A DNA stretch of 44,697 nt from Lysobacterales bacterium (lineage in GTDB: Bacteria > Pseudomonadota > Gammaproteobacteria > Xanthomonadales > Xanthomonadaceae): positions 1-44,697 of the forward strand of contig JAATFG010000129.1 of NCBI GenBank assembly GCA_015655355.1. The letters are read 5' to 3'. Made by a program: the position numbers and the translations under genes. Shown piece after piece: positions 1 through 44,697 of this stretch; position 1 is the stretch's first letter, and each line of letters opens with the position of its first letter. Below the pieces are notes generated by a model. That model saw only the letters and a list, made by a program, of their open reading frames with translations, did no database searches and was not told where the DNA came from.

Positions 1-127
1 CCGCGCGCGCCTCTTTCTCCTTCCCGTTCTTCCCTTGGTCGTAATGCCACTTGACGGCGAAGAACATGCACGTGCCCAACACGAGAACCTTGAACGTAAC
101 GAAGACTATTGGAACCCAATCCATCAT
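1..127 (-). CDS. Small single-pass membrane protein, 3' end outside window
   Basis: Reading leftward from an ATG at 127 (or the adjacent ATG at 124) there are 42 codons without a stop up to the window edge. The peptide begins MMDWVPIVFVTF, forms one strongly hydrophobic segment of about 20 residues (roughly 4-25) and then turns hydrophilic and lysine/glutamate-rich (DQGKNGKEKEA). This hydrophobic-then-charged pattern is that of a small inner-membrane protein with a cytoplasmic tail. It has the same orientation as the response regulator upstream, with an AT-richer 175-base gap (128-302) that could carry its promoter; GGAATTT occurs twice there, at 202 and 218. I do not recognise the family and the function is unknown. 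The gene is incomplete here, so its length is unknown. Confidence 0.5.
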   Translation of the reverse strand, partial: MMDWVPIVFVTFKVLVLGTCMFFAVKWHYDQGKNGKEKEARA

Positions 128-302
128 TTTGAGTATTTCCAAGCTATTACTTGACACCATCTATCGTGAGGAGCACTACCTCAAGTCGCTGAATGTCCCG
201 AGGAATTTTACTTAAAAGGAATTTCCATACACTTGGACAAAACGTCCCAGAACTGCCACTACCCGCGCGACACGATCCTCACCCATCCCGAACCAGCGCC
301 TC

Positions 303-971
303 TTACAACTCCCCTTCCGGCTCCAGCGCCTTGACCAGCACCGCGGCCTGGGTACGGCTGTGGCATTCGAGCTTCTTCAGGATCGCGGTGACGTGCACCT
401 TGACCGTGTTCTCGGCCAGGCCCAATTCGTAGGCGATCTGCTTGTTCAACAAGCCGTCGGCCATGCACAGCAGCACCCGGAACTGCTGCGGCGTCAGTTG
501 CGCCAGACGCGCGGCCAGTTGCGCATCCCGCTCGGAACGCTCGGCGGTCAGCGCCGGGAACCAGGTGCCACCGTCGAGCACCGCCGCCACCGCCTCGCCG
601 ATCGCCTCGGCCGGCGACGATTTCGGGATGAACCCGGCTGCGCCGAACTGCTGCGCGCGGCGGATCACCCGTGGATGGTCGTTCGAGGAAATCACCACCA
701 CCGGAATCTGCGGCCACTCGCCGCGCACGTGCAGCAGCGCGGAAAATCCATGCGCCCCCGGCATCGCCAGATCCAGCAGCACCAGTTCGACCTGCGGATC
801 GAGCTGCAACGCCCGCACCAGCGTCGCCGCGCTCGATGCCTCGGCCACCGTCGCCAGCGGCATGGCCTCGCGCAACGCGTGCAGCACCGCGGCGCGGAAC
901 AGCGGATGGTCGTCGGCGACGAGGATCGAAGGCCGGTTTTCGGCAAGCATGCTGTCGGAAAGTGTGTCCAT
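303..971 (-). CDS. LuxR/NarL-family response regulator, orphan
   Basis: This is a 222-residue two-domain response regulator. The N-terminal receiver domain (about 15-130) starts with ILVADDHPLF, whose paired aspartates form the acidic pocket. It carries the phospho-acceptor aspartate in VLLDLAMPG and the conserved lysine in FIPKSS. The C-terminal LuxR-type helix-turn-helix (about 155-215) has the signature LTPQQFRVLLCMADGL then NKQIAYELGLAENTVKVH. Proteins of this layout are phosphorylated by a membrane or PAS-type histidine kinase and then bind promoters as dimers. No kinase gene is present in the window, so its partner is elsewhere or off the left edge. A second ATG seven codons downstream (950) is an alternative start; neither has a clear ribosome-binding site. 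The function is secure at family level and the regulon is unknown. Confidence 0.93.
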   Translation of the reverse strand: MDTLSDSMLAENRPSILVADDHPLFRAAVLHALREAMPLATVAEASSAATLVRALQLDPQVELVLLDLAMPGAHGFSALLHVRGEWPQIPVVVISSNDHPRVIRRAQQFGAAGFIPKSSPAEAIGEAVAAVLDGGTWFPALTAERSERDAQLAARLAQLTPQQFRVLLCMADGLLNKQIAYELGLAENTVKVHVTAILKKLECHSRTQAAVLVKALEPEGEL

Positions 972-1021
972 CGCGGCAAGTCTGGCACCGACGGCGCCGG
1001 TTTTCCGCTAACCCATTCGGG

Positions 1022-2281
1022 CTAGTCGACCGCATCATGCAACTGGTCCATGCGGATGCGGTTGGCGAACAGCGAGAACGCGAGCATCCCGGCCAGCCCG
1101 CTGGCGCGTTGCAGCCACGGCGGCAGCCAACGCGGCGGTGCGAGCGTGCCGTCCTCGAACAGCGGAGCGAAGCGGCGCACGTCGTCCAAGCGCATCTTGC
1201 CAGCGAACAACCAGCGGCACAGGCGCAATTCGTCGCGCTGCAGGCATTGGCGGAAGAACGTGTGCACGTCGATCAGGCCGCGCAGGTACACCGCATCCTT
1301 GGTGAAGGCGACGCCGCCCGTCACCGGCACGCCGCGGAACACGCGCTGCGCCGAGGCGAAACTCTCCGCATCGTCTTGGCCTGCCTGCTGGAAATAGCGG
1401 AACACCTGCACGAAGTCGGCGCCGTCCAGCGCCATCGCGATCGCCTCGATGCGCAGCGAAAGGCGCTTCAGGCGGCCGATGTCGATGCTGCCGGTCATCT
1501 GCTCGGCGAAGGTCGCCAGGCCTTCCTGGGTTTCGGTCGCGCGCGGCGACGACAGCGCCAGCGACGGCAACACGTGCTGTTCGCGGCCATTGAGCGCGGT
1601 CAGCGAATGCACCAACGCCTCGTGGAAGAACAACTGGTGGCGGTCGTAATCGCTGAATTCCGCGCCATCGCGCAAGCGGATGCGGGTCGCGCTGGCGGCG
1701 GCTTTCGCGATCAGGTCCGGATCGAGTTCGACCGTGATCACGCGCGCACCGAAGAATTCGTCGAGGTCGTTCTGCATCTGCAATTGCAGCGCTGTCGCCG
1801 ATACCGTCACCTGTTCCTCCGGCGCCAGCAGTTCGTGGTCGAGTTCGCCGGCGATGGCGATGAAATGCCGCGCTGCCTCGCGCACGCTGGGGCCGTTGCC
1901 GGGCAGGGCGACGTCGGGCCGGCCGAACAGTTGCACCGCGCATTCGCCGGCCTGCGCGGTGCCGAGGTTTTCCAGCAGTCGCGCGGCCATGGCCCATTGC
2001 CGCGCCGAATCGGCCACGTACGCGCCGAGCGGATGGCTTTCGTCGCATTCGGCGGCGACCGCTTCCAGCTCGCGGCGCGCGGCGGCGTGGTCGCGTTTTG
2101 CGTACTCGACCTGCGGCAGCGCGACGTTGCCGCGCGCCAGTTCAGCGAGGAATTCCTGCTGCACCCGCGCCGGCCAACTGGCCTCGCTGAGCAGCTTGAT
2201 GCCGCGCGCGGCCTTGAGCAGGCGCGCATCCAGCGCGGCGTGGCGGGCGATGGCGGGGTCGGCGGCGGCATTCGTGTCCAT
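1022..2281 (-). CDS. DUF1704 / QEGLA-motif putative zinc metalloprotease
   Basis: This 419-residue protein belongs to the family annotated as flavohemoglobin-expression-modulating QEGLA-motif protein (DUF1704). The defining motif TQEGLATF is at about 251-258, and about 27 residues before it lies HEALVH (His220, Glu221, His225), an HExxxH metal site. Eukaryotic members of this family (MATCAP/KIAA0895) are zinc carboxypeptidases that use HExxxH and the glutamate of the downstream EG motif, so a peptidase activity is a reasonable inference. Bacterial substrates are not established. No signal peptide is visible, so it is probably cytoplasmic. It lies 50 bases downstream of the response regulator start on the same strand but is transcribed before it; the two could share a transcript. 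It has no evident link to the pca genes upstream. Confidence 0.85.
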   Translation of the reverse strand: MDTNAAADPAIARHAALDARLLKAARGIKLLSEASWPARVQQEFLAELARGNVALPQVEYAKRDHAAARRELEAVAAECDESHPLGAYVADSARQWAMAARLLENLGTAQAGECAVQLFGRPDVALPGNGPSVREAARHFIAIAGELDHELLAPEEQVTVSATALQLQMQNDLDEFFGARVITVELDPDLIAKAAASATRIRLRDGAEFSDYDRHQLFFHEALVHSLTALNGREQHVLPSLALSSPRATETQEGLATFAEQMTGSIDIGRLKRLSLRIEAIAMALDGADFVQVFRYFQQAGQDDAESFASAQRVFRGVPVTGGVAFTKDAVYLRGLIDVHTFFRQCLQRDELRLCRWLFAGKMRLDDVRRFAPLFEDGTLAPPRWLPPWLQRASGLAGMLAFSLFANRIRMDQLHDAVD

Positions 2282-2388
2282 GTCGACAATCTAACCCCTC
2301 GCCGGCCCCGGGAAGCGATGGGCGGCGCAAGGGCTTGTCCCGGCCTGATCGCGCAATCGCTGTCCGGCATCGGGCAGCGTCGCGCGGT

Positions 2389-3183
2389 TCAAGCGCTGAG
2401 GAATTCCAGCAGCACGGCGTTGAACAAACCGGCCGATTCGAGGTTGACGATGTGCCGGCCAGTGAAGGAGGCATGGCGGCCATCCTTGACGCTGTCGGCG
2501 ATGAATCGCAGATCGTTCGGCGGGCACACCGGATCCTCGTCGCCGGAGATCGCCAGTACCGGGTTGGCGATGCGTTTGATGTCTTCGCCCAAATCCGCAT
2601 TCGCCAGTGCCGCGCAGCAACCGATGTAGCCTTCGGGATCAACTGCGACGAATTGCGCCAGAATCGCGTCCACTGCATCGGCATGCCGCGCATTGAACTT
2701 CGGCGTGAACCAACGCTCGGCGGTGGCGGCGGTCAACGCAGCCAAACCGTTTGCCTCGACCGCGTCGATGCGCGCGTTCCAGCTGTCGGCCGTGCCGATC
2801 TTCGCCGCGGTTGCGCACAACACCAGCTTGTCGAAGCGGTTGCCCGCATGGATGCCGAGCCATTGGCCCGTCAGCCCGCCGAGGCTCAATCCGCAGAAAT
2901 GCGTCTTTTCGATCTCCAGCGCGTCGAGCAGCGCGATGACGTCGTTGCCGAGATCGGCAATGGAATAGGGCGCCGGTGGCGTGGTCGATTCGCCGTGGCC
3001 GCGACGATCGTAACGCAGCACGCGAAAGTGGCTCGACAACGCCTTCACCTGCGCATCCCACATGCGCAGGTCGGTGCCGAGCGAGTTGCACAGCAGCAGC
3101 CACGGCGCGTCCGCGTTTTCCGCATCGATGCGGTGATGCAGGGTGTGCGTCGGCAGTTCAAGGAAAGCGTCTTGCGCGGTCAT
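2389..3183 (-). CDS. pcaD: 3-oxoadipate enol-lactonase PcaD
   Basis: This alpha/beta hydrolase of 264 residues hydrolyses beta-ketoadipate enol-lactone to beta-ketoadipate. The nucleophile elbow is GLSLGG with Ser100. An acid is available in SGDEDPVCPP (Asp215 or Asp217) and the histidine is probably His244 in TGRHIVNLE. The oxyanion/N-terminal region LLCNSLGTDLRMWD is typical of PcaD. The start was set at the ATG at 3183 because it has AGGAAGG just upstream and gives the family's usual length. The open frame extends 26 codons further into pcaF with a non-homologous sequence. It is the last gene of the pca operon, 13 bases after pcaF, although it acts earlier in the pathway than PcaIJF. Confidence 0.95.
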   Translation of the reverse strand: MTAQDAFLELPTHTLHHRIDAENADAPWLLLCNSLGTDLRMWDAQVKALSSHFRVLRYDRRGHGESTTPPAPYSIADLGNDVIALLDALEIEKTHFCGLSLGGLTGQWLGIHAGNRFDKLVLCATAAKIGTADSWNARIDAVEANGLAALTAATAERWFTPKFNARHADAVDAILAQFVAVDPEGYIGCCAALANADLGEDIKRIANPVLAISGDEDPVCPPNDLRFIADSVKDGRHASFTGRHIVNLESAGLFNAVLLEFLSA

Positions 3184-3196
3184 TGCCTCGTCCTTC

Positions 3197-4402
3197 CTAG
3201 ACACGCTCGACGGCCAAAGCCAGGCCCATGCCGACGCCGATGCACAGCGTCGCCAGGCCACGCCTGCCGCCGGTGCTTTCCAGTTGATGCGTCAGCGTCA
3301 GAGCGAGGCGCGCCCCGCTCATCCCCAGCGGATGGCCGAGTGCGATCGCCCCGCCATTCGCGTTGACGTGCGCGGCATCGTCCGCCAACCCCAGCGTGCG
3401 CAGCACCGCCAGGCTCTGGCTGGCGAAGGCTTCGTTCAACTCGATCGCGTCGAAGTCCTCGATCTTCAATTGCAGGCGCTGCATCAGCTTCCGCGCCGCC
3501 GGCACCGGGCCGATGCCCATCACCCGCGGCTCGACGCCGGCCGCGGCCATGCCCAGGATGCGCGCACGCGGCGTGAGGTTGAACTGCTTGATGGCCTGTT
3601 CACTGGCGACGATCAGCGCCGCCGCGCCATCGTTGATGCCCGAGGCATTGCCCGCCGTCACCGTGCCGTTGGCGAACAGCGGCTTGAGCTTCTGCAAGCC
3701 TTCGATTGAACTGTCCGCACGCGGATGCTCGTCGGTGTCGACCTCGACGAACTCGCCCCTCTTCCTGCCCGGCGTTTGCACCGCGATGATTTCCCCGGCG
3801 AAGAAGCCATTGCGCTGTGCGTTGACCGCGCGCTGCTGGCTGCGCAGCGCAAACGCGTCCTGATCTTCTCGCGAGACCTTGTAGTCCGTCGCCACGTTCT
3901 CCCCGGTCTGCGGCATCGTCTCGGTGCCCCACAGCTCCTTGAGCTTCGGGTTGACGAAGCGCCAGCCCATCGTGGTGTCTTCCAGTTGCTGGCCCCGGCC
4001 GAAGGCCGTTTCCGATTTGCCGATCACCAGCGGTGCGCGGGTCATGCTTTCGACCCCACCGGCGATCGTCAGTTGCGCTTCGCCCAGCTTGATCGCCCGC
4101 GCCGCCTCGCCGACCGCTTCCAGCCCCGAGGCGCACAGCCGGTTCAAGGTCACCCCCGGTACCGACACCGGCAAACCGGCCAGCAGCAGGCTCATCCGCG
4201 CCACGTTGCGGTTGTCCTCACCACTTTGATTCGCGCAGCCGTAGAACACCTCGTCGATCATGCCGGGATCGAGGTTCGGGTTGCGGTGCAGCAGCGCCTT
4301 GATCGGCAATGCGCCGAGATCGTCGGCGCGGATATTCGCCAGGATGCCGCCATAGCGGCCGATCGGCGTGCGCACCGCATCGCAAATATAGGCTTCGCTC
4401 AT
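3197..4402 (-). CDS. pcaF: 3-oxoadipyl-CoA thiolase PcaF
   Basis: This 401-residue thiolase cleaves beta-ketoadipyl-CoA with CoA to succinyl-CoA and acetyl-CoA, the last step of the pathway. The acylated cysteine is Cys90 in NRLCASGLEA. The C-terminal thiolase signatures NANGGAIALGHPLGMSGAR and CIGVGMG (second catalytic cysteine) are intact, as is GGVESMTRAP. The N-terminus MSEAYICDAVRTPIGRYGG is characteristic of the PcaF/PaaJ group rather than of acetoacetyl-CoA thiolases. Its start overlaps the pcaJ stop by four bases (ATGA), which implies translational coupling. Together with the adjacent CoA-transferase genes this makes the assignment firm. Confidence 0.96.
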   Translation of the reverse strand: MSEAYICDAVRTPIGRYGGILANIRADDLGALPIKALLHRNPNLDPGMIDEVFYGCANQSGEDNRNVARMSLLLAGLPVSVPGVTLNRLCASGLEAVGEAARAIKLGEAQLTIAGGVESMTRAPLVIGKSETAFGRGQQLEDTTMGWRFVNPKLKELWGTETMPQTGENVATDYKVSREDQDAFALRSQQRAVNAQRNGFFAGEIIAVQTPGRKRGEFVEVDTDEHPRADSSIEGLQKLKPLFANGTVTAGNASGINDGAAALIVASEQAIKQFNLTPRARILGMAAAGVEPRVMGIGPVPAARKLMQRLQLKIEDFDAIELNEAFASQSLAVLRTLGLADDAAHVNANGGAIALGHPLGMSGARLALTLTHQLESTGGRRGLATLCIGVGMGLALAVERV

Positions 4403-5046
4403 TGCTGCATCTCCAAAGGAAGTCCGGTGAGTTCACGCAATTCGTCCAGCGTCGCGCCTTCGACCAGCTCGATCACCTTTGCCCCGTCCTTGCCGACCCC
4501 GAACACGCCCACGTCGGTGTAGACCCGCGACACGCAGCCCAGCCCGGTCAGCGGATAGGTGCAGCGTTCGACCAGTTTCGATTCGCCGGTCTTGGTCAGC
4601 AGCTCCATCATCACGAACACCTGCTTGGCGCCGATGGCCAGGTCCATCGCGCCACCGACCGCGGGGATCGCATCCTTCGCACCGGTGCTCCAGTTCGCCA
4701 GGTCACCATTCGCGGCGACCTGGAACGCGCCCAGCACGCAGATGTCGAGGTGTCCGCCGCGCATCATCGCGAAGCTGTCGGCGTGGTGGAAGAACGCCCC
4801 GCCGGCGAGCAGCGTCACCGGCTGCTTGCCGGCGTTGATCAGTTCCGGGTCTTCCTCGCCTTTCGCCGGCGCCGGGCCCATGCCGAGCAGGCCGTTCTCC
4901 GATTGCAGGAAGATTTCCTTGTCCTTCGGCAGGAAGTTGGCCACCGCGGTCGGCAGGCCGATGCCGAGGTTGACGTAGGCGCCTTCGGGGATGTCGCGCG
5001 CCACGCGCTGCGCCATCGCGGTCTTGTCGAGACGTTGAATACTCAC
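4399..5046 (-). CDS. pcaJ: 3-oxoadipate CoA-transferase subunit B (PcaJ)
   Basis: The 215-residue beta subunit of succinyl-CoA:3-oxoacid CoA-transferase activates beta-ketoadipate with succinyl-CoA. The catalytic glutamate that forms the enzyme-CoA thioester is Glu50 in the family signature SENGLLGMGPAP. The beginning of the fold is marked by VNLGIGLPTAVANF. It overlaps pcaI upstream and pcaF downstream by four bases each, so the IJF trio is tightly coupled. Close relatives (CatJ, ScoB, AtoA) act on other beta-keto acids, and the choice of PcaJ rests on the surrounding complete pca gene set. Confidence 0.95.
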   Translation of the reverse strand: MSIQRLDKTAMAQRVARDIPEGAYVNLGIGLPTAVANFLPKDKEIFLQSENGLLGMGPAPAKGEEDPELINAGKQPVTLLAGGAFFHHADSFAMMRGGHLDICVLGAFQVAANGDLANWSTGAKDAIPAVGGAMDLAIGAKQVFVMMELLTKTGESKLVERCTYPLTGLGCVSRVYTDVGVFGVGKDGAKVIELVEGATLDELRELTGLPLEMQQ

Positions 5047-5714
5047 TTCGTACCTCCCACCTGGACCACGCGCTGCACGAAGATGCCAGGGGTGACGATG
5101 TGTTCCGGATCAAGCGCACCGAGTTCGACGATTTCACCGACTTGCGCGATCGTGGTCTTCGCCGCCATCGCCATGATCGGGCCGAAGTTGCGTGCGGTCT
5201 TGCGATACACCAGATTCCCCCAGCGGTCGCCCTGGTGCGCCTTGATCAAGGCGAAGTCGGCCTTGATTGGATAGTCGAGCACGTAGTGTTTGCCGTCGAT
5301 CTCGCGGGTTTCCTTGCCCTTGGCCAGTTCGGTGCCGTAGCCGGTGGGCGTGAAGATCGCGCCCAAGCCCGAACCGGCGGCGTGGATGCGTGCGGCCAGG
5401 TTGCCTTGCGGCACCAGTTCCAGCTCGATTTCGCCGGCCTTGTACGCCGCGTCGAAGTGCCACGAATCGCCCTGCCGCGGGAACGAGCAGATGATCTTGC
5501 GCACCCGCTTGTGCGCGATCAATGCGGCCACGCCGGCATCGCCGTTGCCGGCGTTGTTGTTGATCAGGGTCAGCGCTTTGGCACCATGGGCGATCAGCGC
5601 GTCGATCAGTTCGTCGGGCATGCCGGCGGTGCCGAAACCACCGATCATCACCGTCGCACCGTCGCCAATCCCCGCCACCGCTTCGGCACAACTCTTCTGC
5701 GTCTTGTCGATCAT
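5043..5714 (-). CDS. pcaI: 3-oxoadipate CoA-transferase subunit A (PcaI)
   Basis: This is the 223-residue alpha subunit partner of PcaJ. It has the glycine-rich CoA-transferase family I signature GGFGTAGMPDELIDAL near residue 27, the motif NNNAGNGDAGVAALI, and FTPTGYGTELAKGKE in the middle of the chain. It contributes the CoA-binding half of the heterodimer; the catalytic glutamate is in PcaJ. It is separated from pcaC upstream by 54 bases and overlaps pcaJ downstream by four bases. The length is normal for the family. Confidence 0.95.
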   Translation of the reverse strand: MIDKTQKSCAEAVAGIGDGATVMIGGFGTAGMPDELIDALIAHGAKALTLINNNAGNGDAGVAALIAHKRVRKIICSFPRQGDSWHFDAAYKAGEIELELVPQGNLAARIHAAGSGLGAIFTPTGYGTELAKGKETREIDGKHYVLDYPIKADFALIKAHQGDRWGNLVYRKTARNFGPIMAMAAKTTIAQVGEIVELGALDPEHIVTPGIFVQRVVQVGGTK

Positions 5715-5768
5715 GGCGAATAGGGGTCGTTGTTGATGAAAATCGGAGTGGATGGGCTGAAAGGATGT

Positions 5769-6161
5769 TCAACGTGCCGCTTCATCGGCCTGTTCCTCGA
5801 GGATGGGTTTGGCCAGCGCGAAGGCGTGGTTGGCCGCCGGCACGCCGCAGTAAACCGCCGCCTGCAGCAGCACTTCCTTGATTTCATCCGCGGTCACGCC
5901 GTTGTTGCGCGCGGCGCGGACGTGCAACTTGAATTCCTCGTCGTGGCCCAGCGCCACCATCATCGCGAGGGTCAGCAGCGAGCGCGTGTGCCGCGGCAGG
6001 CCGTCGCGAGTCCATACGGTTCCCCACGCGGTACGGGTGATGAATTCCTGGAACTCGGTGGTGAAGGGCGTGCGTGCGTCCAGCGAGCGTTGCACGTGGG
6101 CATCGCCGAGCACTTCGCGGCGGACGCGCAAGCCGGCTTCGTATCGTTGGTTTTCGTCCAT
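5769..6161 (-). CDS. pcaC: 4-carboxymuconolactone decarboxylase PcaC
   Basis: This 130-residue small all-helical protein of the CMD/AhpD-like family decarboxylates gamma-carboxymuconolactone to beta-ketoadipate enol-lactone. It shows the typical segments RREVLGDAHVQRSL at the N-terminus, AWGTVWTRDGLPRHTRSLLTLAMMVALG in the centre and EIKEVLLQAAVYCGVPAANHAF toward the end. It stands alone and is not fused to PcaD, unlike the PcaL fusions of actinomycetes. It lies between pcaB (18 bases upstream) and pcaI in the pca operon. Confidence 0.95.
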   Translation of the reverse strand: MDENQRYEAGLRVRREVLGDAHVQRSLDARTPFTTEFQEFITRTAWGTVWTRDGLPRHTRSLLTLAMMVALGHDEEFKLHVRAARNNGVTADEIKEVLLQAAVYCGVPAANHAFALAKPILEEQADEAAR

Positions 6162-6179
6162 CGTGGTTCCTCGTGAAAA

Positions 6180-7544
6180 TCAGGTTTTTGCCGTGCCGGC
6201 CACATGCGACCGCAACACGCGATCGATCCACGCGTCGGCCATGCCACACCAGCTACCGGGCGCGAACAGGGCCTGCAGTTCGTCCACGCCAAGATGTTCG
6301 CGCACGCGCGGTTGTTCCAGCAGCACGTCAAGCAGGCGGCGCGATTGCGCCAATGATTGTTTGCTGGCCGCCTCCACCAGCGCGTGCGCGTCGCGCTTGC
6401 CGATGTGTGCAGCCAGGGTCACGGTCACCGCTTCGGCATACAGCAGGCCGCCGTGGCTGCCGAGGTGTTCGCGCATGCGTTCGCGATCCAGCTCCAGCCC
6501 TTCGACGACGACGTGCATTTGCGCCAAGCTGCCCGCGGCCAGCCGCGCCAGTTCCGGCAGCACGTCCCATTCGGCATGCCATGCACCGACGGCGCGTTCG
6601 TGTTCCTGCACCATCGCCGCGTACAGCGTGGAAACCAGGCCCGGCGCGCGGGTGGCGGCGGCAATCGCGGCCACGCAGCCGACCGGATTGCGCTTGTGCG
6701 GCATCGCCGAAGACCCGCCCTTGCCCGTGCCGGATGGCTCGAAGGCTTCGGCCACTTCCGACTGCATCAACAGCACGATGTCGCGCGCCAGTTTGCCGAG
6801 AACGCCGGTCAGCAGTGCGAACGCGCTGCCGAGTTCGACGATGCGATCCCGCGCGGCATGCCAAGGTAGGGCCGGCAAAGACAACGCGAGTTCGGCGGAC
6901 AGCGCTTGCGCAACGTCCAGGCCGCGATCCTGCAGCGATGCCAACGTGCCCGCCGCGCCGCCGAATTGCAGGACGACGGATTCCCCGCGCGCCTGCCGCA
7001 ACTTGCCGCGCACGCGCAGCAGCGCGTCCAGCCAGCCAGCCGCCTTCAGGCCGAAGGTGACCGGCACGGCCTGTTGCAGCAAGGTGCGCCCGGGCAAGCC
7101 GGTGCCGCGCTCGTCCCGCGCCAGTTGCGCGAGGCGGTCGCACAGGGCATCCACGCGCGGCGACAACACGTCCAGCACCGCGCGCATCTGCAGCATGGTG
7201 CCGGTATCGATCGCGTCCTGGCTGGTCGCGCCCCAATGCACCCAGCGTGCGGCTTTGGCGTCGATGTCGCCGACCTTCGCGGTGAGCTGCTTGACCAGCG
7301 GAATGACCGGATTGCCGGCCAGGGCGGTGGCCGCGGCCAATTCGCCAATGTCGAAACCCGTCGCATCGCATGCCGCGCCAATCGGGCCTGCGGCCGCCTG
7401 CGGAATCACCCCGCAACGCGCCTGCGCGCGCGCAAGCGCGGCCTCGAAATCGAGCATGCCTTGCAGGCGCGCACGCTCGTCCAGCAAACCCGCGATGACC
7501 GGTTCGCAGAAGAAACGTCCCAGCAGGGAATCCGTTGCCGTCAT
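6180..7544 (-). CDS. pcaB: 3-carboxy-cis,cis-muconate cycloisomerase PcaB
   Basis: This 454-residue member of the fumarase/argininosuccinate lyase superfamily converts beta-carboxy-cis,cis-muconate into gamma-carboxymuconolactone. The superfamily signature GSSAMPHKRNPVG is at residues 277-289, and the earlier conserved stretch WVHWGATSQDAIDTG (about 101-115) is present. The bacterial PcaB is unrelated to the fungal beta-propeller lactonising enzyme. It follows pcaG by 38 bases and precedes pcaC by 18 bases. The length agrees with the family. Confidence 0.96.
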   Translation of the reverse strand: MTATDSLLGRFFCEPVIAGLLDERARLQGMLDFEAALARAQARCGVIPQAAAGPIGAACDATGFDIGELAAATALAGNPVIPLVKQLTAKVGDIDAKAARWVHWGATSQDAIDTGTMLQMRAVLDVLSPRVDALCDRLAQLARDERGTGLPGRTLLQQAVPVTFGLKAAGWLDALLRVRGKLRQARGESVVLQFGGAAGTLASLQDRGLDVAQALSAELALSLPALPWHAARDRIVELGSAFALLTGVLGKLARDIVLLMQSEVAEAFEPSGTGKGGSSAMPHKRNPVGCVAAIAAATRAPGLVSTLYAAMVQEHERAVGAWHAEWDVLPELARLAAGSLAQMHVVVEGLELDRERMREHLGSHGGLLYAEAVTVTLAAHIGKRDAHALVEAASKQSLAQSRRLLDVLLEQPRVREHLGVDELQALFAPGSWCGMADAWIDRVLRSHVAGTAKT

Positions 7545-7582
7545 TGCAGGCTGTCCATTCGGTTGGCGCGGGCCATCATGGC

Positions 7583-8229
7583 TCAGATCGCGAAGAACAC
7601 CGTTTCATCGGCGCCTTGCAGATGGATGTCGAGATGATGGACGGCGATGCCGTCGCCGCCGGCTTTCTTTTTCGCGACGAGGGTCTTGCGCCGCACTTCC
7701 CATTCGATGCCCAGCAGCACCGGGTCCTTGGCGTTGGCTTCGGCTTCGTCCTCGAAATACAGGCGCGTGTTCAAGCCGATGTTGATGCCGCGCGCGACGA
7801 TCCACAGGTTGACGTGCGGCGCCTGCAACACGCCGTCGCGGCCGATCACCGCACCGGGCTTGATCGTGTCGAAACTGAAAACCCCGCTGTCGAAATCGCC
7901 ACTGGTGCGGCCCCAGCCGCGGAAGCTCGGGTCGATCGGCTTGTCCTGCCTGTCGGCCGGATGCGCATACTTGCCGGCGGCATTGGCCTGCCAGATTTCG
8001 ACCAGCGCGTCGCGCACCGGCGTGCCGCTGCCGTCGAACACGCGGCCTTCGATGCGGATGCGTTCGCCTTGCGTTGCCGCGGTCGCCAGCACCGGGCCGA
8101 AGTTGTTTTCGTAGATGTCGAAGCCGGCTTCGCGCGGGGCCAGGCCGATGTGCACGTAGGGGCCGGCGGTCTGCGAGGCGGTTTCCGGCAGGAGCGTGAC
8201 GTTGTTGATGCTGTCGAGGCTGACGTCCA

Positions 8230-8230
<1 letters not shown>
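7583..8230 (-). CDS. pcaG: Protocatechuate 3,4-dioxygenase alpha chain PcaG
   Basis: This is the 215-residue non-catalytic chain of the (alpha-beta-Fe) intradiol dioxygenase that opens protocatechuate between carbons 3 and 4. It begins with the family segment TASQTAGPYVHIGL and carries the beta-barrel motif ALVEIWQANAAGKY, HVNLWIVARGINIGLNTRLYFEDE and a C-terminal DIHLQGADETVFF. The chain provides part of the active-site wall while iron sits in PcaH. Its ATG shares one base with the pcaH stop codon (TGATG), so the two chains are translated together, which fits a 1:1 complex. Confidence 0.96.
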
Positions 8231-10100
<1,870 letters not shown>

Positions 10101-10108
<8 letters not shown>

Positions 10109-10130
10109 CGGCCCCGCAATGCACGGGGCC
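10101..10130 (-). terminator. Rho-independent terminator after the module A porin gene
   Basis: GGCCCCG (10110-10116) and CGGGGCC (10124-10130) form a 7-base-pair stem with a 7-base loop. Read on the minus strand the hairpin is followed by GTCATTTTTG, a run of five T (10105-10101). It therefore ends transcription of the porin gene, whose stop lies at 10142, and its T-run overlaps the last codons of the convergent pcaQ gene. In the plus direction no T-run follows. Confidence 0.7.
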
Positions 10131-10141
10131 ACAATCATGGT

Positions 10142-11650
10142 TTAGAAGCGGAGGGTCGCTTCGACGGCAGCAAAGAAGGTATTGCCGTAACCGGCCTCTT
10201 TCAACACGCTGCCAGCATCGAGATAATCGATTTTCACTGCAGTCTCGACATGGGTGTTGATCTGCCATGCGATGTCGCCGCGAAGCAACGCGCCCACGTC
10301 ATGCCCCGGCACGTTCTGGGTACCGGCATAGACACCTTCACTGAAGGTATACACCGCATCTTTCTCGTCCACACGCCGCAAGGGTTCGTACTCGAAACCG
10401 AACGAGACGTTCTTGAGTGGTGACAACCTGAAGGTCGGCGCGAATGTCGTCAAATTGGTCGGTCCGATCAGGTTGCCCCACGTGAAGTACGGAATCGAGC
10501 CGTAGAAGAACGTGAAATCCCGCATCGTATGGCCGGCGTAGGCACCTCCGCCGGAAGTGTAATCCGCATGGAAGCCAATGGTCGGCTTCCATTTTCCGGG
10601 CAAAGTGCGACTGGCATTGCTGAAGAAACCCCATGCCGAAACATCATTGTCGCCGTAATCGCCATCTTGACGGATCAGGCTGGCATCCAGTTTGCTCGCA
10701 CCGAAGTTGCCCCAGATGCGCGTGCCGTAGATCTTGCGATCTTCATCCGCGGTTTGCGGACCCCACTTCTTGTTCTGTCGTTCCAGCTCCCAGGCAAAGG
10801 GATCGATGTAAAGCGCGTCGTCGCCCGGCTTGTCCGGTCGCACAGCTGCAAAACTGGTCGTCACCCCGCGGAATTTGTCGCCATCATCCGAAGAATCGTC
10901 GAATCCTCCGCTGGTCAACACGACGGTTTTCAGATCGAAGGCCGTGAAACGGAACCGTTGCCATTGCATGGCTGCCGTCACGCCATCCAGAAAGGTATAG
11001 ACATCGGGCGCAGGACGGATGTGGATGATGTTCGGCGGACCGTCCATGAATTCCTGCCTGCCCACTTTGACCTGGTAACTCGTGGCCTCGCCATGCCCTG
11101 CGTATTCGGCGAACAGTTGCTGCACAACCGCGTCGTTTTCCTGCTGGGCCGATTGGACCTTGCCGGGATTGTGCCCGTGCACAATGCTGTTGTTGGCTTC
11201 GCCAAAGATGCGAAAATCCGTACCGAAATGCGCATCGAACCCGATGACGTTGCGCTCCTGCCACGCATCCTGGGCTTCGACCGTTTTGAGCCCCGGATGG
11301 TCTGTGTAGTTCAGTCGGGTACGGTGCTCGGCAAGCAGCGTGATGTACGAGTTCGGCAACCGGCCCAATTGGACGTGCTTGTAACTCGGCGCCTTGGATG
11401 CATCACTCCAATCCTCCGTGGACCGGTTGTACATGTATAACCCGGACTTCGGCCCGTAACCCATCGCATTGATCGGGTAAACGGGTTTGTTGGGGTTGCT
11501 CGCAGCGTTGCGGGCGCCGCCTGCATCGGCAACCGTGTTCTTTCCGGTATCGGCTATCGGAATATCGGGGGCGGCTTGCTGAGCTTTCGCAGCATAGCAA
11601 TACACCATCAGCGCCGCGCTCAGCGACGCCGTCAACAGATTGGACTTCAT
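10142..11650 (-). CDS. Outer-membrane porin, alginate-export-like beta-barrel (module A)
   Basis: This 502-residue exported protein has a signal peptide (MKSNLLTASLSAALM..., probable cleavage at AKA|Q, residue 23). It is rich in alternating aromatic/polar beta-strands, contains the segment YQVKVGRQEFMDGPPNIIH, and ends in a C-terminal phenylalanine (EATLRF), the usual outer-membrane insertion signal. It looks like the Alginate_exp/DUF1302-type porin group often found beside aromatic catabolic genes. It probably lets the aromatic substrate of module A across the outer membrane. A well-placed GGAG precedes its ATG. It is the last gene after the ferredoxin on the same strand, with an 86-base gap. 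The specific substrate cannot be inferred. Confidence 0.85.
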   Translation of the reverse strand: MKSNLLTASLSAALMVYCYAAKAQQAAPDIPIADTGKNTVADAGGARNAASNPNKPVYPINAMGYGPKSGLYMYNRSTEDWSDASKAPSYKHVQLGRLPNSYITLLAEHRTRLNYTDHPGLKTVEAQDAWQERNVIGFDAHFGTDFRIFGEANNSIVHGHNPGKVQSAQQENDAVVQQLFAEYAGHGEATSYQVKVGRQEFMDGPPNIIHIRPAPDVYTFLDGVTAAMQWQRFRFTAFDLKTVVLTSGGFDDSSDDGDKFRGVTTSFAAVRPDKPGDDALYIDPFAWELERQNKKWGPQTADEDRKIYGTRIWGNFGASKLDASLIRQDGDYGDNDVSAWGFFSNASRTLPGKWKPTIGFHADYTSGGGAYAGHTMRDFTFFYGSIPYFTWGNLIGPTNLTTFAPTFRLSPLKNVSFGFEYEPLRRVDEKDAVYTFSEGVYAGTQNVPGHDVGALLRGDIAWQINTHVETAVKIDYLDAGSVLKEAGYGNTFFAAVEATLRF

Positions 11651-11736
11651 GATTGTCTCCAGATGGCTGGCGCCGGGTGGGGGGCGGGCGCACCGGGGGT
11701 GGGTGTTACTTGCTTACATCACGCGGATGTGGTTCT

Positions 11737-12057
11737 TCATTGCGCGTCGGGGAGTTCGACAACTAGTCCGTCGAGCTCGTCGCTTACCTCGATCTGGCAA
11801 CTCAGGCGGCTGTTGTCGCGGCGTTCCGCAGCAACGGCGTCGAGCATGTCCAGTTCGTCATCACCGGGCGGACCGACGCGAGCGCACCATGCCTGATCCA
11901 CGTATACGTGGCAGGTGGCGCATGACAGGACGCCACCACATTCGGCCGTGATGCCGCCGAGGCCATTGCGGGTCGCGCCGAACATCACTGAATCGCCGAC
12001 TTCGACGTCGATCGTTCTCGCGACCCCGTCCGGGTATCGATAAGTCACTTTGGGCAC
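11737..12057 (-). CDS. 2Fe-2S ferredoxin, putidaredoxin/adrenodoxin type
   Basis: This 106-residue ferredoxin has cluster ligands Cys40, Cys46, Cys49 and Cys87 (AECGGVLSCATC ... LSCQIEV), the C-x5-C-x2-C-x37-C spacing of vertebrate-type (Isc/putidaredoxin) ferredoxins rather than Rieske proteins. It most likely passes electrons from the FAD reductase encoded at 16662 to the terminal oxygenase of module A, since it has the same genomic neighbourhood and no other acceptor is present. The start codon is GTG, preceded by a purine-rich GAGAGGAG. It lies 25 bases after the small unknown gene at 12083-12472, so the two are probably cotranscribed. Confidence 0.92.
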   Translation of the reverse strand: MPKVTYRYPDGVARTIDVEVGDSVMFGATRNGLGGITAECGGVLSCATCHVYVDQAWCARVGPPGDDELDMLDAVAAERRDNSRLSCQIEVSDELDGLVVELPDAQ

Positions 12058-12082
12058 AACAAGCTCCTCTCTTGTTGGTTGG

Positions 12083-12472
12083 CTAGAAAGAATTAATCAG
12101 GTAGTCATCGGTGAATTCGCCCTGGGAAATCCATACCGGGATTTCCTCGAGATCGAATCGGCCGACCGTCAGTACGGCCGAACCGGCAGGTTGTTCGCCT
12201 TCGGCCACGGCACGAATTCCCGTTGCGAAAGCGCCTGCGTTCTCGGCACTCATTTCCCACTGGTAATGGCCGTCGACGGCGCGGCGCAAGCCGCGCGGCG
12301 CTGGCATGCTGCGTAACCACAGTTCACTGCCGGATGCGTCCTGCACGCGGCCTTCGCCGCCGTCATCGGCAAGCCGTTCCAACTCGCCGGCCAGGCAAGC
12401 CAAATCCGTTCGCTCACCCAGAATCAGGAACTGGGGGTGGAAATCGCTGGGCAGGAAATCGAATCTCAGCAT
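12083..12472 (-). CDS. Unknown 129-residue protein in module A
   Basis: I do not recognise this family. The protein is acidic, has no signal peptide, no membrane segment and only one cysteine (Cys26). It starts MLRFDFLPSDFHPQFLILGERTD and includes AVDGHYQWEMSAENAGAFATGIRAVA and the acidic C-terminus GEFTDDYLINSF. Real coding is supported by the compact fit between the ferredoxin (25 bases downstream) and the divergent IclR gene. Its position directly ahead of the ferredoxin suggests a role tied to the oxygenase, for example as an accessory or assembly factor, but this is only context. The length suits a small alpha/beta domain. Confidence 0.7.
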   Translation of the reverse strand: MLRFDFLPSDFHPQFLILGERTDLACLAGELERLADDGGEGRVQDASGSELWLRSMPAPRGLRRAVDGHYQWEMSAENAGAFATGIRAVAEGEQPAGSAVLTVGRFDLEEIPVWISQGEFTDDYLINSF

Positions 12473-12492
12473 GACGCGGATGTCCCGTGGTT

Positions 12493-12522
12493 TTGCAGTT
12501 GCCCCGCCAAGGGCGTAACTGC
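12493..12522 (+). promoter_or_regulatory. Candidate iclR promoter overlapped by a dyad
   Basis: TTGCAG (12493-12498) and TAACTG (12516-12521) are separated by exactly 17 bases and point toward the IclR gene. The same stretch is an imperfect inverted repeat: GCAGTT-GCCC (12495-12504), a 6-base centre, then GGGC and, after a 2-base bulge, AACTGC (12511-12522). A dyad lying across -35 to -10 is what an autoregulated promoter would show. The divergent gene at 12472 may be controlled from the same site. Confidence 0.45.
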
Positions 12523-12567
12523 GACAATGAAATCCATCGATTGGAAATTGCAGGTTTCGAAGCAGGA

Positions 12568-13347
12568 ATGGCCGTTGAAGAAGAGAACGAGGACGAGGGC
12601 CAAGGGGGAACCGTCCGCGCGGTGGTTCGCGCCATCGACATCCTCAAGAGCTTCGAAGGAAGCAACGGCGCCTTGTCGGTGGCCGAGATCCAGAAACGCG
12701 TCCCGCTGAGCCGCCCCACGCTGTATCGCCTGATCGACACGCTGATCAGCACCGGCATGCTGTTCTCCGAAGGCGAGCCACAACGGTTGCGCTTGGGTCG
12801 CACCGCGGCCAGGCTGGGGCAGATGTGGGCAGGACAGTTCGCGATCGAGGCCTACGCCAAGCCGATCCTGGATCGGTTGCGGGACGAAACTGGCGAGAGC
12901 TGCGGCTTGTTCAAGATCCAGAACGATCGGCAGTACTGCATCCTTGAATCGCGCAGCCTGCATCCGCTGTCGATGACCCGCGGCTTCGGTGAACTCATGG
13001 ACGGATTCCATGGCGCCAGCGGCAAGGCGATCCTCGCCTGGCTGCCGCTGGAAGAGGCGCAGCGAATCTCGGTCGAAAGCTCGCCCAAGGGTTCCAGGCC
13101 AATCACCCGCAAAGAGCTGCAGGCGATCCGCGATGCGGGTTTCGCCCAAAGCCAGGGCGCGGTCTTCAAGGGCGCCGCTTCCGTCGCGGCTCCGGTGTTC
13201 GACGTGGAAAAGCGCATCTATGGTTCGTTGGCGATCTTCGGTCCTGCCGCGCGCCTCAGCGATGGCATGCTGGCCAAAGCGACGCAGTTGGTCGTGGCAT
13301 CCGCGCAGGAATTGTCCGCGCAACTCGGCGCTGTCGTGACCCCTTAA
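12568..13347 (+). CDS. IclR-family transcriptional regulator (module A)
   Basis: This is a 259-residue regulator. Its N-terminal winged helix-turn-helix (about 15-75) reads VRAIDILKSFEGSNGALSVAEIQKRVPLSRPTLYRLIDTLISTGML. It is followed by the IclR effector domain with FHGASGKAILAWLP, the helix GFAQSQGAVFKGAASVAAPVFD and the final ALLxA-like strand GSLAIFGPAARLS. The ATG at 12568 gives the family's normal length; the frame remains open upstream to a GTG at 12487. It sits between the small-protein/ferredoxin genes and the oxygenase genes and is the only regulator in module A, so it probably controls them through the paired dyads at 16425 and 16461. Effectors of IclR proteins in such clusters are usually the aromatic acid. 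Confidence 0.9.
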   Translation: MAVEEENEDEGQGGTVRAVVRAIDILKSFEGSNGALSVAEIQKRVPLSRPTLYRLIDTLISTGMLFSEGEPQRLRLGRTAARLGQMWAGQFAIEAYAKPILDRLRDETGESCGLFKIQNDRQYCILESRSLHPLSMTRGFGELMDGFHGASGKAILAWLPLEEAQRISVESSPKGSRPITRKELQAIRDAGFAQSQGAVFKGAASVAAPVFDVEKRIYGSLAIFGPAARLSDGMLAKATQLVVASAQELSAQLGAVVTP

Positions 13348-13438
13348 GCGCCGCGCCACCCAATGGCGACCGGCGGCGGAACTGCCCGCGCCAGGCCGCT
13401 CGTTACCGCTGCTGTCCGCCTGCCTCATCGCCTGTCCG

Positions 13439-13633
13439 TCAGCCTTCGCCGACGATCGCCTTGACGTCGGAGGCATGCACCAGCTCTTCCTCGCCGACCA
13501 GCGATGCGTCATCCGCTTCGACGTAGCGGATGTTCAGCCATTGGCCGTCGCCGATGTTCTCCATCACTTCGGCCAACGCACCGGTGACAAGCTTGAGGCG
13601 GGTGCCCGGCTCGATGGAAATGACGTTGATCAT
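13439..13633 (-). CDS. Unknown 64-residue protein following the oxygenase beta subunit
   Basis: This small acidic protein begins MINVISIEPGTRLKLVTGALAEV and contains ENIGDGQWLNIRYVEADD and VGEEELVHASDVKAIVGEG. The pattern of short beta-strands with glycine turns suggests a small SH3-like or KOW-like barrel; there are no cysteines or metal motifs. It starts nine bases after the beta-subunit stop with GGGG just before the ATG, so it is very likely expressed with the oxygenase. I do not recognise a named family. A role in stabilising or assembling the oxygenase is possible from context only. Confidence 0.7.
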   Translation of the reverse strand: MINVISIEPGTRLKLVTGALAEVMENIGDGQWLNIRYVEADDASLVGEEELVHASDVKAIVGEG

Positions 13634-13642
13634 GCTTGCCCC

Positions 13643-14191
13643 TCAGAAGAACGCGGTCAGGTTTTTGGCCAGAAGCACGTTCTGGTCGAGGATGATTTCG
13701 CGACGCCTGATGCGCCAAGTGTCTTCATGCCGGCGCAGCACGTCGGTACGCTTGCCGACGAAGGTGTAGGTTTCGCGCTCCACGCGGTTCTGGTGCACCA
13801 AGAAACGCGAAGAAACCGTCACTTCCTCCGCCGCCTCCGATGTGCCCTTGATGTCGAGCAGCCTGACGTTGGACACCATGTGGCAAACGCGCGACAGCGG
13901 CTCCTCGGCGTAGTGCACGCCGGTGAGGATCTGCTCGACGCGCTTGGTCAGGGTCCACTTGCCTTCGTCGAACCAGCTGATGCCTTGGCCTTGCTGGGTG
14001 TTCTCGCGCTCGGCGTGCTGGCCGAACTTCACGTTCCTGCGGATCGGCATGAAATAGACGATGTCCTCGTCAAGCATGTCCAGCCATTCCTTGAATCGGC
14101 GGCTGTCGAGGTATTCGGATTCCAGGTAGAGGAAATCCTCGACCTCGCCGCGCAGCAGCAGGGTTGCCACCGTGTTCGGAACCTGACTCAT
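13643..14191 (-). CDS. Ring-hydroxylating dioxygenase beta subunit (module A)
   Basis: This is a 182-residue small subunit with the SnoaL/cystatin-like fold that builds alpha3-beta3 dioxygenases. Typical features are FLYLESEYLDSRRFKEWLDMLDEDIVYFMP near the N-terminus, HMVSNVRLLDIKG in the middle, and the closing WRIRRREIILDQNVLLAKNLTAFF. The ATG at 14191 was chosen because AGGAG lies five bases before it; a GTG two codons earlier is possible. It is separated from the alpha gene by the SDR gene, an arrangement of the order alpha-SDR-beta that is less usual than alpha directly followed by beta. Confidence 0.93.
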   Translation of the reverse strand: MSQVPNTVATLLLRGEVEDFLYLESEYLDSRRFKEWLDMLDEDIVYFMPIRRNVKFGQHAERENTQQGQGISWFDEGKWTLTKRVEQILTGVHYAEEPLSRVCHMVSNVRLLDIKGTSEAAEEVTVSSRFLVHQNRVERETYTFVGKRTDVLRRHEDTWRIRRREIILDQNVLLAKNLTAFF

Positions 14192-14231
14192 GTGCACTCC
14201 TTCTGAATGACTCGATTCATTGCGGCGACTG

Positions 14232-15011
14232 TCACGGTTTGCCCGGAATCGGGCCGCCTTGATGGAAGAAACACCCCACGTCCAGCACGGTGCCGGAGAT
14301 CGCTTCGGCTTCCTTCGACAGCAGGAAGCCGACGGCCGCGGCCATGTCCTCGCCGTTCATCACTCGTCCGGCGACGGTGCCGGGCGCGCCCTTGCCGAGC
14401 TTGTTCGGGTCGCCGCCGACGCGCGCCAGGCTGATGCCGCCGACGATGCCGCCGCCGCCCGGGATGATGGTGTTGACGCGGATGCGATCATGGAAATGGT
14501 CGTAGGCCAGCGACTGCGCCAACGCCAGCACCCCCCCCTTGGACGCGGCATAAGCGGCCATGTTGGGTTTGCCGTAACCGGAGCCGGAACCGATGATGGC
14601 GATGGCACCGCCGCCCTGGCGCTGCATGGCCGGGATCGTCGCGCGCGCGCACAGGTAGGTCCCGCGCAGGTTCACCGCCATGATCCGATCCCACAGTTCC
14701 GGCGGCGTATCCAGCACCGTGCCCAGCGGGCCGATGGCGGCATTGGCCACCAGCGCGTCGATGCGGCCGAACGTGTCCAGCGCATGCTGAATGACGTCGT
14801 TCACCGCCGCTTCGTCGCTGACGTCCGCTTCCAGCACTTCGGCGGACAAACCCTCGGCCGCCAGCATCGCGCGGGTATCGGCGATGCCCTGGATGCCCGG
14901 CGCGTCCACGCCGAAGGCCACGACATCGTAGCCTTGCGCGGCAAGGTGAAGCGCGATGCTGCGGCCCATGCCGAAGCTGCCACCGCTTACCACGGCAACG
15001 GGCTTGCTCAT
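14232..15011 (-). CDS. Short-chain dehydrogenase, probable cis-dihydrodiol dehydrogenase
   Basis: This classical SDR of 259 residues has a nucleotide-binding SGGSFGMGRS at about 9-18, where the usual TGxxxGxG threonine is replaced by serine. It has Asp36 after the second strand favouring NAD over NADP, and VANAAIG as the NNAG equivalent. The catalytic set is Ser142 or Ser144, Tyr154 and Lys158 (YAASK). It overlaps the alpha-subunit stop by four bases (ATGA), so it is translationally coupled to the oxygenase. The natural reading is oxidation of the cis-dihydrodiol made by the dioxygenase to a catechol. The exact substrate is unknown. Confidence 0.9.
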   Translation of the reverse strand: MSKPVAVVSGGSFGMGRSIALHLAAQGYDVVAFGVDAPGIQGIADTRAMLAAEGLSAEVLEADVSDEAAVNDVIQHALDTFGRIDALVANAAIGPLGTVLDTPPELWDRIMAVNLRGTYLCARATIPAMQRQGGGAIAIIGSGSGYGKPNMAAYAASKGGVLALAQSLAYDHFHDRIRVNTIIPGGGGIVGGISLARVGGDPNKLGKGAPGTVAGRVMNGEDMAAAVGFLLSKEAEAISGTVLDVGCFFHQGGPIPGKP

Positions 15012-16336
15012 TGCTTCTGTCCCAGCAGTTCACCCCAATCGCCGCCGTCCATGTAGGACGCCCAGCGCTCGTAGTAGTTGCGCGCGTTCTGCTCGGTCAT
15101 CTGGTAGCTGACGTCGCCGCCATACGGACCGTCCTTGACGAACTTGCCCTGCGACTGCGCGTAGTTGAACGGATAGCGCTTGGCAATCGTGCCAGTGCTG
15201 GCGTTGGTGGCGTACAACCAGTTTTCGGCGTCGTCCTGCTCGGTCATGCCGGCAGGGCCGGAATAACGCATGTAGTAGTGGCGCAGGTAATCCTTCACCG
15301 CTTCCGGTGCATCAGCATCGACCAGGAAGAAACGCCACGCTTCGGTTTCGGTCGGGCTGTGCGGGTGCCACACGCACAGCCCGCGCGGTTGGCGCGCATG
15401 GTACGAGGTGTTCGGGAACACGGTGCCGGTGAAGCCGAGCAGGCGCGCGGTGTCGCCCAGCGCGGCTTTGCGCTTTTCGTGCGCTTCGCGGAAATATGCT
15501 TCGATTTCCGGATCGGTCAGAAACGAATCGCCGTATTCGTTGCTTTCCGGGGCGATTGCACTGTGCACGCCGTGACCTTCCGGGAAGCTCACCCAGATGT
15601 GTTCGGCCTGTTCCAGTGCGCCGTCGTTGCGGCGACCGGTGGTGCCGGCCTTCGAACCGGGACCGATGCCGATCAGGTCCACCGAACGGTGGCTGGGGTT
15701 GTGGTAGGAGTCGCCGAGGAAGTTTTCCGAAGCGAATTTCCAGTTCGACGGCACGATCCACTTGTGCACGCCAATCACTTCCGAGCCGCCCGGACGACCG
15801 TCGCGGCAATCGAGGACTTGATCCAGATGGATCAGCGCCTTGCCCATGTAGGCGTCCCATTCCGGCGCGTCCTTGTCCCAGGTCGCCCACACGGTGCCCT
15901 TGTAGCGCTTGAGCCTGGCCACTTCGATCAGCGACCACTGGTCGCGTTCCAGCGAACCTTCGTACAGGTTGCGGTACTGCGGCACGCCCTGCAGCTTGCC
16001 TTCGGTGGTATAGCTCCAACTGTGGTAGGGACAGGTGAACAACGAAGTGTTGCCTTGCTCATAGCGGCACACCTTCATGCCGCGGTGGCGGCAGGAATTG
16101 AGGAAGACGTGCACTTCGCCTTGTTTGTCGCGGCAGAGGATCACCGACTCCTCTCCCATGCGCGACACGAAAAAATCGCCCGGGTTCGGTATCTGGCTTT
16201 CATGGCCGACGAACAACCATGCTCGCGCGAACACGGTTTCCAGTTCCTGCCGGTAAATCTCGCGATCAACGAAAATCTCGCGGCTGATTTCGCCGCCTGT
16301 CGAATTGACCAGCGTCTTTGCTTCGAGCTTCCGCAT
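15008..16336 (-). CDS. Ring-hydroxylating dioxygenase alpha subunit (module A)
   Basis: This 442-residue terminal oxygenase alpha chain has an N-terminal Rieske 2Fe-2S domain with Cys82-x-His84 (SCRHRG) and Cys102-x2-His105 (TCPYHSW). The catalytic domain carries the mononuclear-iron facial triad start in ENFLGDSYHNPSHRSVD, with Asp209, His212 and His216, and a likely third ligand aspartate in MTEQDDAEN. The second histidine comes after three residues rather than the four seen in naphthalene dioxygenase. It belongs to the alpha/beta benzoate-biphenyl-phthalate-3,4 type group. The ATG at 16336 has AGGAAGG seven bases upstream; the 29 codons open above it are not homologous. Together with beta, SDR, ferredoxin and FAD reductase it makes a full three-component dioxygenase. 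Confidence 0.94.
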   Translation of the reverse strand: MRKLEAKTLVNSTGGEISREIFVDREIYRQELETVFARAWLFVGHESQIPNPGDFFVSRMGEESVILCRDKQGEVHVFLNSCRHRGMKVCRYEQGNTSLFTCPYHSWSYTTEGKLQGVPQYRNLYEGSLERDQWSLIEVARLKRYKGTVWATWDKDAPEWDAYMGKALIHLDQVLDCRDGRPGGSEVIGVHKWIVPSNWKFASENFLGDSYHNPSHRSVDLIGIGPGSKAGTTGRRNDGALEQAEHIWVSFPEGHGVHSAIAPESNEYGDSFLTDPEIEAYFREAHEKRKAALGDTARLLGFTGTVFPNTSYHARQPRGLCVWHPHSPTETEAWRFFLVDADAPEAVKDYLRHYYMRYSGPAGMTEQDDAENWLYATNASTGTIAKRYPFNYAQSQGKFVKDGPYGGDVSYQMTEQNARNYYERWASYMDGGDWGELLGQKQ

Positions 16337-16424
16337 TGCCTTCCTCGTCACTTGTCTGTCGATAACCGCGTTTCCGATTGCGCACGCACGCGTCGAGCAC
16401 GGAAACGAGCGCCTTGTCTTCAAT

Positions 16425-16441
16425 AGTCCGCTAGTCGGACT
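16425..16441. promoter_or_regulatory. Operator copy 1, AGTCC-N7-GGACT
   Basis: AGTCCGCTAGTCGGACT is an inverted repeat with perfect 6-base arms and a 5-base centre. Its core AGTCC-N7-GGAC recurs 36 bases away. It falls just downstream of the predicted oxygenase start of transcription. The best candidate protein is the IclR regulator encoded at 12568, because IclR proteins bind short dyads of this size, often in pairs. Confidence 0.6.
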
Positions 16442-16460
16442 TATGTTTCATTTATACCAA

Positions 16461-16477
16461 AGTCCATATAGTGGACA
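16461..16477. promoter_or_regulatory. Operator copy 2, AGTCC-N7-GGACA
   Basis: AGTCCATATAGTGGACA shares AGTCC-N7-GGAC with the first copy and has 5-base perfect arms GTCCA/TGGAC. It covers the candidate -10 (TATAGT) of the reductase promoter and the -35 region of the oxygenase promoter. A protein bound here could shut off both directions at once. Confidence 0.6.
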
Positions 16478-16609
16478 CTTGTCTCAAATTAATGATCGGC
16501 GTATCAATACCGCCTTGTCAACAAGACGCTTGCGTGTCGCGAGGGCAAAGCGCGACGACTGCAGTGCGTTGCGCACGATCATTCAATGCGGCAACCGGAG
16601 GAGGATTGC

Positions 16610-16678
16610 GTGTACATACCAAGCGTGTTTTTCGCATGGCGCCAAGGCGCGGGAGGATTGCATGTCCGCACGCCATGA
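16610..16678 (+). CDS. Possible 22-residue leader peptide overlapping the reductase start
   Basis: A GTG at 16610 follows the very strong ribosome-binding site GGAGGAGG by five bases and opens a 22-codon frame ending in TGA at 16676-16678, which overlaps the first codons of the reductase gene (ATG 16662) in another frame. The element GGAGGATTGC followed by a start codon (GTG, then ATG) occurs twice, 52 bases apart. Translation of the short frame would carry ribosomes over the true start. It may instead be a chance product of a duplicated ribosome-binding site. Confidence 0.3.
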   Translation: MYIPSVFFAWRQGAGGLHVRTP

Positions 16679-17912
16679 CGTCGTCGTGGTCGGTGCCGGA
16701 CACGGCGGAGCGCAGGCCTGCATCGCGTTGCGCGCCGCCGGCTACGCCGGCTCCATCCTGCTCGTCGGCAAGGAACCCGAGCTTCCCTACGAACGGCCGC
16801 CGCTGAGCAAGGACTACCTGGCCGGCAAGAAGCCGTTGCAGCGCATGCTGATCCGCCCTGCGGGCTACTGGAGCGAGCAGAACATCGATACCGCACTGTC
16901 CACGACGGTGACCCATGTGGATGCGGATGCGCGGACGATCACGACGGACAAGCGGGGCGTGATCGCCTATCGGCATCTGGTCTGGGCCGCGGGCGCCGAT
17001 CCTCGTCGCCTGAACTGTGCCGGGCACGACTTGAAGGGCGTGCACACGGTGCGGCACAAGGGCGACGCCGACGCACTCGCCGGCGAGCTGGAATCCATTT
17101 CCCGCGTCGTGGTCATCGGCGGCGGTTACATCGGGCTGGAAGCGGCAGCGATAATGACCAAACTGGGCAAGCAGGTGACGCTGCTGGAAGCCGGTGAACG
17201 CGTGCTCGCGCGCGTTGCAGGCGCGGCCATCTCGACGTTCTACCAGGACGCGCATCGCGCCGCCGGCGTGGATCTCCGGCTGCAGTCGTCGATCCAGGGG
17301 CTGGAAGGCATCGACAGGCACGTGACCGCGGTGAAGTTGGGCAACGGCACATCCTTTCCATGCGAGTGCGTGATCGTGGGCATCGGCGTCACGCCCACGG
17401 TCAAGCCACTGGTCGACGCCGGCGCCGAACACGCCAACGGCGTGCGCGTCGACGAAAATTGCCGCACGTCCTTGCCCGACGTCTACGCGATAGGCGATTG
17501 CGCCGAGCACCGCAATGCGTTCGCCGACGCGGCGTGGATCCGCCTGGAGTCGGTGCAGAACGCGACCGACATGGCCGCGACCGTTGCCGCACACATCTGC
17601 GGATGCCCCAAGCCCTATCACGCGGTGCCGCGTTTCTGGTCGGATCAGTACGATCTGAAGTTGCAGACAGTCGGCTTGTCTCTCGGACACGATCAGGCGA
17701 TCACGCGCGGCGATCCGGCGATTGGTTCGTTCACCGTGGCTTATCTGCGCTCCGGGAAACTGATCGCGCTGGATTGCGTCAACAACCCCAAGGACTTCGC
17801 CCAAGGCCGCGCCCTGGTGACCGAACAGATCGAAGTCGATCCTGCGCAATTGGCCGATGTGTCCATCCCGCTGAAGACACTGGCGACGACTGCACCAGCC
17901 GCTCATGCATGA
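16662..17912 (+). CDS. FAD-dependent ferredoxin reductase, putidaredoxin-reductase type
   Basis: This 416-residue flavoprotein is of the glutathione-reductase fold. The FAD-binding GAGHGG motif is at 11-16 (VVVVGAGHGGAQAC), followed by the oxygenase-reductase hallmark YERPPLSKDYLAG at about 43-55. The NAD-binding motif is VVVIGGGYIGLEAA at about 149-162, and the second FAD contact is in DVYAIGDCAEH. A C-terminal thioredoxin-reductase-like cysteine pair is absent. It takes electrons from NADH and should reduce the 2Fe-2S ferredoxin encoded at 11737, as in BphA4 or PdR. The ATG at 16662 is preceded by GGAGG at five bases; the frame open further upstream crosses the promoter region. It is divergent from the oxygenase genes and followed by the MFS gene. 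Confidence 0.93.
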   Translation: MSARHDVVVVGAGHGGAQACIALRAAGYAGSILLVGKEPELPYERPPLSKDYLAGKKPLQRMLIRPAGYWSEQNIDTALSTTVTHVDADARTITTDKRGVIAYRHLVWAAGADPRRLNCAGHDLKGVHTVRHKGDADALAGELESISRVVVIGGGYIGLEAAAIMTKLGKQVTLLEAGERVLARVAGAAISTFYQDAHRAAGVDLRLQSSIQGLEGIDRHVTAVKLGNGTSFPCECVIVGIGVTPTVKPLVDAGAEHANGVRVDENCRTSLPDVYAIGDCAEHRNAFADAAWIRLESVQNATDMAATVAAHICGCPKPYHAVPRFWSDQYDLKLQTVGLSLGHDQAITRGDPAIGSFTVAYLRSGKLIALDCVNNPKDFAQGRALVTEQIEVDPAQLADVSIPLKTLATTAPAAHA

Positions 17913-17931
17913 GTCTGGAGCGATACAGACT
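17912..17931 (+). other. Hairpin between reductase and transporter genes
   Basis: AGTCTG (17912-17917) and CAGACT (17926-17931) are perfect inverted repeats around eight bases, beginning on the last base of the reductase stop codon. No T-run follows, so it is not a classic terminator. It could be an mRNA-stabilising or processing hairpin between the two genes, or an operator. Confidence 0.35.
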
Positions 17932-18012
17932 GCTTCACGTTTTCCCCAACTTCACGTGGTGTTGTGCGAACAACCACCAATCGCCATTGCATCCACTTTT
18001 TCTGGAACCAAG

Positions 18013-19242
18013 ATGAATTCCACACACATCGCGAAAGACGCCGCAGAGCCGCGCCTCACCTCATATCGCTGGTTCGTTCTCCTCCTGTGTTGGCTGTGCT
18101 TCGTCCTGACGTCGGTCGATCGCTCTGCATGGGGGCCATCGTCGCTTGACGTCGGGAAATCTCTGGCCGTCCCACTCGCCAGCCTCGGCGTCTTCGCGAC
18201 GACCTATTACATCGGCTACGTCATTTCCAACGCCGGCGGCGGCTGGCTGGGCGACAAGTTCGGCGGACGCAACATCATTTCCATCTCACTCGTCGGCGCC
18301 GGTCTCTTCATGCACGCCTTCGGCTCGACCACCTCAGCCGCCGTCGGCATCGTCGTGCAAGGCCTGGTGGGATTTTTCGCCGGCGCGGAATACAGCGCCG
18401 GCATCAAGCTGCTAACCAGTTGGTTCCGGCAGAAGGAACTGGGCAAGGTGATGGGCATATATACCTCCGCCACGGCGCTGGGTGTGCTGGTTGCCAATAC
18501 GGTGGTCCCGCGCCTGATCAGGCACTACGACTGGACCACGTCCTATCACGTGTTCGGCGCCGTCTCCGTGGTGGTCGGCATTCTCTGCTACATCGTGCTG
18601 CGCGCCGGGCCCGTGTTCACTGCGCCAACTGTGAAAGCCAATGGCGCGAAGGCCGGTTATGCCGAGCTGTTCAAAAACAAGGATTTGATGCTGGTCGCCT
18701 TGTCCGGGTTCGGCGGCTTCTGGGGCACGTACGGTTTCGTCACCTGGTCCAACGCGCTGATGATCAAGGGCCACGGGATTTCCCCCATTACCGCCGGCAC
18801 CATCGTGTCGATCTATGCGGTGATGGGCATCTTCGGCAAGCCCCTCATCGGCTGGATCTCGGACAAGTTCGACGGCGCGCGGCGCGTCCCGGCGATGATC
18901 ATGTACGCGCTGTTCGCCATCATGCTGGTCGTGTTCGGTTTGATGAAATCGGAAACCGGCTTCATGCTCGCCGCACCGCTGCTGGGACTGGGCGCGTACT
19001 GCTATCTGCCGATGGTCGTGGCGCTGGTGCCGGATCTGGTCGGCACGAAGAATGTTGGCCTGGCGGCTGGCGTGATCAATGCCTTGTGGCAACTTGGCAG
19101 CATGCTGGTCCCGGTTGTCGTGGGCGGCGTGTTCGCAGCTACCCATCACAACTTCCTAGCCGCACTGGGCACACTGGCCATCGGCCCGGTCATCGCCCTG
19201 ATCACGATGTATTTCGTCAACGAGCGCTCGGCCAGCGCCTGA
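18013..19242 (+). CDS. MFS transporter, probable aromatic-acid uptake (module A)
   Basis: This 409-residue major facilitator protein has about 12 hydrophobic segments. The loop between helices 2 and 3 carries the family motif as GGWLGDKFGGRN, and the matching loop 8-9 is GWISDKFDGARR. The overall pattern resembles the anion:cation symporter branch that carries phthalate, glucarate or hexuronates. The N-terminus MNSTHIAKDAAEPRLTSYRW is cytoplasmic. The ATG at 18013 was chosen because the 36 codons open above it are not membrane-like and lie in the gap. It lies 100 bases after the reductase on the same strand and presumably imports the substrate of module A with protons. Substrate cannot be stated from sequence. 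Confidence 0.87.
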   Translation: MNSTHIAKDAAEPRLTSYRWFVLLLCWLCFVLTSVDRSAWGPSSLDVGKSLAVPLASLGVFATTYYIGYVISNAGGGWLGDKFGGRNIISISLVGAGLFMHAFGSTTSAAVGIVVQGLVGFFAGAEYSAGIKLLTSWFRQKELGKVMGIYTSATALGVLVANTVVPRLIRHYDWTTSYHVFGAVSVVVGILCYIVLRAGPVFTAPTVKANGAKAGYAELFKNKDLMLVALSGFGGFWGTYGFVTWSNALMIKGHGISPITAGTIVSIYAVMGIFGKPLIGWISDKFDGARRVPAMIMYALFAIMLVVFGLMKSETGFMLAAPLLGLGAYCYLPMVVALVPDLVGTKNVGLAAGVINALWQLGSMLVPVVVGGVFAATHHNFLAALGTLAIGPVIALITMYFVNERSASA

Positions 19243-19346
19243 AAATGCTCTGGACCCTCCCCGTCCGGAGTACTGCTTCATTCACCGGACAAAACCGGAT
19301 ATTGCCGGCATGTCGATGGATGCGCCCGGCTACGGATTCGCGAGCA

Positions 19347-20132
19347 TCATGGCGCGATGACGGCTTCGACCCGCCCCACGCCTTGCAGCACCGCGACCAG
19401 CGATGCGGGCTGGTGCCGCGGGATGGAACCGACGAACGATCCGGTGGTCACCAGGGTGCCGGCCGCGACCGTGCGGCCACGGCGCGATTGCTGGTTGACG
19501 AACCAGGGCAGCAGCGGAAACGGATCGCCCATCTTGTGCCCGCCCACCGTGTCGGCGATGGTTTCGCCGTCCACGTCGAAACGCACGGCCAGCGTGCGCG
19601 GATCGATGCGGCGCCAATCGGTCACCGCTTCGCCGGCAACGAAGGCGCCGCAATTCTGGTTGTCGGCCAGTTGGCTGAAGCGGTCCACTTGCCGGTAATC
19701 GTGGAAGCGGCTGTCGGCGATCTCGATCGCCGGGACGATCGCGTCGATGGCGTCGCGCACTTCGTCGTCGGCATACGCCGCGGCGCGCGGCGGCAGGTCC
19801 CGGCCGAAGCGATAGGCGATCTCGACTTCCAGGGTGCAGGCGCCGAACTGCGACAGGAGGAAATGCGCCGGATCGTGCCGGACCATGTGGCCGGGAATGC
19901 GCGCGGACGTCTTCGGTCCAATGCCGCCCTTCGCGCCGACCTTGAAGACGTCGCTGGGGCCCAATATAGCCATCACCGCGTCCTGCACCGCATGGGCTTC
20001 AGCCTCGTTCGCGGGCCGCGCGTGTTCGGGCAATGCGGGCAGGGTACGGCCGCGGCGGCGCGCATCCAGCAACAGCTCCGCGGCCGCGGCCACGCGCACG
20101 GGATCGATCTGCTCGTCGGACGATGGGGTCAT
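19347..20132 (-). CDS. 2-oxopent-4-enoate hydratase / oxalocrotonate decarboxylase family protein
   Basis: This 261-residue enzyme is of the fumarylacetoacetate-hydrolase superfamily, MhpD/XylJ/DmpH branch. The metal ligands expected from MhpD (Glu106, Glu108, Glu139) are present as Glu102 and Glu104 (TLEVEIAY) and Glu137 (AIEIADSRF), and FKVGAKGGIGPKTS precedes them. Family members hydrate 2-hydroxydienoates or decarboxylate oxalocrotonate after meta ring cleavage. No extradiol dioxygenase, hydrolase or aldolase is present in the window, so the substrate here is unclear. The ATG at 20132 is preferred over one two codons earlier because GAAGGA then has proper spacing. It is the last gene of module B and converges on the MFS gene of module A. 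Confidence 0.85.
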   Translation of the reverse strand: MTPSSDEQIDPVRVAAAAELLLDARRRGRTLPALPEHARPANEAEAHAVQDAVMAILGPSDVFKVGAKGGIGPKTSARIPGHMVRHDPAHFLLSQFGACTLEVEIAYRFGRDLPPRAAAYADDEVRDAIDAIVPAIEIADSRFHDYRQVDRFSQLADNQNCGAFVAGEAVTDWRRIDPRTLAVRFDVDGETIADTVGGHKMGDPFPLLPWFVNQQSRRGRTVAAGTLVTTGSFVGSIPRHQPASLVAVLQGVGRVEAVIAP

Positions 20133-20169
20133 TTGCATTCCTTCGGCCGGCCGTCGCGCCGGCCCTGCA

Positions 20170-20613
20170 TCAATGGGTCAGCGCGCGCACTACTTCGGCC
20201 GGATAGCCGGCATCGGCGGTGATGACCAGTTGGTCGGACATGGCGCGCAACAGCATCAGGTTGCCGTCCAGGGTCCAGTGCCCGTCGCCGCCGCCGTCGG
20301 TGCCCTGCACGAAGATTGTGGTGATCAGCGGACCGCTGCGTTGCCAGCGCTCGGCACCGGCCTCGAGTTCGCGCATGTCCTCGTGCTGGTGGACCAGCAC
20401 CAGCACGCTGTCGGTCTGCCTGGCCTCGGTTTCCACCAGCGCGCGCAGGCACTCCAGCAGCGCGGGCGGCTCCACCCGCTCCACCTGCACGGCGTCGCTT
20501 GGCGCGATGTCGGCCGTCAACGCTGCGCCGGAAGCGCCGACCGCGACCACGTGCAAGCGCTGCCGGCGCTGCGCGCGCGGATCGTACGCGGGCGAGAGCG
20601 TTTCCGCGTTCAT
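20170..20613 (-). CDS. Unknown 147-residue protein coupled to the zinc dehydrogenase
   Basis: I do not recognise this family. The protein starts MNAETLSPAYDPRAQRRQRL and then has alternating strand and helix: HVVAVGASGAAL, a long helix ALLECLRALVETEAR, SVLVLVHQH, a helix, LITTIFVQGTDGGG and a last strand QLVITADAG. This alpha/beta layout with a glycine-rich first turn is Rossmann-like and faintly recalls an FtsZ/tubulin core without its nucleotide signature, but this is a weak resemblance. It overlaps the dehydrogenase stop codon by four bases (ATGA), so the two are translated together. No cysteine or catalytic motif is apparent. Coding is well supported by the coupling and by the compact operon. 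Confidence 0.72.
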   Translation of the reverse strand: MNAETLSPAYDPRAQRRQRLHVVAVGASGAALTADIAPSDAVQVERVEPPALLECLRALVETEARQTDSVLVLVHQHEDMRELEAGAERWQRSGPLITTIFVQGTDGGGDGHWTLDGNLMLLRAMSDQLVITADAGYPAEVVRALTH

Positions 20614-21725
20614 TCCCACGGGCTCACCGTGCAGTGGATGGCGCCGGGCAGGCCCTGCCCGCCGACGGTGCGCAAGGCCTGGTCGACCTCGGCCAGCGGG
20701 AAGGTGTGCGTGCACATGCCGTCCAGCGCGTACCTGCCCGAAGCGATGATGCCGAGCCCGAGTTCCACCGCGTCCCACGAATGCCCGCGCATGCCTTTCA
20801 CGGTGAGGAAGCGCGAGATCAGCACGTCGCTGTCGAATTCGGGAATCTTCTTGAACTTGCGCCCGCCCATGATGATGCGCCCGCTCTTGCGCGCGAGGTT
20901 GATCGCCGACACCACCGTTTCGGTGCCACCGGACGCGCAATCGATGACCAGATCGGCCATCTCGCCGCCGGTGGCGTCCTTCACCGCATCAAACAGGTTC
21001 ACCTTGTCGACGTTGACGGTGTAATCGGCGCCAAGCTGTTTCGCCAATGCGAGGCGACGCTCGTCCGCCGGCGTGGACAAGCCGGTGACGATGATGCAAC
21101 TGGCGCCGGCCTCCTTCGCCGCGACCACGCAGGCCAGGCCCTGCTGGCCCGGGCCCTGGATCACCACCGCCTCGCCGATGCGCGCCTTGCCTTGCAGGTA
21201 GGCCCATTCGACGCCATTGCCCAGCGGCAACGCCAAGGTCGCCTGTTTCGCCGGCACGTGGTCGGGCACGCGATGGAACACCGAATTCGGATGCAGGTAC
21301 TGGAAGCGGCTGTAGCCGCCCCACAGCGACGGCGCGCGGCTGATCGGCGTGGAGCCGTAGCGCACCGCATCCGGACGGTTCAACGTGTCGGTGGCATCGC
21401 ACAGGCGGAAGTCGCCGCTGCGGCAATACTTGCAATGCCCGCACGGAAGATATTCCTCCAGCGCGACGCGATCGCCTTCCTTCACGCCGAAACGGTCGCG
21501 CGCGATCCTGCCCAGGGTTTCGACCCGGCCAACCGGTTCGTGGCCGAGGATCAACGGCCCCTTGGTGCCGGGATATTTCTGGTAATACGGCCAATCGCTG
21601 CCGCACACGCCGGTCATTTCGACGCGCAACAAGCCGGCATCGTCGGAAATGTCGGGCATCGGGATTTCGGCGACTTCGGTGCGTCCGAATTCGTAGGAAA
21701 CCGCTGCAACCACGCTCTCGCTCAT
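20610..21725 (-). CDS. Zinc-dependent medium-chain alcohol dehydrogenase (module B)
   Basis: This 371-residue MDR dehydrogenase has catalytic-zinc ligands Cys41 (GVCGSDW), His62-Glu63 (GHEPVGRV) and four structural-zinc cysteines, Cys95, Cys98, Cys101 and Cys109 (CGHCKYCRSGDFRLC). The coenzyme domain carries VVIQGPGQQGLACV and VDLIDxASGG-type strand (LVIDCASGGTETV). It resembles the threonine/sorbitol dehydrogenase branch. In module B it stands where a dihydrodiol dehydrogenase would be expected, directly after the Rieske oxygenase gene, so it may oxidise the oxygenase product; an alcohol or aldehyde substrate is equally possible. The ATG at 21725 has GGAG six bases upstream. Confidence 0.9.
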   Translation of the reverse strand: MSESVVAAVSYEFGRTEVAEIPMPDISDDAGLLRVEMTGVCGSDWPYYQKYPGTKGPLILGHEPVGRVETLGRIARDRFGVKEGDRVALEEYLPCGHCKYCRSGDFRLCDATDTLNRPDAVRYGSTPISRAPSLWGGYSRFQYLHPNSVFHRVPDHVPAKQATLALPLGNGVEWAYLQGKARIGEAVVIQGPGQQGLACVVAAKEAGASCIIVTGLSTPADERRLALAKQLGADYTVNVDKVNLFDAVKDATGGEMADLVIDCASGGTETVVSAINLARKSGRIIMGGRKFKKIPEFDSDVLISRFLTVKGMRGHSWDAVELGLGIIASGRYALDGMCTHTFPLAEVDQALRTVGGQGLPGAIHCTVSPWE

Positions 21726-21787
21726 TGCTTGCTCCATCGACCACCGGCGCATTGCGCCGGTGGCGTCGTCACGGATTGATGTTCTGG

Positions 21788-23068
21788 TCAGATCGAGGTG
21801 TGGCTGATGCCTTGATGGGCAAGCAGCGCCTCGCGCCTGGCTTCGTGGAAAGCCTCGTCGACCGGCAGCAGGAACGAGGCCGAACGCACGAAATGCGATT
21901 CCGGCTCCAGCCCCGGCGGGGTTTCGCCGGACTTGGCCAGGGCCAGCGCCGCCTTCTTCAGGCGATGCCGCGCCATGATGATGGCGTTGTCGGTCGAGAC
22001 CAGGTTCTCGTGCGTGCGGTCCTGCACCGCGCCCATGCTTTCCTGCAACGAGGCATCCTGCATCGCGATGCCGCGCACGCCGCTGTAGTACAGGCCGGCC
22101 TTCTGCGCATCGCGGTCGATCTTGTAGTCGTTTTCCTTGCTCAGCAGCGGGCGGAAGGTACCGGGGATGAACTGGGTGTGGATGCCCTTGCCGCTGCGCA
22201 TCGCGGTCAGTTCGTCCTCGCTCAGCGGCCGCGTCGGGTGGTAGGTGAAGGTCCACGCAAAGCAGTTCTCGTCGTCGATCGGCACCCACGCGTGGCCGTT
22301 GAGCGGGTTGTCGCCGTACGGCGGCACCATCGAGAACATCGGGAACATCCATTGCGTCACCCGCCAGTAGTACTCGCCCGGCCCGGCGTTGCGGCGCGCG
22401 CCGATGTACAGGCCGCCGCTGGATTCGACGATCTCGAATTTCGGCGCACGATCACGCTGGTATTGCGCGCCCTGGGTCGAACGATGCAACGGATCGGAAT
22501 TCAGTTCGCCGCTGTGCAGGAACGAAACGTGGCTGGAATCGATGCCTCCCTCCATCGCCTGCAGGTAGTTGTTGTACTGCAGGCGCTTGGTGTTGAAACG
22601 CTGCACGTGCGGCACCTGGGTCCACTCGTAGTTCGGCGCCGGCGGCTGCAGTTCCGGCGGGCCCAGGTAGGCCCACAGGATGCCGCCGGCCGCGATCAGC
22701 GGATACGACTTGAGCTTGACCTTCGAGCAGAACCCGCTCTCGGCCGGTTCCGACGGCACTTCGACGCATTCGCCCTTCACGTTGTATTTCCAGCCGTGGT
22801 ACGGGCAGCGGATGCCGCCTTCCTCGTTGCGGCCGAACCACAGCGACACGCCGCGGTGCGCGCAGAACTCGCCGATCAGGCCCAGCTTGTCGTCGCTGTC
22901 GCGGAACGCGATCAACGGTTCCGACAGCAGTTTGACCCGCACCGGCGGGCAATCGGCTTCGGGCAATTCCTCGGCCAGGAGGATCGGGAGCCAGTAGCGG
23001 CGGAACAGGTCGCCCATCGGCGTGCCGGGGCCGGTCTGGGTCAGCAGGGCATTGTCTTCGGCTCTCAT
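21788..23068 (-). CDS. Rieske non-heme iron oxygenase, phthalate 4,5-dioxygenase family (module B)
   Basis: This 426-residue alpha-only oxygenase has a Rieske domain with Cys69-x-His71 (FCAHRG) and Cys88-x2-His91 (RCPYHGWKYNVKGEC). The mononuclear iron site lies in NYLQAMEGGIDSSHVSFLHSG, with His180 and His185, spacing H-x4-H. The N-terminus GPGTPMGDLFRRYWLPILLAEELPEADCPP is typical of the phthalate 4,5-dioxygenase / PobA / aryl-ether oxygenase group, which has no beta subunit. Members hydroxylate or demethylate aromatic carboxylates. The ATG at 23068 begins the homologous part; the frame is open further upstream without homology. It follows the Rieske ferredoxin gene by 67 bases and probably takes electrons from it. 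Confidence 0.93.
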   Translation of the reverse strand: MRAEDNALLTQTGPGTPMGDLFRRYWLPILLAEELPEADCPPVRVKLLSEPLIAFRDSDDKLGLIGEFCAHRGVSLWFGRNEEGGIRCPYHGWKYNVKGECVEVPSEPAESGFCSKVKLKSYPLIAAGGILWAYLGPPELQPPAPNYEWTQVPHVQRFNTKRLQYNNYLQAMEGGIDSSHVSFLHSGELNSDPLHRSTQGAQYQRDRAPKFEIVESSGGLYIGARRNAGPGEYYWRVTQWMFPMFSMVPPYGDNPLNGHAWVPIDDENCFAWTFTYHPTRPLSEDELTAMRSGKGIHTQFIPGTFRPLLSKENDYKIDRDAQKAGLYYSGVRGIAMQDASLQESMGAVQDRTHENLVSTDNAIIMARHRLKKAALALAKSGETPPGLEPESHFVRSASFLLPVDEAFHEARREALLAHQGISHTSI

Positions 23069-23135
23069 GGTCTTCTTCTCGTCTATTGCATGTGGGAGGA
23101 AGCGCGACGCGCGAGGCGTGCGCCGTTTGCAACGT

Positions 23136-23507
23136 TCAAACTTGCGCGCGGCGATCCGGATCGATGCGGATGCGTCCGTCTTCGACGCTGACGGCGTAAG
23201 TGCGCGCCGGTTCGGTGCACGGGGCCGCCGCCACCGCGCCGGTGCAGATGTTGAAAGCGCCGCCGTGGAAATCGCACTCGACCGTTTCGCCATCGATGTA
23301 GCCTTCCGACAACGAACCCGGTCCATGCGTGCACAGGTCGTCGATCACGTAGATCTTCCCCGCCAGGTTGAACACGGCCACGCTCAGGTCGCCGTGCTCT
23401 ACCCTGATCGACTCGCCTTCGATGACGTCGCCGAACGCGCACAGGTCGATCCAGTTTTCTTCATCGGCAACGACCATGTCGGCGGAACGGTTGGCATTCG
23501 GGTGCAT
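23136..23507 (-). CDS. Rieske-type 2Fe-2S ferredoxin (module B)
   Basis: This is a 123-residue soluble Rieske ferredoxin with ligands Cys59 and His61 (LCTHGPGSL) and Cys78 and His81 (VECDFHGGAFN). It is similar to BphF/NahAb-type ferredoxins that shuttle electrons from a flavoprotein reductase to a terminal oxygenase. An internal ATG at codon 11 is an alternative start. It lies between the substrate-binding protein gene (three bases upstream) and the oxygenase gene, an unusual mixing of transport and redox genes. The logical partners are the reductase at 24655 and the oxygenase at 21788. Confidence 0.93.
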   Translation of the reverse strand: MHPNANRSADMVVADEENWIDLCAFGDVIEGESIRVEHGDLSVAVFNLAGKIYVIDDLCTHGPGSLSEGYIDGETVECDFHGGAFNICTGAVAAAPCTEPARTYAVSVEDGRIRIDPDRRAQV

Positions 23508-23510
23508 GTT

Positions 23511-24593
23511 TCATTCGCCTTTCTTCTTGTACGGGCCGAGCTGCTGCACGGCCTTGGCCAGGATCGAGGTATCCATCAGGCTGGCCGCGGTGATCTTCGG
23601 ATTTGAAATCAGGCCCTGGCTGCGGAAGAAGGCCAGGTCGCGCTCCAGGCTGGCGACGTTGACCTTGCCGTTGGGATCGGTGGCCGGCGGCGACATCTTG
23701 CGGTAGATGTCCCCGTCCTTGACCGCGGTGTACTTGGTCAGGATGGCGATGATCGCGTCCGAACCCGGGCCGGCGATGTGGCCGCCGTTCAACACGTCGT
23801 TGTAATCGCGCACGGCGCGCACGTAGGCGCGCATGAAGCGCAGGCCGACGTCCGGCTTGTCCTTCACCAGCGTTTCCGAATACAGCAGCACCGAGGTCTG
23901 CTGGTTCGGATACAGCGTGTCGTTGCCGGCCACGCGCACGGCCAGGCCGGCGTCGATCAGGCGCGTCATCGTCGGCTCGTTGGTGATGCTGGCGTCGATG
24001 CCCTTGTTGGCGTACGCGGCCATGTGTTGCGGGAAGCCGAGATCGACGATGTCCACGTCCTTGTATTGCAGGCCGCCGAGCTTCAACGCCGCGTTCAACG
24101 CCGCCGCGGTGCTGGTGCCTTCGGCGCCGATGGCGACCTTCATGCCCTTCAGGTCCTTGTAGCTCTTGTAGCGGCCGCTATCCACCAGGTCCTTGCGCAC
24201 CATCAAGCCGGAGAACGCGTAGCCCGGCTTGACCGAGCCCTTGTCGGCGACGATGCGTACCGAAATGTCGCGCGAAACCGCGTTGTACAAGCCCGCGGCC
24301 ACGGTGCCGCCGCCGGCATCGAGCTGGCCCGCGCCCAGCGGCGCGACCATGTCGGACGCGGACTTGAACGGGATGAACTCCACGTCCAGGCCTTCCTGCT
24401 TGAAATACCCGCGCTCCTGGGCGATGTAGACGCCCACGTCGCTGGCGACGCCGACCACGCCGACGCGGAGCTTGGTCTGCGCCATCGCCGGCAATGCGGT
24501 GATGGCCACCGCTGCCGCCGCGACCAGCGCAAGCAGGCGATGGAATGTCTTTCCCGGCGCGCGTGCCGGCGAGTTGTTGCGCGAAATTTTCAT
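23511..24593 (-). CDS. ABC transporter substrate-binding protein, NitT/TauT type
   Basis: This 360-residue periplasmic binding protein has an N-terminal signal (hydrophobic LLALVAAAAVAITALPAMA, cleavage at AMA|Q, residue 38). The NMT1/SsuA-like domain begins TKLRVGVVGVASDVGVYIAQERGYFKQEGLDVEFIPF. Such proteins bind sulfonates, nitrate, thiamine precursors or aromatic carboxylates such as phthalate. Here the setting favours an aromatic acid. GGAGG lies eight bases before the ATG at 24593. The matching permease and ATPase genes are just upstream but separated from it by the reductase gene, so the transporter genes are interleaved with the oxygenase electron-transfer genes. Confidence 0.92.
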   Translation of the reverse strand: MKISRNNSPARAPGKTFHRLLALVAAAAVAITALPAMAQTKLRVGVVGVASDVGVYIAQERGYFKQEGLDVEFIPFKSASDMVAPLGAGQLDAGGGTVAAGLYNAVSRDISVRIVADKGSVKPGYAFSGLMVRKDLVDSGRYKSYKDLKGMKVAIGAEGTSTAAALNAALKLGGLQYKDVDIVDLGFPQHMAAYANKGIDASITNEPTMTRLIDAGLAVRVAGNDTLYPNQQTSVLLYSETLVKDKPDVGLRFMRAYVRAVRDYNDVLNGGHIAGPGSDAIIAILTKYTAVKDGDIYRKMSPPATDPNGKVNVASLERDLAFFRSQGLISNPKITAASLMDTSILAKAVQQLGPYKKKGE

Positions 24594-24654
24594 TGCGTTC
24601 CTCCCGATGGATGTATCCGATTCGCGCACCGGACTTGCCGGCACGCGCGCTTTT

Positions 24655-25689
24655 TCAGAAATACCGGTCGTAATGGATCTGCGCCGCGGGCACGCCGGCC
24701 TTGGTCAGCTCCGCAAGCACCGCCTCCGCCATCCGCGCCGGCCCGGCGAAATAGACCTCGCTGGAAGCAAGCCGTTCGCCGAGCGTTTCGACGACGTGCT
24801 CGTGCACGAATCCGGTGCGACCGCCCCACGCCGCATCGGCGTCTTGCGGATGCGAAATCGACGCGTGGAAGCGCGCCGTCGCGCCCAATGCTTCGATCAC
24901 GTCCCCGCCCGCGATGTCGTTCACGCTGCGCCCGCCGAAAAAGAAATCGAGCGCGCGATCCGGCAACATGCCGGCCACGGCCATGCCGCGCGCAACCGAC
25001 AACATCGGCGCCAGGCCGGAACCGCCGGCGATGCAGACCACGTTGCGCGGCGCGTCCTCGCGCAGGTACGCGAAGCCATACGGCCCGTCGATGCCGAGGC
25101 GCGCACCGGGCTGCAATGCGTCGAACAGCACGCGCGTGCCCTGCCCGTCCGGCGTCCGGCGCACGATGAAATGCCATTCGCGCGATGCGTTCGCCGTGTT
25201 CGCCATCGAATACGCGCGCACGCCATCGACGCCGGGCAGTTCGAGCAGCGCGTACTGCCCGGGCATGAAGCCCGGATCGGCGTCGAGCCGGAAGCGGAAC
25301 TCGAGCATGTCGTGGGTGACCGCGCGCTTCTCCAGCAAGGTCGCCAGGGTACGTCGCGGCAGGATCACCGGCGCGTATTGCGGCAGCAGCCGGACCTTGA
25401 TCGTGCAATCGCCGCGCACCGCCGACTGGCAGGCCAGGCGCCGGCCGCGTTCGCGATCCCGCGCGGACAGGCCGGGCGCGTCTTCCCGCAGCGTGTCGAC
25501 CTCGCCTTCGACCAGTTCGTAGCGGCAATTGCCGCAGCCACCGACGTTGCACTCGTGCGGGAAAGCCAGCCCCTGGCGCAACGCGGCGCGCAGCAACACC
25601 TCGCCATCGCCGCAGCGGAAGCCGGCTTCGCTGCCGGCGATGCGCACTTCATGCGCATTGGCCACGCGTTGTTCGGGGAAGTGGTTCAT
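24655..25689 (-). CDS. Oxygenase reductase with N-terminal 2Fe-2S, FAD and NAD domains (module B)
   Basis: This 344-residue iron-sulfur flavoprotein has a plant-type 2Fe-2S domain at about 1-100 with Cys47, Cys52, Cys55 and Cys87 (ECNVGGCGNC ... LACQ). An FAD-binding domain follows with the motif RAYSMAN, and then an NAD-binding domain with GGSGLAPMLSVARG. This domain order is that of BenC, NahAa and phenol hydroxylase reductases, not of the FMN-type phthalate dioxygenase reductase, in which the 2Fe-2S domain is at the C-terminus. It should reduce the Rieske ferredoxin at 23136, forming a three-component chain to the oxygenase. It follows the ABC permease by nine bases and is followed by the binding-protein gene. 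Confidence 0.93.
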   Translation of the reverse strand: MNHFPEQRVANAHEVRIAGSEAGFRCGDGEVLLRAALRQGLAFPHECNVGGCGNCRYELVEGEVDTLREDAPGLSARDRERGRRLACQSAVRGDCTIKVRLLPQYAPVILPRRTLATLLEKRAVTHDMLEFRFRLDADPGFMPGQYALLELPGVDGVRAYSMANTANASREWHFIVRRTPDGQGTRVLFDALQPGARLGIDGPYGFAYLREDAPRNVVCIAGGSGLAPMLSVARGMAVAGMLPDRALDFFFGGRSVNDIAGGDVIEALGATARFHASISHPQDADAAWGGRTGFVHEHVVETLGERLASSEVYFAGPARMAEAVLAELTKAGVPAAQIHYDRYF

Positions 25690-25698
25690 CGCACGGCC

Positions 25699-26514
25699 TC
25701 AGTGACGCTTCCACGGAACCAGCACGTGCTCGAGTTCGCGGATGACGGTGGCCAGCAGGAACCCGATCAGCGCGATCACCAGCAGGCCCACGTACATCTG
25801 TTCGACGTCGAAGATTTCCCATGCGTTCCAGATCATGAAGCCGAGGCCGCTCTTGGCCCCCATCATTTCCGCCACCGCGATCAGCACCAGGCCCATGCCG
25901 ATGCCGATGCGGATGCCGGTGAGGATCAGCGGCATCGCGCCGGGCAAGGCGATCGTGGTGAAGAACTGCCATTTGCTCGCGTTGAAATTGCGGCCGACGT
26001 CCATGTAGATCTTCTCGATCTGCAGCACGCCGGTGGTGGCGTTCATCGCCACCGGGAAGAACACGCCGAGCGCGACCATGAACACCTTGGAGCTTTCGCC
26101 CAGGCCGAAGATCAGCAAGGCCAGCGGCAGGATCGAGCTCTTCGGTATCGGATACGTGGCCGCGATCAGCGGCTCGAAGATCACCCGCACCGGCTTGCTC
26201 AGGCCCATCACGATGCCCAGCAGCAACGCCGGAATCCCGCCGATCACGCAACCCCAGAACAGGCGCCGCAAGCTCGCCCAGATGTTTTCGAGCAATTCCC
26301 TCGACTTCAGCATCTCCACCAGCTTGTGGAAAATGTCCGACGGCGCGGGGAAGAAGCGCGTGTCGATCCAGCCCTGCTTGGCGCAGATTTCCCAGATCAC
26401 CAGCAACGCGATCGGCGAGATCAGGGTCATCGCGCGTTCGCCGACGAGCGCGTGCCAGTCCCACCGGCGCGCGCGGCGCACGGCGCGCGGGGGCGATTGA
26501 ACCTGTCCGCTCAT
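25699..26514 (-). CDS. ABC transporter permease, NitT/TauT type
   Basis: This is a 271-residue inner-membrane permease with about six hydrophobic segments. The BPD_transp_1 coupling region lies around NFNASKWQFFTTIALPGAMPLILTGIRIGIGMGLVLIAVAEMMGAKSGLGFMIW, which includes the EAA-like helix and the family's conserved AEMxxAxxGLG stretch. The charged N-terminus AVRRARRWDW is cytoplasmic. Its ATG overlaps the ATPase stop by four bases. It is one third of the module B import system, with the binding protein at 23511 and the ATPase at 26511. Confidence 0.93.
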   Translation of the reverse strand: MSGQVQSPPRAVRRARRWDWHALVGERAMTLISPIALLVIWEICAKQGWIDTRFFPAPSDIFHKLVEMLKSRELLENIWASLRRLFWGCVIGGIPALLLGIVMGLSKPVRVIFEPLIAATYPIPKSSILPLALLIFGLGESSKVFMVALGVFFPVAMNATTGVLQIEKIYMDVGRNFNASKWQFFTTIALPGAMPLILTGIRIGIGMGLVLIAVAEMMGAKSGLGFMIWNAWEIFDVEQMYVGLLVIALIGFLLATVIRELEHVLVPWKRH

Positions 26515-27350
26515 TTTCCGATCCTCTTTTCTTCCAGCGCGCGCGCGGCATACACCTCGTCGCGCAACGCGGCCCAGATGGCGTGCTTGGTTTCGCTGTA
26601 AACGGAGTTGTTCTGCAGGCTGACGAAGTCGCGCGGGCGCGGCAGGCCCACCGGGATGATGGTCTTCACCTTGCCCGGCTGCGCGGTCATCACCATGATC
26701 CGGTCGCCGAGGAACACCGCTTCGTCCACGCTGTGGGTGATGAACACCACGGTCTTGCGGGTTTCGTCCCAGATGCGCAGCAACTCGACCTGCAGCAGCG
26801 CCTTGTTCTGCTCGTCCAGCGCCGAGAACGGCTCGTCCATCAGCAGGATGTGCGGATCGTTGGCGAAGGCGCGCGCGATGGAAACGCGCTGGCGCATGCC
26901 GCCGGACAACTGGTGCGGATAGGACTTGGCGAACTTGGTCAACCCGGTCTTGTCGAGGTAATGCCCCACCGCCTCTTCGATCCGCTTCTTCGGCAGGCCG
27001 CGCATGCGCAGGCCGTAGGCCGCGTTGTCCCATACCGTCATCCACGGGAAGATCGAATCGCCCTGGAACACCATCGAGTTGCCGGGACGGTTGCCGTCCT
27101 CCTTCGGCAGGTTCAGCGTCACCGATCCTTCGCTGGCCTGCTCCAGTCCGGCGAGCACGCGCAGCAGCGTGCTCTTGCCGCAGCCGGAAGGGCCGACGAT
27201 GACGAAGAACTCGCCGCGGTTGATGTCCAGCGAGGTCCGCTCCAGCGCGACGAAGTCGCCGTAGCGCTTGACCAGGTCGCGGATTTCCAGGGCCGGGCGC
27301 ATGGTTGCGTCCGCTTCGGCCGTTCGGGGGAGGGAAACCACGGCGCTCAC
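26511..27350 (-). CDS. ABC transporter ATP-binding protein, NitT/TauT type
   Basis: This is a 279-residue ATPase with Walker A GPSGCGKST (53-61), the Q-loop in SMVFQGDSIFPW, the signature LSGGMRQR, Walker B ILLMDEP followed by FSALDEQNK, and the switch histidine in FITHSVDEA. It powers the permease at 25699. The start used here is a GTG with GGAG nine bases upstream; an ATG 16 codons later (27302) begins exactly at the conserved domain and is equally plausible. Overlap with the permease indicates translational coupling. Confidence 0.93.
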   Translation of the reverse strand: MSAVVSLPRTAEADATMRPALEIRDLVKRYGDFVALERTSLDINRGEFFVIVGPSGCGKSTLLRVLAGLEQASEGSVTLNLPKEDGNRPGNSMVFQGDSIFPWMTVWDNAAYGLRMRGLPKKRIEEAVGHYLDKTGLTKFAKSYPHQLSGGMRQRVSIARAFANDPHILLMDEPFSALDEQNKALLQVELLRIWDETRKTVVFITHSVDEAVFLGDRIMVMTAQPGKVKTIIPVGLPRPRDFVSLQNNSVYSETKHAIWAALRDEVYAARALEEKRIGK

Positions 27351-27401
27351 GCCCGCTTCTCCGGGGCAACAGTCAGGCTTGCTCGAGTCACGATGACGTC
27401 C

Positions 27402-28451
27402 TCAAATCTTGAACAATCGTTCGGCATTGGTCTGGAAGAACTTTTTCTTGTCTTCCGCGCTGATGTTCATCTTGTCGAGGATGCCGACTTCTTCCGGCGC
27501 GTACTGGTACGGATAATCCATCGCGTACATGATCCGATCGGTGCCGATCACGTCCTGCACGAAGCGAATCGACGGCTCCCACGCCACACCGCTGTTGGTG
27601 TAATGAACATTCTCGCGAAGATAATCGCTCACTTTGCGCTTCAGCGGCTTCATGCTTTCGTAGCGCTTGGAAACGACGCCGGCGTTGTGCATGTAGTCCA
27701 GCCGGTACAGCCAGAACGGCAGCGCTTCGCCGGTGTGGCCGAGGATCATCTGCAGCTTCGGGAAACGGTCGAACACGCCGGCGATGATGATGCGCAGCAT
27801 GTGCAGGCCGGTTTCGACCGAGAAGCCGAAGATCGCGCCATCCAGGCCGCGCTCCAGGAACGGCCGGCTCATGTCCTTCGGCGGCGTGAACGGATGCAGG
27901 TAGATCGGCACGTCCAGCGCTTCGGCCGCCTCGAAGATCGGCCAGAACTTCGGATCGTCCAGGTATTCGCCCTGCGTGTGCGAGTTGATGACCACGCCGC
28001 GGAAGCCCAGTTGCTTCACGCTGCGCTCGATTTCCTTCGCCGCGGCAACCGGGTCCTGCGGCGCGCACGCGCCCAGGCCGATGAAGCGGTCCGGATGCCT
28101 GGCGATGCCGTCGGCCATCCAGTCGTTCGCATAGGTGGCGAAGGCCACGGCATCGGCCTTCTCCATCACCTGCACGCCCGGCGAGGTCAGGGTCAGCACC
28201 TGCATGTCGATGCCGGTGGCCTGCATGTGGGCCAGGCGCTTCTCGCCCAGATCGACCAGCTGGTCGTTGATGATCCGCGCGCGCGCACTGGGACTGTTCA
28301 GGTAGAACGCGAACATCGTGTTGAAGGCCGGATCATCGACCTTCTTCTCTTCGACCAGCTTGCGGTAGACGGCCAGCATTTCCGGCGGACAGCACGCCTC
28401 CTCGGTGGCGATGCGGCGGTAATCGGGCGAGGGATTGATCGTTGCACTCAT
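27402..28451 (-). CDS. Amidohydrolase-family metal-dependent decarboxylase (ACMSD/LigW-like)
   Basis: This 349-residue TIM-barrel enzyme is of the amidohydrolase-2 family that includes ACMSD, gamma-resorcylate decarboxylase and 5-carboxyvanillate decarboxylase (LigW). Expected metal and active-site residues are present: Glu17 in RRIATEEA, His186 in YLHPF, His239 in LGHTGE and Asp312 in YAMDYPYQ. The RRIATEEA start is shared with LigW-type non-oxidative decarboxylases. In this cluster a role in removing a carboxyl group from a hydroxylated aromatic acid is likely, which would be one way to reach protocatechuate from a dicarboxylate. A hydrolase activity cannot be ruled out. It lies between the ABC ATPase (51 bases downstream) and the porin gene. 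Confidence 0.85.
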   Translation of the reverse strand: MSATINPSPDYRRIATEEACCPPEMLAVYRKLVEEKKVDDPAFNTMFAFYLNSPSARARIINDQLVDLGEKRLAHMQATGIDMQVLTLTSPGVQVMEKADAVAFATYANDWMADGIARHPDRFIGLGACAPQDPVAAAKEIERSVKQLGFRGVVINSHTQGEYLDDPKFWPIFEAAEALDVPIYLHPFTPPKDMSRPFLERGLDGAIFGFSVETGLHMLRIIIAGVFDRFPKLQMILGHTGEALPFWLYRLDYMHNAGVVSKRYESMKPLKRKVSDYLRENVHYTNSGVAWEPSIRFVQDVIGTDRIMYAMDYPYQYAPEEVGILDKMNISAEDKKKFFQTNAERLFKI

Positions 28452-28487
28452 GAAAATGATCCATTGCGTGGTGGGGGATGTACGGGG

Positions 28488-30029
28488 TCAGAAACGGAAG
28501 GCGCCGTAGGCCTCGATGAAATGCGTGTTCGCGCCTCCGGCCTTCAACACGGCGTCGTCGGCCTTGAAGTAGACGTATTGCGCGACCAGGGTGAAGTTCG
28601 GGAACGAAGCCGGTGCCCAGTCGAATTCGCCCTTCCATGCGGTGCCGATGCGCGTTTCGGTATTGGCGGTGGTGCGCGGCGCGACGACCATGTTGGCCAG
28701 GTACACCGCATCGTTCGCGCTGTAACGCCACAGTTCGTCGGCTTCGACGATCAGCTTGCCGCCCTTGAACGGCTGGATGGACACCAGCGGATCGATCGAG
28801 CGGATGTTCGACCAGCTGCTCAGCGATGCAAGCGTGTACCAGCTGTTGCGCGGATACAGCGGGTTGAACGTGTTGACCTCGCCATCGGCCTTGTTCTTGT
28901 CGCCGGTGGCGATGTCGTAACGCGCGCCGATGCGCGGCTGCAGCGGCACGTCGTCGAAGGTGAAGCCGGTTTCGGTGGCGATGCCCCAGGCCTTGATGTC
29001 GTCATCGGCGAAATCGCCGAACTGGTACATGCCTTCTTCGTTGAAATCCCAGTTGCCGATGCTGCCAAACAGGCGCAGGCCGAGGTTCTTGCGGTTTTCC
29101 TCGCCGCTCTTGCCCGAATAGGTGGCCTTGTCGCGCTGGTAGTCGAGCGCATACGCGTCGAGGTTCAGGCCGGACCTGCCGAGCGGCGTGGTGGTGTAGA
29201 TGCCACTGAACGCGTTGGTGTGATCGGTCTTGTCGTCCCAGTTGTCCGGCCCGAGCAACACCGCATTGGTGTAGAACGCGCTGACGTCCGTGCTGCCGAG
29301 CTTGAACATCGCGCGCACGCCGTCGAAGCTGCGCCGCGTGTTCGGCGCATCGCGCACGCCGATGACGCGCGAAGAGCCGAGCTCCAGTTCCTGCCGGCCC
29401 ACGCGCAAGGTGAACGGCGACCCGGCCACCTTGCCGCTGAGGTCGAGGAACGCCTGCGCCAGGTCGGTCTTGTCCTGATCAGTGGTGCTGACCGAACCTT
29501 CCTTGCTCCACGTGTGCGTGCTGCCGAGCTGGGTGAAGAGGCGCACGTGGTCGCCGAAGTGCCAGTCCGCGTGCACCATCGCGCGGTTCTGGAAATAGCT
29601 GTCCTTGTCGAGGCCGTTCAAGCCCCAGTTCGGGTTGTCGAAGAAGTCGACGTAGGTGATGCGGTAATCGCCGCCGAAGCTGACGTAGGCGCCGGAACTG
29701 CCCAGCGGCACGAACTTCAGCGGCGCCAGCAGGCCCTTGCGATTGGCCGGATCGGCGAAGCTGGAAAAATCCTCGTTCCAGCGCGCCGACGGCGGACGCG
29801 ACACCTGGCCGGCAACGGCCTTCTTCTTGCTCGCCGGCTTCTTGGTGGCCGGCGCGGATGCGTTCGCATCCTGTCCCGCATCGTTGACCGGCGTCGCCGG
29901 CGTTTCCGCGGAGGCATCCGCAGGCTTGGCGCCCTGCACCGCATCCGTCGCACTCACTCCCGCACTTGCCGCTGCCGACAGGCAAAGCAGCAATGCCTGT
30001 CGCAGCTTCTCGTTGTTGATACTTGCCAT
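28488..30029 (-). CDS. Outer-membrane porin, alginate-export-like beta-barrel (module B)
   Basis: This 513-residue exported protein has a signal peptide (LLLCLSAAASAGVSA, cleavage near 23-27), then an alanine/lysine-rich spacer with ATKKPASKKKA, then an Alginate_exp-type barrel with FGGDYRITYVDFF, FTLRVGRQELELGSSRVIGVRDAPNTRRSFDGV and a terminal phenylalanine (EAYGAFRF). It differs clearly from the module A porin in sequence but has the same type of fold. It is the first structural gene after the LysR gene in the module B operon and probably admits the module B substrate. GAGAGGGG precedes the ATG at 30029. Confidence 0.87.
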   Translation of the reverse strand: MASINNEKLRQALLLCLSAAASAGVSATDAVQGAKPADASAETPATPVNDAGQDANASAPATKKPASKKKAVAGQVSRPPSARWNEDFSSFADPANRKGLLAPLKFVPLGSSGAYVSFGGDYRITYVDFFDNPNWGLNGLDKDSYFQNRAMVHADWHFGDHVRLFTQLGSTHTWSKEGSVSTTDQDKTDLAQAFLDLSGKVAGSPFTLRVGRQELELGSSRVIGVRDAPNTRRSFDGVRAMFKLGSTDVSAFYTNAVLLGPDNWDDKTDHTNAFSGIYTTTPLGRSGLNLDAYALDYQRDKATYSGKSGEENRKNLGLRLFGSIGNWDFNEEGMYQFGDFADDDIKAWGIATETGFTFDDVPLQPRIGARYDIATGDKNKADGEVNTFNPLYPRNSWYTLASLSSWSNIRSIDPLVSIQPFKGGKLIVEADELWRYSANDAVYLANMVVAPRTTANTETRIGTAWKGEFDWAPASFPNFTLVAQYVYFKADDAVLKAGGANTHFIEAYGAFRF

Positions 30030-30056
30030 GAGCCCCTCTCCCATTGACGTCGCTCA

Positions 30057-30074
30057 GGTTCGACGTTGCGAACC
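30057..30074. promoter_or_regulatory. Dyad in the module B leader, GGTTCG-N6-CGAACC
   Basis: GGTTCG (30057-30062) and CGAACC (30069-30074) are perfect 6-base arms 28 bases before the porin ATG. The position near or just after the expected transcription start suits a repressor operator or a 5' mRNA hairpin. The GTTCG/CGAAC arms look like those of some IclR-type sites, but no second IclR gene is present. Confidence 0.4.
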
Positions 30075-30130
30075 ACCGGAACAACGTAAGTACGGGGAGA
30101 AAGACACGCCACTATGATCGGCTGACGGTC

Positions 30131-30147
30131 AATAAGAACAACTTAAT
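30131..30147. promoter_or_regulatory. LysR-type box upstream of the module B operon
   Basis: AATAAGAACAACTTAAT holds TAAG-N5-CTTA as a perfect dyad and the T-N11-A core (T30133, A30145). It is in the 172-base gap between the LysR gene and the porin gene, about 110 bases before the porin ATG, which suits activation of the operon by that LysR protein. The region is AT-rich relative to its surroundings. Confidence 0.5.
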
Positions 30148-30201
30148 CTGCTGCACTACAACAAATCGATCGCGCCGGAAAAACCGGGCGCCGCTTTCGA
30201 T

Positions 30202-31245
30202 TCAGGCGACGCTGCGGATGCCTTCGCGCTTCGCGTTGCTCGCCGCGACGCTCAATTTCGGGGTCGCTGCCCCGTGCAGGAGGTCAAGCGCCTGCGGCAA
30301 GCGCCATCCCAGCGTCTTGTGCCGGATCACCCGCTCGATGTGCGACTGGATGATCGGCAGCAGCAGGCTTTCGATGACCGTCGACGCATCGCGATGGATC
30401 GCCAGCCCGACCGTCCGCCGCAGGCAGGGCGTGATGTGCCGCGCATGCAATGCGCCGCTCTGGATCTCCTCGTGGAACAGCCCGTAGGGAACGATCGAGC
30501 AATAACCGCGATGCAGGATCATCTCGCGCTTCATCGCGACCGAATCCACTTCCAGCGCCGAGGACACGTCGATGCCTTCCTCCGTGCACGACTGCTCGAT
30601 CAGGAACCGCGACGAATGGCAGCGGTTGTCCAGCACCAGTTCGAGTTCGTCCAGGGCTTCCCGCCCGATTTCGTCCGGCAGGTGCCCGACCACTTCCGGG
30701 GTCCCGACCAGATACAGGTCTTCCTCGTACAGCGGCATGATTTTCAGCGATGCGGCGGGCTTGGGATCGTAGATGAACGCGGCGGCCAGTTCGCCCCTCA
30801 CCACCAGGTTCCACAAGTCGTCGCTGAAGGCCTCGCGCAACAGCAGCTTTGCATCGGGCGCACGCGCCTTGACATCGCCCAGCAAGTCGACGAACAAGGC
30901 CCGGCCCACGCTGGGCGGCATGCCCAGCGGGATCTCGCCGGCGAGCACCGGCTTGATCGCCTCGGTCACCGCGCGCACCGCATTGTCCAATTCGCCGAGC
31001 GCGACGCGCGCATGCTCGAGGAACACTTCCCCGGCCTTGGTCAACTCGATGCCGCGCGGATAGCGCACCAGCAAGGACGCGCCCAGCAGATCCTCCAGCT
31101 GCTTGATCTGGCTGAACACGGCCGGCTGCGAAATGTGCAGCCGCCGCGCGGCCTCGGCGAAGTTGCCGTACTGCGCGGTCGCCGCCAGATAGCGGATTTG
31201 CCGCAGCGTGATGGCATTGGCGCCATGACCGACAACTTCCTTCAT
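30202..31245 (-). CDS. LysR-family regulator of module B
   Basis: This is a 347-residue LysR-type regulator. Its winged helix-turn-helix (about 13-72) is ITLRQIRYLAATAQYGNFAEAARRLHISQPAVFSQIKQLEDLLGASLLVRYPRGIELTKAGE. An effector-binding domain follows from about 100 (LAGEIPLGMPPSVGRALFVDLL and an Asp/Glu-rich ligand pocket). The sequence type is close to Nac/Cbl-like branches. It is unlike PcaQ, so modules are separately controlled. It lies at the upstream end of the module B operon and is read in the same direction, with a LysR box between it and the porin gene. An imperfect GC hairpin (30172-30191) after its stop may attenuate read-through. The C-terminus is about 40 residues longer than usual. 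Confidence 0.9.
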   Translation of the reverse strand: MKEVVGHGANAITLRQIRYLAATAQYGNFAEAARRLHISQPAVFSQIKQLEDLLGASLLVRYPRGIELTKAGEVFLEHARVALGELDNAVRAVTEAIKPVLAGEIPLGMPPSVGRALFVDLLGDVKARAPDAKLLLREAFSDDLWNLVVRGELAAAFIYDPKPAASLKIMPLYEEDLYLVGTPEVVGHLPDEIGREALDELELVLDNRCHSSRFLIEQSCTEEGIDVSSALEVDSVAMKREMILHRGYCSIVPYGLFHEEIQSGALHARHITPCLRRTVGLAIHRDASTVIESLLLPIIQSHIERVIRHKTLGWRLPQALDLLHGAATPKLSVAASNAKREGIRSVA

Positions 31246-31304
31246 TACCCTTCACCCGATGATCCGAAAGTGGATCGACTGCCCCGATGCTACCCAATCG
31301 CCCC

Positions 31305-31322
31305 CGGCAACTCTTGTTGCCG
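31305..31322. other. Short hairpin between rsgA and the module B LysR gene
   Basis: CGGCAAC (31305-31311) and GTTGCCG (31316-31322) form a 7-base-pair stem with a 4-base loop, in the 193-base gap downstream of rsgA and upstream of the LysR gene, both minus strand. No T-run follows in either direction. It could stop or pause rsgA transcripts or act as an operator. Nearby, GATCC-N6-GGATC (31261-31276) lies just ahead of the LysR start. Confidence 0.35.
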
Positions 31323-31438
31323 CGCAACATTCCGGCGCCTGCGTTCAGTGAGGGTGGATCCACGGAAAACACTTCGCATCGCGGCATTGTTGCCGCCAGC
31401 GGCCAGGTCCGGGTGTGCGCCGGGCGCGCGGCGGGAAC

Positions 31439-32485
31439 TCAGCGTTTCCGGCGTTTCGACGAAGCTTCGGCCTTCTGCTCGGCGAGGCGTTGCGCCAGCT
31501 TGTTCGCCGCGCCGGCCAGTTCATCGCGCAGCTTGAAGTAGTTGTGCAGGCGTGCTTCGTCCAGCGCGCCGCGTTCTATCGCCGCGCGCACCGCGCAACC
31601 CGGTTCGCTGCGGTGCGTGCAATCGCGGAACTTGCACTGCGTGGCGAGTTCCTCGATGTCGGCGAAACCGCCTTCGGCCAGTTCCTCTTCGCCGGTGGGC
31701 TTGAGTTCGCGCATGCCCGGCGTGTCGATCAGGCACGCGCCGGACGGCAACGCGAGCAGCGCGCGATGCGTGGTGGTGTGGCGGCCGCGCGAATCGCGTT
31801 CGCGCACCGCGCCGGTTTTCATTTTCGTTTCGCCAAGCAAGGTGTTCGTGAGCGTCGATTTTCCCGCACCGCTGGAACCGACCAGCACGACGCTCCGGCC
31901 TGCGCCGAGATAGCGATCGAGCATCGCGACGCTGCCCGCATCCTTGGCATTGACCGCGAACACCGGCACATCGAGATTCTTCAATGCGTCAAGCGCGGCC
32001 TGCGCATCGCCTGCGTCGGCCTTGGTCAACACGACGACCGGCTGCGCGCCGCCCCCGCCGACCAGAAACAGGTAACGCTCGATGCGGCGCGGGTTGAAAT
32101 CGTCGTCGAGGCCGACCACGACGAACACCGTGTCGATGTTCGCCGCGATCACCTGCTGGTGGTAATGCTCGCCGGCGGCGCCGCGCTTGATGCTGCTGCG
32201 CCTCGGCAGGATCGACAGGATCTTGTCGCCGTCGAGCAACACCCAATCGCCGACCGCGGCGCGTTCGTGATTCGGGAAGCGCGGACGCATCCACTGCGGC
32301 GGCGATTCGACCTTGAACGAGGTTTCCGGCGCGATGGCGGCGACGTAGCCGCTGCGATGCTGCTCGATGATGCGCGCCACGTTCGCTTGCGGTCGCGCCG
32401 CCAGCGCTTCCTCCCATTCCGGCGGCACGGCGGCAGGCCAGCCGATCAGGCGCAGCGCGGGGGAAACGTCGGGGATTTTCGGCAT
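31439..32485 (-). CDS. rsgA: Ribosome small-subunit-dependent GTPase RsgA
   Basis: This is a 348-residue circularly permuted GTPase that helps 30S subunit maturation. An N-terminal OB-fold region (about 40-95, AAVGDWVLLDGDKI) is followed by the G domain in permuted order: G4 LTKAD (154-157), G1 GSSGAGKST (203-211), then G2 TTTHRALL and G3 DTPGMREL. The C-terminal zinc finger has Cys-x4-Cys-x-His-x5-Cys in QCKFRDCTHRSEPGC. The lysine/arginine-rich tail ends SSKRRKR. It is divergent from alaA. It marks the return to ordinary chromosomal genes after the catabolic region. Confidence 0.94.
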   Translation of the reverse strand: MPKIPDVSPALRLIGWPAAVPPEWEEALAARPQANVARIIEQHRSGYVAAIAPETSFKVESPPQWMRPRFPNHERAAVGDWVLLDGDKILSILPRRSSIKRGAAGEHYHQQVIAANIDTVFVVVGLDDDFNPRRIERYLFLVGGGGAQPVVVLTKADAGDAQAALDALKNLDVPVFAVNAKDAGSVAMLDRYLGAGRSVVLVGSSGAGKSTLTNTLLGETKMKTGAVRERDSRGRHTTTHRALLALPSGACLIDTPGMRELKPTGEEELAEGGFADIEELATQCKFRDCTHRSEPGCAVRAAIERGALDEARLHNYFKLRDELAGAANKLAQRLAEQKAEASSKRRKR

Positions 32486-32592
32486 GGCCGAATTCTAGCC
32501 GGCGGCATGGGCAAAACCGAACCGGCGCCGCCATCTGCCCGTCATATTTCCGATAGACTGCGCGAAATCGACCTCTCCCACCGGTTTTCGCC

Positions 32593-33867
32593 ATGTCGTC
32601 CCCACTGCCGCCACTGCCCATCGCCACCCGTTCGCGCCTGTCCGAAGTGCGCTACGAAATCCGCGGCGAACTGGCGCGCAAGGCGCGCGAACTGGAAGCG
32701 CAGGGGCACAAGCTGATCAAGCTCAACATCGGCAATCCGGGCAATTTCGGTTTCCGTGCGCCGGAGCATCTGCAGCACGCCATCGCCGACGACATGGATC
32801 GCACCGATCCGTACACGCACCAGCAAGGCCTGCCCGCCGCGCGCGAAGCGATCGCCGCGTACTACGCGCGCCGCAACACGCCGGATGCCAGCGCCGAGCG
32901 CGTCTTCATCGGCAACGGCGTCAGCGAACTGATCGACCTGTCGCTGCGCGCGCTGCTCAACCCGGGCGACGAGGTGCTGATTCCCTCGCCCGACTACCCG
33001 CTGTGGTCGGCCGCGACGATCCTCAACGACGGCCGCCCGGTGTATTACTCGTGCGACCCGGACAACGGTTTCCTGCCCGACCCGGCGCAGATCGAGGCGC
33101 GCATTTCCTATCGCACCCGCGCGATCGTGCTGATCAACCCGAACAACCCGACCGGCGCGGTGTATCCGCGCGAGTTGCTCGCACGCATCGTCGCCATCGC
33201 CGCGCGCCATCGCCTGCTGCTGATGGTCGATGAAATCTACGACCAGATTTTGTATGACGGCGCGAAGTTCGAGCCGCTCGCGCCCATCGCCGGCGAGGTG
33301 CCGTGCCTTACTTTCAGCGGCCTGTCGAAGGTGCATCGCGCCTGCGGCTGGCGCGTCGGCTGGGCGATGCTGAGCGGCGACATGGCATTGGTCGGCGACT
33401 TCCACCACGCGATGGACCTGCTCGGCGCGTTGCGCCTGTGCGCCAACGTGCCGGGCCAGTACGCGATCGACGCGGCGGTCAACGGCCCGGACACCATCAC
33501 CGAGTTGTGCACGCCCGGCGGCCGCCTGTACGAAACCCGGCGCGCGGTGATCGAAGCCTGCGCCAGGAGCGAGCACCTCGAACTGGTGAAGCCCGCCGGC
33601 GCGCTGTACGCATTCCCGGCGGTGGTCGGCGCCGCGGCCAAGGCCTTCGACGATTACCGCTTCGCCGAAGAACTGATGGAAACCGAAGGCGTGCTGATCA
33701 CGCCCGGCAGCAGCTTCAACGTGCCGTACCGCAACCACTTCCGCGTGACCCTGTTGCCGCAGGCGGAGGTGATGCGCGAAGTGTTCGCGCGCATCGACCG
33801 CGCGCTGTCGCGCCATGCCGAGGAAGCGAACAAGGTCGTGCAGCTGAAATCGAAGACGGCGGCGTGA
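32593..33867 (+). CDS. alaA: PLP-dependent alanine aminotransferase AlaA
   Basis: This 424-residue class I aminotransferase shows clear similarity to E. coli AlaA (YfbQ), which makes alanine from pyruvate and glutamate. The PLP lysine is Lys246 in FSGLSKVHRACG, with Asp213 in MVDEIYDQILYDG and INPNNPTGAVYP at 181-192. The N-terminal KLIKLNIGNPGNFGF, the motif FIGNGVSELIDL and PSPDYPLW are hallmarks of this subgroup. The window shows no operon partner other than the SGNH gene 40 bases downstream on the same strand. Confidence 0.92.
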   Translation: MSSPLPPLPIATRSRLSEVRYEIRGELARKARELEAQGHKLIKLNIGNPGNFGFRAPEHLQHAIADDMDRTDPYTHQQGLPAAREAIAAYYARRNTPDASAERVFIGNGVSELIDLSLRALLNPGDEVLIPSPDYPLWSAATILNDGRPVYYSCDPDNGFLPDPAQIEARISYRTRAIVLINPNNPTGAVYPRELLARIVAIAARHRLLLMVDEIYDQILYDGAKFEPLAPIAGEVPCLTFSGLSKVHRACGWRVGWAMLSGDMALVGDFHHAMDLLGALRLCANVPGQYAIDAAVNGPDTITELCTPGGRLYETRRAVIEACARSEHLELVKPAGALYAFPAVVGAAAKAFDDYRFAEELMETEGVLITPGSSFNVPYRNHFRVTLLPQAEVMREVFARIDRALSRHAEEANKVVQLKSKTAA

Positions 33868-33907
33868 CCGGGTCGCGGCAGGAATGCCGCTGCTGCAAGG
33901 CGGAACG

Positions 33908-34519
33908 ATGGCTGCGCTGACCTATCTCGCCCTCGGCGATTCCTACACCATCGGCGAAGGCATCGACGAAAACGGACGCTGGCCGGTGCAACTCGCGCAG
34001 GCATTGCGCGATGAAGCCATCGATGTCGCGCCGCCGCGCATCATCGCCAAAACCGGCTGGACCACCGACGAACTTGCCGCCGCGATCGATGCCGTCGAAC
34101 CGCTCGGCGAATTCGATTTCGTCACCCTGCTGATCGGCGTCAACAACCAGTATCGCGGCCGTGCGCTGGGCGAATACCGCACGCAGTTCGCCGCGCTGCT
34201 CGAACGCGCGATCGGCTTCGCGCGCGGCAATGCCGGGCGCGTGCTCGTGCTGTCGATTCCCGACTGGGGCGTCACCCCGTTCGCCATCGCCCAGCAGCGC
34301 GACGCGACCCGAATCGCGCGCGAACTCGATGCCTTCAATGCCGCCGCACGCGAAACCTGCACGACGCGCGACGTCGCCTTCGTCGACATCGCCCCGGCCA
34401 GCCGCGCGCGCGGCGGCGAGGTCGACATGCTGGCCGACGACGGCCTGCATCCCTCCGCGGCGATGTACGCGCTGTGGACGCACGCCGCCCTGCCCGCCGC
34501 GAAGGCCGCGCTGGCCTGA
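33908..34519 (+). CDS. SGNH/GDSL-family hydrolase
   Basis: This is a 203-residue esterase/lipase-like protein with the SGNH block I motif ALGDSYTIGEG (Ser12), block III GVNNQ and block V DDGLHPS with the catalytic Asp and His. No signal peptide is evident, so it is cytoplasmic or its export signal is unusual. The ATG at 33908 follows AAGGCGGA and starts directly at the fold; an ATG eight codons earlier (33884) is less likely. The natural substrate is unknown. It follows alaA closely and precedes the glutaredoxin-fusion gene by 84 bases. Confidence 0.88.
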   Translation: MAALTYLALGDSYTIGEGIDENGRWPVQLAQALRDEAIDVAPPRIIAKTGWTTDELAAAIDAVEPLGEFDFVTLLIGVNNQYRGRALGEYRTQFAALLERAIGFARGNAGRVLVLSIPDWGVTPFAIAQQRDATRIARELDAFNAAARETCTTRDVAFVDIAPASRARGGEVDMLADDGLHPSAAMYALWTHAALPAAKAALA

Positions 34520-34603
34520 CCCGGGCTGGAAAAGCTGCGTTCCGCCCGCATGTCCATGGACACGCGTAAACTGCACGCCTCACGAAACATCCGGAAATCC
34601 GCC

Positions 34604-35533
34604 ATGTCCGCCCTCGACCCTGCCCTGCGCTCGCGCATCGAAACCCTCCTGCAAAGCAACCGCGTCGTGCTGTTCATGAAGGGCCTGCCGGACATGCCGC
34701 AGTGCGGGTTTTCGGCCAAGGCCGTCGGCAGCCTGAACGCGCTCGGCGCCGACTTCCACGCGGTCAACGTGCTCGCCGACGCGGACATCCGCGAAGGCAT
34801 CAAGCTCTACGGCGACTGGCCGACGATCCCGCAGCTGTACGTCGACGGCGAACTGGTCGGCGGCAGCGACATCATCGTGCAGATGGCCAACAGCGGCGAG
34901 TTGTCGCAACTGCTCGATCTCGCCCCGGTCGACCGCACCCCGCCGGCCATCACGATTGCGCCGGCCGCGGCCGAGATGCTGGTCGATGCGCTGGAAGACG
35001 CCGGCCCCGGCGCGGCGCTGGTGCTGTCGATCGATGCCCGGTTCCAGCCGCAGTTCCAGTTTGGCGCCTACGACGCCGATGCGATCGCCGCCGAATCCGG
35101 CGGCGTGCGCGTGCAGTTCGACCCGGCCAGCGCGCGCCGCGCCGACGGCGCGACGATCGAATGGATCGACGACATCCGCGGCAAGGGCCTGGCGATCAAC
35201 ATCCCCGGCGCGCCGAAGCCGGTGCAGCAGGTTTCACCGGCCGACGCGGCGGCGAAGATCGCCGCCGGCGAACTGCTGCTGGTCGACGTGCGCCCGCCGG
35301 AAGAACGCGCGCTGGCGCAGCTGACGCTGCCGTTCAAGACCCTCGACGACGGCCAGGCCGAATTGCTGGCGCTGCCGAAGGACACCGCGCTGGCGTTCCT
35401 GTGCCACCACGGCGGCCGCAGCCAGGCCGCGGCCGACGCCTTCCTCGCCCACGGCTTCGGCAACGTCGCCAACATCGTCGGCGGCATCGACGCGTGGGCG
35501 CAGCAGGTCGATCCGTCGGTTCCGCGCTACTGA
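34604..35533 (+). CDS. grxD: Monothiol glutaredoxin (Grx4 type) with degenerate A-type and rhodanese domains
   Basis: This 309-residue three-domain protein has an N-terminal monothiol glutaredoxin (about 1-105) with the CGFS active site (Cys34) in PQCGFSAKAVG and the WPTIPQLYV/GGSDI elements that bind glutathione and an iron-sulfur cluster. The middle region (about 112-205) looks like an IscA/HesB-type A-domain (RFQPQFQFGAYDAD, DDIRGKGLAINIPGAP) but has lost the A-type cysteines. The C-terminal rhodanese-like domain (about 207-305) carries a cysteine in FLCHHGGRSQ (Cys267). It probably works in iron-sulfur trafficking or sulfur relay. The three-domain build is one I associate with Xanthomonadales. 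Start ATG at 34604. Confidence 0.9.
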   Translation: MSALDPALRSRIETLLQSNRVVLFMKGLPDMPQCGFSAKAVGSLNALGADFHAVNVLADADIREGIKLYGDWPTIPQLYVDGELVGGSDIIVQMANSGELSQLLDLAPVDRTPPAITIAPAAAEMLVDALEDAGPGAALVLSIDARFQPQFQFGAYDADAIAAESGGVRVQFDPASARRADGATIEWIDDIRGKGLAINIPGAPKPVQQVSPADAAAKIAAGELLLVDVRPPEERALAQLTLPFKTLDDGQAELLALPKDTALAFLCHHGGRSQAAADAFLAHGFGNVANIVGGIDAWAQQVDPSVPRY

Positions 35534-35536
35534 GCC

Positions 35537-35560
35537 GACGGGCGGAACGGCGCCGCCGTC
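35537..35560 (+). terminator. Hairpin after the glutaredoxin-fusion gene
   Basis: GACGG-CGG (35537-35545, one bulged G) pairs with CCGCCGTC (35553-35560) around a 7-base loop, an 8-base-pair GC stem immediately after the stop codon. It is followed by CATCACACTTTGG with only a short T stretch, so it is a weak intrinsic terminator before the degV promoter region. Confidence 0.45.
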
Positions 35561-35646
35561 CATCACACTTTGGTTCCATACGGCAGCGTGTCCAATCGGG
35601 CCTCTGATACGGTAACTTCCGCTTTCCTCAGGGGAGTAACCGGAAC

Positions 35647-36594
35647 ATGCGCATCGGGATAGTCGTCGATTCGTGCTGCGACCTGCCGCAGGACTACATC
35701 GAGAAACACAACATCGTGATCCTGCCGATCACGGTCCGCATCGGCGACGCGATCCTCGCCGACCATCGCAACGAGCAGGCGACGCTGGAGTTCCTGCATG
35801 CGCACGTGGCCGAGCGCGGCCACGAGGCCGAGTCGATCCCGTTCACGGTCGAGCAGATCCGCGACCTGTTCCTGAGCAAGCTGGTCATCGACTACGACCA
35901 CGTGGTGTGCATGACCATCCTCAAGTCGCGCAGCCCGATCTACGACAACGCCACGCAGGCCAGCTTCGCGATCCTCAACGACTACAAGCCGATCCGTGCC
36001 CAGGCCGGCCACACCACGCCGTTCGCGCTGCGCGTGATCGACACCCAGACCATGTTCGCCGGCCAGGCGATCTGCGCGGTCGAAGCGGTGCGCCTGCGCG
36101 ACGAGAACGCCAACGTCGCGGCGATGCGCATGCGCCTGGAACAGCTGGCCGAAAACAGCTACATGTACGGCCTGCCGCGCGACCTGTACTACCTGCGTAC
36201 CCGCGCCCGCAGCAAGGGCGACCGCAGCGTCGGCTGGATGAGCGCCACCCTCGGCAGCGCGCTGGACATCAAGCCGGTGCTGCGCGCCTGGCACGGCGTG
36301 ACCGAGCCGGCGGCGAAGGTCAAGGGCTTCGAGGCCGGCGCGGAAAAGCTGTTCGAGTTCACCGCGCAGAAAGTGCGCGACGGCAAGCTGCTGACCCCGA
36401 CCGTGGCATTGAGCTACGGCGGCGAGCTGGAGGAAATGCGCGCGCTGCCCGGCTACGGGCGCCTGCTCGAGACCTGCGCGGCGCACAACGTCGAAGTGTT
36501 CGAGAGCGTGCAGAGCCTGACCGCGATGGTCAACGTCGGCAAGGGCGGCTTGTGCGTCGGCTTCGCCGCCGAGCCGCACGAACTCAAGCTGTGA
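35647..36594 (+). CDS. DegV-family fatty-acid-binding protein
   Basis: This 315-residue protein of the DegV family binds a fatty-acid chain and in Gram-positives supports fatty-acid phosphorylation (FakB). It has the family start MRIGIVVDSCCDLPQDYIEKHNIVILPITVRIGD. In the middle is HVVCMTILKSRSPIYDNA, the TILKSRS-type stretch that aligns with the FakB lipid-binding region. DTQTMFAGQA and the C-terminal VGKGGLCVGF follow. Its exact function in proteobacteria is unclear. It is preceded by GGGGAGTAACCGGAAC and converges on gshA with 30 bases between stop codons. Confidence 0.9.
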   Translation: MRIGIVVDSCCDLPQDYIEKHNIVILPITVRIGDAILADHRNEQATLEFLHAHVAERGHEAESIPFTVEQIRDLFLSKLVIDYDHVVCMTILKSRSPIYDNATQASFAILNDYKPIRAQAGHTTPFALRVIDTQTMFAGQAICAVEAVRLRDENANVAAMRMRLEQLAENSYMYGLPRDLYYLRTRARSKGDRSVGWMSATLGSALDIKPVLRAWHGVTEPAAKVKGFEAGAEKLFEFTAQKVRDGKLLTPTVALSYGGELEEMRALPGYGRLLETCAAHNVEVFESVQSLTAMVNVGKGGLCVGFAAEPHELKL

Positions 36595-36624
36595 ACGCGA
36601 TCGATACGCCGGCGCCGTTGCGCA

Positions 36625-37986
36625 TCAATAGGCGTATTCGGCGAACACGCGGTCGATGTCGCCGCGCCACGGCCCGTTGAACCTGTCGAGCTTTTCCTGC
36701 GCGGCGGTGATGCCGGATTCGGCGATGCGCCGCAGCGGTTCGAGGTAAACGCTTTCGTCCGCGCCGCCTTCGATGCGTGCGCGGCGACGCAGGCCTTCGG
36801 CGGAAATCTTCACGGCCTGCAGCGCGAGCTCGCGCACCGTCGCGTGGCGGAACTTCAGTTGCAGCGCGTGCTCCGGCACGCCATCGCGCAGCGCGTGGCG
36901 TTCTTCGAGCGTGAAATCCTTGACCAGGTCCCACGCCGCATCCAGCGCGGTGGCGTCGTAGAGCAAACCGACCCAGAACGCCGGCAACGCGTTCAAGCGC
37001 GCCTCGCTGCCGGAATCGGCGCCGCGCATTTCCAGGTATTTCTTCAGGCGCACTTCGGGGAAGGCGGTGGTGAGGTGGTCGGCCCAGTCCTGCAGCGTCG
37101 GCAGCGCGCCCGGCAGCACGTCGAGCCTGCCTTGCAGGAAATCGCGGAAGCTCTTGCCGCTGGCGTCGTGGTAGACGCCATCGCGGTAGGAGAAGTACAT
37201 CGGCACGTCGAGCATGTAATCGACGTAGCGCTCGTAACCGAAGCCGGCGTCGAACACGAAATCGAGCATGCCGGTGCGCTGCCTGTCGGTGTCGGTCCAG
37301 ATGTGCGAGCGATACGACTGGTAGCCGTTCGGCTTTCCTTCGGTGAACGGCGAATCGGCGAACAGCGCGGTGGCGATCGGCTGCAGCGCGAGCGAGACGC
37401 GGAACTTCTTCGCCATGTCCGCTTCGCTCGAATAATCGAGATTGACCTGCACGGTGCAGGTGCGGGTCATCATGTCCAGGCCGAGCGTGCCGACCTTGGG
37501 CATGTAATCGCGCATGATCTGGTAGCGGCCCTTCGGCATCCACGGCATTTCATCGCGCCGCCACTTCGGCTGGAAGCCGGTGCCGAGGAAGCCGAGGTCC
37601 AGTTCGCCGGCGACGGTTTTCACTTCGCGCAAATGCTGCGCGGTTTCGGCCGCGGTCTGGTGGACGTTTTCCAGTGCGGCGCCGGAGAGTTCGAATTGCC
37701 CGGCCGGTTCCAGCGTGACCGAGGCGCCGTCGCGCAGCAGCGCGATCAGCTTGCCCTTCTCTTCGACCGGCTCCCAGCCGAAACGCTGCAAGCCGTGCAG
37801 CAGCGCGCCGATGCCGCGCTCGCCTTCCCACGCCGGCGGACGCAGGTCGTCGCGGCGGAAGCCGAACTTCTCGTGCTCGGTGCCGATCCGCCACTGCGCC
37901 GCGGGCTTCTCGCCGGACGCAAGGTAATCGACCAGTTGCGTGCGCGAGGAGATCGTGGCGCTCGGGGCGTGGCTGGGGCTGGACAA
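36625..37986 (-). CDS. gshA: Glutamate-cysteine ligase, plant-type GshA
   Basis: This enzyme forms gamma-glutamylcysteine, the first step of glutathione synthesis, and is of the plant-like class found in alpha and some gamma proteobacteria. Recognisable parts are AAQWRIGTEHEKFGF, GASVTLEPAGQFELSG, MPKGRYQIMRDYMP, and the substrate/metal region FGYERYVDYMLDVPMYFSYRDG. The start is uncertain. The open frame runs to an ATG at 38076, but the first 30 residues of that reading are not homologous. A TTG at 37986 gives about 453 residues, the family size, with no strong ribosome-binding site. GTG at 38022 is another option. The glutaredoxin nearby depends on the glutathione made here. Confidence 0.88.
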   Translation of the reverse strand: MSSPSHAPSATISSRTQLVDYLASGEKPAAQWRIGTEHEKFGFRRDDLRPPAWEGERGIGALLHGLQRFGWEPVEEKGKLIALLRDGASVTLEPAGQFELSGAALENVHQTAAETAQHLREVKTVAGELDLGFLGTGFQPKWRRDEMPWMPKGRYQIMRDYMPKVGTLGLDMMTRTCTVQVNLDYSSEADMAKKFRVSLALQPIATALFADSPFTEGKPNGYQSYRSHIWTDTDRQRTGMLDFVFDAGFGYERYVDYMLDVPMYFSYRDGVYHDASGKSFRDFLQGRLDVLPGALPTLQDWADHLTTAFPEVRLKKYLEMRGADSGSEARLNALPAFWVGLLYDATALDAAWDLVKDFTLEERHALRDGVPEHALQLKFRHATVRELALQAVKISAEGLRRRARIEGGADESVYLEPLRRIAESGITAAQEKLDRFNGPWRGDIDRVFAEYAY

Positions 37987-38138
37987 GGGAATCCCGTGGT
38001 CGGCTCGAAAACAGTGCGCCACTATACCGGGCGAATGCGAATGCTTCAGCGTGCAAGGTGGCTTGCAGTTTTCCATACGAGGCCGGCGCGACCCATCCCG
38101 TAAACTGGCACGCCGCGCCGCATCGACGAAAGGACGCC

Positions 38139-38831
38139 ATGCCCCACGCCTACCATCACTACGGCCTCGAACACGCCGGCTGGCTGCGCGCCGCGGTGCT
38201 CGGCGCGAACGACGGCATCGTCTCGGTCGCCGGGCTGATCGTCGGCGTGGCCGCCAGCGGCGCGAACGCCACGGCGATCGTTACCGCCGGATTGGCCGGC
38301 CTCGTCGCCGGGGCGATGTCGATGGCCGCCGGCGAATACGTCTCGGTGCAATCGCAGGCCGACATGGAGCAGGCCAACCTGCGCCTGGAAAAACGCTCGC
38401 TGCGCGACAACCCGGCCTGGGAACTGCAGGAACTGACCGACATCTACGTCGAGCGCGGCCTCGCGCCGGAACTGGCCCGGCAAGTCGCCGAACAACTGCA
38501 TGCGCACGATGCGCTCAGCGCGCACATGCGCGACGAACTCGGCATCACCGAAGCCCTGCGCGCCCGCCCGCTGCAAGCGGCGGCGGCCTCGGCGGCGGCG
38601 TTCGTCGCCGGCGCGCTGGTGCCGATCGCCGCCGCGTGGCTGGCGCCGGCGGCGCACGCGATGCTTGTCGTGGTGGTCGTCACCCTGCTCGGCCTGCTCG
38701 CCTCCGGCGCACTGGCCGCATCCACCGGCGGCGCGTCGCGACTGCGCGGCGCCTGCCGCGTGTTCTTCTGGGGCGCACTGGCGATGGCCGCCGCGCACCT
38801 GATCGGCGATCTGTTCGACGTGACGGTGTGA
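38139..38831 (+). CDS. VIT1/CCC1-family membrane protein, possible metal transporter
   Basis: This 230-residue protein of the VIT1/CCC1/nodulin-21 family has the N-terminal HAGWLRAAVLGANDGIVSVAGLIVGVAASG (first membrane helix and family signature) and GLVAGAMSMAAGEYVSVQSQAD, followed by a long charged segment (about 95-145) and two or three more hydrophobic segments (ASAAAFVAGALVPIAAAWL, MLVVVVVTLLGLLASGALA). Eukaryotic relatives move iron or manganese into vacuoles. Bacterial members are inferred metal or iron exporters. The ATG at 38139 has AGGA upstream. It diverges from gshA and converges on engB across a repeat element. Confidence 0.88.
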   Translation: MPHAYHHYGLEHAGWLRAAVLGANDGIVSVAGLIVGVAASGANATAIVTAGLAGLVAGAMSMAAGEYVSVQSQADMEQANLRLEKRSLRDNPAWELQELTDIYVERGLAPELARQVAEQLHAHDALSAHMRDELGITEALRARPLQAAAASAAAFVAGALVPIAAAWLAPAAHAMLVVVVVTLLGLLASGALAASTGGASRLRGACRVFFWGALAMAAAHLIGDLFDVTV

Positions 38832-38834
38832 GCT

Positions 38835-38949
38835 GTTCCCTCTCCCCTCGTGGGAGAGGGTGCCGCGAAGCGGCGGGAGAGGGGGCGCTCGCGAAGCGGG
38901 CGTGCTCTGCGCGAAACGCCGGCCCCTCTCCCACGAGGGGAGAGGGAAC
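38835..38949. repeat. REP-like composite palindromic element
   Basis: Two 26-base perfect inverted arms (38835-38860 and 38924-38949) flank a 63-base centre. Each arm is itself a hairpin: CCCTCTCCC / GGGAGAGGG around five bases (38838-38860; 38924-38946). The centre holds two GAA-loop hairpins: GCCGC-GAA-GCGGC (38862-38874) and an imperfect CGCTCGC-GAA-GCGGGCG. It lies between the stop codons of two convergent genes (VIT-family, engB). Elements of this kind with a BIME-like head-to-head layout are common intergenic repeats in Xanthomonadaceae; here it may also end transcription from both sides. Confidence 0.85.
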
Positions 38950-38952
38950 ATC

Positions 38953-39618
38953 TCAAAGGCTCAGCCAGTTCGCGACAATCGCGCGCGCTTCGTCAACGCC
39001 GAGTTTCGATTCGGACGAGAACGCCTGCGCGCCCACCGTGTCGCCGAAGCGCGCGAACAGTTCGTTTTTGACCTTGCGCAACGTGTCGGTCTGCTGGCCG
39101 CGGCCGAGCTTGTCGGCCTTGGTCAGGATCGCGTGCGCGGGAATGCCGCGCTGCACGGCGAACCCGAGCATCTGCAGGTCGTAGTCCTTGAGCGGATGGC
39201 GGATGTCCATCACCACCACCAGGCCGCACAGCGAATTCCGGGTCTGGAAATAGCCTTCGATGAATTCCTGCCAGTGCGCCAGCAGGTCCAGCGGCACCTT
39301 GGCGTAGCCGTAGCCGGGCAGGTCGACCAGCAGCTTTTCCGGCTTGATCTCGAAGTAGACCAGCTGCTGGGTGCGGCCGGGGGTCTTCGACACACGCGCC
39401 AGCGCGTTGTGCCCGACCAGCGCATTGAGCGCACTGGACTTGCCGGCATTGGAGCGGCCGGCGAAGGCGATCTCGGCGCCGACGTCGGGCGGCAACTGCG
39501 CGGCGGTGTGGGCCGAACGCAGGTAGTGCGCGGCATTCAGCGGATTCGACGCCGGCTTGGCGGCGGGCTTGGCCGCCACCGGGGGCTTGCCCGAAGGCGC
39601 GGGGGGGTTGGTTTTCAT
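38953..39618 (-). CDS. engB: Ribosome biogenesis GTP-binding protein EngB (YsxC/YihA)
   Basis: This 221-residue TrmE-Era-like GTPase is required for 50S assembly. An extra alanine/proline/lysine-rich leader (about 1-25) precedes the G domain: G1 AGRSNAGKSS (53-62), G2 TPGRTQQL, G3 DLPGYGYA, G4 TKADKL and a final SSESKLGVDE G5. The ATG at 39618 was chosen because the domain begins shortly after it and the frame open to 40506 runs antisense to cytochrome c4. It is divergent from cytochrome c4 with a 93-base gap, and its stop lies three bases from the REP-like element. Confidence 0.93.
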   Translation of the reverse strand: MKTNPPAPSGKPPVAAKPAAKPASNPLNAAHYLRSAHTAAQLPPDVGAEIAFAGRSNAGKSSALNALVGHNALARVSKTPGRTQQLVYFEIKPEKLLVDLPGYGYAKVPLDLLAHWQEFIEGYFQTRNSLCGLVVVMDIRHPLKDYDLQMLGFAVQRGIPAHAILTKADKLGRGQQTDTLRKVKNELFARFGDTVGAQAFSSESKLGVDEARAIVANWLSL

Positions 39619-39711
39619 GCGCCCAGTTTCCCACGCCTTTCGGCGGATTGACCGGTTTCCACCACCATGCCGATAATCCGGACATTGAGGGGAAGCCCGC
39701 TGGAGTCTTGC

Positions 39712-40494
39712 ATGCGTCACGCACGTGCCTGGGGATTCGCAGGATTGACCGCCGCGCTGGTGGCCGCCGTGGCCGTCGCGCAGACCACTGCTCCCGCCAC
39801 ATCCGTACAGCCGCTGCCGGACAATCCGCCGGTGAAGGTCGCCTCGCTCGAAGTGGACTGGAGCAAGACCCACTGGGGCGACGCCAAGGCCGGCCAGGCC
39901 AAGGCCGGCGTGTGCGCGGCCTGCCACGGTGCCGACGGCAATCCGGCCGTGCCCATGTACCCGCGCCTGGCCGGGCAGAGCGAGCGCTACATCGCCCAGC
40001 AGGTCGCGCTGATCGCCAACGGCCAGCGCAACAGCGGCGCGGTCGCGGCGATGGTGCCGTTCGTGCGCGACCTCAGCCCGCAGGACATGCGCGACATCGG
40101 TGCCTACTTCGCCACCCAGAAAGGCGGCGCGGGGCTGGCCGACGACAGCGTGATCGGCGATGGCCCGTACAAGGGCCTGAAATTCTACGAGGCCGGGCAG
40201 AAGCTCTACCGCGGCGGCGACGCGGCGCGCGGCATTCCCGCGTGCATGGCCTGCCACGGCCCGGACGGCGCCGGCAACCCGGGCGCGGCGTATCCGCGCA
40301 TCGGCGGCCAGCACCAGGAATACCTGAGCGCGCGTCTGACTGCTTACCAGGCCGGCGGCCCGGGCAAGACCGACCCGCAGGCGCAGACCATGGAACAGAT
40401 CGCGCATGCGCTGACGCCGGAGGAAATCACCGCGCTGTCGACCTACCTGCAAGGCCTGCACGACCACGTCGACGACGTCGCCAGCGCGAAATAG
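39712..40494 (+). CDS. Diheme cytochrome c4
   Basis: This is a 260-residue periplasmic diheme protein. A signal peptide (AWGFAGLTAALVAAVAVA, cleavage about 23) is followed by two cytochrome c domains. The haem sites are Cys68-x2-Cys71-His72 (CAACHG) and Cys178-x2-Cys181-His182 (CMACHG). Probable axial methionines are in VPMYPRLAGQ or MVPFVRDL and in the second domain near TMEQIAHAL. Cytochrome c4 carries electrons in respiratory chains to terminal oxidases. The ATG at 39712 has TGGAG six bases upstream. It is followed by a strong terminator and then dsbA. Confidence 0.93.
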   Translation: MRHARAWGFAGLTAALVAAVAVAQTTAPATSVQPLPDNPPVKVASLEVDWSKTHWGDAKAGQAKAGVCAACHGADGNPAVPMYPRLAGQSERYIAQQVALIANGQRNSGAVAAMVPFVRDLSPQDMRDIGAYFATQKGGAGLADDSVIGDGPYKGLKFYEAGQKLYRGGDAARGIPACMACHGPDGAGNPGAAYPRIGGQHQEYLSARLTAYQAGGPGKTDPQAQTMEQIAHALTPEEITALSTYLQGLHDHVDDVASAK

Positions 40495-40518
40495 CCCAAA
40501 CCTCACTTTCCAGCCAAG

Positions 40519-40554
40519 CGCCGGCCCGTATCATGGGCCGGCGTTTTCGTTTCT
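40519..40554 (+). terminator. Rho-independent terminator after cytochrome c4
   Basis: CGCCGGCCC (40519-40527) and GGGCCGGCG (40535-40543) make a perfect 9-base-pair stem with a 7-base loop, followed directly by TTTTCGTTTCT. It ends the cytochrome transcript 24 bases after its stop codon and separates it from dsbA. Confidence 0.88.
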
Positions 40555-40572
40555 GTCCCCACGGAGTTTTCG

Positions 40573-41238
40573 ATGAAGTCGCGTCTTTTCCGGCACTCGG
40601 CCGTCCTGCTCGCCCTCGCGTTGCCACTGCCTGCGTTCGCGGCCAATGCGGCCGCCGCCAATCCGATGCAGCCGGTCGTCGCCGGGCAGGATTACGAGGT
40701 GATCGACAATGGCCAGCCGTTCGCGCCGGCGGGCGGCAAGATCGAAGTGGCCGAGGTGTTCGGCTACGTCTGCATCCACTGCGCGCATTTCGAGCCGCAA
40801 TTCGAGGCATGGCAGGCGAAACAGGCGGCGGACGTGCGCGTGACCCCGGTGCCGGCGGTGTTCGGCGGCTACTGGATGCCCTACGCCCGCGCCTACTACG
40901 CGGCCGAGCAGTTGAACGTGCTCAAGGCCAGCCACGCCGAGGTGTTCAAGGCCCTGCATTTCAGCGGCGAACTGCCGTTGCAGAACGCCAGCGACAACGA
41001 GATCGCCAACTGGTACGCCAGGTACGGCGCCAACCCGGCGCAGTTCGTGCTGGCGATGAATTCGGATGCGACCAAGGCCAAGCTGCAGAAAGCCTTCGAC
41101 TGGGAACGCGCCACGCAGGTGGAGGGCACGCCGACGCTCATCGTCGATGGCAAATACCGCGTGCTCGGCAAGGACTTCGACGACGTGCTGCGCATCACCG
41201 ATGCATTGATCGCGAAGGAACGCGCCGCGAAGAAATGA
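40573..41238 (+). CDS. dsbA: Thiol:disulfide interchange protein DsbA
   Basis: This 221-residue periplasmic oxidoreductase has a signal peptide (SAVLLALALPLPAFA, cleavage at AFA|A, residue 23) and a thioredoxin fold with inserted helical domain. The active site is Cys67-Ile-His-Cys70 in GYVCIHCAHFEP, and the cis-proline is in VEGTPTLIV. It forms disulfides in exported proteins. It precedes a second DsbA-like gene by 127 bases, and the two share about the same domain layout (VIDNGQPFAP / EIPGGQPFAP). Confidence 0.93.
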   Translation: MKSRLFRHSAVLLALALPLPAFAANAAAANPMQPVVAGQDYEVIDNGQPFAPAGGKIEVAEVFGYVCIHCAHFEPQFEAWQAKQAADVRVTPVPAVFGGYWMPYARAYYAAEQLNVLKASHAEVFKALHFSGELPLQNASDNEIANWYARYGANPAQFVLAMNSDATKAKLQKAFDWERATQVEGTPTLIVDGKYRVLGKDFDDVLRITDALIAKERAAKK

Positions 41239-41365
41239 TCCGGCGACGGCAAAGCGGGAAACCTGACGCGATTCGCAACGCGCTGCGATCGGTGCGCGAA
41301 GCATGATGCAGTCTCTTGGCTTAGACTTCCGGCTCCCGCAAGCTTCGATCGCCCTGGAGTCGTCG

Positions 41366-42181
41366 ATGAAATCCCGTTCCGTCCTGTTCGCCGGCCTCGC
41401 GCTGTCCTCGTTGGCCCTCGCCGCGTGCGGCAACAACGCGCCCACGCCGCACGTGTTCGCGCCGACACCGAGCACCGCCGCGGCCCCCGCAGCCGCCTCC
41501 ACAGCGCCTGCCGCCAGCACCGCCACGCCGGCGAGCGTGCCGGCGCCGCAACAGACCGCGGCGAACGACACGCCCGCGCCGCCTGCTCAGGCGTACACCG
41601 GCCCGGCGCTGGTGCCCGGCGTCGATTACGAGGAAATCCCCGGCGGCCAGCCGTTCGCGCCGAACGATGGCAAGGTCGAAGTGGTCGAGTTCTTCAACTA
41701 CATCTGCCCCGGTTGCAACGCCTTCGAGCAGGGCTTCGAGACCTGGGAGCAGCGGCAGGCCGCCGACGTGCGCATCACCCTGGTGCCGGCCACGTTCCGC
41801 CCCGACTTCACCGAATACGCCAAGGTCTACTACGCCGCGCAGGCGCTGGGCGTGGCCGAGAAGGCGCACAAGGCGGTGTTCGACGCGATCCACCTGCAAG
41901 GCATCCTGCCGGGCGAAGGCCAGCCGTTCGACGCCGACAAGGTCGCCGCGTTCTACGCCCAGTTCGGCGTCGACCCGGCGCAGTTCAAGAACACCCTGTC
42001 CAGCTTCGCGGTCAGCGGCAAGATCAACCGCGCCAAGCAGTACATGATCGCCAGCAAGATCATGAGCACGCCGTCGCTGGTCGTCGATGGCAAGTACCTA
42101 GTCAAGGGCAAGAGCTGGGACGACATGCTGCGCATCGCCGACGGTCTGGTCGCACAGCAACGCGCCACCGCCGGCAAGTGA
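41366..42181 (+). CDS. DsbA-like lipoprotein with CPGC active site
   Basis: This 271-residue paralog of the preceding DsbA begins with a lipoprotein signal (SSLALAAC, lipobox cysteine Cys21), so it should be anchored to a membrane. A long alanine/proline/threonine-rich linker (about 22-80) follows before the thioredoxin-type domain. The active site is Cys114-Pro-Gly-Cys117 in NYICPGCNAFEQ, unlike the CIHC of the upstream copy, and the cis-proline is in MSTPSLVVDG. The different dipeptide implies a different redox potential. The ATG at 41366 has GGAG seven bases upstream. Its stop shares a base with the start of the next gene (TGATG). Confidence 0.92.
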   Translation: MKSRSVLFAGLALSSLALAACGNNAPTPHVFAPTPSTAAAPAAASTAPAASTATPASVPAPQQTAANDTPAPPAQAYTGPALVPGVDYEEIPGGQPFAPNDGKVEVVEFFNYICPGCNAFEQGFETWEQRQAADVRITLVPATFRPDFTEYAKVYYAAQALGVAEKAHKAVFDAIHLQGILPGEGQPFDADKVAAFYAQFGVDPAQFKNTLSSFAVSGKINRAKQYMIASKIMSTPSLVVDGKYLVKGKSWDDMLRIADGLVAQQRATAGK

Positions 42182-42960
42182 TGGCAGCGCCAGCCGCCAC
42201 GCGCCGGCTGCGCCTGCTCAGCGCCAACATCCAGGCCGGTTCCAGCACGCGCCGCTACAGCGACTACGTCACCCGCAGCTGGTCGCACGCGCTGCCGCTG
42301 GGCGGCAAGCAGGACAGCCTCGACGCGATCGCGCAACTGGCGCGCGACTTCCACGTGGTCGGCCTCAACGAGGCCGACCCGGGCAGCCTGCGCAGCGGCT
42401 TCACCAATCAAACCCACTACCTCGCCCAGCGCGCCGACTTCGATTACTGGAGCCACCAGCCGAACCGCAACGTCGCCCGCGTCGCCGGCAGCGCCAACGG
42501 TCTGCTGAGCCGGCGCGAACCGCAGCGCATCGATTTCCACGTCCTGCCCGGCCGCATCGCCGGGCGCGGCGTGCTGATCGCCAATTTCGGCGACGGCACC
42601 GATGGCTTCATCGTCGCCGTCGCCCATCTTTCGCTCGGCGCCAGCTCGCGCAAGTCGCAACTGGCCTTCATCGGCGAACTGCTCGCGCCGCATCGGCACG
42701 CGGTGCTGATGGGCGACTTCAACTGCACCGTCGAAGAAGCCGAAATGCAGGAGCTGTTCAAGCGCAGCCACCTGCGCCCGCCGCACATGGCGGTACCGAC
42801 CTTCCCGAGCTGGAAGCCGCAGCGCGCGATCGACCACATCCTCGTCGGCGAAGGTTTGCAGCGCGGCGACGCGATCGCGCTGCAGGCCGGCAACTCCGAC
42901 CACCTGGCGCTGGCGGTGGAGATCGAGGTGCCCGTGGTCGCGCTTGCTCAACCAAGCTAG
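42181..42960 (+). CDS. Endonuclease/exonuclease/phosphatase-family hydrolase
   Basis: This 259-residue protein of the EEP fold (DNase I / exonuclease III / inositol phosphatase superfamily) has the usual motifs in order: RLLSANIQAG (strand with metal-site Asn), VVGLNEADPG (catalytic Glu), AVAHLSLGASSRKSQL (His), AVLMGDFNC (Asp and Asn), AIDHILVG and NSDHLALAVEIEV (Asp-His pair). No signal peptide is seen. Substrate may be a nucleic acid, phosphodiester or phospholipid. It is translationally coupled to the DsbA-like lipoprotein gene by a one-base overlap, although no functional link is obvious. Confidence 0.9.
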   Translation: MAAPAATRRLRLLSANIQAGSSTRRYSDYVTRSWSHALPLGGKQDSLDAIAQLARDFHVVGLNEADPGSLRSGFTNQTHYLAQRADFDYWSHQPNRNVARVAGSANGLLSRREPQRIDFHVLPGRIAGRGVLIANFGDGTDGFIVAVAHLSLGASSRKSQLAFIGELLAPHRHAVLMGDFNCTVEEAEMQELFKRSHLRPPHMAVPTFPSWKPQRAIDHILVGEGLQRGDAIALQAGNSDHLALAVEIEVPVVALAQPS

Positions 42961-43064
42961 CGTGAACGGCGCTGGCCGCCGGTTGCTGCGCAATCCGTGT
43001 TGACGGCTCCGTTAACATGCCCCGTGTGACACTTCGCCACATGCCAGCAACGCATCGGAAGCGC

Positions 43065-44697
43065 ATGAATCTTCGCCCGCATCTTTTCGCCGCCGCACTC
43101 GCCGCCACGCTCGCCTCCTGCGCGCATGCGCAAGGCCTCGGCGCACAACCGGCCCCGATGCAGGCCGCCTTCGACGCTGCCGCGCACGGTACGTTCGACC
43201 TCAACGCCGCCACCGCCGCGCAGCGCTCCGACCCGGCCTGGCCATGGCTGGAATTCGCCGCGCTGAACCAGCAGCTCGACACGTTGCCGCCGGCCAGCGC
43301 ACAGGACTTCCTGCAGCGCCACGGCAGCGAACCGGTCGGCGAATTCTTCCGTGACCAGTGGCTCGCCGCGACCGCGAAGAAGCAGGACTGGACCGATTTC
43401 CTCGCCGCATGGAAACCACGCGACAACGTGGCGTTGCGCTGTGCGCACGCGCAAGCGCTGCAAGCGACCAACGACGCGCAATGGTCCAACGAAGCGCTGG
43501 CGCTGTGGCATGCCAATGCGCATCCGCTGCCGGCGTGCGAAGCGGTGTTCGCCGCGCTCGACGCGCAAGGCCAGCTCACCCCGGCGCTGCGCTGGCAGCG
43601 CATCGAACTGGCCGCGAACGCCACCGACACCGCGGTGATGCGCAGCGCAGCGCGCGGCCTGCCCGCCGACCAGCAGGCGCAGGCGAACGCCTACGCCGCT
43701 TTCATCGACAACGCCGGCGTCGATGCGCTGAGCTGGGACAAGAGCGAGCGCAGCCGCGCGATGGCGGTGCGTGGTTTGTCGAAGCTGGCGCAAAAGGACC
43801 CGGATGGTGCCGAACAGCGCCTGCCACTGCTGGCCAACGCGCTTCAATTCACCGACGCGCAACAGCAACAGGTGCGCTACGCCATCGCGCTGTGGAGCGC
43901 GGCCAATTACTTGCCCGACAGCGCGCAGCGTTTCGCCGCGCTGCCCGAGGCCACGTTCGATGCGCGCCTGCGCGAATGGCAGGCGCGCGAAGCGCTGGTG
44001 CGCAGCGACTGGCCCGGCGCGCTGGCCGCGATCGAAAAAATGAGCGACTCGCAGCGCGCCGATTCGCGTTGGCAATACCTGCAGGCGCGCCTGCTCGAAC
44101 TCGGCGGCGACACGCAACAGGCGCGCGCGTTGTACGCACAGGCCGCGCAAAGCCCGACCTTCCATGGCTTCCTCGCCGCCGACCGCTTGCAGCAACCGTA
44201 TGCGCTGTGCCCGATCGATTTGCCGAACAACGATGCGCAACGCGCGCAAGTGCGCAACGACGCCGGCCTGGCCCGCGCGCTGGAACTGTGGCAGCTGCAG
44301 CGCCCCGGCTGGGCCATGCAGGAATGGAACGCGGCGCTGGCCCGCTTCGACGACAAGCAGCGCGTGTATGCGGTCGAAGCCGCGCGCGACGCCGGCTGGT
44401 ACGACCGCGTCGCCCTCGCGCTGGGCAAGAACCCCGACGAAAACCGCCTGTACGCGCTGCGCTTCCCGCTCGAACACGCCGACGCCATCCGCCGTAGCGC
44501 GCAGCAGAACGGCATCGACCCGTCATGGGTCGCCGGCGAAATCCGCGCCGAAAGCGTGTTCAACCCGCAAGCGCGTTCCGCCGCGAATGCGCTCGGCCTG
44601 ATGCAGGTCGTGCCGGCGACCGGCGCGGCCGAGGCGAAAAAACTCGGCCTGCCCTGGCACGGCGAAACCGACCTGTACGACGCCGATTTCAACATCG
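43065..44697 (+). CDS. slt: Soluble lytic murein transglycosylase Slt, 3' end outside window
   Basis: At least 544 residues are visible of an Slt70-type lytic transglycosylase, which cleaves peptidoglycan glycan strands to 1,6-anhydromuropeptides. After a signal sequence (hydrophobic FAAALAATLASCAHAQ) comes a long alanine-rich helical superhelix domain (about 30-450), typical of Slt70. The catalytic C-terminal domain starts near 480, with the glutamate Glu496 in GEIRAESVFNPQARS and the following ALGLMQVVPATG. The signal contains LASC, a possible lipobox at Cys19, as well as an AHA|Q site, so it could be membrane-anchored. GGAA precedes the ATG at 43065; an in-frame ATG at 43041 also exists. 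Roughly 100 residues should lie beyond the window. Confidence 0.92.
   Translation, partial: MNLRPHLFAAALAATLASCAHAQGLGAQPAPMQAAFDAAAHGTFDLNAATAAQRSDPAWPWLEFAALNQQLDTLPPASAQDFLQRHGSEPVGEFFRDQWLAATAKKQDWTDFLAAWKPRDNVALRCAHAQALQATNDAQWSNEALALWHANAHPLPACEAVFAALDAQGQLTPALRWQRIELAANATDTAVMRSAARGLPADQQAQANAYAAFIDNAGVDALSWDKSERSRAMAVRGLSKLAQKDPDGAEQRLPLLANALQFTDAQQQQVRYAIALWSAANYLPDSAQRFAALPEATFDARLREWQAREALVRSDWPGALAAIEKMSDSQRADSRWQYLQARLLELGGDTQQARALYAQAAQSPTFHGFLAADRLQQPYALCPIDLPNNDAQRAQVRNDAGLARALELWQLQRPGWAMQEWNAALARFDDKQRVYAVEAARDAGWYDRVALALGKNPDENRLYALRFPLEHADAIRRSAQQNGIDPSWVAGEIRAESVFNPQARSAANALGLMQVVPATGAAEAKKLGLPWHGETDLYDADFNI

Follow-up and report, generated by a model that had tools for sequence, protein, structure and literature searches.

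The window analysed here, a stretch of 44,697 nucleotides from a Lysobacterales bacterium (GCA_015655355.1, contig JAATFG010000129.1, positions 1-44,697, forward strand), contains eleven tightly packed genes behind a LysR gene (module B, 19347-31245), in which the electron-supply proteins encoded with an alpha-only Rieske oxygenase are unlike those of the only isophthalate enzyme studied so far but match those of many uncharacterised relatives. With moderate confidence, we propose that this operon imports isophthalate or a hydroxy- or methoxy-isophthalate and converts it to protocatechuate.

All named genes of module B were recovered as ORFs on the minus strand with Pfam and NCBIfam matches far beyond chance, bearing out the gene inventory of an earlier sequence-only reading; the Pfam scan covered 29 different window genes up to position 31245. 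As the intergenic gaps across the eleven genes, from 30044 to 19347, do not exceed 67 bp, a single transcript is likely. The LysR-type regulator (30202..31245; Pfam LysR_substrate/HTH_1) probably controls the operon; its gene lies upstream of that for the porin, at a distance of 157 bp. Transport is represented by an outer-membrane porin of the Alginate_exp family (28488..30044; PF13372, E 4.9e-72) and an ABC importer composed of a nitrate/taurine-type ATPase (26511..27350; Pfam ABC_tran, and sub-threshold matches to the nitrate/taurine ATPase models of NCBIfam), a TauC/SsuC-like permease (25699..26514; Pfam BPD_transp_1, with NCBIfam TauC and SsuC below cut-off in a search from 26523) and an NMT1/SsuA-like substrate-binding protein (23511..24644; Pfam NMT1). 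The permease ORF opens three codons before its first ATG (26514), the overlap being 4 bp from the ATG and the gap -13 from the ORF start.

The oxygenase gene (21788..23068, minus strand) probably starts at 23068 and not at the start of the long ORF; residues are numbered here from 23092. Its product showed a Rieske domain (E 8e-18) and a LigXa_C domain (PF19301; E 1.5e-29, 103.6 bits against a cut-off of 27), and module B is devoid of a beta subunit, confirming the earlier assignment as an alpha-only enzyme. The alpha3beta3 architecture of naphthalene dioxygenase does not apply: LigXa_C stands in place of Ring_hydroxyl_A, and of the 29 genes scanned just one encodes a beta subunit, at 13643 in the neighbouring module A. 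A comparison with solved structures revealed isophthalate 3,4-dioxygenase (9INA/9IOY; E 6e-141, 473 bits) to be the nearest relative, placing the oxygenase in the LigXa_C/isophthalate-dioxygenase clade, with 206 of 408 residues identical (50%); the runner-up was 7FHR (E 2e-92). In isophthalate dioxygenase, the variants R234A and H257F lost all activity. These carboxylate anchors correspond to R244 and H267 of the window oxygenase and occur together in 89 of the 90 rows of the alignment, the exception (L004) having Q for H. For this exception, a 48-50% relative in G262, stretches L034 and L035 gave no match above 70 bits to the tested partner genes, bar one HcaE-like. Of the remaining pocket residues, G172 corresponds to G183, T175 to S186 with retention of the hydroxyl, and V178 and I294 are kept. 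The pocket differs at F249 (Y259), F333 (I342) and L198 (A209), F249 and F333 being specificity determinants of the known enzyme; these differences leave room for a substrate other than plain isophthalate.

Electron supply to the oxygenase is predicted to involve the two redox proteins encoded in the same run. The Rieske ferredoxin (23136..23507, minus strand; Pfam Rieske, E 1.2e-18) matched the HcaC/AndAb models of NCBIfam below cut-off, and its solved relatives are the dioxygenase ferredoxins 2I7F and CarAc (1VCK). The reductase (24655..25689, minus strand) has the domain order Fer2 (residues 16-91), FAD_binding_6 (117-205) and NAD_binding_1 (220-324), with the carbazole dioxygenase reductase 7C3A as nearest solved chain (E 3.2e-69). 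The Pfam domains of both proteins thus support the three-component layout that had been read from the sequence. The accompanying claim that no FMN-type reductase is present holds for module B and not for the genome, where a PDR/VanB-like reductase, 44% identical to a Rhodococcus one, adjoins a RegA/PrrA-type regulator (C102:22846-23784) on a contig that gave no Rieske match.

Three-component alpha-only Rieske systems are already known. Carbazole 1,9a-dioxygenase CarAaAcAd of CA10 combines a homotrimeric alpha-only oxygenase, a Rieske ferredoxin and an FAD/plant-type 2Fe-2S reductase, a combination of types also found in module B; its substrate is unrelated, however, and the oxygenase match is weak (E 1.4e-15). 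For the carbazole dioxygenase of strain IC177, a GR-type reductase is described. LigX, the 5,5'-dehydrodivanillate O-demethylase of Sphingobium sp. SYK-6, shares the LigXa_C domain and is described as oxygenase, ferredoxin and ferredoxin reductase. Its genes are scattered (SLG_07770, SLG_08500, SLG_21200), whereas those of the window stand in one run, and module B has no LigZ or LigY partner. LigZ is a LigB-type enzyme; a LigB-family search of the genome returned nothing on the window's contig and matches only on C16 and C51.

The closest described system is iphA2CBA1 of Comamonas testosteroni KF1 and Comamonas sp. E6, whose IphA2 is likewise an alpha-only oxygenase with the same carboxylate anchors and whose cluster includes a dehydrogenase and a substrate-binding protein; protocatechuate as shared end product is our proposal. 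Isophthalate dioxygenase is described as two-component, and a section of a 2026 review lists validated isophthalate catabolic genes for two Comamonas strains only, again as a two-component system. The window, in contrast, has a ferredoxin and an FNR reductase together with a Zn-ADH, an ABC importer and a LigW-like decarboxylase. Operons in iphA2CBA1 order (L142, L032) carry a PDR-type reductase, an SDR dehydrogenase and a TTT binding protein. A literature search, with most subscription journals outside its reach, found no paper on a three-component isophthalate dioxygenase.

To place module B among its relatives, we compared 87 neighbourhoods, comprising the 80 top-ranked out of 579 confirmed relatives and 7 of 450 plasmid records with a match, the relatives belonging to proteobacteria, actinobacteria and acidobacteria. 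A Rieske ferredoxin was located within 5 kb of the oxygenase at 55 of these 87 loci, 35 of which also carry an FNR- or glutathione-reductase (GR)-type reductase within 10 kb. Within the window's own Y259 clade, a ferredoxin lies nearby at only 5 of 24 loci, and ferredoxin together with an FNR or GR reductase at 3; in the R clade the corresponding figures are 50 and 32 of 59. The electron-supply mismatch is not unique to the window among its relatives. The sequence-only reading had seen an unusual hybrid, a view weakened by these 55 loci and by LigX and carbazole dioxygenase; what stands is a real departure from the two-component isophthalate dioxygenase and from the actinobacterial orthologues, which have a PDR/VanB reductase.

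Dehydrogenase genes within 3 kb of the oxygenase (Zn-ADH at 23 and SDR at 12 of the 87 best-ranked and plasmid loci) fit the second step of an isophthalate pathway, and Zn-ADH homologues of 58-75% identity lie downstream of the oxygenase at 16 of the 87. The search for the same gene order yielded partial sets at four Burkholderiaceae loci, which comprise ferredoxin, FNR reductase, three ABC genes, a Zn-ADH (50-67% identical to the window's) and the family of the unknown protein; the full set had no match at the 87 loci, many of which end at contig breaks, so that absences may reflect incomplete data. Synteny lends the complete set no support, since no FAA-type homologue was found there and the amidohydrolases, present at 18 of the 87 loci (15 of the best 80 under a stricter score), are all at most 35% identical to that of the window. 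One of the four Burkholderiaceae loci, L137, is also close to a Gfo/Idh-type gene and a pair of genes whose products carry a 2Fe-2S domain at the C-terminus; a Caballeronia gene of this locus (3281-4273), taken by eye for a dihydroxyphthalate decarboxylase, had no match in Pfam (E 1e-8) or NCBIfam (E 1e-20) and was therefore set aside.

The protein first noted as unknown (20170..20613, minus strand) is a divergent member of an unnamed alpha/beta family linked to such oxygenases; the family profile matched it at E 3.2e-8, with 0 of 301 shuffled or reversed decoys reported. Of 24 genomes hand-chosen from the best 80 of 579 relatives and searched in full, 22 had one strong copy of the family, in 21 cases no more than 1.4 kb away from an oxygenase of this kind. 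A fold search with the AlphaFold2 model (pLDDT 85) returned nothing at E 0.001 or better; receiver domains, LarB and FtsZ were loosely similar.

The amidohydrolase-2 decarboxylase (27402..28451, minus strand) is closest to 5-carboxyvanillate decarboxylase LigW/LigW2 (4INF/4QRN; E 1.8e-131), with 195 of 340 aligned residues identical (57%), compared with E 5.5e-56 for gamma-resorcylate decarboxylase and about 2e-6 for LigY chains. The window enzyme and LigW share the HP, GEALP-WLYRLDYMH and MDYPYQY regions and align around H186, H239 and D312, which we take to be the metal ligands; the gene context differs. LigW-like genes occur in 6 of 369 genomes of the class at E 1e-40, including this one, and on three plasmids, two of which have no such oxygenase among the annotated neighbours, the third being unannotated. 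The zinc-dependent dehydrogenase (20610..21725, minus strand; Pfam ADH_N/ADH_zinc_N) is proposed to act as dihydrodiol dehydrogenase. For the FAA-hydrolase/MhpD-superfamily enzyme (19347..20138, minus strand; FAA_hydrolase, E 3e-9), NCBIfam hydratase/decarboxylase models matched at about 1e-19, below cut-offs.

In the pathway we favour, the porin and the ABC importer would take up a benzene ring with two meta carboxylates, such as isophthalate or a hydroxy- or methoxy-isophthalate. Electrons would pass from NAD(P)H through the FAD/2Fe-2S reductase and the Rieske ferredoxin to the oxygenase, which would add two hydroxyls at ring positions 3 and 4; oxidation of the cis-diol by the zinc dehydrogenase with loss of CO2 would give protocatechuate. 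Isophthalate itself would need no LigW-type decarboxylase, which is a point against this reading; the enzyme may strip the carboxylate ortho to the hydroxyl from hydroxylated isophthalates and broaden the range, for example to 5-carboxyvanillate. Protocatechuate would be cleaved by protocatechuate 3,4-dioxygenase, whose alpha and beta subunit genes (7583..9468, minus strand; TIGR02423, 253.5 bits, cut-off 126.25; TIGR02422, 344 bits, cut-off 296.4) lie about 10 kb away on the same contig. Adjacent genes for an alpha/beta hydrolase, a thiolase, a CoA-transferase pair and a lyase (2389..7544, minus strand) probably constitute the remainder of the beta-ketoadipate pathway, as judged from Pfam families and gene order. 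The pathway had been called self-contained, which is doubtful because ring cleavage would depend on these pca genes outside the module. The statement that no described pathway matches can be made more specific, in that an isophthalate-type acid would be converted to protocatechuate, but the exact gene set stays unmatched at the 87 loci.

The same genes could instead encode a LigX-like O-demethylation, in which a methoxylated isophthalate (e.g., 5-carboxyvanillate) would yield 4,5-dihydroxyisophthalate and formaldehyde, the LigW-like step would give protocatechuate and the zinc dehydrogenase would handle formaldehyde or an alcohol. The LigXa_C match, the three-component nature described for the O-demethylase LigX, the decarboxylase identity and Y259, which might touch a ring substituent in place of F249, are consistent with this route. 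We consider it unlikely, however, given that the nearest solved enzyme, among solved matches that include no chain named LigXa, is a dioxygenase, that I246, reported to matter for dioxygenation in IPDO, is conservatively replaced by V, and that the dehydrogenase best matches threonine/polyol-type enzymes, with formaldehyde dehydrogenases ranking lower.

Still less probable is that the anchors bind an acid other than any isophthalate, in an operon assembled locally as a mosaic from borrowed genes. In its favour, a search of 60 relatives, among them 36 from the same genus, gave no oxygenase match at E 1e-100, neither the FAA-type nor the LigW-like gene has a match at the 87 loci, and ring-cleavage and decarboxylase-type genes vary between relatives' loci by annotation, Pfam and eye; conservation of both anchors argues against it. 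Least probable in our estimate is that the two redox proteins of module B supply, in addition or chiefly, the alpha/beta dioxygenase of module A (12466-19242), a module with HcaE/HcaF/HcaD-like genes and a flavin reductase of its own. No module A ferredoxin was found in the window, a Rieske search of the whole genome gave none on the contig besides that of module B, and the HcaC/AndAb matches of the latter would suit such a role. Yet both genes sit inside the module B run, and the oxygenase-linked ferredoxins of the 55 relatives' loci are 42-62% identical to that of module B, whereas the other two ferredoxins of the genome reach 35% and 38%; a ferredoxin tree had long branches and was not decisive. 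Those two ferredoxins, an HcaC ferredoxin above the curated cut-off on C16, which could supply module A, and a Rieske ferredoxin on C81, rule out the module B protein as the sole catabolic Rieske ferredoxin of the genome. A SufS-family gene lies at a distance of about 5 kb from the C81 gene.

Returning to the isophthalate reading, we tentatively raise the possibility of a large, uncharacterised clade of alpha-only isophthalate-type oxygenases in which a Rieske ferredoxin and an FNR- or GR-type reductase replace the classical FMN reductase, accompanied by an unnamed alpha/beta-fold accessory protein from a neighbouring gene and joined here to a LigW-type decarboxylase for hydroxy- or methoxy-isophthalates. 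If the clade acts on isophthalates, the trait would reach far beyond what the validated genes indicate, and electron chains would be interchangeable. The closely linked unnamed protein family raises a testable question on how Rieske oxygenases mature or choose their partners.

The gene inventory of module B given by the sequence-only reading stands, and the module is real: twelve minus-strand genes run from 31245 to 19347. In order, they encode a LysR regulator, a porin, an amidohydrolase-2 decarboxylase, an ABC ATPase, a permease, a 2Fe-2S/FAD/NAD reductase, an NMT1-type binding protein, a Rieske ferredoxin, the Rieske oxygenase, a zinc dehydrogenase, a 147-residue protein and an FAA/MhpD-type enzyme, with intergenic gaps of at most 67 bp across the eleven genes 3' of the LysR gene. 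Most likely, the module takes up a meta-dicarboxylated aromatic acid and converts it by 3,4-dioxygenation to protocatechuate, for which the oxygenase would be a three-component version of isophthalate dioxygenase; we infer which substrate is used, that oxygenase, ferredoxin and reductase work as a set, and what the LigW-like, FAA-type and 147-residue proteins do.

The catalytic domain of the oxygenase (21788..23068, minus strand) matched Pfam LigXa_C at 103.6 bits (cut-off 27). Its nearest solved relative was 9INA/9IOY (473 bits; 206/408 residues identical), which the data statement of PMC12445078 assigns to isophthalate dioxygenase of Comamonas testosteroni KF1. That source names G172, T175, R234, I246, F249, H257, I294 and F333 as determinants and describes loss of all activity in variants R234A and H257F. 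In the alignment, the window equivalents are, in the same order, G183, S186, R244, V256, Y259, H267, I304 and I342; all but one of the 90 aligned rows retained both the R234 and the H257 equivalent, and F249 and F333 were not conserved in the window oxygenase. Also present were the Rieske ligand motif, as C77, H79, C96 and H99, and the iron-ligand region, with D185, H188, H193 and D346. Position 249 sorted the tree into F (5 iph-like/actinobacterial rows), Y (25 rows, window included) and R (59 rows), each set needing one change, with weak support for the Y set (59/88). The window lies on a long branch beside loci L043, L045, L047, L048 and L054 (support 89/84). The 5.3 Mb genome of L047 holds 19 oxygenase homologues at E <1e-60.

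The electron chain was compared across 87 loci (80 genome contigs, the best 80 of 579, plus 7 plasmids). Among these loci listed, 55 had a Rieske ferredoxin within 5 kb of the oxygenase, accompanied within 10 kb by an FNR-type reductase in 23 and a glutathione-reductase-type enzyme in 12. Five loci had a PDR/VanB-type reductase within 10 kb without such a ferredoxin, namely the Comamonas iph-like operon, L106 (where the distance is 6 kb) and three plasmids of actinobacteria, and three had an FNR-type reductase without ferredoxin; in 24, neither the ferredoxin (≤5 kb) nor any of these reductases (≤10 kb) was seen. By clade, a ferredoxin was near the oxygenase in 50/59 loci listed of the R clade vs 5/24 of the window's own Y clade, and this low count speaks against the three-component reading. 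Four Burkholderiaceae loci (L052, L057, L059, L137) combine ferredoxin, FNR reductase, binding protein, ATPase, permease, oxygenase and zinc dehydrogenase, at 50–67% identity to the window's, and each also encodes a relative of the 147-residue protein. The closest solved chain to the module B reductase was carbazole dioxygenase reductase 7C3A (E 3.2e-69). Carbazole dioxygenase is described as an alpha-only homotrimer working with a ferredoxin and an FAD/2Fe-2S reductase, the same set of components as in module B, with a GR-type reductase instead in another strain (PMC10992316); the O-demethylase LigX is likewise described as a three-component system (PMC6874591; PMC6021390). Since both precedents are three-component already, the puzzling hybrid proposed from sequence is reduced to an unusual pairing with an isophthalate-type enzyme, in an arrangement that is not new in kind. 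The accompanying claim that no FMN-type reductase is present fails at the scale of the whole genome.

The 147-residue protein had no credible match in Pfam, NCBIfam or PDB sequences. A family profile was built without the window, from a seed made up mostly of ORFs that immediately follow the oxygenase in relatives. It matched the protein at E 3.2e-8 (6,226 sequences searched, 250 of them window ORFs); at E 10 it reported no further ORF of the window and not one of the 301 decoys (shuffled or reversed sequences). A family member was present in 53 of the 87 loci listed. Of 24 whole genomes searched (our choice among the 80), 22 had one strong copy each (E <1e-20) and two had none, the count leaving out another 11 matches that were weak, at E 6e-6 to 9e-4; 21 strong copies lay within 1.4 kb of an oxygenase match and the remaining one 8.2 kb away. 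AlphaFold2 modelling gave a confident alternating alpha/beta structure (pLDDT 85 and 86), for which the fold search returned no solved fold at E 0.001. The protein is best taken as a putative accessory of these oxygenases. CobW-like GTPase genes, possibly encoding metal-insertion helpers, also recur near the oxygenase, in L043 (12469-13452, the one locus covered by the Pfam test, where the gene follows that of the zinc dehydrogenase) and 16 other loci.

The window is an entire contig of a 2.65 Mb draft genome (138 contigs, 94% complete, 7.5% contaminated). The rsgA gene flanking module B (TIGR00157, above cut-off) was 69–80% identical to same-genus homologues in 11 of 12 genomes searched and 68% identical to a partial gene in the twelfth; the contig is therefore probably a true part of the genome. 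A search for the oxygenase in 60 relatives (36 of the same genus) gave no match at E 1e-100, which suggests gain by this lineage. Elsewhere on the contig, 1022-2281 strongly matched PF08014 (E 4e-119), in a bacterium, the family being microtubule-associated tyrosine carboxypeptidase. Module A (12466-19242) encodes an HcaE/HcaF-like dioxygenase, an SDR, an HcaD-like flavin reductase and an MFS transporter; a ferredoxin belonging to it was not found on the contig. In the same genome, C16:28000-33500, probably a phenylpropionate/cinnamate pathway, has HcaE and HcaC above curated NCBIfam cut-offs and a 3-carboxyethylcatechol 2,3-dioxygenase-like gene, and C81:206-520 encodes a third small Rieske ferredoxin, with a SufS-family gene about 5 kb off.

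The module B decarboxylase is LigW-like by sequence comparison, matching the LigW structures 4INF/4QRN at E 1.8e-131 (195/340 residues identical) vs 5.5e-56 for gamma-resorcylate decarboxylase. The LigW substrate, 5-carboxyvanillate, is 4-hydroxy-5-methoxyisophthalate; because this is a substituted isophthalate, decarboxylase and oxygenase point to one class of ring. Among the 87 loci listed, amidohydrolases occurred in 18, each at most 35% identical to the decarboxylase, and an FAA-type counterpart in none. A zinc dehydrogenase lay within 3 kb of the oxygenase in 23 and an SDR in 12; in 16, a zinc dehydrogenase of 58–75% identity to the window's was downstream of the oxygenase. Conversion of the isophthalate diol to protocatechuate is described as a single dehydrogenation/decarboxylation step (PMC13040137, section 2.3). 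Both protocatechuate 3,4-dioxygenase subunits are encoded on the window's left side, above curated cut-offs, together with thiolase, CoA-transferase, lyase and hydrolase genes (Pfam). The beta ORF (8230-9468) has about 170 additional N-terminal residues beyond the family model, and its true start probably lies later. In the close relatives L047 (8884-9894, Pfam) and L054 (5356-6375, by eye), a LigB-type extradiol dioxygenase gene is directly upstream of the oxygenase, so the ring may be cleaved differently in different hosts of these oxygenases. According to PMC6127914, 4-hydroxyisophthalate is an intermediate of 2,4-dimethylphenol breakdown leading to protocatechuate, and this breakdown is one source of such hydroxyisophthalate-type acids.
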